DNA of 42,734 nucleotides, from NCBI GenBank assembly GCA_030692375.1, contig JAUYCD010000086.1, forward strand, positions 1-42,734, in the 5' to 3' direction. The translations under genes were made by a program, and so were the position numbers. This document shows positions 1 to 42,734 of this stretch, in pieces. The notes beneath the pieces were generated by a model. The model worked only from the letters and a program-made list of their open reading frames with translations, did no database searches and was not told the origin of the DNA. Numbering within the stretch: the first letter of the stretch is position 1; each line of letters starts with the position of its first letter. Origin of the DNA: Candidatus Latescibacter sp. (GTDB lineage Bacteria > Latescibacterota > Latescibacteria > Latescibacterales > Latescibacteraceae).

Positions 1-98
1 GGGGATGCCAAAGGCAGGGGGGATTTCTTCTTCCCGGCGAATAAAGATCCCCCCGCCGCTTGAGCGGCGACCCCCTTTTTAAGGGGGTAAAAAGAAAA
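1..98. repeat. Partial MITE-like GC-rich inverted repeat at the window edge
   Basis: The first bases match the right half of the element at 6232-6369 (same GGGGATGCC..AGGCAGGGGGGAT core). They continue into a second C-rich arm and a GCCGCTT/AGCGGC hairpin that also occurs at 19961-19986. The element is cut by the window edge, so its left end is not visible. No gene is seen before position 154. Confidence 0.6.
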
Positions 99-153
99 AG
101 AAACTTCAGCACCAGACATTATCTGATTGACATTACACTAGGAGCCTGTTCTT

Positions 154-3048
154 TTGAAAAAAGCCATCTTCGCCTGTATGTTCGCCCTGGCGATCCTCTC
201 CGGAGTTGAAACAGCATGCGCCCGTGAATACCGTGTTCTTGCCATACGGGTAGATTTTCCCTATGAGAATCCCGACCGCGAAACCACCACCGGGCGTGGA
301 ACGTTCGACGTGCGGGATTATTATACCAACCCAGAAGCGCAGAGCCAGTATTATCATCCCTGGGATATCCCCCCTCATGACAAGCGCTACTTCGCAAGCC
401 ACCTGCAGGCTCTCGATACCTACTTGAGGACAGTCTCGGAAGGCAGGGTCTCCGTACAATACCGCATTCTCCCGGATGACGTGCGCTCGGCCTATACCAT
501 GTCTAATATTTTCTACAAGTACGGAAATGGCCGTACCAAAGAACAGACCTATCGAAAACTGGCGGAATTGTTCAGGGAAGCTGTGGAAACCTGCAAACAG
601 AAAGAGGGAGCGTCCGTTTCATTTTCAGATTTTGACACATTCATGATCATCCACGCGGGAATGGGCAAGGAAACCTCGGGCGGGCTGAATGACATTCCCT
701 CGGCCTATCTGAATGGGGATGATTTCAAAACCTACCTGGGGGGGCCGCTCATCATCGACGGAGTGAATATCGACAACGGAATCATCATTCCCGAAATGGC
801 TTCGGAAAACGGGATCGCCGGTCTGAACGGCATCCTTGCCCAGATGTTCGGACACAGGCTGGGACTCCCCTCTCTCTCCAACAACAGGGACGGGTTTCCG
901 GGAGCGGGCGGCTGGGCGCTCATGGATACCGGCGCGATGGCGTACGGTTACGGCACACGGGGATTCATACCCACGTATCCCTGCATCTGGTCGAAAATCG
1001 CGCTCGGCTGGGTAAACCCGGTTGTGGTGACCTCCGATACCACCCTCGATATCGCGGCGACCCATGTATCTTCCTCGCTGCCCCATGGAATCAGGATTCC
1101 CATTACCGGCGACGAGTACCTGCTCATCGAAAACCGCGAGCGCTACGCTTCCCGCGACTCACTCCCGGCGGCTGTTTTTTCGGATACCGATTCCTCGGGG
1201 GTCTGGATGAAGGTGAATCATTACGATGCTTTCATCCCCGGCTCGGGGATTCTCATCTGGCATGTCAACGACCGTATCATCCGGGAAAACCGGGCATTCG
1301 ATACCATAAACGACGATTCTTACCGACGCGGGGTGGACCTGCTTGAAGCCGACGGCCGTCAGGATATAGGCGCACCTTTCGGATTCGGCGACCCGCGCGC
1401 GGAGTACAGCGAAGGATACGATGGCGACACCTATAAGCTGGGCGGGCAGAACACTCTCTCCCCCACCACCGAGCCGCATTCGGGCAGCATGTGGGGAGGC
1501 AATTCCGGGATCACGGTGAAGGTCAATTCCAAACCGGGTGATATCATGAATATCACCGTGAGCTTTGCCGCTAAAACCCAGAGCTATTCCCTTTCCGCGT
1601 TCAGCGCGGTTACCGCCGCCGACCTGAACGGGGACGGCGCCGATGAGCTTGTGGTTTCCCTTAAAGATTCCCTCAGGGTCATCGATACCAGGACGAACCG
1701 GATTTTCACAGCGCCTGCGGCAAGTCATCCCGCCGTTATCAGGGGAAGCGCCGCCGGGCAAATACTGCTCGCCGCTCCTCTTCGTACGACAGTTGTTTTT
1801 TATGGCCTGAGCGCATCCGCGCTCGATCAGGCGGCCGTGATTCCGCTTAAAACCCCGGACGGCTCCCTTTTTACAGCCGAAGGCTCCATCCTGAAAACCG
1901 TCGTTTCATCTACTGAGCATCTTATCCTCCCCGTGCGGTCGGCTGACGGAAACCGGAGTTATCTCCTCGATATGACCTTAGGTATTTTGCCCTCGGTAGT
2001 CATGAACCTGATTTCCCTGCCCGACACCACGCATATCAGGACGCTGGCTGCGGCAGGAGAGTATATTGCGGCGCTCGGTGATGACAATACCATCTTTCTC
2101 GGGAGCATCGGGGACAAGACCCTCGCCAGGCATTCGCTTCCCACCGGACATGCAGCGGGCCTGCTCCTTGCCGATTTAGACCGGAACGGCGAATATGAGA
2201 CAATACTTACAATCGGGAGAATCCTTTATGTGCTCCATAAGGACGGCAGCATGAAAACCGCTCCCCTTCCCGATGACCCGGTCGGCGAGCCTGTCGCCGC
2301 CGATATCGACCTGGACGGGTATCCGGAAATTCTTCAGTCGACCGCTTCACGGTTGTGCGCTTTCCGTGCAGGAGGCATTCCGGTTGATGGATTCCCCCGC
2401 AGGCTGCCCCCAGGGGACTCCGGCGAAAAGATCGTTTCCCAGCCGATAGTCTGCGACCTTGGCCATGACGGCCGCCCGGATATCGCTTTTGCGACTTCGG
2501 ACATGCGAATCCTGTCCTATGACGCCCCCGAAAAAGAAACTGTGGGATTCCCGGTCACAGCGGCGGGGACAATCGCCGGTTCTCCGCTCCTTATAAAAAT
2601 GAGCGCCGCCGGGTCTGCAGGTCTTGCCTACGGCACTGCGGAGGGTCTTCTCTGCGCCCGCGGCCTCAAAGTCACTGTCCCGGACAACACCGCTTCCTGG
2701 CCCATGTGGCGGGGCGGCGCCGGACTGTCTGCCGCGCTCCTGAACAGCGCCATTCCCTCGACGGTAAAATCGACCGCGAAATTCGAGGCTTACTGTTATC
2801 CGAATCCGGTGACCGGAGGAATCGGCACCTTCCGCATAACCCCGGAGGGAAATACCCCGTGCAGCGTGACCGTATATTCCGCCGACGGCCGGAAGGTGTA
2901 TGAATGCCGCCTCACGGAAAACCAGGTCATCCCCGGTGCGCCGAACGAGATTACCATGGACACATCGAAACTGGCCAGCGGGCTCTATATTGCTAAAATT
3001 GCCACCAGGACGCGGACGGTTATATACAAGCTGGGGGTGATCAAGTGA
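154..3048 (+). CDS. Secreted M6-like metallopeptidase domain protein with T9SS sorting domain; active site degenerate
   Basis: This 964-residue protein starts at a TTG codon with an AGGAG box about 9 nt upstream. The next in-frame ATG would cut the signal peptide (residues 1-23, ending ACA-RE). Residues ~25-440 follow the M6 (immune inhibitor A-like) peptidase fold, including GHRLGLP, GGWALMDTGA and the later SKIALGW segment. The zinc motif HExGH, however, reads Q230-M-F-G-H234, so the first His and the catalytic Glu are lost. Residues ~500-840 hold FG-GAP/VCBS-like repeats with DxNxDGxxE calcium loops. The last ~85 residues (YPNPV.. to YKLGVIK) are a Por/T9SS type A sorting domain. It is probably exported through T9SS and held at or released from the cell surface. 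With the active site changed, a binding or structural role is more likely than proteolysis. The stop overlaps the next start (GTGA), so the two genes are probably co-translated. Confidence 0.8.
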   Translation: MKKAIFACMFALAILSGVETACAREYRVLAIRVDFPYENPDRETTTGRGTFDVRDYYTNPEAQSQYYHPWDIPPHDKRYFASHLQALDTYLRTVSEGRVSVQYRILPDDVRSAYTMSNIFYKYGNGRTKEQTYRKLAELFREAVETCKQKEGASVSFSDFDTFMIIHAGMGKETSGGLNDIPSAYLNGDDFKTYLGGPLIIDGVNIDNGIIIPEMASENGIAGLNGILAQMFGHRLGLPSLSNNRDGFPGAGGWALMDTGAMAYGYGTRGFIPTYPCIWSKIALGWVNPVVVTSDTTLDIAATHVSSSLPHGIRIPITGDEYLLIENRERYASRDSLPAAVFSDTDSSGVWMKVNHYDAFIPGSGILIWHVNDRIIRENRAFDTINDDSYRRGVDLLEADGRQDIGAPFGFGDPRAEYSEGYDGDTYKLGGQNTLSPTTEPHSGSMWGGNSGITVKVNSKPGDIMNITVSFAAKTQSYSLSAFSAVTAADLNGDGADELVVSLKDSLRVIDTRTNRIFTAPAASHPAVIRGSAAGQILLAAPLRTTVVFYGLSASALDQAAVIPLKTPDGSLFTAEGSILKTVVSSTEHLILPVRSADGNRSYLLDMTLGILPSVVMNLISLPDTTHIRTLAAAGEYIAALGDDNTIFLGSIGDKTLARHSLPTGHAAGLLLADLDRNGEYETILTIGRILYVLHKDGSMKTAPLPDDPVGEPVAADIDLDGYPEILQSTASRLCAFRAGGIPVDGFPRRLPPGDSGEKIVSQPIVCDLGHDGRPDIAFATSDMRILSYDAPEKETVGFPVTAAGTIAGSPLLIKMSAAGSAGLAYGTAEGLLCARGLKVTVPDNTASWPMWRGGAGLSAALLNSAIPSTVKSTAKFEAYCYPNPVTGGIGTFRITPEGNTPCSVTVYSADGRKVYECRLTENQVIPGAPNEITMDTSKLASGLYIAKIATRTRTVIYKLGVIK

Positions 3049-6000
3049 AAAAGGCCGTCCTTTTCCTTTTCTCCCTCTGCGCTTTCCTGTTTTCCCCGGC
3101 TATGGGGAATGCCCAGAACCCCGTGAATGCGAAATGGCTCGAATACTCAACGGAGCATTTCATTGTCTATTACGCGGCCGGGCAGGAATTTACCGCCTTC
3201 CAGGCCGCCGCTGTCGCTGAAAAGGTTCAGGGGCCGCTCTCTCAGATGTACGGCCCGGCCGATTCCAAAATCCACATCGTGATCCGTGACGACGAGGATT
3301 ATTCCAACGGCGGGGCATACTATTACGACAACAAGGTTGAAATCTACGCCACCGGTCTCGATTATGAGTTCAGAAGCTACAGCGACTGGCTCTGGAATGT
3401 GATTACCCATGAGCTTACCCATATCTATTCGATGCGCAATTCCATGAAAGCGACCCGCCGGATTCCCATGGTTTACTATCAGCAGATCGGCTACCAGAAT
3501 GAGAAGCGGGATGATGTGCTGGTCGGCTACCCGAATGTGCTGGCCTCTTACGCCATCCCGATGTTCACCGTTCCTTCCTGGCTGGCCGAAGGAGTCGCGC
3601 AATACCAGGCCCGCACCGCGCACTTCGACAGCCTGGACGCCCACCGTGACATGATGCTCCGTCAGGCGGCGCTTCACGACAAGCTGCTCTCGATCGACCA
3701 GATTGCCAGTTTCAACTGGGACGGCCGTGAGAACGAGATGATTTACAACCACGGGTACAGCCTGGTGACCTATATCGCCGGCCGGTACGGCGAAGACAAG
3801 ATCGGCGCCATTATGAAAGCCATGGGCGCTCCAACGGCAGCCACCTTCGATATCGCCTGCCGGCGGGTCCTGAATATCTCCCAGGATGAGCTTTACAGGT
3901 TATGGTCGCGGGATCTGCGAAAACAGTACACCGCGGTGAAAGATTCACTCGGCGCGCTCATAGAGGGCAAACCATTCCGCAAGGGCGGATTCATCAACGG
4001 ATCTCCCACATGGTCTCCCGACGGCACGAAGCTGGCCTATGTCTCTAACTATGGGCAGGATTACGGAATTACCTCCTGTTTTGTAGCCAATCTCAAACCG
4101 GGCGGCTGGAAATGGAAAAACAAGGACAGCCAGGAAGCCAGGGCGAGGGAAAAGCTTGGCAAAAAGCTGAAAGATCTGAAAACACCTGAAGAAAAAGAGA
4201 GCGCCGCCGCCGAATCGGGGATACAGTTCGATATCATACTCGCCGGAGGCATCCAATCCGGCCCTGTCTGGCTCGATGAATGGAACATCCTTTTCAACCG
4301 CCGCTCGGCCTCGAACCGCTACGGGTCCCACTGGTGGGACATGTACCGGTATGTGATCAATACCAAAGACCCCCGGAAAGGCACCCGTAAAAGGATAACG
4401 CACGACCTCCGGGGCACGTATCCGGACCTTTCGCCGGACAAGAGCGAACTGGTGTTTGTCAGGAACAGCGCTGGGATCCAGAACCTGTATATCATGGCCA
4501 GGAAGGACAATTCTCTCCGGCAGATCACCTTCTACACCGACGGCACCCAGTTGTACAGGCCGAAATGGTCTCCGGACGGTTTTTCCATCGCTTTCACCAT
4601 CCACCGTAAAAACCATGTCGATATCGCGGTCATCAACCGCGACGGCGGCGGGTTCCGTTATCTGGCCGCATCTCCCGGCCAGGACCGCGACCCGTCATGG
4701 ACCGCAGACGGCCGCTCTCTTATTTTCTCATCCGATGTGACCGGCATCCCGAACCTTTACCGGGTGTATCTCTCCGACGGATCGGTGAGCCGGCTGACCA
4801 ATGTTATCGGCGGGGCGTTTTCCCCGGCGGTTTCTCCCGGCGACACCACGCTGGCTTTCTCCTATTATGGCCCGGATGGCTACGAAATCAGGCTGATGCC
4901 TCTTAATGAGGGGGTAAAGGTTGCGGACTCTGGCATGTTTCACCAGACAGACCGTCCTGTTCAGGGAACAGGAACCACCGCAAGTACAAACGCTGCACGC
5001 AGCAACTCGACCGCCTCAAAGCCGTACCAGATGAAAACGCTCGGGTTCTCGGTCATGCCGAGAATTATCAACGACCGCAGCAATTTTAAACTGGGCGCCT
5101 ATCTGGTGAACAGCGAGGTGGTGGACCAGGGGAATTTTCTCTTCGGCGGGGATATATCCCCCTCAAACAAGGACACCGACCTTTTCGCCCTGTTCGAATA
5201 TAAAAAATTGATTCCTACCGTATTCGTGGAAATGTACCGTCAGACCAGAAGTGTGGATACCCATGAAAATTACATGGAGGAATTCGGCACCATTATCCAA
5301 AACCGGACATTTGACCTGAATGAAATAGATTTCGGTGTTCGGTACAGCTACCATGACCGGCATAATTTCGAGGGCCGCATCATTTACAGCCAGTACAACG
5401 CCACCCTTGCCTACACCGATTTTCAAACCGGGCCGCTGGTTCTCAAACCTTCTTACACCTATTCCCGCGGATTCGATCTGGCTCTCAGCTATAACCAGGA
5501 CAATTACAACCGGGCGCGTGACGAGGTCATCAATCCTCGCGGGGGCAGGAAAATCCAGGTCAGGTACGACCGTTTCACCAATTTCTTCCTCGATGATTTC
5601 GAGTATGTGGGCTTCCTCAGGGAAAAATATAAGAAATACCCCTACGATCAGTTCTATGTCAACTGGGTAGAACGCATTCCCGTTCCCTCGACCGAGAAAC
5701 ACACTCTGCAGCTCCGCGGCCAGGTAAATATGATCGACCGTCAGGTTGACCAGTTTTACGAGCTTCAGCTTGGCGGCCCCTCCCAGATGCGTGGATACAC
5801 ATTCTACAGCCTGAGCGGCCGTAAAAATGTCATGGGACAGGTTCTCTACAGATTTCCCCTTCTCTATGACATGAAAAAGAAATATTTTACCTGGTACTTC
5901 AACCATGTCTACATGGGGGTATTTGCCGATGTCGGAAGAGCCTGGGATGTGCGCAGCCTGAGCTGGTCCGCGAAGGGATTCAAACGCGATGCCGGGGTGG

Positions 6001-6182
6001 AACTGAGGCTGGATGCCATCTCCTTCTACAATCTGCCGACTATGCTGGAATTCTCCACGGCGTACGGTCCCGACCCAACCTGGGTAAATAAACTGGACAT
6101 GGAAACATCCACATTTTCATTGGTGAAAGACACTCAAAATCCCTGGAAATTTTATTTTTCATTACTGTTTGGATTCAATTAA
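3045..6182 (+). CDS. Peptidase MA-like gluzincin fused to TolB-type propeller and outer-membrane barrel
   Basis: This 1045-residue protein starts at a GTG that overlaps the previous stop, with a GGGGGTGA box just upstream. A signal peptide covers residues 1-24. Residues ~28-300 form a gluzincin/peptidase MA-like domain with H122-E-L-T-H126 and a downstream WLAEG glutamate (E182), so the zinc site looks intact. Residues ~310-640 carry WD40/TolB-like propeller repeats (SPDGTKLAYVS, SPDGFSIAFT, TADGRSLIFSS). A low-complexity Thr/Ser/Ala linker (~645-670) leads into a C-terminal barrel (~690-1045) of the Omp85/bacterial surface antigen type, with GGPSQMRGY and a last strand ending in aromatic residues. 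The likely topology is a barrel in the outer membrane presenting a propeller and a metalloprotease to one side. It is coupled to the inactive M6-like partner. Confidence is high for the domain order and low for the substrate. Confidence 0.82.
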   Translation: MKKAVLFLFSLCAFLFSPAMGNAQNPVNAKWLEYSTEHFIVYYAAGQEFTAFQAAAVAEKVQGPLSQMYGPADSKIHIVIRDDEDYSNGGAYYYDNKVEIYATGLDYEFRSYSDWLWNVITHELTHIYSMRNSMKATRRIPMVYYQQIGYQNEKRDDVLVGYPNVLASYAIPMFTVPSWLAEGVAQYQARTAHFDSLDAHRDMMLRQAALHDKLLSIDQIASFNWDGRENEMIYNHGYSLVTYIAGRYGEDKIGAIMKAMGAPTAATFDIACRRVLNISQDELYRLWSRDLRKQYTAVKDSLGALIEGKPFRKGGFINGSPTWSPDGTKLAYVSNYGQDYGITSCFVANLKPGGWKWKNKDSQEARAREKLGKKLKDLKTPEEKESAAAESGIQFDIILAGGIQSGPVWLDEWNILFNRRSASNRYGSHWWDMYRYVINTKDPRKGTRKRITHDLRGTYPDLSPDKSELVFVRNSAGIQNLYIMARKDNSLRQITFYTDGTQLYRPKWSPDGFSIAFTIHRKNHVDIAVINRDGGGFRYLAASPGQDRDPSWTADGRSLIFSSDVTGIPNLYRVYLSDGSVSRLTNVIGGAFSPAVSPGDTTLAFSYYGPDGYEIRLMPLNEGVKVADSGMFHQTDRPVQGTGTTASTNAARSNSTASKPYQMKTLGFSVMPRIINDRSNFKLGAYLVNSEVVDQGNFLFGGDISPSNKDTDLFALFEYKKLIPTVFVEMYRQTRSVDTHENYMEEFGTIIQNRTFDLNEIDFGVRYSYHDRHNFEGRIIYSQYNATLAYTDFQTGPLVLKPSYTYSRGFDLALSYNQDNYNRARDEVINPRGGRKIQVRYDRFTNFFLDDFEYVGFLREKYKKYPYDQFYVNWVERIPVPSTEKHTLQLRGQVNMIDRQVDQFYELQLGGPSQMRGYTFYSLSGRKNVMGQVLYRFPLLYDMKKKYFTWYFNHVYMGVFADVGRAWDVRSLSWSAKGFKRDAGVELRLDAISFYNLPTMLEFSTAYGPDPTWVNKLDMETSTFSLVKDTQNPWKFYFSLLFGFN

Positions 6183-6231
6183 GATCAACAGGTATGTCGT
6201 TAAGTAAGCTAAGTTGATCATCTGAAAGGTT

Positions 6232-6369
6232 AATCCCCCCTGCCCCCCTTACTAAGGAGGGAAAAAGGAAATTGTTTATAGGACTATGTAAACATTTATT
6301 AGGATTTGACAAAATCCCCTTCCTAAATTCCCCCCTTAATAAGGGGGGATGCCGAAGGCAGGGGGGATC
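6232..6369. repeat. MITE-like element with ATCCCCCCTGCC terminal inverted repeats
   Basis: Both ends read ATCCCCCCTGCC inward, and G-rich/C-rich arms surround an AT-rich middle of about 70 bp. It lies between two convergent genes (the barrel protein and acsC), so its hairpins could also end transcription from both sides. Relatives in the window are at 1-98 and 19884-19993. Confidence 0.65.
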
Positions 6370-6442
6370 TTTAAAGACACAGGAGCACTCAATTTCTCTT
6401 ATTTACTATATGTTGCTGACTTAACGGCATAACCGAATTTCA

Positions 6443-7780
6443 TTATACCATGGCTCTGAGAAACTTGGGAATCCCGGTCGCCTCACGCGGCCCGACCAGC
6501 ACATTCCAGCCGGATTCTTCCTTGAGCTTTGCTGTCATCACTGCTACAAGACCGGGAATAACAAGGTTACGATGTTTTACTTTATCCTTGAGCCCCCCGC
6601 TCTCGTTGAGCTTGGACGCGATCATCTCCACGGTGAATTTCTCCGCCGCCCAGGCGGTAAGAACGGAGGTTCCTTCTGTATCGATGACCAGAACGTAGGA
6701 CGGTATCCTCGATGAGGTTATCTCGCCCTCAACCGTATAATAGGTAAGCGAGAAATTAGTCGTCACGAGCACGGGAGAATCAGGGCCGGGTTTGCCGACT
6801 TCCCAGATTCCGGGTTTGACCTGGATTGGTTTCTGGGGATCCGTATAGATGTTCTGCCGCACTGTCAAAAGCGGAAGAAGCTGCCAGTCTTCATGCCCGG
6901 ATACGATGACCAGGGAAGCATATTTGGCGACATAGCAGGCAGCGCGGTTGATTTCCAGGTAGGGATTTTCCCCGTCGACGGCGTTGGCCAGGAGCGGGAA
7001 TCCCACATCACGGAAATTCTTCCTGAGCTGCGCTCTCCTGAGACGTGTGAGATCCTCGAGTTTTCGTGTTAAACCACTGGAAACAGGCTCCAGCACAAGT
7101 TTATCCGCTCCCAGCTTACGCGCCTTCTGGGTAAGCTCGGCCAAAGCTTCCACAGGAGCGGAAATAACCACCGGTAGATTCAGAGCGGCGGCAACCGGCG
7201 CCATTTCATCGATGTTGCCCGCTGTGATTCCATGGAGAAGCGGTTTCTTGTCCTTTATTTTCTCGGCTGCTGCTTTCATGGCGGCCGGATCTTCCGTTAT
7301 GAGAATGAGCGGCAGCGCCGAAGCATTCTGAGCGGCTTCAGCGGCGCGGGCGAATTGGAGAGCATTCCCGCTGTCATTTTTCAAGGCGATGAGATTCACA
7401 CCGAGGGTGAACCCGACCCGCTCATAAGTCTTTTGATTTATTTTTTTTACTTTTTCCACCAGCTCATTTTCTGGCAGCGAGTCGGAAACCAGGATGGCGA
7501 TGCCGGTCTCGTGATAAAACGTCCCTTCGTGACGGAAAAGAACGGTCTCGTTACCCGCCTCCACCTTTTTCTCCCCGTCTCCGATGGTAATGAGCTTTAC
7601 CGGAGGCGCCGAGGCGCTATCCAGAGCCGCTTTCCCCCCTTCGGAAATGTGAGGGCATTTGCTGAGCTCGACCTTTTTGGCCGCAAGCTGCATGGCAAAA
7701 GCAAGACAGGTTGGAACCCCGCAATCTTTACAGTTCGTTTTAGGGAGATTCTTGAAAATATCCAAAGCGGTAAGTGCCAT
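6443..7780 (-). CDS. acsC: Acetyl-CoA decarbonylase/synthase gamma subunit (corrinoid iron-sulfur protein large subunit)
   Basis: This 445-residue protein has the usual length for AcsC/CdhE. The N-terminus carries the [4Fe-4S] motif C17-x2-C20-x4-C25-x16-C42 (NCKDCGVPTC..KC). A TIM-barrel-like region follows (~60-310, with the NLIALKND and LVLEPVSSGL segments), then a C-terminal cobalamin-binding domain (~320-445). Together with the small subunit (not in the window), the corrinoid protein carries the methyl group from methyltetrahydrofolate to acetyl-CoA synthase in the cytoplasm. The ATG has GGAGAGGG upstream. It is the last gene of the cooC-cooS-acsB-ABM-acsC run, 140 bp after the ABM-fold gene. 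The partner acsD/cdhD and methyltransferase acsE are not present here. Confidence 0.9.
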   Translation of the reverse strand: MALTALDIFKNLPKTNCKDCGVPTCLAFAMQLAAKKVELSKCPHISEGGKAALDSASAPPVKLITIGDGEKKVEAGNETVLFRHEGTFYHETGIAILVSDSLPENELVEKVKKINQKTYERVGFTLGVNLIALKNDSGNALQFARAAEAAQNASALPLILITEDPAAMKAAAEKIKDKKPLLHGITAGNIDEMAPVAAALNLPVVISAPVEALAELTQKARKLGADKLVLEPVSSGLTRKLEDLTRLRRAQLRKNFRDVGFPLLANAVDGENPYLEINRAACYVAKYASLVIVSGHEDWQLLPLLTVRQNIYTDPQKPIQVKPGIWEVGKPGPDSPVLVTTNFSLTYYTVEGEITSSRIPSYVLVIDTEGTSVLTAWAAEKFTVEMIASKLNESGGLKDKVKHRNLVIPGLVAVMTAKLKEESGWNVLVGPREATGIPKFLRAMV

Positions 7781-7920
7781 GAAAACCCTCTCCTGTTTCT
7801 GAATGTTCGTTTCGATAAACTGTATGTTACTTTTTTATATGAAGAATCCACCTTTGCTATCGTCGAGGGTCAACAAGTCATACAGATCGCGCCCTGTCAC
7901 TCCCGACGATACAACAATCT

Positions 7921-8268
7921 TTAGCCGGTTGTCATTAAATTATCGGTTGCATTTGGTTCCAGAATATCTGGCGGTATATAGATATTAACATCATAGTGCT
8001 CTGTGACAGGAGGCACGGCAAAAGTATTATGGGCTGCAATTTGTGCAATCTTTTCCTTTAGATATCCACCGGTCTCCCCTTCGATCATATCGGCTTTTGT
8101 CTCCCATAAGGAGATGGAAATGGCTTTGTTTGTATTACGATCTGTCAAGGTAAGAATCCCTTTGAAACCTTTAAGGGTTTTTGTTGTTGAAATGATAGAT
8201 TGATAGATTTTCAGCATCTGGTCCGTTTTGCCCGGCATAATCTGAGCGGTCATCACTCTCGCGTACAT
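7921..8268 (-). CDS. ABM-fold (antibiotic biosynthesis monooxygenase-like) small protein
   Basis: This 115-residue soluble protein has the dimeric alpha-beta barrel pattern of ABM proteins: an opening strand YARVMTAQIMPGK, a helix with repeated Lys/Ile, then strand KGILTLTDRNTNKAISISLWETKADM. The ATG is preceded by AAGGGAG at good distance. No cofactor motif is visible, and ABM proteins range from heme or quinol monooxygenases to domains of unknown role. Its position between acsB and acsC is unusual. It may sense or detoxify something relevant to CODH/ACS, but nothing in the sequence fixes a function. Confidence 0.65.
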   Translation of the reverse strand: MYARVMTAQIMPGKTDQMLKIYQSIISTTKTLKGFKGILTLTDRNTNKAISISLWETKADMIEGETGGYLKEKIAQIAAHNTFAVPPVTEHYDVNIYIPPDILEPNATDNLMTTG

Positions 8269-8326
8269 AATTCTCCCTTACAGTTAAGACAATTCAATTC
8301 ACATCGTGCAGCGCCGTCTGTTTTTT

Positions 8327-10504
8327 TTACAGCAGGGAAGGCATGGTGAGTGCGGGATGGTTTTTCTCAGCGCACCATTCCATCAATTCCATCACATCGG
8401 TCGTAATCGTCTCATCGGCTATCATATCGATGAAATCGGGATTGCCGATTTCTTCGCAGCGATGCATCAGCTTTTCGTGTAAAAAATCCTTGAGCTGCTT
8501 CGGCATCCAGACCATTCTCAGAAGGCCGCCGTCAGCGCTGATGAATTTCTTCGATACCACGTACAATTTCCCGACGCCCAGAAATCCCGGTGTCTGGGAA
8601 CCACCGCCGACAAAGCCAGCCAGGGTGGTGAAATTCATCCCGCAGGGGGTCATACCGCCGAATTCACGGTTTACGATCATAAAACCGTTGCATTCCGGAA
8701 CCATGGCCATGATACACTCGAAGCATCCGCAGCTCGTCATGGGTTCTTCCATGACGCTGTAAGCGTTGAACCGCTTGAGCGCCTGCCTTGATGTCTGATA
8801 TACGAAGTCGTTGACCCCTTTCCATTGGCCTTTGACAGCGTCTATAACCTCTCCCTTTTTCACCGGCTGATTGCATCCCTTGGGTTTGATTTCATACCCC
8901 GCCTTCCCGTCCAGCCAGGAATAGGCGCCGCAAAGACCGAGGCGCTCGGGGCTTATGATACAGACATGGCTGGGCGCATAAGACTGGCAGAGAGTGCAGG
9001 AATAGAATGTGTCGACGCTCTCGTCGGTCATTCCGGCGATCCGCTCATCCCGGAAGCTGTAGGCTGCCTGAGCTTCCTTGAGAACCTCCTCGACCTTGTC
9101 CTTATCGGTAATGAGCGTAACCTGAACCTTGTCAACGATCTCACCGTATATGTCATGTAACTGCGCATGAATGATGATACCGAAGTGCTTGAGCCGGAAT
9201 CCTTTCCGGTAAGTATCCTTGGAGATGCGCATCCAGACGATATCCCGCTGGCCCATGTGGAAGATACCCATCGCCTCGTTGAGGTACGTATGGAGCTGGC
9301 GTTCCATGATGGACTCGAAATCTTTCTGCAAGCGTCTTCCCGCCACTTCGATCAGTATTCCCAGGGGAAGCGCCCCGCCTTCCTGGAGTGTGTCGACATC
9401 CGGACCGATAAGCTCGATCTTGCCATCCTCTATTTCATCCATCTCCCTTGTTCGGAGATATTCAAAAGCTGTCGAGTACTTGTGTCCGAACTGGCAGTAC
9501 ATATCTTCTTTTCTGACCGTTTCACCCTCAAAAGCCGCTGCGTAGGGCACCGGAATGGGCAGGTCGGTAACTTTCACCTTTACCCCGCGAACCTCGATGC
9601 AGGTTGGGATAATCTTGTTGTAATCGAGCTCGTGAACGACATGCTCGAAGTTACAGATTCCCGTCGGCCGTATCTCCGGAATCGGTGTGTCGGCAATGAT
9701 TGGGAATCCCATGTTGATAGCCCCCGCACCGAGCGCATACTTGAGATCGTCCACCTCGCCGAGCGTCAGCCCGAAAGCATGAACCTTGGCGCGGGTATAC
9801 ATAAGGCATTCCAGTCCCTTTCCAGCCTTGATGCCGCCGAACGTCATCGCGCTCCTGATTGCCCAACTGAGCGGATAAATACCTGACACGGTATCGCGGC
9901 CGTAGGGCACGATATAGGTATCCCAGCCCATTTCGACGCCGGCCTCTTTGAGCTGGTCAACGATGCTTCTTCCGTTCACCGAGGAGCCGACAAAAATGAG
10001 AATGCTTCTCTTCTGGAGCTCGCGTATGACCTTCACTGCGGTGTCCAGGTCCGGCGCAGCTCCGAGAATGGCGGCGAAGCCGGGCATACGGCCGTCAACA
10101 AGTTGAATACCCAGTTTACGGAGCCATGTGTCGGTATAAAATCCCTCGCATCCCGGCTGCGGCTCTTCATTGTAGAGGTAGCGGAGCGCCATGATAACTT
10201 CCGTCGTAAGCAGCGTGGAAATGCCGCTGTCGAGGGTATCTCCAAGATAGGGAAGCCACATCGATTCCGAGGGTGGATCATGCAAAAGTCCTCGAGCATG
10301 TTCCAGAATGGGGCGGATTGCCCCAACCGTTTTCACTTCCAATCCCATGAGCGCATTGGCCATGGGAAGGAAGTAGGCGGTTTCGGGGAATTCTACTTTC
10401 TGGTCCTCTCCTTTTTCTTCCACCGCTTTGGTAAACTTTTCCTCAGCCTCCCTATAAAAGACATGCGCACCTCGTATGGCTGCTCCTGCAATTATTCGTG
10501 ACAT
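8327..10504 (-). CDS. acsB: Acetyl-CoA synthase catalytic subunit (CODH/ACS alpha, CdhC-type)
   Basis: This 725-residue protein assembles acetyl-CoA from CO, the corrinoid-bound methyl group and CoA at the Ni-Ni-[4Fe-4S] A-cluster. The cluster ligands are intact: C-x2-C-x8-C-x9-C (YSCTLCQSYAPSHVC to LGLC), with the same spacing as in Moorella AcsB, and the distal nickel site CGC in TSCGCFECIM. The length matches bacterial AcsB with the N-terminal CODH-contact domain, not the short archaeal CdhC. The start has GGAGG about 9 nt upstream. The gene lies 220 bp downstream of cooS, and the gap holds a perfect palindrome. Confidence 0.95.
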   Translation of the reverse strand: MSRIIAGAAIRGAHVFYREAEEKFTKAVEEKGEDQKVEFPETAYFLPMANALMGLEVKTVGAIRPILEHARGLLHDPPSESMWLPYLGDTLDSGISTLLTTEVIMALRYLYNEEPQPGCEGFYTDTWLRKLGIQLVDGRMPGFAAILGAAPDLDTAVKVIRELQKRSILIFVGSSVNGRSIVDQLKEAGVEMGWDTYIVPYGRDTVSGIYPLSWAIRSAMTFGGIKAGKGLECLMYTRAKVHAFGLTLGEVDDLKYALGAGAINMGFPIIADTPIPEIRPTGICNFEHVVHELDYNKIIPTCIEVRGVKVKVTDLPIPVPYAAAFEGETVRKEDMYCQFGHKYSTAFEYLRTREMDEIEDGKIELIGPDVDTLQEGGALPLGILIEVAGRRLQKDFESIMERQLHTYLNEAMGIFHMGQRDIVWMRISKDTYRKGFRLKHFGIIIHAQLHDIYGEIVDKVQVTLITDKDKVEEVLKEAQAAYSFRDERIAGMTDESVDTFYSCTLCQSYAPSHVCIISPERLGLCGAYSWLDGKAGYEIKPKGCNQPVKKGEVIDAVKGQWKGVNDFVYQTSRQALKRFNAYSVMEEPMTSCGCFECIMAMVPECNGFMIVNREFGGMTPCGMNFTTLAGFVGGGSQTPGFLGVGKLYVVSKKFISADGGLLRMVWMPKQLKDFLHEKLMHRCEEIGNPDFIDMIADETITTDVMELMEWCAEKNHPALTMPSLL

Positions 10505-10613
10505 TCCGTACTTCCTCCATGTATCATCAAGTCAAAAAATTATTCGTTCTCATCGGCTTTCGACTATGCTATAGGGCGAAATATTTCTTTGCGCATTTTT
10601 TGGAAAAGATCCT

Positions 10614-10691
10614 GAAACGGTTTCATCGTACCCGCGAAGCGGCAACAAGTTCGGCATGACACGTGTCATGCCGAACTTGTTTCGGCATCCA
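10614..10691. repeat. REP-like palindrome between cooS and acsB
   Basis: Positions 10645-10680 form a perfect 36-bp palindrome centred on GACACGTGTC. The preceding ~45 bases (from GAAACGGTTTCATCG) recur at 15873-15919, and the palindrome core recurs in imperfect form at 38932-38986. The transcript could fold into an 18-bp stem inside the CODH/ACS operon, where it might attenuate transcription or protect an mRNA end. Confidence 0.75.
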
Positions 10692-10724
10692 TATGTATAG
10701 TTTGCTCTGTTCAAGTTCCGGGCA

Positions 10725-12647
10725 CTATACCTCCACCGCAATTTCCCTGACCGGATACATCATGGGACGGAGCTTGAGCGCCTCGCGTTTTTTATCGATA
10801 TGTTCGATCATCCCCTGAGCGATAGCGACGGGGTCCAGCTTAAACGCAAATTTCCCGCCGGTCATTTTTTCAATATCCTCGGTGAGGAATTTCAACACCC
10901 ATTCACAGCCGCCGAGCTGGAACTGCGGCGACATATCCACATAAATTCCGCTCGCAACAGCATAAAGGCTTATGGTCACAGCTTTTTCGCTCATCCATTC
11001 CGGAGCGCAGGCCGCTACAGGAATATCGGAGATCGCATCGCCGAGACCTCCTTCGCTCACCATGTTGGAGAGCGCAACAAGAATCCGTGAATTATCCACA
11101 CAGCTTCCCGAATGAATGATCGGCGGTATGCCGACCGCTTCGCAAATCTCACGGAGACCCTCTCCGGCGTATTCCATGGCCGCCTCCGGACTGAGCAGTC
11201 CCCACTTTGCGCATGCGGTGGCGCTGCAGCCCGTTTCGACGACGAGAATATCATGACGGAGCAGTTCGCGCGCGATGGTGACATGGAACAAATCCTGGGT
11301 CAGGCCGGGATGATTGCATCCCACAATAGCAGCCACACCGCGGAGACGTCCCTCCATGATGGCGTTATTCAGGGGACGGTATGTTGCACGATACCTTCCG
11401 CCGAGAAAATGAAAAATGTTTTCAGCGGTAAATCCGCCGATAAAATTCTGAGTTTCCGGGGGAATCTCAATCTTCCCGGGATCCCTGTGTTTGAAACGTT
11501 CGATTGCCATCTCCACTATTTTCTTGGCGGTTGCGAGAGCATCGCTGTGATCGAAATGGACATACTTCGCGCCCTGAAACTGAGCCTTTTCCGAAGTGGT
11601 GACAATCTCCGTATGGAAGCACTTTGCTACATCGATCAGGCCGGGCAGAATGCACTGAATATCAACAACCATCAGGTCCACTGCCCCGGTGATAATGACC
11701 AACTCCTGCTGAAGAAAGTTGCCGGCCACAGGGATACCGTGGCGCATGAGAATTTCGGTGGCGGTGCAGCAGATCCCGCCGAGATTGATTCCCTGGGCGC
11801 CGGCTTCCCTTGCTTTGGCGATCATTTCAGGATCACGGGCTGCGCGGACTATCATGTCGGAAACTGTCGGGTCGTGACCGTGGACAATGATGTTAACCTC
11901 ATCCTTTTCGAGAATTCCTATATTCGCCCTGCCGCGAATCGGCTGCGGGCTTCCGAAGATAACATCCGAGAGGTCGGTAGCGATCATCGATCCCGCCCAG
12001 CCGTCGATCAGGGCTACTCGCATGGCTTGCCTGATGATATTGAGAGGATCGTTATCCACTCCGATATTTGTCCGGTGCATCATTTCGGTGATTTCACGGT
12101 CTATCCCACGGGGGAGAAGCCCCTCTTTACGCCACATTTCCTTGGTTTTTTCGGGAGCGCGGTTTTTCAGAGTAAGCTCGCCCTCCTGCTGGCCGAACTC
12201 CGCAAGCGCCTTTTCAGACAGGTCGCGGGCAATTTTCATGATATCCTTGTTGTCGGTCTCCACACCAAATTCTCTTGCAAGCTTCTTTAATTTCTCGGGA
12301 TCCTGTATCTTGAAATCCGAGGCTTTCCCTGTGCTGAGATCGCGAAGCAGCAGCACTATGTCGCGGGCATGGTCGGAGTGAGCGGCTGTTCCCGCGGCCA
12401 CCATACGCGCAAAATTCCTTGCTCCTATGATATCGGCGGTAGCGCCGCATATCCCGCGGGATGCTTTCTTCGTAATTCGGCATGGCCCCATCACACAAAT
12501 TCTGCAGCACACTCCGGCAATCCCAAATCCACACTGAGGCTGCTGATTCTGCCTGCGATCCCAGATAGTTTCGAGATTCTCCTCCTTCGCTTTTTCGATG
12601 AGTCTCAGCGAAGTCGGATCAATTGATTTTCTTATTTCTTCAGCCAT
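10725..12647 (-). CDS. cooS: Anaerobic Ni,Fe carbon monoxide dehydrogenase catalytic subunit
   Basis: This 640-residue enzyme interconverts CO and CO2 at a Ni-Fe-S C-cluster and passes electrons through B and D clusters. The N-terminus has C39 and C47 (D cluster, shared across the dimer) and C48, C51, C56, C67 (B cluster). C-cluster segments are visible: INLGGICCTATE, VVDIQCILPG, IVGCNHPG, VETGCSATACAKWG and HSGSCVDNSR. It is of the CooS type, as expected next to bacterial acsB. The ATG has AAGGGAG upstream and overlaps the 3' end of cooC by 8 bp, so the two are coupled. In this setting it most likely makes CO for AcsB rather than oxidising external CO. Confidence 0.95.
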   Translation of the reverse strand: MAEEIRKSIDPTSLRLIEKAKEENLETIWDRRQNQQPQCGFGIAGVCCRICVMGPCRITKKASRGICGATADIIGARNFARMVAAGTAAHSDHARDIVLLLRDLSTGKASDFKIQDPEKLKKLAREFGVETDNKDIMKIARDLSEKALAEFGQQEGELTLKNRAPEKTKEMWRKEGLLPRGIDREITEMMHRTNIGVDNDPLNIIRQAMRVALIDGWAGSMIATDLSDVIFGSPQPIRGRANIGILEKDEVNIIVHGHDPTVSDMIVRAARDPEMIAKAREAGAQGINLGGICCTATEILMRHGIPVAGNFLQQELVIITGAVDLMVVDIQCILPGLIDVAKCFHTEIVTTSEKAQFQGAKYVHFDHSDALATAKKIVEMAIERFKHRDPGKIEIPPETQNFIGGFTAENIFHFLGGRYRATYRPLNNAIMEGRLRGVAAIVGCNHPGLTQDLFHVTIARELLRHDILVVETGCSATACAKWGLLSPEAAMEYAGEGLREICEAVGIPPIIHSGSCVDNSRILVALSNMVSEGGLGDAISDIPVAACAPEWMSEKAVTISLYAVASGIYVDMSPQFQLGGCEWVLKFLTEDIEKMTGGKFAFKLDPVAIAQGMIEHIDKKREALKLRPMMYPVREIAVEV

Positions 12648-13407
12648 GTAATACTCCCTTGATAAGTCTCTCCCTGATGCCGTCTATTATATGTACATCT
12701 TCTATGGACACCCCGCTGTCGCCTTTCCCGCTTTTATTGATATCTTCCGAAAAGGGAATGACTCCCAGCATTACATCGGGGGGAAAATAGCTTTCGATAA
12801 ATGACATATCTTCTTTCCCCCGTACTTTATTCGCTACGATGAAATATTCATTCACACCGAGCTCCGCTGCCAGTTCAGCCACCCGCCGACCGGTTTCCAG
12901 AGAACGCTTGCCCGGCTCAACCACGATGATAAAAGCATCCACATCACGCGTGGTTCCCCGCCCCAGGTGCTCGATTCCGGCTTCCATATCCATGATGATG
13001 ATGGTCTTGTCGTCAAGGAGAAGATGCCCGATAAGCTCTCTGACAAATGCGTTCTCCGGGCAATAACATCCCGTTCCCGCATTCTTGACCCGCCCCATAA
13101 GGAGAAGGCGGATTCCGTTATGCATGACGCTGTACTTTTCGGGGATGTCATCAACGCGGGGGTTGAGCTTAAAAAAAGCGCCCATACTTCCCGGCTGAGT
13201 TCCCGTGCGCTCGGATATGATTTCTTTCAAATCGACGATAGGAATTATTTTTTCCGGTTCGGGGAATCCCAGCGTTGAAGCGAGATTTGCATCGGGATCA
13301 GCATCCACTGCCATCACACGATACCCCGCCTTTTGAAAAGAGACGCATAAGAGAGCAGCCAGTGTCGTCTTTCCAACGCCGCCTTTTCCCGAAACGGCTA
13401 TTTTCAT
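12640..13407 (-). CDS. cooC: CODH maturation ATPase (nickel insertion)
   Basis: This 255-residue MinD/NifH-like P-loop ATPase matures CODH by nickel insertion. The deviant Walker A GKGGVGKTT is at residues 7-15, followed by VDADPDANLA. The metal-binding C114-x-C116 pair sits in GTGCYCPEN, typical of CooC. The ATG is preceded by GAGGAG. It is the first gene of the operon and overlaps cooS, so chaperone and client are made together. Confidence 0.92.
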   Translation of the reverse strand: MKIAVSGKGGVGKTTLAALLCVSFQKAGYRVMAVDADPDANLASTLGFPEPEKIIPIVDLKEIISERTGTQPGSMGAFFKLNPRVDDIPEKYSVMHNGIRLLLMGRVKNAGTGCYCPENAFVRELIGHLLLDDKTIIIMDMEAGIEHLGRGTTRDVDAFIIVVEPGKRSLETGRRVAELAAELGVNEYFIVANKVRGKEDMSFIESYFPPDVMLGVIPFSEDINKSGKGDSGVSIEDVHIIDGIRERLIKGVLHG

Positions 13408-13464
13408 GTCAATACACTCCTCAATAAATTTGTATTAAAAGAGCCTTTTGCAAAAGTCTATTTA

Positions 13465-13494
13465 ACATTACGATACACCGAAAGACTAGTTCAA
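13465..13494 (-). promoter_or_regulatory. Weak sigma70-like promoter candidate for the cooC operon
   Basis: On the minus strand TTGAAC is followed after 18 bases by TAATGT, about 60 bp upstream of the cooC start. A CTTTTGCAAAAG palindrome (13444-13455) lies between it and the gene. The match to consensus is weak. Confidence 0.25.
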
Positions 13495-13629
13495 TGTATT
13501 TTCGAGAAAGAGCATAAATATATAGCTAACCCCCATAAAATACAGTATATTGATGTTGAGAGAACTCACTATACCAATTTTCTTCATGGGGGTTGCGATG
13601 CATGTAATATCGTATATGTGGCTGGGAAT

Positions 13630-13912
13630 ACAAAGGCATTTGTTTTCTTTTTTGGAAGAGGAATTGGGGCCGCTCAACGACTTTCACCTGGCAGAGAAGA
13701 CGGGTGACGGCGGTAATCTCAGCCTTGATCATGAAAGGTTTTTCGGTGGGAGCAAGGGCTCCACATCGATGAGCTTCCGGCCCTTGCAATAACCGCAGGA
13801 AGCCTTACCCCCGGAGGCGGAGGAAATGAATATCCGGTTGGAGGCTCGTAAATCGTTTCAGGAATGGGAAAATCTCGTTAAACAGTTTCCGCCGCACTCT
13901 CAATACTTTTGA
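13630..13912 (-). pseudogene. Decayed Nqr/Rnf-type fragment: NqrA-like N-terminus joined to a [2Fe-2S] ferredoxin domain
   Basis: On the minus strand, one frame reads KSIESAAETV-stop-RDFPIPETI, close to residues 10-28 of the intact NqrA at 36164-35004. A second frame then reads IFISSASGGKASCGYCKG, which shares the ten residues GGKASCGYCK with the NqrF-NuoE fusion at 31003-30026. After a frameshift near 13760 it continues LAPTEKPFM..TRLLCQVKVVERPQF, matching ILPTEKGFI..IRLACQVKV in that protein. The first ligand Cys is Ser, and there are stops and at least one frameshift, so the fragment cannot make a working ferredoxin. An alternative origin is the ferredoxin domain of AcsV/RACo, which often lies near acs genes. 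The upstream NqrA-like piece and the ILPTE-like motif favour Nqr. Confidence 0.6.
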
Positions 13913-14304
13913 CAGGGGAGAAGAGCCGCCACTCTGTTTCGCAAAATGTCGAAATCCACCGGTTTTTTTAAAAAATCCTCAACCGGCAGCCATTTTTCAT
14001 CGATATCGCTGGTGCTGAATCCAAACGGGAATTTCGAATTGACCCCTGTCAACATGAGAATGGGAATCTGTTTGAATGTTTCCTCAAAATGTTTCATTTT
14101 ACGGGCAAGAGTAAAACCGGCTGAACTGTTTTCCGGAAACATAACATCAAGTATCACAAGATCGGGCTGTCTTTTTTTCATACTTTTTTCAGCGCCGGGA
14201 ATATCCGATTCCACCCGTACTTCATACCCTGCATGCTCAAGAACCGTTGCAGTAGCGCTGGCGAAATCTTCATCGTCATCAATGATCATAACATAAAACA
14301 TCAT
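13900..14304 (-). CDS. Single-domain response regulator (receiver)
   Basis: This 134-residue receiver domain has no output domain. The acidic pocket is D9-D10-D11, the phosphoacceptor is D53 (VILDVMF), the switch Thr is T86 (MLTG) and the conserved Lys is in FLKKP (~113). The start at 14304 has AAGGAGA upstream. A longer in-frame extension has no ribosome site and would read back into the kinase gene. It overlaps the kinase 3' end by 26 bp, so the two form a pair. Its last codons fall in the 62-bp segment shared with nqrA, so its 3' end abuts the decayed fragment. It probably acts by protein-protein contact. Confidence 0.85.
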   Translation of the reverse strand: MMFYVMIIDDDEDFASATATVLEHAGYEVRVESDIPGAEKSMKKRQPDLVILDVMFPENSSAGFTLARKMKHFEETFKQIPILMLTGVNSKFPFGFSTSDIDEKWLPVEDFLKKPVDFDILRNRVAALLPCQKY

Positions 14305-15742
14305 CGTTCTCCTTTTCTTTTTCAGTTGCCTGTGGTACGGAACCCGGAAACCTGATCTCAAATCGAGTTCCTGCATTCGGTGAACTGGCAACCCGTATTG
14401 ACAAATTATGAGATTGAGCAATATGTTTGACAATAGTAAGGCCGAGACCGGTGGAATTTTTGTTATGTCTAACCGCCTCGACAGTATGGTAGTATTCATT
14501 AAAGATTTTTTCGAGTTTATTGGGCTCTATGCCGATACCATGATCCTCTACGACTACCAGGGGTCCGGAATCCGGAAAGGAAAGACACTCTATGCGTACA
14601 GTATTATTATTATGTGAATATGTTACAGCATTTGATATCACATTAAGCAAAAGCATCTTCATGTGATCTTCATTGGTCACTACGCAAGCGGATTGCAGAT
14701 TTTTTTCAAACCTGATATTCCGTTCTTCCGCTGATGGCTGAAGCTGGGCGAGGCACCAGGTAATAATTTCCACCAAATCGATTGATTCCCACCGAAGGGT
14801 TTCTTTGCGGACATCGCGAAGATTTGTCAGTTGCAGCATCTCCTGAATTTCTATACCGAGCTTCCGGCTCCGCGCAGAAATCCGCTCAAGAACATCGAGG
14901 GTCTTGTCGGGCAAAACCCCGCAATGTCCTTTTTGAATGAGTTGTATATTGGCATCGATGGCAGCCAATGGCGCTTTCAGTTCATGAGTCAGCCATAACA
15001 GGTGTTTTGCTCTCTCCTCCTGTGTTTTCTTTAACTGCAGATTAGTCTCAATAAGTTCGCAATCACGCTTTCGTACAAGATCAGACAGGTGTGATACAAG
15101 GTACCAGAGAATAAAAAAAATGGCTAACGTCGAAGATACCGGCATGATAACATTCATGGGGCCCGGTACGACGAAAGAGCGAAAAACGGTTTCTCCGTAG
15201 ACACTGACAGGGGAAATAAGCCCGGCAGTTTCCAAAGCAACGCAGAGAATGAACAAAAGCGAGGCAAATAAAAAAACTAAAAAACTTTGGATTCGGCTAA
15301 AGAAAATACAGGCCAGCACTATGTGAAAAAGATAGGCAAATGATACGGCTGTATCAAGGCTCCCCGCATAATGAACGACTATGGTCAGAATGACCAGATC
15401 AAAGAATATCTGAGACCACATATTGATATGTATGCTTCGTTCATTCCCGGTCTTTGGAATACTGCGCGCATGATGCAGGATCAGGATATTCATAATAGCG
15501 AGAAGCCCTGCAATCACAAACGGCCAATGAAGGTTTGAGCGAAGGTATAATTTTTCGAGAATCCCCGGAAAAGCGCTGAATATCCCGAACAGAATCAGAA
15601 CAGCAATCACTACCCAGCGGAGGAGGCAAAAAAGAAATATATTCTCTACACTCAGAGAGCTGAAAAATATATTATTTTTAGTACCTGCATCATGTGCCGT
15701 AGCAGGCTGCGCAGTTGAAAAATCGAGAGTATATTCATGCAT
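14279..15742 (-). CDS. Membrane sensor histidine kinase
   Basis: This 487-residue protein has about six hydrophobic segments between residues 35 and 220 and no large periplasmic domain, so it probably senses a membrane-borne or intramembrane signal. The phosphorylated His is H253 in LTHELKAPLAAI (HisKA). The HATPase follows with N box NVISNAVTYS, G1 DHGIGIEPNKL, F-type IFNEYYH and G2 STGLGLTIV. It overlaps the receiver gene downstream. The pair lies directly upstream of the CODH/ACS genes on the same strand, but a decayed fragment and a promoter-like gap separate them, so control of acs genes is only a guess. Confidence 0.9.
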   Translation of the reverse strand: MHEYTLDFSTAQPATAHDAGTKNNIFFSSLSVENIFLFCLLRWVVIAVLILFGIFSAFPGILEKLYLRSNLHWPFVIAGLLAIMNILILHHARSIPKTGNERSIHINMWSQIFFDLVILTIVVHYAGSLDTAVSFAYLFHIVLACIFFSRIQSFLVFLFASLLFILCVALETAGLISPVSVYGETVFRSFVVPGPMNVIMPVSSTLAIFFILWYLVSHLSDLVRKRDCELIETNLQLKKTQEERAKHLLWLTHELKAPLAAIDANIQLIQKGHCGVLPDKTLDVLERISARSRKLGIEIQEMLQLTNLRDVRKETLRWESIDLVEIITWCLAQLQPSAEERNIRFEKNLQSACVVTNEDHMKMLLLNVISNAVTYSHNNNTVRIECLSFPDSGPLVVVEDHGIGIEPNKLEKIFNEYYHTVEAVRHNKNSTGLGLTIVKHIAQSHNLSIRVASSPNAGTRFEIRFPGSVPQATEKEKENDDVLCYDH

Positions 15743-15781
15743 ATAAACCGAACGATCCTCGGTATCTATGACCGAAATGAA

Positions 15782-15850
15782 ACTCCCCGCCGCAAGCAGC
15801 GGGGTATCTTGTTAGGTTTATTCTTTTCAAACGCCGCAAGCGGCGGGGAA
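15782..15850. repeat. Paired CCGC-rich hairpins (MITE-like)
   Basis: CCCCGCCGCAAGCAGCGGGG at the left and GCCGCAAGCGGCGGGG at the right form inverted arms around an AT-rich middle. It sits just upstream of the histidine kinase start and could hold its promoter region or end the upstream transcript. Confidence 0.6.
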
Positions 15851-15872
15851 TTTAACCCATAGAGATTAAACA

Positions 15873-15930
15873 GAAACGGTTTCATCGTTCCCGCGAAGCG
15901 GCAACAAGTTCGGCATGACGTCATCCAGAA
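15873..15930. repeat. REP-like repeat copy, half palindrome
   Basis: It matches 10614-10660 almost base for base (GAAACGGTTTCATCG through CAAGTTCGGCATGAC) and then diverges, so only one arm of the palindrome remains. Confidence 0.7.
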
Positions 15931-15995
15931 CTCGCTACAGTATCTATTTTGTATTCCATGCGCAATTTATTAAGACGTTATGTTACCTTGAAACT

Positions 15996-16622
15996 CTATT
16001 TCTTTAACGTAAGACTGCCGCTCTGCAGCCGGGGTAAAAAAGCTTCTTCATAAAGCGCTATTACTTTTTTAACCGCAAAACAAGTGCATTCCGAAGAAAT
16101 TGTGGCGCCGCTGATAGCCCGGATATCTTTTCTGAGCGCTATCGGATCACTGCTTCCTTTTCCGGTGAATTGATCCAAAAAGTTATTACGGGCAATCGGA
16201 CGGCCGCGTTTCTCCTGATAAGCCATTACCGCCATATTCTGAACCTTTGCGGGAGTGGGGGTTAATCTGATAATAAAATCGACTGGCCCCCATTTTCCAG
16301 GCTGTGCATCAATGACCGCGACACCGACTTGTTTGTTGTTTTTGACACCTATGTAAAACGTAAAGTTTAAAGTTTCGCCGATTTTTCCCGATTCGGAGCC
16401 AGCCTGGAAATGCACGAGCTGACCGCCAAGCCGGCCCTTGATTTTAGCTGCTTCAGCGCTGGTCAGCGTGATAGTCTCCGTGGTTACTTGATCTACATCC
16501 GGAAAGACCTGCTTGAGCGCTTGTTCTTTGGTAAGCAGCACTACTGCCTGTGAAATACCGGTCAACCCAAGGAAAAACACAAAGAATACAGTAATAATGG
16601 CTGCTGTTTTTTTCATTTTCAT
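15996..16622 (-). CDS. Exported FMN-binding domain protein (predicted covalent flavin carrier)
   Basis: This 208-residue protein has an N-terminal signal peptide or anchor (residues ~5-28, ending SQAVVLL). Its FMN-binding domain, of the NqrC/RnfG family, has the attachment motif DIRAISGATISS, where ApbE-type transferases link FMN to the Thr. ATG 16622 has AAAGGAG upstream, and the longer in-frame extension lacks a ribosome site and would hide the signal. It lies 2 bp after apbE, so carrier and transferase are made together. It probably works in the periplasm as an electron carrier. The electron partners are not evident. Confidence 0.87.
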   Translation of the reverse strand: MKMKKTAAIITVFFVFFLGLTGISQAVVLLTKEQALKQVFPDVDQVTTETITLTSAEAAKIKGRLGGQLVHFQAGSESGKIGETLNFTFYIGVKNNKQVGVAVIDAQPGKWGPVDFIIRLTPTPAKVQNMAVMAYQEKRGRPIARNNFLDQFTGKGSSDPIALRKDIRAISGATISSECTCFAVKKVIALYEEAFLPRLQSGSLTLKK

Positions 16623-16624
16623 GA

Positions 16625-17620
16625 CTATCTCCTTTTTACCAGTTGAGTGTTTACTTGCATACCCGATGAATAAATTTTCCTGCCATCGGTAGTCACCATA
16701 AAAGTTCCCGTCGATTGCATGGCGTCGATAATGGGTATTCCCTTTTCCGCACCCAGCACAAACAGAGCTGTGGACCATCCGTCGGCAAGAACCGGATCGG
16801 GAGAGATTATTGTTACACTGGCCATGTCCTGAGAAGGGTATCCTGTTTGCGGATCAAGAATATGGTGATACCGTTTTCCATCTTTGATAAAATACCGTTC
16901 GTAGTCCCCGGATGTAACGACCGTCATGTCGGTCAAGTCCAATGATCCGATAACTCCATCCCCTCGTGGGTCTTTAATCCCGATTTTCCAAGGCCGCCCT
17001 TTGTAGGTACCCAGGGCATAAATATCTCCGCCGGCGTCAATGAGCGCTGAGGTAATTCCTTCCTGTCTCAATACCTTTACCGCCTCGCCAACGGCATATC
17101 CCTTCGCAATCGATCCGAGATCGATTTGCGAACGTGGATTGCTCTTGGTAAGGATGCCATTCTCGATTTTAAGGCTCTTGTATCCCACATCATTCAAAAG
17201 GCTGTCAATCGAGGATTGGAGAGGCACCGCCGGTTTATCGCTGAAAAACCCCCAGAGATTAACAACCGAGCAAATGGTGATATCGTATTTCCCGTCGGAC
17301 TTTTCGCTCACATCAAGGGCGATCCGGACCAAATCTACAATTTCTTTATCTGTTATGGGCTTATTGTTGGTATTGAAATCATACAGCGGACTTTTAGGAT
17401 TCAACATATTGAATTTGCTGTCGATTTCCTCTATCCTGTCCAAAGCCTTTGAAAGAGCGCTCAAGACCCTGGTGTCGCCCGGCGCCTTTATGGTACAGTA
17501 CGTATCCAAGAGATAGCGGGACTGGGATTGAAGAGTATCCGATTCGTGTGTCTTCCATCCCACCAGAAGGATCATAAGCCCAAACAATAAACCAAAAAGC
17601 ATTATTTTATATTTTTTCAT
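16625..17620 (-). CDS. apbE: FAD:protein FMN transferase
   Basis: This 331-residue protein transfers FMN from FAD to Thr in SGAT-type motifs outside the cytoplasm. A single hydrophobic segment (residues 7-22) is a signal anchor, with no lipobox Cys. Family motifs are IDLGSIAKGYAVGEAV, LIDAGGDIYALG, HHILDPQTGYPSQD and LADGWSTALFVLG. Possible clients in the window are the neighbouring FMN-binding protein, NqrB (T201) and the three NqrC domains at 32-35 kb. No other ApbE is seen here, so this one may serve both. Confidence 0.93.
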   Translation of the reverse strand: MKKYKIMLFGLLFGLMILLVGWKTHESDTLQSQSRYLLDTYCTIKAPGDTRVLSALSKALDRIEEIDSKFNMLNPKSPLYDFNTNNKPITDKEIVDLVRIALDVSEKSDGKYDITICSVVNLWGFFSDKPAVPLQSSIDSLLNDVGYKSLKIENGILTKSNPRSQIDLGSIAKGYAVGEAVKVLRQEGITSALIDAGGDIYALGTYKGRPWKIGIKDPRGDGVIGSLDLTDMTVVTSGDYERYFIKDGKRYHHILDPQTGYPSQDMASVTIISPDPVLADGWSTALFVLGAEKGIPIIDAMQSTGTFMVTTDGRKIYSSGMQVNTQLVKRR

Positions 17621-17642
17621 ACCGGCACATCACTTATTAAAG

Positions 17643-18773
17643 TTAAAACGTTGTTCTCGATCCGATTGAAAGCCTGTTGAACTTGAGAGTTGAACTCTTG
17701 TCGGTTCGTCTCCAGTCCGCAATGTCGTACTGGATCTGAATGGAAGAACCGGACGCAACCTTCAACTGCAAACCTGGTGTAATGGTCGTGAATCTTTCTC
17801 CGCCCGGATTGGTTTTTATATCGTTGAAGTTGTTGTCGGCGTAATCATAGTGCAGCATAGCCCTTCCCCAGGGCGCGAATTTGTAGAACAGTTTAACATA
17901 GTATCCGAAAGGGGTCGCATCTGTTAGGCTGGCCGTTGTTGCTGATGTAGGAGTTTTGATGTTTTTCTCCCAGTTGCCTCCGGCCCATTCGGAACGGATT
18001 GAAAACTTCTGCCATTCGTATGACACGCCCGCGGAATATCTGGTCACCGGATACTTATTGTCGTTATCATACGTTCCTCGCGCAAGCGAACCCTGGAATT
18101 TCCATGCCCCGATTTCGGGTTCGGCATGGATCATGACCATCGGTGTGTTATTGTTGTCGGTAAATTCATTGCCGCCGTTCAGCAGGTAAAGATAGGTCGG
18201 TAACGACACTTTCCAGATTTCAAAGGGTTTGTAGAGCTCAAACCCTGTATCCAGCATGGCCCCCAGGTTGGTATTACAAGAAAACTTTCCGCCGTTGTAT
18301 TCTTCCTCCCAGAAAAGCTCCGCACCATAATCCCATGTAAAAAGAGGTTTCACAATACCGACGGTCAGCTCATATTCATGAGGCAGGACAACTTTCATCG
18401 CTGCTTTGACCCATCCTACAAAGTTGGGTGTAATGCTGGTCGTGGTCTTGGTTTTACTGATCGGCACCCCGAACCTCGGTGTTGCACCCGTATTAAGGCC
18501 TACGCCGCCGGGAGCGAAATAGGGCTGTAAATCAATCGAGATTTTATCCGTCAATTCACTTGAAAGGTAAACGATCATCTCCCGGAAATCCATTCCTGCG
18601 TATTCATGGCCCCGTATATTGTTGCTCTTACCATCTTTGTAATCATAAAGGGTCATCTTTATATGTGCGCCAACTTTTGTTCCTTCAGCTTTCGTTTCTT
18701 CCGCATACATACATTTTGCGGTCAAAGCTGAAAGACTCATCATTGCACATACCAACAATAGTTTTCTGAACAT
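17643..18773 (-). CDS. Porin-like outer-membrane beta-barrel protein
   Basis: This 376-residue protein has a signal peptide at residues 1-24 (ending MYAEET). The remainder alternates polar and aromatic residues in antiparallel strand patterns, for example VSYEWQKFSIRSEWAGG, FGYYVKLFYKFAPWG and IQIQYDIADW, and it ends in a C-terminal Phe, typical of BAM-inserted barrels. No family name is certain. It lies 22 bp upstream of apbE on the same strand, which suggests an outer-membrane conduit or channel for the flavin-based redox cluster. The start at 18773 is chosen because it begins the signal peptide, though its ribosome site (GGGAG, 10 nt away) is imperfect. Confidence 0.7.
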   Translation of the reverse strand: MFRKLLLVCAMMSLSALTAKCMYAEETKAEGTKVGAHIKMTLYDYKDGKSNNIRGHEYAGMDFREMIVYLSSELTDKISIDLQPYFAPGGVGLNTGATPRFGVPISKTKTTTSITPNFVGWVKAAMKVVLPHEYELTVGIVKPLFTWDYGAELFWEEEYNGGKFSCNTNLGAMLDTGFELYKPFEIWKVSLPTYLYLLNGGNEFTDNNNTPMVMIHAEPEIGAWKFQGSLARGTYDNDNKYPVTRYSAGVSYEWQKFSIRSEWAGGNWEKNIKTPTSATTASLTDATPFGYYVKLFYKFAPWGRAMLHYDYADNNFNDIKTNPGGERFTTITPGLQLKVASGSSIQIQYDIADWRRTDKSSTLKFNRLSIGSRTTF

Positions 18774-18852
18774 ACTACCCGTTCTCCCTTTTATCTTAAA
18801 GTGAATATGATTTGGCGTTATTTCCTGCATTTTCTTGTTTCAATCTCAGATA

Positions 18853-19314
18853 TTATGCCTTAACGGTTTTTCGAAACCAAAGCTCGTATTGCAACAGGGA
18901 GAAAAGAGTTAAAAAAGTCAGGCCGAGGCATGTCCCCGCTATATACAATACCGTAGCGAATATTGGTGAAACATAGGGTATCAGATACATTGAACCAATA
19001 TCCACAACGATGAACAAAAAAGGGACGACGGCGAAAAATGATTTAAGCTTTTCACCGTAAGAAGTAAACATGAACAGGCTTATCGGAATAAAGAAGATAA
19101 AAAGAGAATAGTACGGTAGATAGATATGTGCATGGTCGGTCAGCTCGATATATTCCATACCGCCGTAGGATTTGGCAACCAACGATACTTTCATTTCCGT
19201 ATCGATACATATATGCACCAATAGAGCTAAATATATGAGACCTATGATACAGAGAATCGTCGATGTCAGCAACTTAATGCTGATAGGTGCTTTTGAAAGC
19301 CGGATACCTTCCAT
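18853..19314 (-). CDS. Four-TM membrane protein of the flavinylation cluster, function unknown
   Basis: This 153-residue protein has four hydrophobic helices at about residues 11-35, 60-82, 88-110 and 116-144. The first extracytoplasmic loop carries TDHAHIYLPYYSLF, with two His just before helix 2, which could bind heme or a quinone, although nothing proves it. ATG 19314 has TGGAGG 6 nt upstream. The open frame extends to 19605 but without a start signal. It is the first gene of the run leading to the porin, apbE and the FMN-binding protein, so it may be the inner-membrane electron input. I do not recognise the family with confidence. Confidence 0.65.
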   Translation of the reverse strand: MEGIRLSKAPISIKLLTSTILCIIGLIYLALLVHICIDTEMKVSLVAKSYGGMEYIELTDHAHIYLPYYSLFIFFIPISLFMFTSYGEKLKSFFAVVPFLFIVVDIGSMYLIPYVSPIFATVLYIAGTCLGLTFLTLFSLLQYELWFRKTVKA

Positions 19315-20222
19315 GATACCTCCATTTTTCTTTAGTGTTATTGACTTTCCGTCGCTCGGCGGCATAAAAACCGAAAAATCGCGAAGCGGCTGTCTTATTT
19401 CTTTTTCGGACTGTTTTCCCGCAACGCCATTTATGTAAATGCAATAAGAATGCCAACTGCAAAAAGCTGTATGAAAAGCTTTGTGACGGCAGGTAATAAT
19501 TTTTTTAACTTGTTGATTATCAATGAAATGTAAAAAGATATAGATTAACAGTGATACGAGTCTTGAAGTAGGGAAATCATGTCTTTGATAACGGATATCC
19601 GTCATCCGGTAACGAAGATTCGTTACTTGATATCAGAAAATAAATTATTGTTTTGTATCCAACTTTTGGGAGCTTACATGGAAGGGATGAGCAGACTATA
19701 CTAGCTGCTTTATTTACGGCAATAAATCTTAGGTTCCTTGATGAATTTAAAGTTTTTTTACTTTTTCTGGCGATTCCCCAGATTTTTGAATCAATATTTT
19801 GTAACTCTTTATGATGCTTATCGTTCCACGAAAATATATTTATGAAAATATTATCGAGTTAATGCAAGTCCTCATGAAGGACAAATCCCCCCTGTCCTTC
19901 GGACATCCCCCCTTGTTAAGGGGGGAATCATGTTGGCAGGCAGCCTAAATCCCCTTAATAAGGGGGGGGCCGCTTTATGCGGCGTGGGGATTTTGCCTAA
20001 AGAGTAGATATGTGATATGGCATATCTGTCGCCGAATAAAAAATGGGGGATGGCCAGTTTTACTTTTTATCTTGACTCCTTTACTAATTTTATATATTTT
20101 GCGCGAAAATCTTATATTCTATAATTCTATATTCTGTCTTTTATCTTCTGTTTTAATTGACTTTGTGTACTTTGTGAGCTCTCTTACCTCTCTTTTTCAC
20201 ACACCGACCATGTGAGCCAAGT
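19315..20222. other. 908-bp intergenic region between divergent transcripts
   Basis: It is AT-rich with no convincing gene. It must hold the promoters of the minus-strand flavinylation cluster and the plus-strand acyltransferase gene. It contains the repeat at 19884-19993. No clear riboswitch or operator was seen. Confidence 0.5.
19884..19993. repeat. MITE-like element, AATCCCC...GGGGATT ends
   Basis: The C-rich left arm includes CCTTCGG and CCCCCCTTGTTAAGGGGGG, and the right arm includes TTAATAAGGGGG and a GCCGC/GCGGC hairpin. It is related to 1-98 and 6232-6369. Confidence 0.6.
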
Positions 20223-21311
20223 ATGGATAACACCTCTGCACCTTCTCACGGTCTCACCCAGCGTATCGTTTCGATCGATGCCTTCAGGGGTTTCATCATG
20301 CTCTCAATGCTTATGGGAACCCTTGGCCTGGCAAAACTGTCCGACTACCCGGTCCTCGGATTTTTCTACACGCAGCTTACTCATGTTCCCTGGGTGGGAT
20401 TCCATTTCGAGGATCTCATTCTTCCTACTTTTTTGTTCATCATCGGCGTGTCTATGGCCATTTCCGACCAAAAACGCCGACAGTGCGGGGACAGTTCCCG
20501 TCAACGACTTCTCCACGCTTTCAAAAGAAGCGTCGCTCTCTTTGCCCTGGGATTCCTCCTCTCCTGGCTCAGCAGCGGAAAACCGCAATGGGGAGCCGGA
20601 GTGCTCCAGGTCCTGGCCCTTTCCTATTTCGGCGCCTTCTTTTTCCTCGGATTGAGCATAAGGTCGCAGTTTGCCGTTTTCGGGGCGCTCCTTTTCATCT
20701 ACTGGTTTTTTATTTTCATCATCCCTGTATACGATGTCGGGCGCAACAGTTACGAGGTCTTCAAGAATCTAGTCTACCATATCGATGAAACTGTCATCGG
20801 AAAGGCCGGCCGCTGGGGGTATCTGTACCCAATAATCACCAACGTCGCCCCTGTGGTATACGGATCCATCATCGGGAAGCTTCTCCTCAATCGTATCAAT
20901 AATCGACAATTCATGAAAACCCTGGTTATCCTGGGAATTATCGGAGTCATTATTGGTCTTTTGCTCAGCCCTTTCATGCCGTTATCGCATCGGATGAATA
21001 CCAGCTCTTACGCTATCTTCACCTGCGGCCTGGCTACACTTCTTCTTCTCGGATTTTACTATCTCATCGATGTCAGGAATTATAAGAAATGGAGCTTCCT
21101 TTTCATCGTTATCGGGATGAACTCCATTTTCATATACATGCTCGACGGTTTTTTCTCAAGGTGGCTTCTTAACACGGGGGGGATTCTCCTCGGGCCGGTG
21201 GCAGGGTACATAGGTGTCTGGATCGAACCCGCTAAAAGTGTTTTCCGTCTTCTCGTGGAGTGGCTGGTATGCCTATGGCTTTTCCGGAGGAATATCTTTT
21301 TTAAACTGTAA
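20223..21311 (+). CDS. DUF5009/HGSNAT-like membrane acyltransferase
   Basis: This 362-residue protein has about ten hydrophobic helices. It opens with the family signature RIVSIDAFRGFIMLSMLM, and the first loop ends in FEDLILPTFLFIIGVSMA, as in proteins related to heparan-alpha-glucosaminide N-acetyltransferase and bacterial DUF5009. Such proteins are thought to move acetyl groups across the inner membrane to a sugar acceptor. The acceptor here is unknown. The ATG has no good ribosome site. It is followed after 188 bp by a T9SS-tailed secreted protein, and no functional link is obvious. Confidence 0.75.
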   Translation: MDNTSAPSHGLTQRIVSIDAFRGFIMLSMLMGTLGLAKLSDYPVLGFFYTQLTHVPWVGFHFEDLILPTFLFIIGVSMAISDQKRRQCGDSSRQRLLHAFKRSVALFALGFLLSWLSSGKPQWGAGVLQVLALSYFGAFFFLGLSIRSQFAVFGALLFIYWFFIFIIPVYDVGRNSYEVFKNLVYHIDETVIGKAGRWGYLYPIITNVAPVVYGSIIGKLLLNRINNRQFMKTLVILGIIGVIIGLLLSPFMPLSHRMNTSSYAIFTCGLATLLLLGFYYLIDVRNYKKWSFLFIVIGMNSIFIYMLDGFFSRWLLNTGGILLGPVAGYIGVWIEPAKSVFRLLVEWLVCLWLFRRNIFFKL

Positions 21312-21499
21312 AAGAAATCTGATGGATGAAATCTGTAATAAGAAACCTTTGGATAGTATTTTGTAACAGGTATATTTTACATAATCCGGGTTTATCAATA
21401 CATTCCACAAATAGTCCGCGAAAGGAGGTTCAGGGATTTAAACAGGTAATAGAGTTGACTGGTGTTTGGCTTTTTAATGATCCACTCGTAGGAGGGAAT

Positions 21500-23269
21500 A
21501 TGCGAAAAGTACTTTTGATGTGCACCTCACTGTTCTTCCTGGTATCGGTTGCCTATGCGGCCAATTTTCAGCCTACGCCCCTCAAGTTGAGCGCTCCGGC
21601 GAAAATATCCTATCAATTTGACGGCAAAAGACTGGGTATTCCGTTTGATGTCACCGGAACGCCGGCCGGGGTTATTCTCTGCGTGTATACCACCGGTAAA
21701 GCTGCTTCGGTCAGCAAAATCAGGAATGGATTCCTGGGATGGCACTACATGAACAAGGTGGACACCTCGGTGTATTTCTCCAAGTTGGCCAATTATGAAA
21801 CGGGGAAGAATAACATTATTTACTGGGACGGGAAGGGCAAAGACGGCAATATTGTCCCAGCCGGTGATTATACATACTACCTTTGGGGATATAATAATAA
21901 GAGTGCCAGGGAGCCGGTCTGCAAATTTATTAATATCCCTTCCAGTAGTGGCGGCACCCAGGCTAAAATCCAGGAAATAGGCCCGGACGGCAAGGGGCTG
22001 GCCAATCCGCTTTTTTTCTCGCCGGGCGGACGAATTAAATGGACAATCGGCAACAACCCGTTTGACAGTTTATTTGTAGAGACCACCACCATGTCCCTGG
22101 GCACCGGGTGGTCCAGGGGTAACGTCATCGCTCTCCAGCCCAATAACTTCAACTATTTCTATGTTGAAGTCGGCAGCCCACGCGCAAATAATGTCAAGGG
22201 AGTGCGGAAGATGCAGTGGGTGCCCAATGGCGAATCACAGTATGTGACCACCTGGGGTGTTAACGGCATGACATCCTGGGCCAGTGGATTTGATGTCGAT
22301 CCCGGCTGCATCACTGACGGCGACATAGTCTACACGATTGACCAGTCGTATCACGACTACAGCGGCGTGGCGCTGTCCGATTTCATCTCCATCGACGCCA
22401 CCGACGGCTCCATCATCAAGAAAGTTAATATGACCTCCTTCTGGACCAGCGTCGAAGGTAAAAAAGCCGGCGGCCAGATGAACGGCGGTCCGAATGGATT
22501 TGAGATGCGTAACGGGTACATATTCCTGAACTGCCATTGCTCCTGTATGAAGACGATGGTCGATCCGGCGGCGGAAAACGCGGGTGATTTCTTCGTCTGG
22601 TCCAACGAGAACGGCGACGGTATATTCGACAAGAATTATCAGCCGGATGCCGTGAGAAAATGGGTTTGCCATGACTACATCGTTCAACCCGAAGTTAGGC
22701 ATTTCTCTGCCGACTCCAATCTGTTCGGCGTAGGAGGGACCTATGATCTCGGTGCGATATCCTTCGGACTCCTGGGCCCTGACGGCACCGGTATCGGGTA
22801 CTATGCCTATGCCGGGGAGACTGCCACAGGCATTGATCAGGGAAGATGGAACATACATGCTGATTACAATTCGCCTTTTGACGGCCTGTATACGGATAAC
22901 TATTCAACCGGTGACATCACTCTGCGAGGTGGTTTGTGGTATATAGCGCAAGATTCCATTAAGGGTATGATCTCCAACAATGTGGGGGTGCAGGAAACCG
23001 CGCCGTCAGCTTTTGCATTATCGCAGAATACTCCCAACCCTTTCAATCCGACTACCACGATCAGTTTTATCATTCCAAAAGCCGGGAATGTGACGGTGGA
23101 AGTATTTAATGTGAGCGGTCAGAAAGTAGATACCGTAGTCAACACGTATATGGAGGCCGGGGGCCATTCAGTCACCTGGAACGCCATGAGGCATTCTGCA
23201 GGAATGTATTTCTATACGGTAAAAACAAAGGATGCTTCCAAAACCATGAAGATGACTCTCCTCAAGTAA
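21500..23269 (+). CDS. Secreted protein with FlgD-like Ig domain and T9SS type A sorting domain
   Basis: This 589-residue protein starts at ATG 21500, directly after GGAGGG. An in-frame extension back to 21326 would bury the signal peptide (residues 1-20, ending AYA-AN). Residues ~25-140 resemble a FlgD-type Ig-like domain (IIYWDGKGKDGNIVPAGDYTY). The middle (~150-490) has repeated DG/NGD strands, perhaps a propeller, of no recognised family. The last ~85 residues (SQNTPNPFNPTTTISF.. to KMTLLK) are a clear Por/T9SS sorting domain. The product is expected at the cell surface. Together with the protein at 154-3048 it implies a T9SS encoded elsewhere in the genome. Confidence 0.78.
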   Translation: MRKVLLMCTSLFFLVSVAYAANFQPTPLKLSAPAKISYQFDGKRLGIPFDVTGTPAGVILCVYTTGKAASVSKIRNGFLGWHYMNKVDTSVYFSKLANYETGKNNIIYWDGKGKDGNIVPAGDYTYYLWGYNNKSAREPVCKFINIPSSSGGTQAKIQEIGPDGKGLANPLFFSPGGRIKWTIGNNPFDSLFVETTTMSLGTGWSRGNVIALQPNNFNYFYVEVGSPRANNVKGVRKMQWVPNGESQYVTTWGVNGMTSWASGFDVDPGCITDGDIVYTIDQSYHDYSGVALSDFISIDATDGSIIKKVNMTSFWTSVEGKKAGGQMNGGPNGFEMRNGYIFLNCHCSCMKTMVDPAAENAGDFFVWSNENGDGIFDKNYQPDAVRKWVCHDYIVQPEVRHFSADSNLFGVGGTYDLGAISFGLLGPDGTGIGYYAYAGETATGIDQGRWNIHADYNSPFDGLYTDNYSTGDITLRGGLWYIAQDSIKGMISNNVGVQETAPSAFALSQNTPNPFNPTTTISFIIPKAGNVTVEVFNVSGQKVDTVVNTYMEAGGHSVTWNAMRHSAGMYFYTVKTKDASKTMKMTLLK

Positions 23270-23298
23270 TCTCGGTCATCCATCGGAAAAAATCAAAG

Positions 23299-23583
23299 GT
23301 CCTGTTATTAACCCGGATTATTCATAAAAAAGGATTTTCTTTCTTTAAGCGTCAAGACTACAGCCCCCTAAATCCCCCAAAGGGGGACTTAAAAGGCTGA
23401 AATACAAAACGTAACAGTTATTTTAAAATTATGTTGCACTTACATGTTACTATCTTTACCATGTTAAGTCCCCCTTTGGGGGATTTAGGGGGCTGCCATT
23501 AAAAAGTAGGCATAACTATTTGTTTAAAAATAAGTTGAGATAATACTTATGTAAGTTTATAAATAATTCGGGTTAACAGGACC
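23299..23583. repeat. Outer inverted repeat enclosing a MITE
   Basis: The left end GGTCCTGTTATTAACCCGGA (23299-23318) is mirrored at 23562-23583 (AATAATTCGGGTTAACAGGACC, read on the other strand). The pair brackets the perfect-TIR element at 23361-23495, so this looks like a repeat inserted in a repeat. The AACCCGGATTATTCA part recurs near 23786-23798 and 42524-42538. Confidence 0.6.
23361..23495. repeat. 135-bp MITE-like element with perfect 31-bp terminal inverted repeats
   Basis: Arms 23361-23391 and 23465-23495 are exact reverse complements, beginning CAGCCCCCTAAATCCCCC. A 73-bp AT-rich core lies between them and codes for nothing. A near-identical element closes the window at 42598-42731. 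Confidence 0.85.
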
Positions 23584-23629
23584 TTTTTTTTACAATCGAG
23601 CCTTTTGCAAAAGTCGAGATTGTTTGACG

Positions 23630-23745
23630 CAGCCCCCCTTTCTGTCCTTCGGACATCCTTCCCCCTGAAGGGGGCAGGAAGAGACTATGGAGCAACGACT
23701 TCCCTTGCCCCCTTCGGGGGAAAGGGACTGAGGGTTAGGGGGCTG
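23630..23745. repeat. Related MITE-like element, CAGCCCCC...GGGGGCTG ends
   Basis: The ends match the CAGCCCCCT termini of the 23361 element, but the interior holds two extra hairpins (CCTTCGG, and CCCCCTTCGGGGG). It appears to be a diverged member of the same family. Confidence 0.6.
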
Positions 23746-24043
23746 TGTTTTACGCTCACAGAGACTAAAATCCTGTTCTCATGCATAATTCGGGTTAGTT
23801 TAACAGATAAATTACTCATGAAGGTCAGGCGAGGCGCAGGGGATTTGGTTTGAAACAAAGCTGGAGAGTTGAACTTGTCGCAGTAAATGCGGTTTTGCAC
23901 ATACCGCACGTGCAGGGGGGTTTTTATTGCATAGATGAAGAATTCGCGGAAGGGGGATATCAAGTAAATTCTGTCGTCGACCATACGCTTGTTGAACATG
24001 TACGTGTAGCAAGGCCGTCGATTCTCATGGACTTACATTAACT
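23746..24043. other. Intergenic region with no supported gene
   Basis: This is the ~300 bp downstream of the HydA-like gene. Short open frames exist on both strands, but none has a ribosome site or recognisable motif. It may be the decayed remainder of a gene. Confidence 0.4.
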
Positions 24044-24604
24044 TTAAGACGATTCCTCAATGTGTATGACCCGTGTCGGGCAAAGATACGCACAGGCGCC
24101 GCATCCAATACAGGTTTCCGAGATTTTGTCAAAAGGTGTCTGGACTCTTCTCCTGATCCCTCTGTTGGAAAAACTTATCGCGCTCATCCCGACAACTTCT
24201 GCACACACGCGGACACATTGCCCGCACAGAATGCACTTGGACTGATCTTCATGATGAATTCGTACGTTTGTTACCCCGTATTCATCCGCCAGTTTATTTA
24301 TTTTATCGGAGTCGGAGCAGCGGGCCATCAGGAGTTCAATGATAATCTTTCGGGCCTGCACCACCCTTTCGGTATCGGTCTTGACTATCAAACCCTCAGT
24401 GACTTTATAGAGGCATGATACTTGAATGCCCGGCCGTGATCCGCCCACTATTTCAACCACACATAACCGGCATGCCCCGTAAGGCGTCAGATCTTTATGG
24501 TAGCATAACGTCGGTATGTGGATGCCCTCATCCCGAGCGACCTCAAGGATGGTTTTTCCTTCTTCAGCCTGTAGCACCTTATCATTTATCGTACACGTAA
24601 TCAT
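24044..24604 (-). CDS. HydA/NuoG/HoxU-type ferredoxin subunit lacking any catalytic domain
   Basis: This 186-residue cytoplasmic iron-sulfur protein has three predicted clusters. A plant-type [2Fe-2S] uses C34, C45, C48 and C64. Two ferredoxin-type [4Fe-4S] motifs use C124-C127-C130-C134 and C165-C168-C171-C175. This is the N-terminal electron-entry part of HydA or NuoG, but it stops before any H-cluster domain (no TSCCP or PCxxKxxE motif), so it is not a hydrogenase. ATG 24604 has AGGA about 9 nt upstream, and an alternative ATG at 24613 abuts that AGGA. It is the last gene of the Nqr-NuoEF block, split from it by a repeat. It could link the NuoEF-like module to ferredoxin or an unknown partner enzyme. 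Confidence 0.85.
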   Translation of the reverse strand: MITCTINDKVLQAEEGKTILEVARDEGIHIPTLCYHKDLTPYGACRLCVVEIVGGSRPGIQVSCLYKVTEGLIVKTDTERVVQARKIIIELLMARCSDSDKINKLADEYGVTNVRIHHEDQSKCILCGQCVRVCAEVVGMSAISFSNRGIRRRVQTPFDKISETCIGCGACAYLCPTRVIHIEESS

Positions 24605-24681
24605 ACAATGCATTCCTAATAGTTATAAATCGCTTATCTATTTGACTCAGCAAAGGTAAGAAATGGAGCAAATAAAGAACC

Positions 24682-24810
24682 CTCACCCCATGTCCCCTCT
24701 CCCGTAAACGGGCGAGGGGAAAACCCTTTTATCTTTCATAACCCATTATTTATCATGCATATCTGGGTCTTCCCCTCTATTGCTTGCAAGAGAGGGGATT
24801 ATGGGGTGAG
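24682..24810. repeat. MITE-like element with CTCACCCCAT termini, inside the redox block
   Basis: The left end CTCACCCCATGTCCCCTCTC and the right end GAGAGGGGATTATGGGGTGAG are inverted arms around an AT-rich middle. The element lies in the 245-bp gap between the HATPase gene and the HydA-like gene. It may weaken transcription into the latter. It is related to 37489-37594. Confidence 0.7.
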
Positions 24811-24849
24811 TTAAAAAGCGGTTTGAATTAATAACCATTTGTTTAACCT

Positions 24850-25296
24850 CTACTTCGAAGAATCGAAATGAAAAACATCATCTCCTTTTTTATAATCGTA
24901 AATAAACCGGAGAGACGGATATCCGGCTATCAATGCCGCCATTGTCTCAAAAATATTTCCCAACGGTTTCATATCCGGATGGCTGAGAACAAAAACGGCG
25001 GTAATACAGGTGCCTTCCCCCTCTTTTGAATCAATCGTCAAGGTCCCGCCGGTTTGCTCAGCCGCCTGTTGAAGCAGTGAAAGCCCTAATCCGACTCTTT
25101 TCCCCGTTTTCGTAGTAAAGAAAGGATCCAGAGCCTTTCCCGCCGTTTCACTGTCCATACCCGATCCATCATCTCTTATGCAGACCCTCAACCGGTCTTC
25201 ATCCGGATATTCACCGATCTCGATGTGGACGGTTCTGGCATCAGCCCGTATTGCATTTTCAACAATATCAAGTATATGTAACGATATATCCTGCAT
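24850..25296 (-). CDS. Small HATPase-domain (GHKL) ATP-binding protein
   Basis: This 148-residue protein consists almost only of a GHKL ATPase domain: N box ILDIVENAIRADA, G1 RDDGSGMD, a TKTGKRVGLGLSLLQQA lid/G2 region and a final strand TITAVF-like. It has no His phosphorylation domain and no membrane segment. Proteins of this kind (anti-sigma or orphan kinase ATPase type) lie beside HydABC-type hydrogenase genes in many anaerobes together with DRTGG and PHP genes, as here. A role in signalling or maturation is inferred from that company only. Confidence 0.8.
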   Translation of the reverse strand: MQDISLHILDIVENAIRADARTVHIEIGEYPDEDRLRVCIRDDGSGMDSETAGKALDPFFTTKTGKRVGLGLSLLQQAAEQTGGTLTIDSKEGEGTCITAVFVLSHPDMKPLGNIFETMAALIAGYPSLRFIYDYKKGDDVFHFDSSK

Positions 25297-25325
25297 TACA
25301 TCACAAGCTGCCTTTCATGGCGTCA

Positions 25326-26027
25326 TCACAGCGCTGTTTTCAGCGCAGAAAAGGACAGTTCACGGGCAAAAACGGTCGTTGAAGTCTTGCCGATTTCCGT
25401 CAAATAATGGGCATCGGAAAAAGTAACGAGCGGATAGCCGAGGTTTTTGAACGAATCCTTTTTAAGAGCGTCGGCCCTCGGCGAGAGCTCAAGGGCATGG
25501 AGCGGCAAATGTTCCGGGATAAATCCAAGCTGTCCGAGAATACTGAACTGCTCACGGTCGATATGTGAGGCAACGGCGATTCCTCCATTATCCAGGATTG
25601 CCTGAACCGTTTCCTCCAATGATAGATTCGTTGCTCCGATCAGCAGCCTGCCTGAGGAGCCGACTATGCGGTCATATTCATCAACGATCAACTGTTCCCC
25701 AAACCTTGTTTCATCATTCTTTCCGGGCAGGTTCCGATACACCAGTTCCTGCATTCTGTGTAAAGCGCCGTCTTCTCCAAATAACGACAGGATGTGTACT
25801 TCTTCCCGGGTCGTTATCTCCATTCCACCCAGCACATGCACGCCGGCTCTTTCTCCGGCTCTTATTACCGCGGCGACATTTTCTGACGAGTTGTGGTCAC
25901 ATATTCCGATACAGTCCAGTCCGCGCTTCGCCGCTTCATCGATGATTGCAGTCGGCAGCATAGTGAGATCGGCGCAGGGAGAAAGGCAGGTATGTATGTG
26001 TAAATCGATCTTATATTTTTTCACCAT
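25326..26027 (-). CDS. PHP-domain metal-dependent phosphoesterase-like protein
   Basis: This 233-residue protein has the four PHP metal motifs in order: DLHIHTCLSPC (residues ~8-18), CDHNS (~43), GGMEIT (~66) and ASHID (~154), then a C-terminal SDAHYL (~201). The metal site looks complete, so phosphoesterase activity is plausible, but the substrate is unknown. Its start overlaps the end of the DRTGG gene by 17 bp. PHP genes of this type are regular neighbours of bifurcating [FeFe]-hydrogenase operons, where their job is still open. Confidence 0.82.
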   Translation of the reverse strand: MVKKYKIDLHIHTCLSPCADLTMLPTAIIDEAAKRGLDCIGICDHNSSENVAAVIRAGERAGVHVLGGMEITTREEVHILSLFGEDGALHRMQELVYRNLPGKNDETRFGEQLIVDEYDRIVGSSGRLLIGATNLSLEETVQAILDNGGIAVASHIDREQFSILGQLGFIPEHLPLHALELSPRADALKKDSFKNLGYPLVTFSDAHYLTEIGKTSTTVFARELSFSALKTAL

Positions 26028-26373
26028 CAGTTTGTGTGCTTGAGATCCCCAGAGCGTATAATCTACCGACCACCTCGAATGCGGGCATGCTGCTGACCAT
26101 GATCGGTATATGTTCTTCTTCCGCTTTACGGAGCGTATCTTCTTCCGGCACTCTCCCGTTTATCAGGATGATCCCGGATAATTCCTTCGTTCCGGCCACC
26201 GCTACGATATTCTGATGGATCTGCAGGGTTATCCAAATATTCCCTTCCCTGCTGTGGGCAAGGACATCGCTCAACAAATCGCTCACATAACCGCCGGTTA
26301 TCGCGGTATCCAGCCTGTCATCACCGGATTTCACTTCGAGATGCAATGAGTCGACTATTTCCTTCAGGTTCAT
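26011..26373 (-). CDS. DRTGG-domain protein (second copy)
   Basis: This 120-residue protein reads as a single DRTGG domain: a VTGGYVSDLLSDVLAHS-like segment (here ITGGYVSDLL), then WITLQIHQNIVAVAGTKELSGIILINGR and VSSMPAFEVVGRLYALGI. DRTGG domains are small, probably ligand-binding units seen beside CBS domains and in phosphotransacetylase. It starts 2 bp after the CBS-HATPase gene and overlaps the PHP gene. It is a paralogue of the protein at 27306-27680. Confidence 0.8.
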   Translation of the reverse strand: MNLKEIVDSLHLEVKSGDDRLDTAITGGYVSDLLSDVLAHSREGNIWITLQIHQNIVAVAGTKELSGIILINGRVPEEDTLRKAEEEHIPIMVSSMPAFEVVGRLYALGISSTQTDGEKI

Positions 26374-26375
26374 TT

Positions 26376-27305
26376 TTATTCCTTTTCAGAGTCAGGAGCA
26401 AAAAGTATTTCGAATTCCAGTTCAGTTCCTTTTCCGACATCGGACAGTATTTTCAATTCATCAGAACACTTTTTTATGTTATTTAAACCCATACCCGCAC
26501 CGAATCCCAATTCTCTCACCCACTCAGGAGCGGTTGAAAAACCGGGGAGCATTGCCTTCTCAATATCCTCGATCCCGGGGCCTCTATCCCGGGCATAGAT
26601 TTTTATTTTACTCGGATTAACCTCTGCAAAGATTTCTCCCTCATCCGCAAAAACGATCATATTCATTTCAGCTTCGTAAACGGCTATAGCCACTCTTCGA
26701 ACCACCTGGGAATGGAATCCGAGACGTTTCAGAGTCTTTTTCATATTGGTAGCGCAATCGCCTGCCTGTTGAAAATCTTTGCATTTAATCGTGTAATGGA
26801 AGTTCAAAGTTAGTTTTTCGGCAATGATATCTTCGAAGATATGACTCGCCCTGTAAGTATGAATGTCCTCATCCGAATACTTTGCTTCCATTTTCTTTAA
26901 AACACATCTGATAATATCGCCTTTTGTTACAATGCCGACCAGTTTGTGATTTTTGTCGATTACCGGGAAGCAGGTGAACCTGTAGCTCTCGAAATTTCTC
27001 AATGCTTCTACAAGCGGTGAATAGTCAAAGACAGTTTTCACCTTTCTTGACATTTTTTTTTCGATCAAGCAGTCTTCTTCCCTGTTAACCAGCCACTTGA
27101 TATAGTCTCCGATAGTGATGATACCTGCAATTTCCTCATTATCAATTACCGGTATACCGTAAATGCGCTTCGAAAGGAAAATATCTCCCAGAACACTCAT
27201 GTTCATGGTCGAATCGACGACGATAACATCCTTTGTCATCACTTCTTTGACTTTTATTTCGTAAATGAATTCCTGAATTTTCGAAATCTGTTTCGTATTT
27301 TCCAA
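26376..27305 (-). CDS. CBS-pair protein fused to a HATPase domain
   Basis: This 309-residue protein begins with two CBS domains (about residues 17-75, VKEVMTKDVIVVDSTMNMS, and 83-145, ending HKLVGIVTKGDIIRCVL), which usually bind adenine nucleotides. After a short linker comes an anti-sigma-type HATPase (about 170-305) with AVYEAEMNMIVFADEG, ARDRGPGIEDIEKAM and GFGAGMGLNNIKK. It may read the cell's energy state and pass it on by phosphorylation or binding. It sits between the two DRTGG genes with no gap, typical of regulatory cassettes beside HydABC operons. Confidence 0.85.
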   Translation of the reverse strand: MENTKQISKIQEFIYEIKVKEVMTKDVIVVDSTMNMSVLGDIFLSKRIYGIPVIDNEEIAGIITIGDYIKWLVNREEDCLIEKKMSRKVKTVFDYSPLVEALRNFESYRFTCFPVIDKNHKLVGIVTKGDIIRCVLKKMEAKYSDEDIHTYRASHIFEDIIAEKLTLNFHYTIKCKDFQQAGDCATNMKKTLKRLGFHSQVVRRVAIAVYEAEMNMIVFADEGEIFAEVNPSKIKIYARDRGPGIEDIEKAMLPGFSTAPEWVRELGFGAGMGLNNIKKCSDELKILSDVGKGTELEFEILFAPDSEKE

Positions 27306-27680
27306 TTACTGCTCCCTTGTCACTTTTTCACCGCAGGCCAGCCCCGCCAAAAATAACTTACCACAGGCTTCATACATATGATATCTGGTGCAAAGCAACG
27401 GAAGGTCCATTTTTCCCGCTATCGTTATTAACGAATTATCCGGTTTCTTCCCTCTCACAAAACAAATAGCCGATAGGTCAACAAGCTCCGCTGTCCGAAG
27501 TACCTGGAGATTTATCAATCCCGTCAATAGAAGAGCATGAACATCAGTATAAGCCAATACATCGCTCAGTAAATCCGATCCGCACACCGCTTTGATATCC
27601 ATATCTAAAATATCTTCACAACACAATACTTCCGCGTCCAATAATTCTTTAATATTGACGAGTTTCATGGTTGTGTCCAT
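27306..27680 (-). CDS. DRTGG-like protein (first copy)
   Basis: This 124-residue protein follows the same plan as the paralogue at 26011-26373: VCGSDLLSDVLAYTDVHALLLTGLINLQVLRTAELVD, then CFVRGKKPDNSLITIAGK and a final MYEACGKLFLAGL helix. The DRTGG signature itself is weak. It is directly followed by the CBS-HATPase gene and lies 75 bp after the NuoF-like gene. A ligand-sensing role is inferred from the family. Confidence 0.7.
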   Translation of the reverse strand: MDTTMKLVNIKELLDAEVLCCEDILDMDIKAVCGSDLLSDVLAYTDVHALLLTGLINLQVLRTAELVDLSAICFVRGKKPDNSLITIAGKMDLPLLCTRYHMYEACGKLFLAGLACGEKVTREQ

Positions 27681-27755
27681 TTTTTAAAAAATATGGCAAA
27701 AGTAGGGCATAGGCTTCCATGTAAAAAAATCGCAATACATTAGTCGCTCTGTATT

Positions 27756-29570
27756 TCACTCAACTATAACAGCTTCGAACTTGCACTTTTCAAAGCACAC
27801 ACCGCACTTTGTACACAAATCGGGATTGATCGTGTGCGGTTCTTTTTTCTCCCCGGAAATTGCGTTCTGCGGACAGTTCTTTGCACACACCGTACATCCA
27901 TTGCATTTTTCACGATCAATGCGATATGTTATCAATGCGGTGCATACCTTCGCAGGGCATTTCTTCTCCACTATGTGCGCCATATATTCATCTTTAAAAA
28001 ATCTCAACGTACTGAGCACGGGATTTGGCAATGTCTGTCCCAAGCCGCACATGGATGCATCTTTTATGACCGGACAGAGTTCTTCCATGAATTGAATATC
28101 GCTTTCTTCTCCCTTGCCGCTGCAGATTTTGTTCAAAATTCCAAGGAGAGCAGCCGATCCTTCACGGCATGTGGAACATTTTCCGCATGATTCGTCGGTG
28201 GTAAATGCGATAAAGTACTTTGCAATATCGACGATGCAGGTGTCTTCATCCATGACGACCATGCCGCCGGATCCCATGATCGCGCCAGCCTCTTTCAACC
28301 GTTCGTAATCGATGGGAAGATCGAGCAGTTCCGAGGGGATGAATCCTCCTGACGGGCCTCCGGTCTGCACAGCCTTGAGTTTCTTGTTGCCGGGGATACC
28401 GCCGCCGATATCGAAAACCATTTCTCTCAGGGTTATTCCCATGGGAACTTCAACCAGGCCGGCATTATTTATATTCCCCGCGAGAGAAAAGACTTTTGTC
28501 CCGCGACTTGTTTCGGTTCCGATTCCGGCAAACCATGTGGAACCCCAGTTTATGATCATCGGAATATTCGCCCAGGTTTCAACATTATTGATATTGGTCG
28601 GGAAACCCCAGAGACCTGATTGAGCCGGAAAGGGAGGTTTCAATCTCGGCTCGGGCGTCTTTCCTTCTATCGAAGCGATCAGCGATGTCTCTTCTCCGCA
28701 TACAAACGCCCCCGCCCCCTCAAAAATGGTGAGGTTAAAGCTGAAATCGGTATCGAAAATATTCTCGCCCAACAGGCCGTATTCCCGCACCTGCTTTATC
28801 GCTTTCTTAATCCTTTCTATCGCAAGCGGATACTCGATTCTCACATAGATATACCCCTCGCTGGCCCCCATCGCATATGCGCCTATACACATTCCCTCGA
28901 TAATAGCGTGAGGATCGGCCTCTACGATGCTCCGATCCATGAAAGCGCCCGGATCGCCTTCGTCGGCATTGCAAATAACATAACAGGGGGCTTCGGGCGA
29001 CTTCTCCCTTCTCTTCAGAACTTCCGCCCTGCATATGCTCCATTTCTCGCCCGTTGGAAACCCGGCGCCGCCTCGTCCCCGTAAGCCTGACTTTTTGATT
29101 TCCTCAATAACCTGATCAGGAGTCATGCTCGTCAGAACCTTTACCAGCGCCTTATATCCATCATTCGCGATATATTCATCGATATTTTCCGGATCTATCA
29201 GGCCGCGGTTTTTCAGTGCTATCAGCCGCTGGTCTTTGAAAAAAGGAATATCTCTTATTTTGGGAATCGGTGTTTCCTCGCCGGCAGGAACATACATTTT
29301 TGAAGTAACAGGTCTGCCTTTAAGAAAATGTTCCTCTACTAATTTGGGAATATCCTCCACTTTCAGAAACTGATAAAAAATTCCATCAGGCTGCACCATC
29401 AAAACGGGACCATTGACACAAAGTCCGCTCGCACCTGTCTGGACAATCTGAATATCATTATTCAGGCCCTGCCGCTGTATCTCATATTCAAGAGTATTCT
29501 TTATTTTTAACGCACCGTTGGATATGCAATTCGTACAGGTGCAGATCAACGCATTCGACCGATATGCCAT
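27756..29570 (-). CDS. NuoF/HydB/BfuB-type flavoprotein with extra iron-sulfur domains
   Basis: This 604-residue protein is the NADH-binding flavoprotein of the module. An N-terminal thioredoxin-fold [2Fe-2S] domain (residues 1-85, with C10, C12, C15 and the later GLCVNGP) precedes the NuoF core. The core has the FMN loop GLRGRGGAGFPTGEKW, NADEGDPGAFMDR and CGEETSLIASIEG, and the [4Fe-4S] motif ESCGKCSTCREG. The C-terminus (~550-604) adds two ferredoxin [4Fe-4S] sites (CNGCTVCAKNC and CTKCGVCFEKC). This extended form is typical of HydB/NfnL-unrelated 'Bfu' subunits of electron-bifurcating enzymes rather than of complex I. No complex I membrane genes occur here. It lies 91 bp downstream of the thioredoxin-fold [2Fe-2S] gene and within the Nqr block. 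Confidence 0.93.
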   Translation of the reverse strand: MAYRSNALICTCTNCISNGALKIKNTLEYEIQRQGLNNDIQIVQTGASGLCVNGPVLMVQPDGIFYQFLKVEDIPKLVEEHFLKGRPVTSKMYVPAGEETPIPKIRDIPFFKDQRLIALKNRGLIDPENIDEYIANDGYKALVKVLTSMTPDQVIEEIKKSGLRGRGGAGFPTGEKWSICRAEVLKRREKSPEAPCYVICNADEGDPGAFMDRSIVEADPHAIIEGMCIGAYAMGASEGYIYVRIEYPLAIERIKKAIKQVREYGLLGENIFDTDFSFNLTIFEGAGAFVCGEETSLIASIEGKTPEPRLKPPFPAQSGLWGFPTNINNVETWANIPMIINWGSTWFAGIGTETSRGTKVFSLAGNINNAGLVEVPMGITLREMVFDIGGGIPGNKKLKAVQTGGPSGGFIPSELLDLPIDYERLKEAGAIMGSGGMVVMDEDTCIVDIAKYFIAFTTDESCGKCSTCREGSAALLGILNKICSGKGEESDIQFMEELCPVIKDASMCGLGQTLPNPVLSTLRFFKDEYMAHIVEKKCPAKVCTALITYRIDREKCNGCTVCAKNCPQNAISGEKKEPHTINPDLCTKCGVCFEKCKFEAVIVE

Positions 29571-29661
29571 TCAACTATCTCCAAATTTCAACCTTGACAG
29601 GCCGGAATGCAGGGAGTAACCGTCTCGGGGTGCTTCTTCCTTGCACAACCACAGGAAATGC

Positions 29662-30045
29662 CTATAATACTCTTTCGCTCCCGATCGATAATGCGTATTC
29701 CTTGACTATCGACCCGCCAAGAACATGTTTTTCTAATATTTCACGGGCCTTTTCGGGCGTCACATCGACATATTTCACCGGCGGCTCGTTTTGTAATTCA
29801 ATCGTAATCATCGGCTCGCGGCTGCAAAATCCCGCGCAGCTCGAAATGGTCAGGATGATATCCTTCAGATCCCTTCGTTCAATCTCTTCCATAAGAGCAT
29901 TCATGACGGTTCTCGCTCCGGCCGCGATCCCGCATGTTCCCATGTGAACGATGACTTTCGCTTTACCAGAGCCTTCCCGCAGGTTTATTATTTTTTTCAT
30001 GCGCTGACTGATTTTTTCAAGATCTTCAGGCTTTAATTTGTTCAT
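29662..30045 (-). CDS. Thioredoxin-fold [2Fe-2S] ferredoxin-like protein
   Basis: This 127-residue soluble protein belongs to the stand-alone NuoE-like/thioredoxin-fold ferredoxins found next to HydB genes. Conserved parts are HMGTCGIAAGARTVMNA (C38) and ISSCAGFCSREPM (C70, C74). Only three Cys fall in cluster positions; the fourth position of the usual CxxxxC pair is Ala, so cluster binding may be atypical. ATG 30045 is chosen over an upstream in-frame ATG because it fits the domain start. It overlaps the NqrF-NuoE gene by 20 bp and so is coupled to it. Confidence 0.78.
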   Translation of the reverse strand: MNKLKPEDLEKISQRMKKIINLREGSGKAKVIVHMGTCGIAAGARTVMNALMEEIERRDLKDIILTISSCAGFCSREPMITIELQNEPPVKYVDVTPEKAREILEKHVLGGSIVKEYALSIGSERVL

Positions 30046-31003
30046 CTTTAACCCTATCTGATGGATAGTGATGTAAAACATCTATCACTTTGTGCTTATC
30101 CAGATATCCAAAAATATCATCGTTTATCGATATTACCGGCGATTGACCGCAGCACCCGATACAACTAACCGTATCAAGCGTATATTTTAAATCCGGTGTA
30201 TTCTGGTGGACCGATATACCCAGCTCTTTTTCAAGGGTATGGAGAAGGCCCGCGCCGCCTTTTACATAGCATGATGTTCCCAGGCAAACCTTGATGATAT
30301 TCCTGCCCCGGGGTTTCAGACTGAAAGCGTTGTAGAATGTTGAAACCCGATAGATAGTGCTGTATGGAATATTCATCTCTTTTGATACCATTGCCAGCGC
30401 ATATTCCGGCAAATAATTGAAAACTGTATGAATATTTTGAAGAATAGGAATAGTAGACCCGGGCATATCCCTGTGAGCTTCTATTATATTATATATTTTT
30501 TCTCTGTGATCGGTTTCAATTTTTATTTTTGGTTTCTTTTTTTCCTCACCGTACTGTAGATGTTCCATTCTGAATTTCCACTTCAGTTTCGGATTATACA
30601 GACGGTTTTTAACGATGTTTCTCACCGTTTCGACAAAGTCGGGCAGGGAAATTTCCATGTCATTTTTAACCTTGACCTGACATGCAAGCCTTATTCCTAC
30701 CTTTCTTTCTTCTGGAGTGATAAATCCTTTTTCTGTGGGGAGAATTTGACCTCCACCCTGTATAACTCTCACTTTGCAATAGCCGCAGCTTGCTTTTCCG
30801 CCGCATGCAGACGGAATATTAAAATTATGTGAAATAAGGGATGTGAGAAGCGTTTGACCGCCGCGAACGGTGAACTCATCTTCCCCGGCAACGCGAATCA
30901 GACATTCACCGTAATCGGCGAGCACGACATCGGCCAGAATGAGCAGGCCGCCCAGGAGGAGGCTGACACCGGTAAGAACGACGATAGGTACTATATACTC
31001 CAT
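30026..31003 (-). CDS. NqrF-type membrane [2Fe-2S] domain fused to a NuoE/HydC-type [2Fe-2S] subunit
   Basis: This 325-residue chimera has a membrane helix at residues 4-28. An NqrF-like plant-type ferredoxin follows with C67, C73, C76 and C108 (SACGGKASCGYC, RLACQVKV). In real NqrF, FAD/NADH-binding domains would come next; here a ~25-residue basic linker leads into a NuoE domain (about 165-315) with C240, C245, C281 and C285 (KVCLGTSC, CIGCCGQ). The protein thus replaces the NADH dehydrogenase half of NqrF with a socket for the NuoF-like protein encoded two genes on. It sits after nqrE exactly where nqrF belongs. The predicted electron path is NADH, NuoF FMN, NuoE [2Fe-2S], NqrF [2Fe-2S], then the NqrDE cluster. 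Confidence 0.92.
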   Translation of the reverse strand: MEYIVPIVVLTGVSLLLGGLLILADVVLADYGECLIRVAGEDEFTVRGGQTLLTSLISHNFNIPSACGGKASCGYCKVRVIQGGGQILPTEKGFITPEERKVGIRLACQVKVKNDMEISLPDFVETVRNIVKNRLYNPKLKWKFRMEHLQYGEEKKKPKIKIETDHREKIYNIIEAHRDMPGSTIPILQNIHTVFNYLPEYALAMVSKEMNIPYSTIYRVSTFYNAFSLKPRGRNIIKVCLGTSCYVKGGAGLLHTLEKELGISVHQNTPDLKYTLDTVSCIGCCGQSPVISINDDIFGYLDKHKVIDVLHHYPSDRVKDEQIKA

Positions 31004-31022
31004 AAAAAAAAGATCCTTGTCT

Positions 31023-31616
31023 TTAGAGATTGACTACTCCGGAAAAGCCCATGAATGCCAAGGCCATTATACCGGCAATGATCATGGTGATGCCGGGTCC
31101 CTGGAGACCTTTGGGGATGTCGGAAAACGCCATCTTCTGACGGATGCCGGCCATGGCCACAATGGCCAGGGTCCAGCCGATCCCGCTGCCCAATGCGTAA
31201 ACCAGCCCCTGGACAAAGGAATAGTTGCGGAGAGTCGCGATGAGAAGCACCCCGAGGATGGCGCAGTTCACTGTAATAAGGGGGAGGAAAACTCCCAGGG
31301 AAACGTAGAGTACGGGGGAATAACGGTCTATAAACAGCTCCACTATCTGCACAAACGCCGCGATAACCATGATATACACCAGGAACTGCAGGTAATCCAC
31401 GTGGAGGGGCACCAGAACCAGGAAATTGATAGGCCAGTTCAGCGCCATAGTCATGAACATCACGAAGATCACAGCAGCGCCCATGCCCAGGGCGGTAGGA
31501 ATCTCCGTGGACACGGCCACGAATGGACACAGCCCGAGAAAATTAGAGAGTATCATGTTCTGCGTAATGATGCTGGCAAAGAAAATAATGAATAGATTTG
31601 TGAAATCGATTCCCAT
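31023..31616 (-). CDS. nqrE: Na+-translocating NQR/Rnf core membrane subunit E
   Basis: This 197-residue protein has six membrane helices in the NqrE/RnfA pattern. It opens NLFIIFFASIITQNMILSNFLGLCPFVAVST. C30 and C118 (LITVNCAILG) occupy the conserved half-helix positions that, with the two Cys of NqrD, hold an intramembrane iron-sulfur centre in Vibrio NQR. ATG 31616 follows GAGGAATTAACT and comes 2 bp after nqrD; the longer open frame reads back into nqrD and is rejected. It is followed by the NqrF-NuoE fusion. Confidence 0.93.
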   Translation of the reverse strand: MGIDFTNLFIIFFASIITQNMILSNFLGLCPFVAVSTEIPTALGMGAAVIFVMFMTMALNWPINFLVLVPLHVDYLQFLVYIMVIAAFVQIVELFIDRYSPVLYVSLGVFLPLITVNCAILGVLLIATLRNYSFVQGLVYALGSGIGWTLAIVAMAGIRQKMAFSDIPKGLQGPGITMIIAGIMALAFMGFSGVVNL

Positions 31617-31618
31617 AG

Positions 31619-32224
31619 TTAATTCCTCTGGGTGAGAGTACGAAGGAGCCAGATGTAGAGCCCGAGCACGAAAAACGCCCCCGGCGCCATGACCATGATA
31701 ACCCAGGGCGTCCACCAGGAGCCGAGCACAGTTATGTCGAGAAAGGTCCCAAACCCCAGAAGCTCACGGATAACACCTATGACGAGTATGGAGAATGAAT
31801 ACCCGCAGGAAACCCCGAGGCCGTCGAAGAAGGACGGTATCACCGGATTTGAGATGGCGTAGGCTTCTGCGCGGCCCATCACGATGCAGTTGGTGATGAT
31901 CAGCCCCACATAAGGGCCGAGCGCGGCGGATATGGCCGGATAGTAAGCTTTCAGCGTCTGATCCACCACAATGGTGAATGTGGAGATGACCATCATGAAC
32001 ACCGCCATGCGGATACGGGACGGGATAATGGAGCGGATCATACTGATTATGGTTGAGGAGCAGGTGGTGACAAAAATTACCCCCAGGGCCATGGCGATGG
32101 AGTTCTTTACATTGTTGGTCACCGCCAGCGAAGAACAGATGCCCAGCATCATCGCGAACAGGGCATTATTCTTCCAGAACCCCTCAAAGAAAACCTTAAA
32201 TTCTCTGGATTGTCCTAAACCCAT
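31619..32224 (-). CDS. nqrD: Na+-translocating NQR/Rnf core membrane subunit D
   Basis: This 201-residue protein has six membrane helices. Family features are FKVFFEGFWKNNALFAMMLGICSSLAVT (C30), the second ligand C113 in GLIITNCIVMGRAEAYA, and PSFFDGLGVSCGYSFSI. It pairs with NqrE as the inverted-topology half of the ion-pumping core. It lies 12 bp after nqrC. Confidence 0.93.
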   Translation of the reverse strand: MGLGQSREFKVFFEGFWKNNALFAMMLGICSSLAVTNNVKNSIAMALGVIFVTTCSSTIISMIRSIIPSRIRMAVFMMVISTFTIVVDQTLKAYYPAISAALGPYVGLIITNCIVMGRAEAYAISNPVIPSFFDGLGVSCGYSFSILVIGVIRELLGFGTFLDITVLGSWWTPWVIMVMAPGAFFVLGLYIWLLRTLTQRN

Positions 32225-32236
32225 AAATCAACCCTT

Positions 32237-33928
32237 TTATTTTACAGCACTGAAGTAGGCGTTAAAACCGTTATTAAGTATTCGGACGACAGCTTCTGAA
32301 GTCACAGTTGCACCAGTCAAGGCGTCAAACTCGTTTGGCCCAGCTTTTCCGGTTTTTACAAGCGTAATGCCCTGCGCCACCTTTTTCCCGATGAACTGCT
32401 TCTGAAAGGCATCATCCATGATACGCTCACCGAACCCGGGAGTTTCTTTCTGGCTTACCACTTTGAATCCGCTGACCGTATCCCCTTTCAGCGCCGCCAC
32501 CACAGTGATGGTATCCTGATAACCTTTTCCGGAAAGACACAATGCCGCAGCGCCGCTCTCGTTGTCACGGTATATGAGTAATCCTTTTTCTTCCGTTTCC
32601 TTAATGCGCTCCCGGTAATTCTTCAGAATGGCGACGCTGTCCTGAGGGGCATAAGGTATCCCGAACACATCAAGGATTGACATGATGAGTTTGATTTCCC
32701 GGTTCTTTGAAATAACCGCCTCGCTTTTTACAGCATTCTGCCCGCTTTTCGGAGCGTTTTCCTCACTTTTGGAGGAGTTCGGTTCGTTTTTCGAAGCACC
32801 TTCCTCGCTCTTTGAGACTATCGGCTCGCTCTTTGAGGCGGTTTCCACGCTTTTGGCGGCAACCTGCTCGGTTTGGATGTTATAGTGCGCACGGAAACCA
32901 TTGTTAAGCATCCTTTCCAGCGCCTCTGAAGTCACTGTCGCGCGGCTTACAGCGTCAAACTCGGTTGGGCCTGCATGACCGGTTTTCACAAGTTTGATGC
33001 CATTGGATACTTTTTTCCCGATAAACTGATTCTGAAAGGTGTTGTCAGCGATCTGCGATCCCAGGCCGGATGTCTCATTCTGGCTCACCATCTTGAATCC
33101 GCTGATAGTATCGTTCTTAAGCCCCACTACCACGATTATGGTGCTCTGGTATCCGCTGCCGGCTAGAAGGATGGCAGCAGCGCCGCTCTTTTTCTCCAGG
33201 TATGTTTTTATTCCCTTTTCTTCCGATTCCGCGATAGTTTCCTTAAAGTTTTTGCGGATAGCGACACTATCTTGCAAACCATAATTCATCCCGAACATAT
33301 TGAGGACTGTCATCATGATTTTAACTTCCATGCCCTTTGGGATCTCCGGCACGGCTGCAGTATTGTAAAACGAAGAGAAACCAAGGTTGAGAATACGGGT
33401 GAGCGCCTTGGAAGTTTCGGTGGCCCCGGTGATGGCATCGAACTCACTCGGTCCGGAATGGCCGGTTTTAACCCACTTGATTCCTCCCGATACTTTTTTC
33501 CCGATAAATGAGTCCTGAAATGATTTTTCCATCATACGCGCCCCAAGTCCGGGGGTTTCATTCTGGCTGACCACTTTGAAACCGGAGATCGTTTCCCCAT
33601 TGAGCGCCACCACCACGGTGATGATGCTCTGGAATCCGCTGCCGCTGAGCGAGACAGCGGTTGCCCCGCTCTCTTTTTCTTTGAAGAGCCTGAGTCCCTT
33701 TTCCTCGGATTCGGTCACCCGGTTTTTATAGATGGAGATGATCTCCGCCGTGTTTTTCGGATTGTATTTTATCTGGAAGGCATCGAGAACAACGCCCTTC
33801 CTCTTTATTTCTTCATTCCTCTGAATGATGGGCAGGGTTTTGATATTGACCAGCGCCAGGAATCCTGAACAGATAATCGAAAGGATGAGGAGCATGCCCA
33901 TGATCCATTTCTTGCTGTTCATGTTCAT
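32237..33928 (-). CDS. nqrC: NqrC/RnfG-like subunit with three tandem FMN-binding domains
   Basis: This 563-residue protein is about twice the usual NqrC length (~260). One N-terminal membrane anchor (residues ~7-28) is followed by three FMN-binding repeats, each with SGFKxVSQxETxGxG, FIGKKV, LVKTG and an attachment motif. The motifs are DAITGAT (T170), DAVSRAT (T331) and DALTGAT (T541). The middle one has Arg (R329) in place of the conserved Gly, so its covalent flavin is in doubt. Repeats 2 and 3 are separated by ~50 extra residues of Lys/Ser/Glu low-complexity linker (KSE repeats). The start overlaps the nqrB stop (ATGA). Flavinylation would need ApbE, present at 16625-17620. The repeats seem to have arisen by internal duplication. 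Confidence 0.92.
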   Translation of the reverse strand: MNMNSKKWIMGMLLILSIICSGFLALVNIKTLPIIQRNEEIKRKGVVLDAFQIKYNPKNTAEIISIYKNRVTESEEKGLRLFKEKESGATAVSLSGSGFQSIITVVVALNGETISGFKVVSQNETPGLGARMMEKSFQDSFIGKKVSGGIKWVKTGHSGPSEFDAITGATETSKALTRILNLGFSSFYNTAAVPEIPKGMEVKIMMTVLNMFGMNYGLQDSVAIRKNFKETIAESEEKGIKTYLEKKSGAAAILLAGSGYQSTIIVVVGLKNDTISGFKMVSQNETSGLGSQIADNTFQNQFIGKKVSNGIKLVKTGHAGPTEFDAVSRATVTSEALERMLNNGFRAHYNIQTEQVAAKSVETASKSEPIVSKSEEGASKNEPNSSKSEENAPKSGQNAVKSEAVISKNREIKLIMSILDVFGIPYAPQDSVAILKNYRERIKETEEKGLLIYRDNESGAAALCLSGKGYQDTITVVAALKGDTVSGFKVVSQKETPGFGERIMDDAFQKQFIGKKVAQGITLVKTGKAGPNEFDALTGATVTSEAVVRILNNGFNAYFSAVK

Positions 33929-35007
33929 GATGAGACTCCCCTGCCGTATTTTACTGTCAGGACAACCTCGTCTATCAGCGCCGCGAATATATTCATAAAC
34001 AGGATGGCGAACATCACCCCTTCGGGGAAACCGGACAGGTTCCGGATGAATATGGTTACAGCTCCGATGGCCAGGCCATATATCCATTTACCGGCGTTGG
34101 TGAAAGGGCTGGTCACCGGATCGGTCACCATAAAGAAGGCGCCGAACAAAAGGCCGCCGGCGAAAAGGTGGAAAACCGGAGAGGCAAATTTCACCGGGTC
34201 GGCCAGGTGCATTATTTCCGCCATCGCCAAAGCCGAAACGATAGTGGCCAAAGGCAGCCTCCAGTTCGCCACCCTTGTCACAATCAGGAATATGCCGCAG
34301 AGAATGATCAGCGCGCCCGATGTCTCCCCCAGGCACCCGCCGGTGGAGCCGATAATGAGATCCTTCAGGGGAGTCAATACACCGCCCTTGAGATTTATAA
34401 GGGGTGTGGCGGAAGTAATCGCATCGCCCGATTTTGCCCAGTGGAGAAATCCGCCCCAGGCGCCGCCATAAGGCTCCACCCAGGAGGAGGACATCGGCCC
34501 GGGAAAGGTCGCCGCCAGGAATACCCGGCCGACAATGGCCGGATTGAAGATGTTTTTGCCTGTGCCGCCAAATACTTCCTTGCCCAGGATCAGCCCCACC
34601 GCCAGCCCCACCGCCGCCATCCAGAACGGGATGGTCGGGGGAAGGATCATGGGATAAAGGATGCAGGTGACAAACATTCCTTCGGTGACCTCCTCGTTCT
34701 TGGCCACCGCGAATCCCATCTCGATGAAGATGCCGACAATGTAGCAGAAAATGACCAGCGCAAGGCTCCTCCATCCGAAAAAGTAGATGGAGGCGAGCAC
34801 GGTCGGTGAAGCCGCCAGCATCACCGCGATCATATAGCGCTTTAGATCGGTGTTGTCGCGGATGTGAGGACCTTTGAGCGGGTTCACCGCACGGGGTGAG
34901 AAGAAAAAGGTGGACATGGTATCCCAGGCCGGATGCAGCCTGGATTTTTCGAACACCCGGTCTATCCTCTCGATAAGCTCCCGGAAGCGGCCGATTAATG
35001 TATTCAC
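33925..35007 (-). CDS. nqrB: Na+-translocating NQR/Rnf membrane subunit B
   Basis: This 360-residue protein starts at a GTG with GGAGG 6 nt upstream that overlaps the nqrA stop (GTGA); a longer open frame runs back into nqrA. It follows the NqrB/RnfD plan: N-terminal soluble stretch, then about ten helices with FVTCILYPMILPPTIPFW and GKEVFGGTGKNIFNPAIVGR. The probable covalent FMN site is T201 in SGDAITSATPL. In NQR this subunit carries FMN and riboflavin and takes part in Na+ transfer. The sodium specificity here is inferred, not shown. Confidence 0.93.
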   Translation of the reverse strand: MNTLIGRFRELIERIDRVFEKSRLHPAWDTMSTFFFSPRAVNPLKGPHIRDNTDLKRYMIAVMLAASPTVLASIYFFGWRSLALVIFCYIVGIFIEMGFAVAKNEEVTEGMFVTCILYPMILPPTIPFWMAAVGLAVGLILGKEVFGGTGKNIFNPAIVGRVFLAATFPGPMSSSWVEPYGGAWGGFLHWAKSGDAITSATPLINLKGGVLTPLKDLIIGSTGGCLGETSGALIILCGIFLIVTRVANWRLPLATIVSALAMAEIMHLADPVKFASPVFHLFAGGLLFGAFFMVTDPVTSPFTNAGKWIYGLAIGAVTIFIRNLSGFPEGVMFAILFMNIFAALIDEVVLTVKYGRGVSS

Positions 35008-36164
35008 TGCGCGCCTCCTTCCCGACGCTTTTTTACCGCATCCTGCACAGAGCTGGAAAGGCTGATTTTGGAGGGACACACATAATCGCACAACCGGCAG
35101 TCGATACAAAGCTGGGGCTTCAGCCGAAAACTCTGTTCGATCATTCCTGCTTTCACATGTTTCCATATCAGGTGCGGGTAGATTTTCACCGGACAGACCT
35201 CATCGCAGAAATTGCATTGCACGCAGGGCCGGACGCCGCCATGAATACTAGAATCCATTCGCTTGGGGAGAAGCGGCAGGTAATTTCGAAAGGTCAGCCG
35301 CGAGTAGCTGTCATAGGTAAAGCCGGGATTGAGGAAGCGGTAAAAATCCCGAACCGCATGTTCCCGGATAACCGTAATTTCACGGTCTGATATCTGCACG
35401 GAGTCGCTCTGGGGGACAACGCCGGTCAGCGCATCGCCCCTGATGATCCGCCAGGGGCCGTATTCCTCGGATTTCAGGAGATGTTTGCGGATGTCCTCAA
35501 AGCGGACGCCGATCCGGATACGGTACCACCCCGGTCTCGATACCCCGGGACCGGCCACGAGGATGATACGGTCTATGAGCGGTCGTCCCCTTGTCATGGA
35601 TTCGGAGGTCTGGAGTACATCGAGGAAGGGAATAACCAGAGTCGCTTCGTCCTCTTTCTCCACAGGCGCCTTGAGCAGGTCGCGGCGGAGGATCGCCGGG
35701 AACTCCTGCGGGTAGCGGTCGGACATGATGCGGACAGCGGCGAGTTCCCGCACTTCCGCAGTCTCAAACCAGCTTCGATTACGTTTATTTATGGCGATGA
35801 TTATCCGTGAGGAGGGAAAGAGTATATGAAGAGTTTTCAAACCATCGATAAATAATCCCCGGTCTTCAAAAATCTCCGGTTTCCAGGCCTGGTTCAGGAG
35901 GGAATTGTGCACTGCGCCGATAATAATGTTTTGTATCCGGTCGCAGTCTTCGAGAGTCTCAAAACGACCGGGGAAAAGCGCCGCACAGCCGGAGCTGTGG
36001 AAAAGCTCCAGCGCCTCTTTCCGCTCCAGGCGCCAGGGCACCCGCAGATGGCCCGGAAGCGGTTGGTAATCGTGCGAAATTGTTTCAGGAATGGGAAAAT
36101 CTCGTAAAACAGGTTCCGCCGCACCCTCAAAACTTTTAAAAATGTATCCGCCGGAAAAGGTCAT
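35004..36164 (-). CDS. nqrA: NqrA-like subunit with two RnfC-type [4Fe-4S] motifs and a shortened N-terminal domain
   Basis: This 386-residue protein matches NqrA through the middle (RKEALELFHSSG..ALFPGRF, GLFIDGLKTL, then the PLIDRIILVAGPGVSRPGWYRIRIG region). The C-terminus carries C314-C317-C320-C324 and C353-C356-C359-C363, two ferredoxin [4Fe-4S] sites as in RnfC and absent from Vibrio NqrA. The lipoyl-like N-terminal domain (HIGAPAxPxVKxGDxVxxGQ region) is not found; only ~40 residues precede the middle domain. No good ribosome site lies before ATG 36164. Codons ~9-29 fall in a 62-bp stretch repeated at 13851-13912. It may accept electrons from ferredoxin or dock the soluble module. It is the first gene of the Nqr block. 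Confidence 0.82.
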   Translation of the reverse strand: MTFSGGYIFKSFEGAAEPVLRDFPIPETISHDYQPLPGHLRVPWRLERKEALELFHSSGCAALFPGRFETLEDCDRIQNIIIGAVHNSLLNQAWKPEIFEDRGLFIDGLKTLHILFPSSRIIIAINKRNRSWFETAEVRELAAVRIMSDRYPQEFPAILRRDLLKAPVEKEDEATLVIPFLDVLQTSESMTRGRPLIDRIILVAGPGVSRPGWYRIRIGVRFEDIRKHLLKSEEYGPWRIIRGDALTGVVPQSDSVQISDREITVIREHAVRDFYRFLNPGFTYDSYSRLTFRNYLPLLPKRMDSSIHGGVRPCVQCNFCDEVCPVKIYPHLIWKHVKAGMIEQSFRLKPQLCIDCRLCDYVCPSKISLSSSVQDAVKKRREGGAQ

Positions 36165-36237
36165 AGTAGAAAGTATCTATATATGATGTTCTGCATGAAA
36201 TCCAAGAATCCAGGAACATTTTTTTTATAATTTGGAT

Positions 36238-36266
36238 AGTATAAATCAAACCTGTGTGGAAAGCAA
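36238..36266 (-). promoter_or_regulatory. Sigma70-like promoter of the nqrA block
   Basis: On the minus strand TTGCTT (36266-36261) is followed after 17 bases by TATACT (36243-36238), about 74 bp upstream of the nqrA ATG and just after the DUF362 gene. Spacing and the -10 box are good. Start-site mapping would be needed for proof. Confidence 0.5.
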
Positions 36267-36283
36267 TAAAAATATTTTGAAAA

Positions 36284-37363
36284 TCACCATGTCGGTTTAA
36301 CCTTTTCCACCAGTGACAGATCGTTTTTCCAACTGAGCTGCCATTCTATATTTTTATGCAGCTTGTATTTAATAACATGGCTGCCGGGATCGGCGCCGAT
36401 CACATTTATTTTTGAACGGTCCCCCTGCCCCAGACCGGCGGAGGCGCAGTACTGGAGGTAGCCGATATTCTCCCAGGGAATGCCCATGAGCTCCGAGCCG
36501 ATGCGGTCAACAGCCACAAAATCCGGCCCGGCAAGAACCACACGGTGATCGACCGGTTCCCCTTCGGTCGGCCCGTTGCCCTGCGAGCCTTCTACCCCAT
36601 CGAGGACAGAGAAATCCGGATGCACCCGGTGCGCCATGATGAACAGGTTGAAATTCAGCATCTTCGGGGAGTTGTTTCCCTGCCCATTGGCGTGCATCTT
36701 GGATTTTTCCTGGATTTTAAGCCGGGTGTTTTTCAGGGGCGAGCCCATCACCACATTCTTGAGAGTCAGGGTAGCCACCACCACATTGTGGGTTTTCAGC
36801 CGGGTGAGGGAGAAAATATAATTGCTGGGATCGAGGAAGGTATCGATAACCCGTATCGGAGTGGGATAGAGGTTTTTGTCGAGTATCCAGCAGGGCGTTG
36901 TCGGCTGCTCGCTCAAATCGAGAAATTTAATAGTGTATTCATTTGCCAGGGGAGTATATCCATACTCTTTAAAAAGGGTCAGCATTCCCCTGTCCGATGC
37001 GGAAGATTCGCCGATGAGAACGGGACGGTTATAGATCGGCTTGAGAAAATCCAAAAGCCCCCGTATCGCATCCGGATGTGTGGCGATAAGAGGTGTGTCC
37101 TGCCAGACACAATTCACCTTGATGAATACCTGCTTTCCTTCTATCGATTGAAGGATCTGCTCCCGGAATGGTTCGAGCGCTTCCTGTATCATCTTCCGGC
37201 GGTCGTTCCCGGAGATAAGGTTGACCCGGCTTTCCCCCAGGCCGGCTGCCGTTTTCCCCAAATTTCCCGCGCTCCGGGTTTTGGGGAGTTGGGAAGCGCA
37301 CCCGGCCGTTCCCAGAGCCAGTGCGCCTGCCGCCCCCCTGGTTAGAAAATCTCTTCTTTTCAT
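36284..37363 (-). CDS. DUF362-domain protein with Tat/lipoprotein-like leader
   Basis: This 359-residue protein opens MKRRDFLTRGAAGALALGTAGC, a twin-arginine-like leader with a lipobox Cys, so it is probably exported folded and perhaps lipid-anchored. The body is the DUF362 domain (KVFIKVNCVW-type strand as VFIKVNCVWQDT, LIGESSASDRG, then IFSLTRLKTHNVVVATLTLKNVVMG and LDGVEGSQGNGPTEG). The C-terminal ferredoxin motifs of some family members are absent. The biochemical role of DUF362 is unknown. It precedes nqrA by 119 bp on the same strand, but a promoter-like site lies between them. Confidence 0.78.
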   Translation of the reverse strand: MKRRDFLTRGAAGALALGTAGCASQLPKTRSAGNLGKTAAGLGESRVNLISGNDRRKMIQEALEPFREQILQSIEGKQVFIKVNCVWQDTPLIATHPDAIRGLLDFLKPIYNRPVLIGESSASDRGMLTLFKEYGYTPLANEYTIKFLDLSEQPTTPCWILDKNLYPTPIRVIDTFLDPSNYIFSLTRLKTHNVVVATLTLKNVVMGSPLKNTRLKIQEKSKMHANGQGNNSPKMLNFNLFIMAHRVHPDFSVLDGVEGSQGNGPTEGEPVDHRVVLAGPDFVAVDRIGSELMGIPWENIGYLQYCASAGLGQGDRSKINVIGADPGSHVIKYKLHKNIEWQLSWKNDLSLVEKVKPTW

Positions 37364-37488
37364 TGAATCGTGTACCTTTTACCTTTCAGTATTGAGGCTT
37401 CGATTATTTACGTAACAAAACTTTTTATCCTTATTGTATGATGATCAGGTAAAAAGTCAGTTGTACACTATTTTCTGGTGTTTCTTTA

Positions 37489-37594
37489 CCTCACTCCCTG
37501 TCCCCCTCTCCTAGTCAGGAGAGGGGGTAACTCATTATGCGCCCGGCTCTTACCCTCTCCTAATTAGGAGAGGGTGGCCGAAGGCCGGGTGAGG
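37489..37594. repeat. MITE-like element with CCTCAC ends abutting a stop codon
   Basis: The ends CCTCACTCCC and CCGGGTGAGG are inverted, with two internal CCCTCTCCTA/TAGGAGAGGG hairpins. Its right end touches the stop codon of the TolB-like gene (37595-37597) with no spacer, so it probably serves as that gene's terminator too. It is related to 24682-24810. Confidence 0.65.
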
Positions 37595-38866
37595 TCAAGG
37601 AATATATCTCGGATACCTTGCTCCCCGGTCTTCTTCCCCACGGGTGAGAAAGCGCTGATTTCCGCCGTCTGAATCCATGATCCATATTCCGGGCGCCTCG
37701 CCGTCTCTCGCCCGGCTGAAAGCCATTTCTTTTCCGTCCGGCGACCATGCGGGATAGCAGTCCCAGGAGTGCTGCTCAGGCCGGGTCAGCCTGGTGATAC
37801 TGCCGGAAAAGGGATCGAGAAGGCAGATGTACGTTCCCCCTCTGGACTGTTCCGGGAGATAGTCCCGGTTGAAATGATCCTTGTCCGGCCGGTCGGTGGA
37901 CCACTTCCAGGGGGGACGGGCGCCTTCCATGCGACGGATATAGGTGACCTTGGAACCATCCGGCGACCAGACAGGCAGATTCGAACCCGAACTCACTGTT
38001 TCGGGGATTTTGGGGTTGCCGTACGAGGCGGCGAACCAGCAGCTTTGTCCGTTGGTGATCACCCGGTGCTCGGGTCCCTTGGGGCCGTACGGCCTCCCGA
38101 TACAGAGATCCGACCAGTCATGGCCGGGATCGAGAATTTCATTTTTATCATTGAGGAGATGGCAATCCTGATAGAGCAGCCATGTGCCGTCCGGTGACCA
38201 TGCCGGGCCGAAATACAGGTGCTCCGGGTGTTGGGCAATCACGGTCTTGTGTGAGCCGTCGAGGTCGGATACGATGATCCTGTACGGTATCTTTCCGGTG
38301 GAATGGAAGGCCAGGAGTTTGGCGTCCGGGCTGAGGGTGACGCAGTAGGTGAATCCCTCTCCGGCGCGGGTGACCGGTCTCTGGTCGGAGCCGTCCAGGT
38401 TCATGATCATCACCCGCTGTTCGCCGTCGATAATGGGTCCGGTTACCATCCTCTCGTCGCCGGGGAGCAGCGCGCTGGGAACGATGAACGGGGCAGGACG
38501 GTTTTTGATCGTCAATTCGCGCAGGCTCTCATCGCGGAGGTCATAAATCCAGAGATTCGTTCGTACATTCCCTTCCCATGCTTTGCCTTCTTCATAGCTG
38601 ATCAGGAATATGCGGCGTTTATCGGAGAACAGGGGGCCGTAACCCCAGCTTTTCTGGCCGGGTATTTTAAAATCGAGGTAGCGCAAGTTTGAGCCATCCT
38701 CATGGATGATCCCAATTTTGCCCCGTGAGAGAAACATGATGCGTCCCGGAGCGCCCGGAGAGGAGGCCGCCGCCGCTTTCCGTCCGCTTTTCAGCGATGA
38801 GCATGCAGGGGATAGCATTCCCAGAGCGACAACTGCGCCTCCGGAAAAAAAAGAACGCCGTTTCAT
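37595..38866 (-). CDS. TolB/WD40-like propeller protein with Tat/lipoprotein-like leader
   Basis: This 423-residue protein starts at ATG 38866 with AGGAAACAGGT upstream. The open frame continues to 38965, but that extension is translated from a palindromic repeat and is rejected. The leader MKRRSFFSGGAVVALGMLSPAC has twin Arg and a lipobox. The body holds repeated propeller blades of TolB/PD40 type (LSPDAKLLAFHS, WSPDGTWLLYQD, WSPDGSKVTYIRR, WSPDGKEMAFSRA). A resemblance to oligogalacturonate-lyase-like propellers is possible, but no catalytic residues can be assigned. It is likely periplasmic, with ligand unknown. Confidence 0.8.
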   Translation of the reverse strand: MKRRSFFSGGAVVALGMLSPACSSLKSGRKAAAASSPGAPGRIMFLSRGKIGIIHEDGSNLRYLDFKIPGQKSWGYGPLFSDKRRIFLISYEEGKAWEGNVRTNLWIYDLRDESLRELTIKNRPAPFIVPSALLPGDERMVTGPIIDGEQRVMIMNLDGSDQRPVTRAGEGFTYCVTLSPDAKLLAFHSTGKIPYRIIVSDLDGSHKTVIAQHPEHLYFGPAWSPDGTWLLYQDCHLLNDKNEILDPGHDWSDLCIGRPYGPKGPEHRVITNGQSCWFAASYGNPKIPETVSSGSNLPVWSPDGSKVTYIRRMEGARPPWKWSTDRPDKDHFNRDYLPEQSRGGTYICLLDPFSGSITRLTRPEQHSWDCYPAWSPDGKEMAFSRARDGEAPGIWIMDSDGGNQRFLTRGEEDRGARYPRYIP

Positions 38867-38931
38867 ACCTGTTTCCTGATTTTCGGTTATATACATGGAG
38901 ACAGATCTTATTGTGCTTCTTTTATGTAATA

Positions 38932-38986
38932 GATGCCGAAACAAGTTCGGCATGACACATGTCATCCTGAACTTGTTTCAGGATCT
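38932..38986. repeat. REP-like palindrome, imperfect copy
   Basis: GATGCCGAAACAAGTTCGGCATGACACATGTCATCC.. pairs with ..TGAACTTGTTTCAGGATC. It is a diverged copy of the 10645-10680 palindrome, lying in the divergent gap between the TolB-like and PKD genes. Confidence 0.7.
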
Positions 38987-39157
38987 AACTAAACTTTTGC
39001 AAAAAGCTCATGGTGAAAATACTTCAGGCGCCTATGTTAAACAAGCAGATTCTCTTTTCCGAAAACCCGGATCATTTTCACCTTGATTTTGGAGGCAATC
39101 ATCATTATAGATATACAGCAAAAAAAAATATCATAAAATTAATCAAAGGAGTTCATC

Positions 39158-40240
39158 GTGCAGTCCAGAATCTTTCTCTTTTTTCTGGCTCTTTCTCTTG
39201 TGTGTTTCTCTGCAGGTTTCTCCCTTTCAAGGCCCGACAAGGAGTTCAAAATCTTCCAGTTTCCCCGTGACCAGATACCCCGTATCGACGGCAACACCGA
39301 TGACTGGAATATCGTTCCGGACGATTATGCCTATGGAAACGAAGAGATTAATGATACCGAGGACGGCCACGGCGCCAATATCGATCCCAAAAACCTCAAT
39401 GTGAAAGTCAAGGTCGGCTGGGTGAAAGGGGAAAACCGGCTCTATTTCCTCTACGAAGCGGATGACGATTACTGGGATTTCGGGCGTTTCAATCCGAGGG
39501 GATACCTGAACGACATCTTTGAAATCGCGGTGGACGGCGACCTTTCCGGCGGCCCGTTCATTACTAATCCCCAGATCAAGGACCCCATCGAGAATCATCT
39601 CGCATTCAGCGGGGTGCAGGCCCAGAACTACCACATATTCACTCCTCCGGTAAACAACTGCTGGTGTCTGGTGTGGGGATGCCAGCCCTGGATCGCGGAA
39701 TTTCCCTGGGCCAATTACGCCTTCAAGTACAATTTCAAACCCGGCGAGAGCGGCCATCTAGTCCTGGAATCTTACATAACACCCTTCGATTACGCCCCCT
39801 ATGACGGCCCCGGGCATGCGGTTGTATCCCAGCTCAGGGAGAATTCCCGCATTGGGCTTTCGTGGTCGATTCTCGATTTCGACGGCGGCAAACGGAACGG
39901 GCACTACAATCTCGCCCACAATGTCAAGATGGTGAGCGACGCCTCCTATCTCTGTTCATTCCGCCTTATGCCCCTTGAAGAGCGGCTCCAGAAGCCCATC
40001 GAGGCCCGGTGGTCATTCAGGGTCGTGGATATGGACCGGAGAATGATAGAATTCAAGGATGAATCCCACGGCAAGATCACGGGCTGGAAATGGGAGTTTG
40101 GCGACGGCGAGACATCGAACGAGCAGAACCCGGTTCATGCGTATAAAAAACCGGGAGTTTATTACGTGGTCGTTCTGGAGGTAGAAGGACCGGCTGGGAA
40201 ATCCCGCACCGCCAAATACTGGGATGTTATGGTGAAGTGA
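39158..40240 (+). CDS. Secreted protein with CBM9/DOMON-like N-domain and C-terminal PKD domain
   Basis: This 360-residue protein starts at GTG 39158 after AAAGGAG (6-nt spacing). The signal peptide covers residues 1-25. Residues ~30-270 open with RIDGNTDDWNIVPDDY, the usual start of CBM9/DOMON-like sugar- or heme-binding sandwich domains. A PKD domain closes the protein (~278-360, ITGWKWEFGDGETSNEQNPVHAY). No T9SS tail is present. It is probably a surface or periplasmic binding protein with unknown ligand. Confidence 0.78.
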   Translation: MQSRIFLFFLALSLVCFSAGFSLSRPDKEFKIFQFPRDQIPRIDGNTDDWNIVPDDYAYGNEEINDTEDGHGANIDPKNLNVKVKVGWVKGENRLYFLYEADDDYWDFGRFNPRGYLNDIFEIAVDGDLSGGPFITNPQIKDPIENHLAFSGVQAQNYHIFTPPVNNCWCLVWGCQPWIAEFPWANYAFKYNFKPGESGHLVLESYITPFDYAPYDGPGHAVVSQLRENSRIGLSWSILDFDGGKRNGHYNLAHNVKMVSDASYLCSFRLMPLEERLQKPIEARWSFRVVDMDRRMIEFKDESHGKITGWKWEFGDGETSNEQNPVHAYKKPGVYYVVVLEVEGPAGKSRTAKYWDVMVK

Positions 40241-40251
40241 AAAGACAGCAC

Positions 40252-40300
40252 TTGTCTGAACCAGTGATGCGCGTGATTGTTGTGATAAAAGATGATAAAA
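40252..40300 (+). repeat. Direct repeat, copy 1, flanking the GxxExxY gene
   Basis: These 49 bp (TTGTCTGAACCAGTGATGCG to GATAAAA) are identical but for one base to 40752-40800, exactly 500 bp away. The gene between them is on the minus strand. Confidence 0.9.
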
Positions 40301-40310
40301 GACAAAAAGA

Positions 40311-40703
40311 TTAATGGCGGGTGAGTCGGCGGAATTCGAGTTTACGGCTTCCGAAATTAAGGAGCAGCCCTATATCCAGGTTATAGGCTTCCAGATAGTT
40401 CAGACATTGGGAGATATGGACATCTTCAAGTTGTGTCAGCGCTTTTATCTCGACCATAATCGTATCCTGAACGAGAAAATCAACCCGACGGGTTCCGACG
40501 TTTATTCCTTTATAGAAAAGCGGGATTTCCTGTTCCCTGATAAACTCCAAGCCCTGCCCTTGCATTTCCAAAGCCAGACACCGTTGGTAAATCACTTCCT
40601 GGAATCCGTTACCGAGGATAGTGTGTACTTCCATTGCGCAGCCGATTATACGGGAAGTGATATCGGAGTGTTTGTATTCGGGTTTGATGGAATTGGAATT
40701 CAT
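40311..40703 (-). CDS. GxxExxY protein (PD-(D/E)XK nuclease fold, PDDEXK_3)
   Basis: This 130-residue protein has the name-giving motif GNGFQEVIYQ and the nuclease-fold residues RRVDFLV (Asp) and MVEIKAL (ExK), so the active-site set looks complete. The start at 40703 matches family length; a longer in-frame extension reads through the flanking repeat and is rejected. Family function is unknown, and genes of this type often lie among repeats. Here it is framed by 49-bp direct repeats with a third inverted piece at 40903-40931, which suggests a small mobile or repeat-associated cassette. Confidence 0.85.
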   Translation of the reverse strand: MNSNSIKPEYKHSDITSRIIGCAMEVHTILGNGFQEVIYQRCLALEMQGQGLEFIREQEIPLFYKGINVGTRRVDFLVQDTIMVEIKALTQLEDVHISQCLNYLEAYNLDIGLLLNFGSRKLEFRRLTRH

Positions 40704-40751
40704 AACAAAGCCTGCCGGGAAGGTTTTCTGAGTTAATGATACTGTAAAAAA

Positions 40752-40800
40752 TTGTCTGAACCAGTGATGCGTGTGATTGTTGTGATAAAAGATGATAAAA
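40752..40800 (+). repeat. Direct repeat, copy 2, flanking the GxxExxY gene
   Basis: It matches 40252-40300 with a single C/T difference. It lies upstream of the GxxExxY start, so it could hold its promoter. Confidence 0.9.
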
Positions 40801-40902
40801 AAAATGCCGCGGATGATTCTAACAAAAGCCGCGATAGGCATATTGACTGGAACAATACACAAAGAAAGCTCATAAGCAAATATTTTCATCAGATTTTATC
40901 AG

Positions 40903-40931
40903 TATCATCACGCGCATCACCGGTTCAGACA
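40903..40931 (-). repeat. Inverted partial copy of the flanking repeat
   Basis: Read on the minus strand it is TGTCTGAACCGGTGATGCGC and onward, matching the first ~29 bases of the direct repeats with one or two changes. With copy 2 it forms an inverted pair around ~100 bp. Confidence 0.75.
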
Positions 40932-40975
40932 GTCTTTCCTCACTATCAGATATCAATCAAATGTTCAGGAAATTC

Positions 40976-42286
40976 TCAGAGGCCCAGGTTTTTCGGCGGA
41001 TCGTACCGGACAAGGAATGGCCGGATGATTTCTCTGCCCCTCTGGTCGAGGTTTTCCTTGCTCTTGTCGCCCATATAACCGAAACAGTTGAAATAAACCT
41101 TGTGGTCGCGCGCCGCCACCGCTCCGAAGCAGCCTTCCACTCCCTCCACTTGACCGATCCAGTAATATTTTTTCGTCTTAAGGTCAAGGATGGTGAGGGT
41201 TTCCAGCGCCCTTTCATACACCGGGCCGCCGTGATTCCCGGCCAGGAAGTAGAGCCTGCCCCATTCTTCATCCAGGGCGATGTTCGGAGTGTAGTCCGGC
41301 TGTTTCGGCAGGCCGATCACATGGCCGTAATCGGTCAGTTTGCCGCTCACCGTATCGAAGCCCCAAACAAAGCCGTCGGTGGAGATGCCGTAGAGCACAT
41401 TCTTCGAGGACATGACCGAGGCCCGGAAATCCATGAGCGTCCCGGGAAGTTTGATATCGATGTCGGTGAAGGTATCGTGTTCGGCGTCAAACTTGGTGAG
41501 GCCGCCGAAATCATTGTTAAACCAGCAGTTGCCGTTGTGGTCCATTGCCATTTCGCGCACCCGGTCAACCACACGGGTCATCCGGCCGTTCGCTTCATAC
41601 TGGAAGAGCTCCCGGGTGGTCAGGTTGACACGCCAGAATGTTGCGCGATTCACCGTGAGGCCGTTCACGAAATTATGCTTCTCGTCGTAGTAGAGAGCCA
41701 CCACTGCGCCGTTCGGGCATGGGATGCCGAAGTACTCCACGTGGCCGGTGGAGGGAGTGTACCGGATAAGCGCTCCGCCCTGGAAGCTTTTCGGAAAATT
41801 TGCCTGGGTGTATTCATGGTTGTAGGAGCTTCCCAGGTATCCTGCCATATACAGGTTGCCTTTGGAATCGGCCTGGATGTTGGAATGGATTTTCCCGTAA
41901 CCGGGAGTTTCAGCGTTGGAAAAGAGGGCGCTGGCTTTGTCCAACTCGAACTCGACAAAAGATTTGTCTTTTTTAGGATCATAATAACATATTGCAGTAT
42001 TGCCGAATCCCCAGGGACGGTCGTAGCGGTCGGCGCGGCTGAAATCGTCCGAACCCCAGTGGTCGCCGCCGGTAAACCATATACAGCCGTCGGGACTCTC
42101 GCAGATTTTATTCCAGTTGGTATTCTGGGTGCTTTGGCCTTTCCAGATGAGACCGCCTGCAATATATTTCTTCAGTTGTATTTTCTTCAACTTTGTGACA
42201 TCCAAAGACTGGCTGAAGGCGGTAAAGGAAATCAGGGACAGCAGGAAACAAAAAACAGGGATACGGGCGCTCAGGACGTTTTTCAT
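40976..42286 (-). CDS. Secreted propeller-fold protein (SMP-30/Vgb-like)
   Basis: This 436-residue protein starts at ATG 42286 with AAGGAG upstream; an in-frame extension to 42337 is rejected. The signal peptide covers residues 1-25 (FTAFSQS). Repeated strand units such as SPDGCIWFTGG, DSKGNLYMAGY, DHNGNCWFNND and ..NVLYGISTDGFVWGFD are typical of six- or seven-bladed propellers in the SMP-30/virginiamycin B lyase/two-component-regulator-propeller group. No T9SS tail or catalytic triad is visible. Role unknown. Confidence 0.75.
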   Translation of the reverse strand: MKNVLSARIPVFCFLLSLISFTAFSQSLDVTKLKKIQLKKYIAGGLIWKGQSTQNTNWNKICESPDGCIWFTGGDHWGSDDFSRADRYDRPWGFGNTAICYYDPKKDKSFVEFELDKASALFSNAETPGYGKIHSNIQADSKGNLYMAGYLGSSYNHEYTQANFPKSFQGGALIRYTPSTGHVEYFGIPCPNGAVVALYYDEKHNFVNGLTVNRATFWRVNLTTRELFQYEANGRMTRVVDRVREMAMDHNGNCWFNNDFGGLTKFDAEHDTFTDIDIKLPGTLMDFRASVMSSKNVLYGISTDGFVWGFDTVSGKLTDYGHVIGLPKQPDYTPNIALDEEWGRLYFLAGNHGGPVYERALETLTILDLKTKKYYWIGQVEGVEGCFGAVAARDHKVYFNCFGYMGDKSKENLDQRGREIIRPFLVRYDPPKNLGL

Positions 42287-42597
42287 GAGAGATTCTCCTT
42301 GCTGTAAATCGTGTCTGGCCGTGAAAGTATGCGGCATCTATAGGGTTAAATATGGCATCTCTGAAATGAGAGCACTGCTCCTGCCTTTTCTTCGTGCGCT
42401 CTCTGAGAAAAGTATACAAAAACGAAACGGATATTACAAGCAGTCCTCACGATATAATTTTAAAAATACTAAAGATGTATAAAGTAAGTGCCGTTAAGAA
42501 CAGATTTTGCTATATTTTATTTAGCCCGGATTATTCACAAACTTGCTATGATATTTTTCTAATTCTTTATTAAACAAATACTATTAATTTTTAAGTG
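42287..42597. other. AT-rich intergenic region
   Basis: No gene is seen. It should contain the promoter of the propeller gene on the minus strand. An AGCCCGGATTATTCA stretch near 42523-42537 matches the repeat end at 23312-23326. Confidence 0.45.
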
Positions 42598-42731
42598 CAG
42601 CCCCCTAAATCCCCCGAAGGGGGACTTTTCGCGGTAAAGATGAAAATGTGAAGGTGTAACTTTTTTAAAAAAACCAATTAAGCCTTGTATTGCAGTCTTT
42701 TAAGTCCCCCTTTGGGGGATTTAGGGGGCTG
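42598..42731. repeat. 134-bp MITE-like element, second copy with 31-bp inverted ends
   Basis: Its right arm, 42701-42731, is identical to the right arm at 23465-23495. The left arm, 42598-42627, differs by one base (A to G) from 23361-23390. The core sequence is unrelated in detail but similar in length and AT content. Confidence 0.85.
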
Positions 42732-42734
42732 TAG

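Follow-up and report, generated by a model that had tools for sequence, protein, structure and literature searches.

A gene cluster on the minus strand of a contig (36164 to 24044) from Candidatus Latescibacter sp., an uncultured anaerobe, joins the membrane core of a Na+-NQR to an electron-bifurcating Bfu module. From the sequence, we consider it probable (about 0.68) that the products form one membrane complex, which pumps Na+ or H+ with electrons from NADH and probably also from ferredoxin. RNF takes its electrons from ferredoxin, and NQR takes them from NADH through an FAD domain. The Bfu module would represent a third type of input on the ion-pumping core that both share. The original prediction had spoken of a third architecture beside NQR and RNF, a description that suits the input side; the membrane part, however, is a standard NQR/RNF core, and the whole is hence a variant. 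Pump core and input module are both known; their combination, which is conserved and was apparently transferred, was not found described in the open-access literature. Schut et al. (PMC9304861) give only Mbh-Bfu and Nuo-Bfu as membrane-bound Bfu and do not mention Nqr, and a 2025 review of RNF and NQR describes NqrF as FAD-based, with no mention of NuoE, HydB or 'hybrid'. If active, the cluster would join a Bfu enzyme to an NQR-type pump, and confurcation-driven Na+ transport would become testable.

Gene order and membrane core

The window, meaning the whole 42,734-nucleotide stretch analysed here, is one complete contig (C86) of a 273-contig draft genome (3.9 Mb, 97% complete, 3.4% contamination). 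On its minus strand, nqrA-B-C-D-E are followed by an NqrF'/NuoE fusion gene, a gene for a small [2Fe-2S] protein and the BfuB gene, and from nqrA through the small [2Fe-2S] gene the neighbours overlap or lie at most about 20 bases apart. Downstream of BfuB, on the same strand, come five accessory genes and then a HydA-like, Bfu-type ferredoxin subunit. The accessory genes encode a DRTGG domain (27306..27680), a CBS pair with HATPase (26376..27305), a second DRTGG domain (26011..26373), a PHP domain (25326..26027) and a HATPase (24850..25296), assigned by domain match; both DRTGG matches fall just below the Pfam cut-off. Among the window ORFs read, none encoded NuoL/M/N/H of the complex I membrane arm. 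The coordinates and family assignments predicted for 24044-36164 on one strand were borne out, as was the presence of CODH/ACS genes (6443-13407).

The order nqrABCDE and the NqrB-E core are those of Na+-NQR (NqrA-F), and the core is also homologous to that of RNF (RnfCDGEAB). All four membrane core subunits, NqrB, C, D and E, are encoded in the cluster. NqrB/RnfD (33925..35007, minus strand) begins with a GTG at 35007, which agrees with the homologue lengths; its ORF is open upstream to 35166. NqrC/RnfG (32237..33928, minus) is triplicated in the window, unlike that of Na+-NQR, and has three FMN_bind domains with motifs at aa 164, 325 and 535, the middle one being degenerate. In NqrD (31619..32224, minus), Cys 30 and 113 align with the cluster region of V. 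cholerae NqrD, and NqrE (31023..31616, minus) keeps both intramembrane cluster Cys.

The NqrA-like subunit P0001 (35004..36164, minus; 386 aa) departs from Na+-NQR in carrying an RnfC-type 2x[4Fe-4S] dicluster, with two Cx2Cx2Cx3C motifs at aa 314 and 353. Its N-terminal barrel-sandwich domain is about 65 aa shorter than in relatives. Unlike RnfC, P0001 lacks the FMN/NADH motifs GxGGAxFP and NxxECEP, whereas the genome's own RnfC has both. The same pattern, dicluster kept and FMN/NADH motifs missing, was also seen in NqrA of other anaerobic NQRs examined. It bears on the origin of NQR from RNF: NqrA here would have lost the NAD/FMN site and retained the Fe-S dicluster, a state that would fit the loss scenario proposed by Reyes-Prieto et al. 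in 2014 (PMC4014512). An FMN_bind protein and an ApbE flavin transferase (15996..17620, minus) are possible helpers of the cluster, and ApbE could flavinylate NqrB and NqrC.

The NqrF'-NuoE fusion and the Bfu subunits

Protein P0006 (30026..31003, minus) matched the NqrF model TIGR01941 over its N-terminal 128 residues only (2.6e-32), and its residues 172-313 matched 2Fe-2S_thioredx, that is NuoE (4.1e-42); an FAD-binding domain was not found in P0006. These match ranges bear out the predicted NqrF-NuoE fusion without an intact NqrF FAD domain. Its NqrF' part has the single TM helix and the [2Fe-2S] domain of Na+-NQR (Cys 67/73/76/108), and these four Cys are invariant among the compared homologues. 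The NuoE/BfuC part has the C1 cluster ligands Cys 240/245/281/285, which were kept in 6/6 homologues, with BfuC fused to NqrF' in three of the six. An AlphaFold model of the fusion, made from a three-row alignment, was too poor for use (pLDDT 40, pTM 0.31). The adjoining small thioredoxin-fold [2Fe-2S] protein (29662..30045, minus) is 79% identical to the Omnitrophota copies. The cluster thus differs from Na+-NQR in that NuoE, BfuB and BfuA replace the FAD/NADH domain of NqrF.

BfuB/HydB (27756..29570, minus) comprises a putative N-terminal [2Fe-2S] domain, a NuoF-type FMN/NADH domain, B1 and B2 ligands and C-terminal 2x[4Fe-4S]. It matched A. mobile NiFe-HydB from end to end (9e-243) and could also be aligned over its full length with a solved iron-hydrogenase HydB. 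The pentacoordinate B2 ligands of the A. mobile protein (C438, C476, H525, C531 and C536) correspond to C445, C483, H532, C538 and C543 in the window, and the B2 His was present in all 16 BfuB proteins compared. This His/Cys ligand set backs the earlier reading of the extended NuoF as a HydB/Bfu-type protein. The BfuA-like ferredoxin subunit P0009 (24044..24613, minus; 189 aa) contains [2Fe-2S] and 2x[4Fe-4S] only, as in Type 2 BfuA without A3 and A5 (assigned by motif count). Neither a His-ligated cluster nor an H-cluster domain was found in P0009, which stops before the H-cluster region; it is HydA-like without the hydrogenase H-cluster, as predicted, and unlike HydA of [FeFe]-hydrogenase HydABC.

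BfuB with B1, B2 and C-terminal clusters, BfuC, Type-2-like BfuA and accessory regulatory genes are shared with HydABC-type Bfu enzymes (PMC9304861), from which the cluster differs in the fusion of BfuC to NqrF' and in having a Na+-type NQR core as third partner. Like the complex-I-like Nuo-Bfu, it is predicted to be a membrane-bound Bfu that pumps ions and has a quinone-type acceptor; its pump, however, is of the NQR/RNF type instead of antiporter-type complex I.

One alternative is that BfuB and the NuoE domain serve Nqr simply as a complex-I-type NADH dehydrogenase module, with no ferredoxin and no confurcation. Electron transfer from NADH to quinone is sufficiently exergonic by itself, and ferredoxin would not be energetically required, because a quinone-reducing pump could run on NADH alone. 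The N-domain of BfuB, the place of a possible B5 [2Fe-2S] cluster, would also fit such a module: it has four Cys in an altered layout (C10/C12/C15/C51), and in the window and the Omnitrophota copies the region reads C10/C12/C15/A47/C51 instead of C10/C15/C47/C51. However, the B2 His, all B2 Cys and the C-terminal 2x[4Fe-4S] of the window protein are intact, whereas B2-B5 are missing from non-bifurcating homologues and the B2 His, found in virtually all bifurcating BfuB, is missing from them (Schut et al., PMC9304861). We therefore regard an NADH-only module as unlikely.

Recurrence in three phyla and origin of the input module

The Nqr-Bfu arrangement is rare yet recurrent, and occurs in three phyla. 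A scan of species genomes, with patterns that favour canonical NqrF, gave at least the matches listed. Among these, an Omnitrophica genome (L060) has nqrBCDE, the fusion (49% identical to that of the window), the small protein (79%), BfuB (76%), the ferredoxin subunit (66%) and the full set of five accessory genes, ordered as in the window. L060 also has a normal FAD-NqrF beside the fusion, and both inputs may coexist there. A survey of Omnitrophota found the cluster in 2 of 384 genomes, L060 and G268; the latter has the whole gene set, with a Rex-type repressor gene upstream of the cluster. In three Spirochaetota genomes (G075, G079 and G522), NqrF' (149 aa, without the FAD domain) and NuoE are separate adjacent genes. 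The gene set is complete in G075, and the loci of G079 and G522 are interrupted by contig ends; at the interrupted G522 locus the small [2Fe-2S] gene was not called. The cluster occurred in 1 of 64 genomes of its own phylum, in 2 of 393 genomes of a further survey, and in 0/395 and 0/396 genomes of the phyla around a Desulfatiglandales and an Aminicenantes genome. The search for a conserved gene order that the original prediction had suggested thus recovered the set in Omnitrophota and Spirochaetota.

This distribution bears on whether unrelated genes were joined by an assembly or binning artefact, as might be suspected of a single contig from a draft in 273 pieces with some contamination. Two assemblies of another phylum have the same fusion and gene set, and three spirochaetes have the pair unfused. 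Because homologous clusters occur in Omnitrophota and Spirochaetota, the fusion is not an assembly error, and we consider such an artefact extremely improbable.

It also bears on the idea that NqrF' is merely a membrane anchor for a soluble Bfu enzyme, with the NQR working independently. BfuABC acts alone in many soluble enzymes, and L060 keeps its normal FAD-NqrF for the pump. However, FAD-NqrF is absent from the clusters of G268, G075, G079 and the window, which encode no other electron input for the pump, and a mere anchor needs no cluster, whereas the [2Fe-2S] Cys of NqrF' are invariant. Two separate enzymes therefore seem quite improbable to us. A single complex agrees better with these data: bifurcation and ion pumping are probably linked in these bacteria, because the same swap is seen in three phyla.

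We then compared the histories of pump and input module. Relatives from the window's own family (G006-G008) have the same NQR, with NqrB, D and E about 70-77% identical, and an ordinary FAD-NqrF. In the concatenated NqrB/D/E tree the window grouped with these ordinary NQRs (100/100), whereas in the BfuB tree it grouped with Omnitrophota (100/99). All Nqr-linked BfuB formed one supported clade in the latter tree, together with one Hdr-linked relative. The NqrF'-domain tree, in which the window row sits on a long branch, gave a single clade with moderate support (87/87), and 90% of bootstrap trees needed one origin. G+C content was 52.6% for nqrA-E vs 45-46% for the input module. The discordant NqrB/D/E and BfuB trees, the FAD-NqrF of the relatives and the G+C shift indicate that horizontal transfer brought in the Bfu input module, which took the place of the FAD domain in a resident NQR; we infer that it works with this pump. 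The NqrF' of the window may itself be chimeric, with a native N-terminal half and an imported C-terminal half, as is suggested by a chimera test (permutation p 0.03). An NqrF-type FAD domain was not found elsewhere in the host genome by a PF00970 search; its two matches were rejected as proteins of the hydrogenase-gamma/NfnB type and the ferric-reductase type.

Proposed electron path and acceptor

In NQR and RNF, the flexible [2Fe-2S] domain of NqrF or [4Fe-4S] domain of RnfB feeds the membrane [2Fe-2S] of NqrD/E, from which electrons pass through the FMN of NqrC/RnfG to the flavins of NqrB/RnfD, and end at quinone in NQR or at the RnfC clusters in RNF (PMC12174285). By homology, we infer a corresponding path here. 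NADH, probably plus reduced ferredoxin, would give up electrons at the FMN of BfuB, with the clusters of BfuC and BfuA taking part. The next carrier would be the [2Fe-2S] of NqrF', a domain that is membrane-tethered and fused to BfuC. Since the membrane Cys of NqrD/E are present, NqrF'-BfuC would be well placed to relay electrons from the BfuB FMN to NqrD/E. The usual route would follow, from the [2Fe-2S] of NqrD/E to the FMN of NqrC and then the FMN and riboflavin of NqrB, and this flow would drive Na+, possibly H+, outward. A lipid quinone might take up the electrons, or they might exit by way of the RnfC-type clusters that NqrA has retained.

NADH and ferredoxin would be confurcated here only if the Bfu rule holds. 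In the most specific version of the complex, which we consider less likely than not, such confurcation would be coupled directly to the NQR/RNF core and electrons would exit through the RnfC-type clusters of NqrA. If true, a confurcating Na+ pump with an NqrA exit would be a working RNF-NQR intermediate whose input module is exchangeable by horizontal transfer.

The electrons might go to a quinone made from a scavenged precursor or to a cytoplasmic acceptor that docks on NqrA. In L060 and G268 the cluster is followed directly by genes for a MenA scoring above cut-off and for a polyprenyl diphosphate synthase; in G075 it is followed by the synthase gene. A MenA-like gene of the window genome is more distant and, at 72.5 bits, stays below the TIGR00751 cut-off. 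MqnA/D of the futalosine route (PF02621) were not found in the window, L060, G075 and G079 genomes, and MenD appeared only below cut-off in the window, L060, G268, G075 and G079 genomes. With cytoplasmic output, electrons would run through the 2x[4Fe-4S] of NqrA to a soluble acceptor, and the enzyme would work more like Rnf, though with other partners at both ends. The missing MqnA/D and sub-threshold MenD would suit this arrangement, as would the NqrA of these clusters, which has both Cx2Cx2Cx3C motifs without the FMN/NADH motifs; the final step from riboflavin leads to an RnfC cluster in Rnf and to quinone in Nqr (PMC12174285). On the other hand, the prenyltransferase and synthase genes adjoining the clusters speak for a quinone, and the cluster shows no evident gene for a cytoplasmic partner. 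We judge cytoplasmic output to be fairly unlikely.

A complete rnfCDGEAB operon lies on contig C267, apart from the Nqr-Bfu cluster, and the predicted lack of RnfB, a further difference from RNF, holds for the cluster genes and not for the cell. The original prediction had taken a complete nqrF or rnfB elsewhere, beside an isolated and non-conserved cluster, as the case against it; the Rnf operon is indeed present, but the cluster recurs in other phyla. The host genome also encodes an [FeFe] HydABC on C20, an NAD-linked formate dehydrogenase with HydB/HydC on C165, and PduS on C16.

NqrA and NqrC of the window cluster

Relative to NqrA of the same-family NQR locus L049 (13098-14480), the window NqrA (35004-36164, minus strand) is about 65 residues short in its N-terminal barrel-sandwich domain. 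The 2x[4Fe-4S] motifs of RnfC are retained in NqrA of several anaerobic phyla (window, L049, L117, L119, L126, L130, L161 and L165). When a checked pattern for the FMN/NADH motif was applied to four NqrA proteins (window, L049, L161 and L165), the motif was gone from all four.

The window NqrC/RnfG (32237-33928, minus strand) carries three FMN_bind domains, whereas NqrC of relatives has one. Their FMN-threonine motifs read DAITGAT, DAVSRAT (degenerate) and DALTGAT. Assembly stutter was ruled out as the source of the repeats, because DNA identity among the copies reaches only 60-67%.

Gene neighborhoods in related clusters

Sister Bfu clusters were found at L046 (in the same-family relative G006) and L169 (genome G536). 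In both, NuoE forms a fusion with a short HdrA-like N-domain, and BfuA is likewise joined to a large HdrA-like protein. The L169 BfuB shares 69% identity with the window BfuB. Among the matches listed, most Firmicutes loci (Clostridia) had nqrBCDEF clusters with no recognisable nqrA in the fetched flanks, as exemplified by L063, L076 and L083.

In the Omnitrophota loci L103, L119, L130, L060 and L165, genes for a MenA-like protein and a polyprenyl synthase follow the nqr genes, and radical SAM genes lie close by in three of the five. Neither futalosine genes nor MenD above the cut-off were found in L060, the host of a homologous Nqr-Bfu cluster, which may thus scavenge a quinone precursor or use an unknown quinone route.

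Other loci on the contig

The contig also bears genes for a CODH catalytic subunit, acetyl-CoA synthase, a corrinoid protein subunit and a CooC/MinD-like ATPase (6443-13407, minus strand). Adjoining genes at 13900-18830 (minus strand) encode a response regulator, a histidine kinase, an extracytosolic FMN_bind protein, ApbE and a porin-like protein, and may constitute a locus for flavin-based extracytosolic electron transfer.

Follow-up and report, generated by a model that had tools for sequence, protein, structure and literature searches.

The window, a 42,734-nucleotide stretch of Candidatus Latescibacter sp. DNA (contig JAUYCD010000086.1), contains an operon of fourteen co-directional genes spanning positions 36164-24044 (Table 1). 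The genes run in the order RnfC/NqrA-like, NqrB, NqrC, NqrD, NqrE, an NqrF-NuoE fusion, TRX protein, BfuB, DRTGG, CBS-HATPase, DRTGG, PHP, HATPase and BfuA stub, and no RnfB gene was found among them. The same order occurs in L006, L009 and L010, and L007 and L012 keep it apart from small losses; the L008 and L011 contigs are cut off, and in the spirochaete loci the TRX-BfuB pair has moved to another place in the order. The operon's regulator genes are also found with HydABC-type clusters that have no pump. Elsewhere in the window, on the minus strand, lie Wood-Ljungdahl genes named from sequence (CFeSP large subunit, acetyl-CoA synthase, CODH and CooC-like, 6443-13407) and a group comprising a response regulator, sensor kinase, FMN-binding protein and ApbE (13900-17620). 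Regulator/kinase pairs like the latter flank the pump operons in L012, L026, L029 and L167.

Table 1. Coordinates of the operon's genes and of the domains of the fusion protein within the window.
Feature	Position	Strand	Basis
RnfC/NqrA-like subunit, two 4Fe-4S ligand sets, FMN/NADH motif absent	35004..36164	-	
NqrB/RnfD-like membrane subunit; start codon probably the GTG at 35007	33925..35007	-	
NqrC/RnfG-like subunit, three FMN_bind domains	32237..33928	-	
NqrD/RnfE-like subunit, membrane [2Fe-2S] Cys conserved	31619..32224	-	
NqrE/RnfA-like subunit, membrane [2Fe-2S] Cys conserved	31023..31616	-	
NqrF-Fer2/NuoE(BfuC) fusion protein, 325 aa	30026..31003	-	ORF, Pfam, alignment
Membrane helix, residues 4-28	30920..30994	-	AF2 model; alignment to V. 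cholerae NqrF helix
Fer2 [2Fe-2S] domain, residues 40-113, ligands C67 C73 C76 C108	30665..30886	-	Pfam, alignments
Tail conserved after Fer2, then variable linker of low confidence, residues 125-165	30509..30631	-	alignment, AF2
NuoE/BfuC domain, residues 172-313, ligands C240 C245 C281 C285	30065..30490	-	Pfam, HydC match
Thioredoxin-like 2Fe-2S-family accessory protein	29662..30081	-	ORF from first start; probable start near 30045
BfuB/HydB (NuoF-like): N-terminal TRX domain, NADH/FMN 51K domain, 4Fe-4S, C-terminal 2x4Fe-4S	27756..29570	-	
DRTGG-type protein, first copy	27306..27680	-	name from sequence and operon type
CBS plus HATPase protein	26376..27305	-	Pfam, operon comparison
DRTGG-type protein, second copy	26011..26373	-	name from sequence and operon type
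PHP-type phosphoesterase	25326..26027	-	name from sequence and operon type
HATPase-type protein	24850..25296	-	name from sequence and operon type
BfuA stub (HydA/NuoG N-terminus): [2Fe-2S] and two 4Fe-4S ligand sets, H-cluster domain absent	24044..24613	-	

The first-pass annotation had described one open frame joining an NqrF-type membrane ferredoxin to a NuoE subunit, and we found that frame at exactly the coordinates it gave, running from 31003 down to 30026 on the minus strand, which it had left unstated; a plus-strand reading of the same interval was rejected, as it contains many stops. The eight ligand cysteines it named are all present among the ten of the protein (positions 34, 67, 73, 76, 108, 240, 245, 281, 284 and 285). 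The proposed N-terminal membrane helix is likewise borne out, with residues 5-124 matching V. cholerae NqrF residues 6-127, helix included (E 2e-20), and the gene starts 19 nt past nqrE, in the nqrF slot as claimed. A Pfam scan of the protein recovered Fer2 (E 7e-10) and 2Fe-2S_thioredx (E 4e-42) and no other domain: the FAD/NADH (FNR) domain of Na+-NQR NqrF is missing, with NuoE in its place, and the protein scores 112 bits against the nqrF model TIGR01941 (cut-off 295). Residues 167-314 have HydC of bifurcating hydrogenases as their best match (E 3e-37). AlphaFold2 modeled the helix and a NuoE fold (residues 164-315) confidently and the linker and Fer2 domain with low confidence, the alignment being shallow at Fer2. 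The low-confidence linker fits a mobile Fer2 domain, of the type reported for NqrF and RnfB in a 2025 RNF/NQR review (PMC12174285).

In-frame fusions are present in nine assemblies: that of the window, seven found by a genome-wide scan (L006-L012) and one found by a class search (G574). Their phyla include Latescibacterota (assigned by kinship), Omnitrophota and Planctomycetota (Phycisphaerae), and L006 and the genome of L009 fall in the same phylum group. When eight fusions are aligned, the ligands and a post-Fer2 tail (about NIVKNxxYDPKLRWxF) prove to be kept while the linker varies. On the spirochaete contigs L025, L026 and L029, the two halves are instead two genes occupying the fusion's slot; in L026 (7071-7520 and 7513-7983), and alike in L029, the gene for a 149-aa helix-plus-Fer2 protein with the same tail overlaps that for a 156-157-aa NuoE protein. 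These separate spirochaete genes are what would favor the spurious joining of two genes by misassembly or a frameshift error, a reading that is scarcely conceivable given in-frame fusions with the same tail and ligands in eight further assemblies, and we reject it on account of these independent fusions. Recurrence of the fusion with kept ligands and gene order is more than chance, and because the two halves are fused in some lineages and adjacent genes in others, which is classic evidence, they are likely to be functionally linked.

The BfuB protein encoded in the window resembles bifurcating HydB (E 1e-242) and keeps Cys ligands for all five clusters (B1-B5), as BfuC does for C1, with clusters assigned to individual Cys by homology. 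It also has the extra N- and C-terminal clusters by which bifurcating enzymes are separated from non-bifurcating ones (Schut et al., 2022; PMC9304861). At the B5 site of pump-linked BfuB, replacement of C47 by Ala is always paired with replacement of Gly12 by Cys, so that four Cys remain; loss of the B5 cluster was rejected for these proteins because every one with Ala47 has Cys12. The paired change, with Ala or Ser at position 47, also occurs in many HydB-type (HydABC) proteins without a pump. In two other loci (L007:11430-14528 and L195:6205-9363), BfuB has Fer4_20 plus Pyr_redox_2 (NfnL/GltD-like) in place of its C-terminal ferredoxin domain, and the BfuB proteins of L013, L014 and L078 are similar to this form in length, judged by length alone. 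That replacement, together with close relatives whose same pump runs with an FNR-type NADH domain, favors a version of the complex in which the Bfu module is a simple NADH dehydrogenase, with NADH as sole donor and no ferredoxin. However, known non-bifurcating homologues lack B2-B5 (PMC9304861), whereas here all are kept, B5 by the compensated swap, and we regard this version as rather unlikely.

The BfuA stub (189 aa) carries ligands for one [2Fe-2S] and two [4Fe-4S] clusters and then ends. Its best PDB match, chain A of 9mqx, belongs to an electron-bifurcating tungsten aldehyde oxidoreductase, and in Wor-Bfu (Type 2) enzymes the third substrate is handled by separate subunits (PMC9304861). 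Unlike HydABC of [FeFe] hydrogenases, BfuA here has no H-cluster domain, and none was found in 9 of the 11 operon-bearing genomes; G000 has one elsewhere, on C20. A split hydrogenase was rejected for the nine genomes without any H-cluster domain. The stub is nonetheless retained in every complete locus though its catalytic domain is missing, and we infer that its third-substrate partner is the pump. The locus shares with the Bfu family (HydABC, Wor-Bfu, Nfn-Bfu; PMC9304861) the BfuBC core ligands, a BfuA stub and hydrogenase-operon regulators, and differs in having BfuC fused to NqrF and, putatively, an NQR-type pump as partner. Bfu-type genes also stand in pump-less clusters, so the operon might encode two enzymes, with the fusion merely anchoring a soluble Bfu enzyme and Fer2 serving as its private ferredoxin. 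We consider this highly improbable: Fer2 is the only occupant of the nqrF slot in most such pumps, which would otherwise have no electron donor, and the operon offers the stub neither an H-cluster nor any other catalytic partner. A further BfuC fusion was observed in a same-family relative (L140:5134-6027), where an apparent HdrA-like N-terminus with a 4Fe-4S motif precedes NuoE and the gene adjoins those for BfuB and a 1047-aa BfuA.

The pump itself combines features of two known systems. With Na+-NQR (NqrABCDEF) it shares the NqrBCDE core, the NqrF helix plus Fer2 and an NqrB that resembles the NQR type: it has the EGFLVTG..LPP..PLW segment and the N-terminal extension, which it shares with NQR and not with RNF, and a pump tree rooted on RNF places the clade on the NQR side. 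The window NqrB passes the NCBIfam cut-off for rnfD but none of those for NqrB, and it has GI in place of the GG pair of the NQR quinone site that is present in most relatives. The two Cys per subunit of the NqrD/E (RnfE/A) membrane [2Fe-2S] cluster are present in every sequence aligned. NqrA has no redox cofactors, whereas the RnfC/NqrA-like subunit keeps both CxxCxxCxxxC (RnfC-type 4Fe-4S) sets, of which L010 lacks one Cys. These ligand sets and the homologous core are shared with RNF (RnfCDGEAB); unlike RNF, however, the operon has no RnfB, its NADH module is on the opposite (input) side, and in its RnfC-like subunit we found no GMGGAxFPT (FMN/NADH site) and no Complex1_51K match. The subunit also carries an insertion otherwise seen in NqrA. 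Derivation of NqrA from RnfC by such losses, after replacement of RnfB, has been proposed (Reyes-Prieto et al., 2014; PMC4014512), and in this clade NqrF is in place, the 4Fe-4S ligands are kept and the FMN/NADH site is gone. The subunit may be an RNF-to-NQR intermediate or secondarily mixed. Two peculiarities of the window proteins were also seen. About 70 N-terminal residues (the barrel-sandwich region) of the RnfC/NqrA-like protein are missing relative to relatives such as L138, through either a lineage-specific deletion or an assembly effect, and NqrC has three tandem FMN_bind domains (motifs DAITGAT, DAVSRAT and DALTGAT at 164, 325 and 535, the middle one degenerate), compared to one such domain in about 190 aa in relatives.

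Genes directly downstream of the operon point to a quinone in several genomes. L006, L009 and L010 have a MenA-like prenyltransferase and a polyprenyl diphosphate synthase there (with ApbE and an FMN-binding protein in L010), and L026 has MenG and MenA; the 42,734 nucleotides of the window itself contain no quinone gene. MenA-like proteins are encoded in 10 of the 11 operon-bearing genomes, the window's included, MenD scores above cut-off in only two of the 11, and MqnA/D had no matches in any of them. In genomes G000 and G064-G070 a MenA-like enzyme is present, MenD is below cut-off in most and MqnA/D is absent from all.

Comparison with same-family genomes indicates that the input module was swapped. 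Pump genes of G006-G008 are 57-80% identical to those of the window (72-80% for NqrD/E and 50% for the RnfC-like subunit), yet their NqrF is of the ordinary Fer2 + FAD + NAD type (360-374 aa, domains checked for L138), and on the contigs examined no NuoEF/Bfu genes lie beside it. It is because this orthologous pump has an ordinary FAD/NADH-type NqrF without a Bfu module that we read the input module as exchanged. In a tree of NqrB+D+E rooted on RNF, the window pump joins its same-family relatives with support 100, apart from the fusion and split pumps of other phyla, whereas in the BfuB tree the window BfuB groups with that of other fusions. These contrasting placements suggest that the pump was inherited with the family and that the NqrF-plus-Bfu block, found in the window's genome alone among 64 of the phylum group, was probably acquired by lateral exchange. 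A Fer2 tree, which bears on whole-gene replacement versus a tail swap, places the window with the fusions at a weak support of 68. Pump-linked BfuB falls in three places of its tree (the fusions, L010 and the spirochaetes; deep supports are low), which suggests repeated recruitment of the Bfu module to pumps, and in Omnitrophota, contig L009 has the fusion and an FNR-type NqrF as tandem genes. A third pump type was observed in L155, L161 and L168, whose nqrBCDEF clusters branch with NQR; next to these clusters no rnfC/nqrA gene was found, and rubrerythrin-like genes lie near two of the three.

The first-pass annotation had also argued that the fusion physically joins a donor module to the pump in a hybrid complex. 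On genomic grounds the idea holds, supported by the conserved fusion, the adjacent split genes of spirochaetes and the FNR-type NqrF in the same slot of same-family relatives, although both parts need redefinition: the donor module is a complete BfuBC core of the bifurcating type with a stub BfuA rather than plain NuoEF, and the pump, while related to NQR and RNF, is standard for neither, given its RnfC-like 4Fe-4S ligands and lack of RnfB. We think it fairly probable, from gene content and homology, that the operon encodes an ‘Nqr-Bfu’ hybrid membrane complex, an oxidoreductase that would pump Na+ while passing electrons from NADH, and probably also from ferredoxin, to quinone, with the fusion as its electron-input subunit. 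Counting against this reading are the RnfC-like 4Fe-4S clusters, for which a pure quinone reductase would have no use, as well as the GI for GG in NqrB, the sparse MenD matches, the absence of MqnA/D matches and the lack of a quinone gene in the window.

In the proposed Nqr-Bfu complex, a BfuABC module, HydABC-like minus its hydrogenase domain, would substitute for the FAD/NADH domain of NqrF. The BfuB FMN would oxidize NADH, and the BfuB C-terminal 4Fe-4S domain would most likely oxidize reduced ferredoxin. Electrons could leave for the Fer2 [2Fe-2S] cluster via the BfuB and BfuA clusters or, alternatively, directly from the BfuC cluster; the first route is favored because the stub is kept in every complete locus despite its lost catalytic domain. 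Tethered by helix and flexible linker between the membrane and the peripheral arm, Fer2 would swing to deliver electrons to the membrane [2Fe-2S] of NqrDE, from which they would pass to the NqrC and NqrB flavins and then to quinone, with export of Na+. By analogy with Nuo-Bfu, for which menaquinone is the proposed third substrate and NADH and ferredoxin are oxidized together (PMC9304861), the module would combine electrons at about -0.3 V with others at about -0.5 V and feed them to a pump whose endpoint is menaquinone (about -0.07 V), gaining more energy per electron than from NADH alone. The fullest form of this reading, a third membrane-bound Bfu-family type in which confurcation of electrons from NADH and from reduced ferredoxin to quinone drives an NQR-type Na+ pump and the fused Fer2 is the moving link, is one we hold tentatively, at slightly below even chances. 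The complex might also run in reverse, with quinol or the Na+ gradient driving NAD+ and ferredoxin reduction for the Wood-Ljungdahl pathway, whose CODH/acetyl-CoA synthase genes lie in the same window; RNF-type pumps are described as reversible (PMC12174285). Sequence gives no direction, however, and a separate complete RNF operon with RnfB (L141) in the same organism already couples ferredoxin, NADH and an ion gradient, making reverse operation distinctly unlikely. Because of this separate RNF, the hybrid pump is an addition to the organism's RNF, not a replacement.

Searches of open-access journal literature found no description of an NqrF-NuoE fusion or of an Nqr-linked Bfu enzyme, in line with the first-pass annotation, which knew of no such fusion. 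Schut et al. recognize two membrane-bound Bfu types only, Nuo-Bfu and Mbh-Bfu, with Nqr absent from the text and Rnf in the references only (PMC9304861), and the accessible part of the 2025 review treats FNR-type NqrF only (PMC12174285). In both known types, as here, the Bfu module replaces the NADH module of an ion pump, but theirs are the proton pumps of complex I and group 4 hydrogenases. Nqr-Bfu would join two known kinds, an NQR-type pump and a Bfu module, and the recurrence of the gene arrangement in several unrelated uncultured phyla points to a type of respiratory entry enzyme that has yet to be described. Should the complex form, the bifurcating family, whose membrane types have so far been predicted to pump protons only, would gain a Na+-pumping member, and NQR-type pumps would be shown to exchange their electron-input module as a whole. 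The RnfC-like subunit with cluster ligands and without the FMN/NADH motif supplies real sequences for a step postulated in the RNF-to-NQR hypothesis (PMC4014512), and if the confurcating-pump reading is true, the clade would, by virtue of this subunit, represent a stage between RNF and NQR that has survived. For energy-limited uncultured bacteria, joint use of ferredoxin and NADH at a quinone-linked Na+ pump is plausible.
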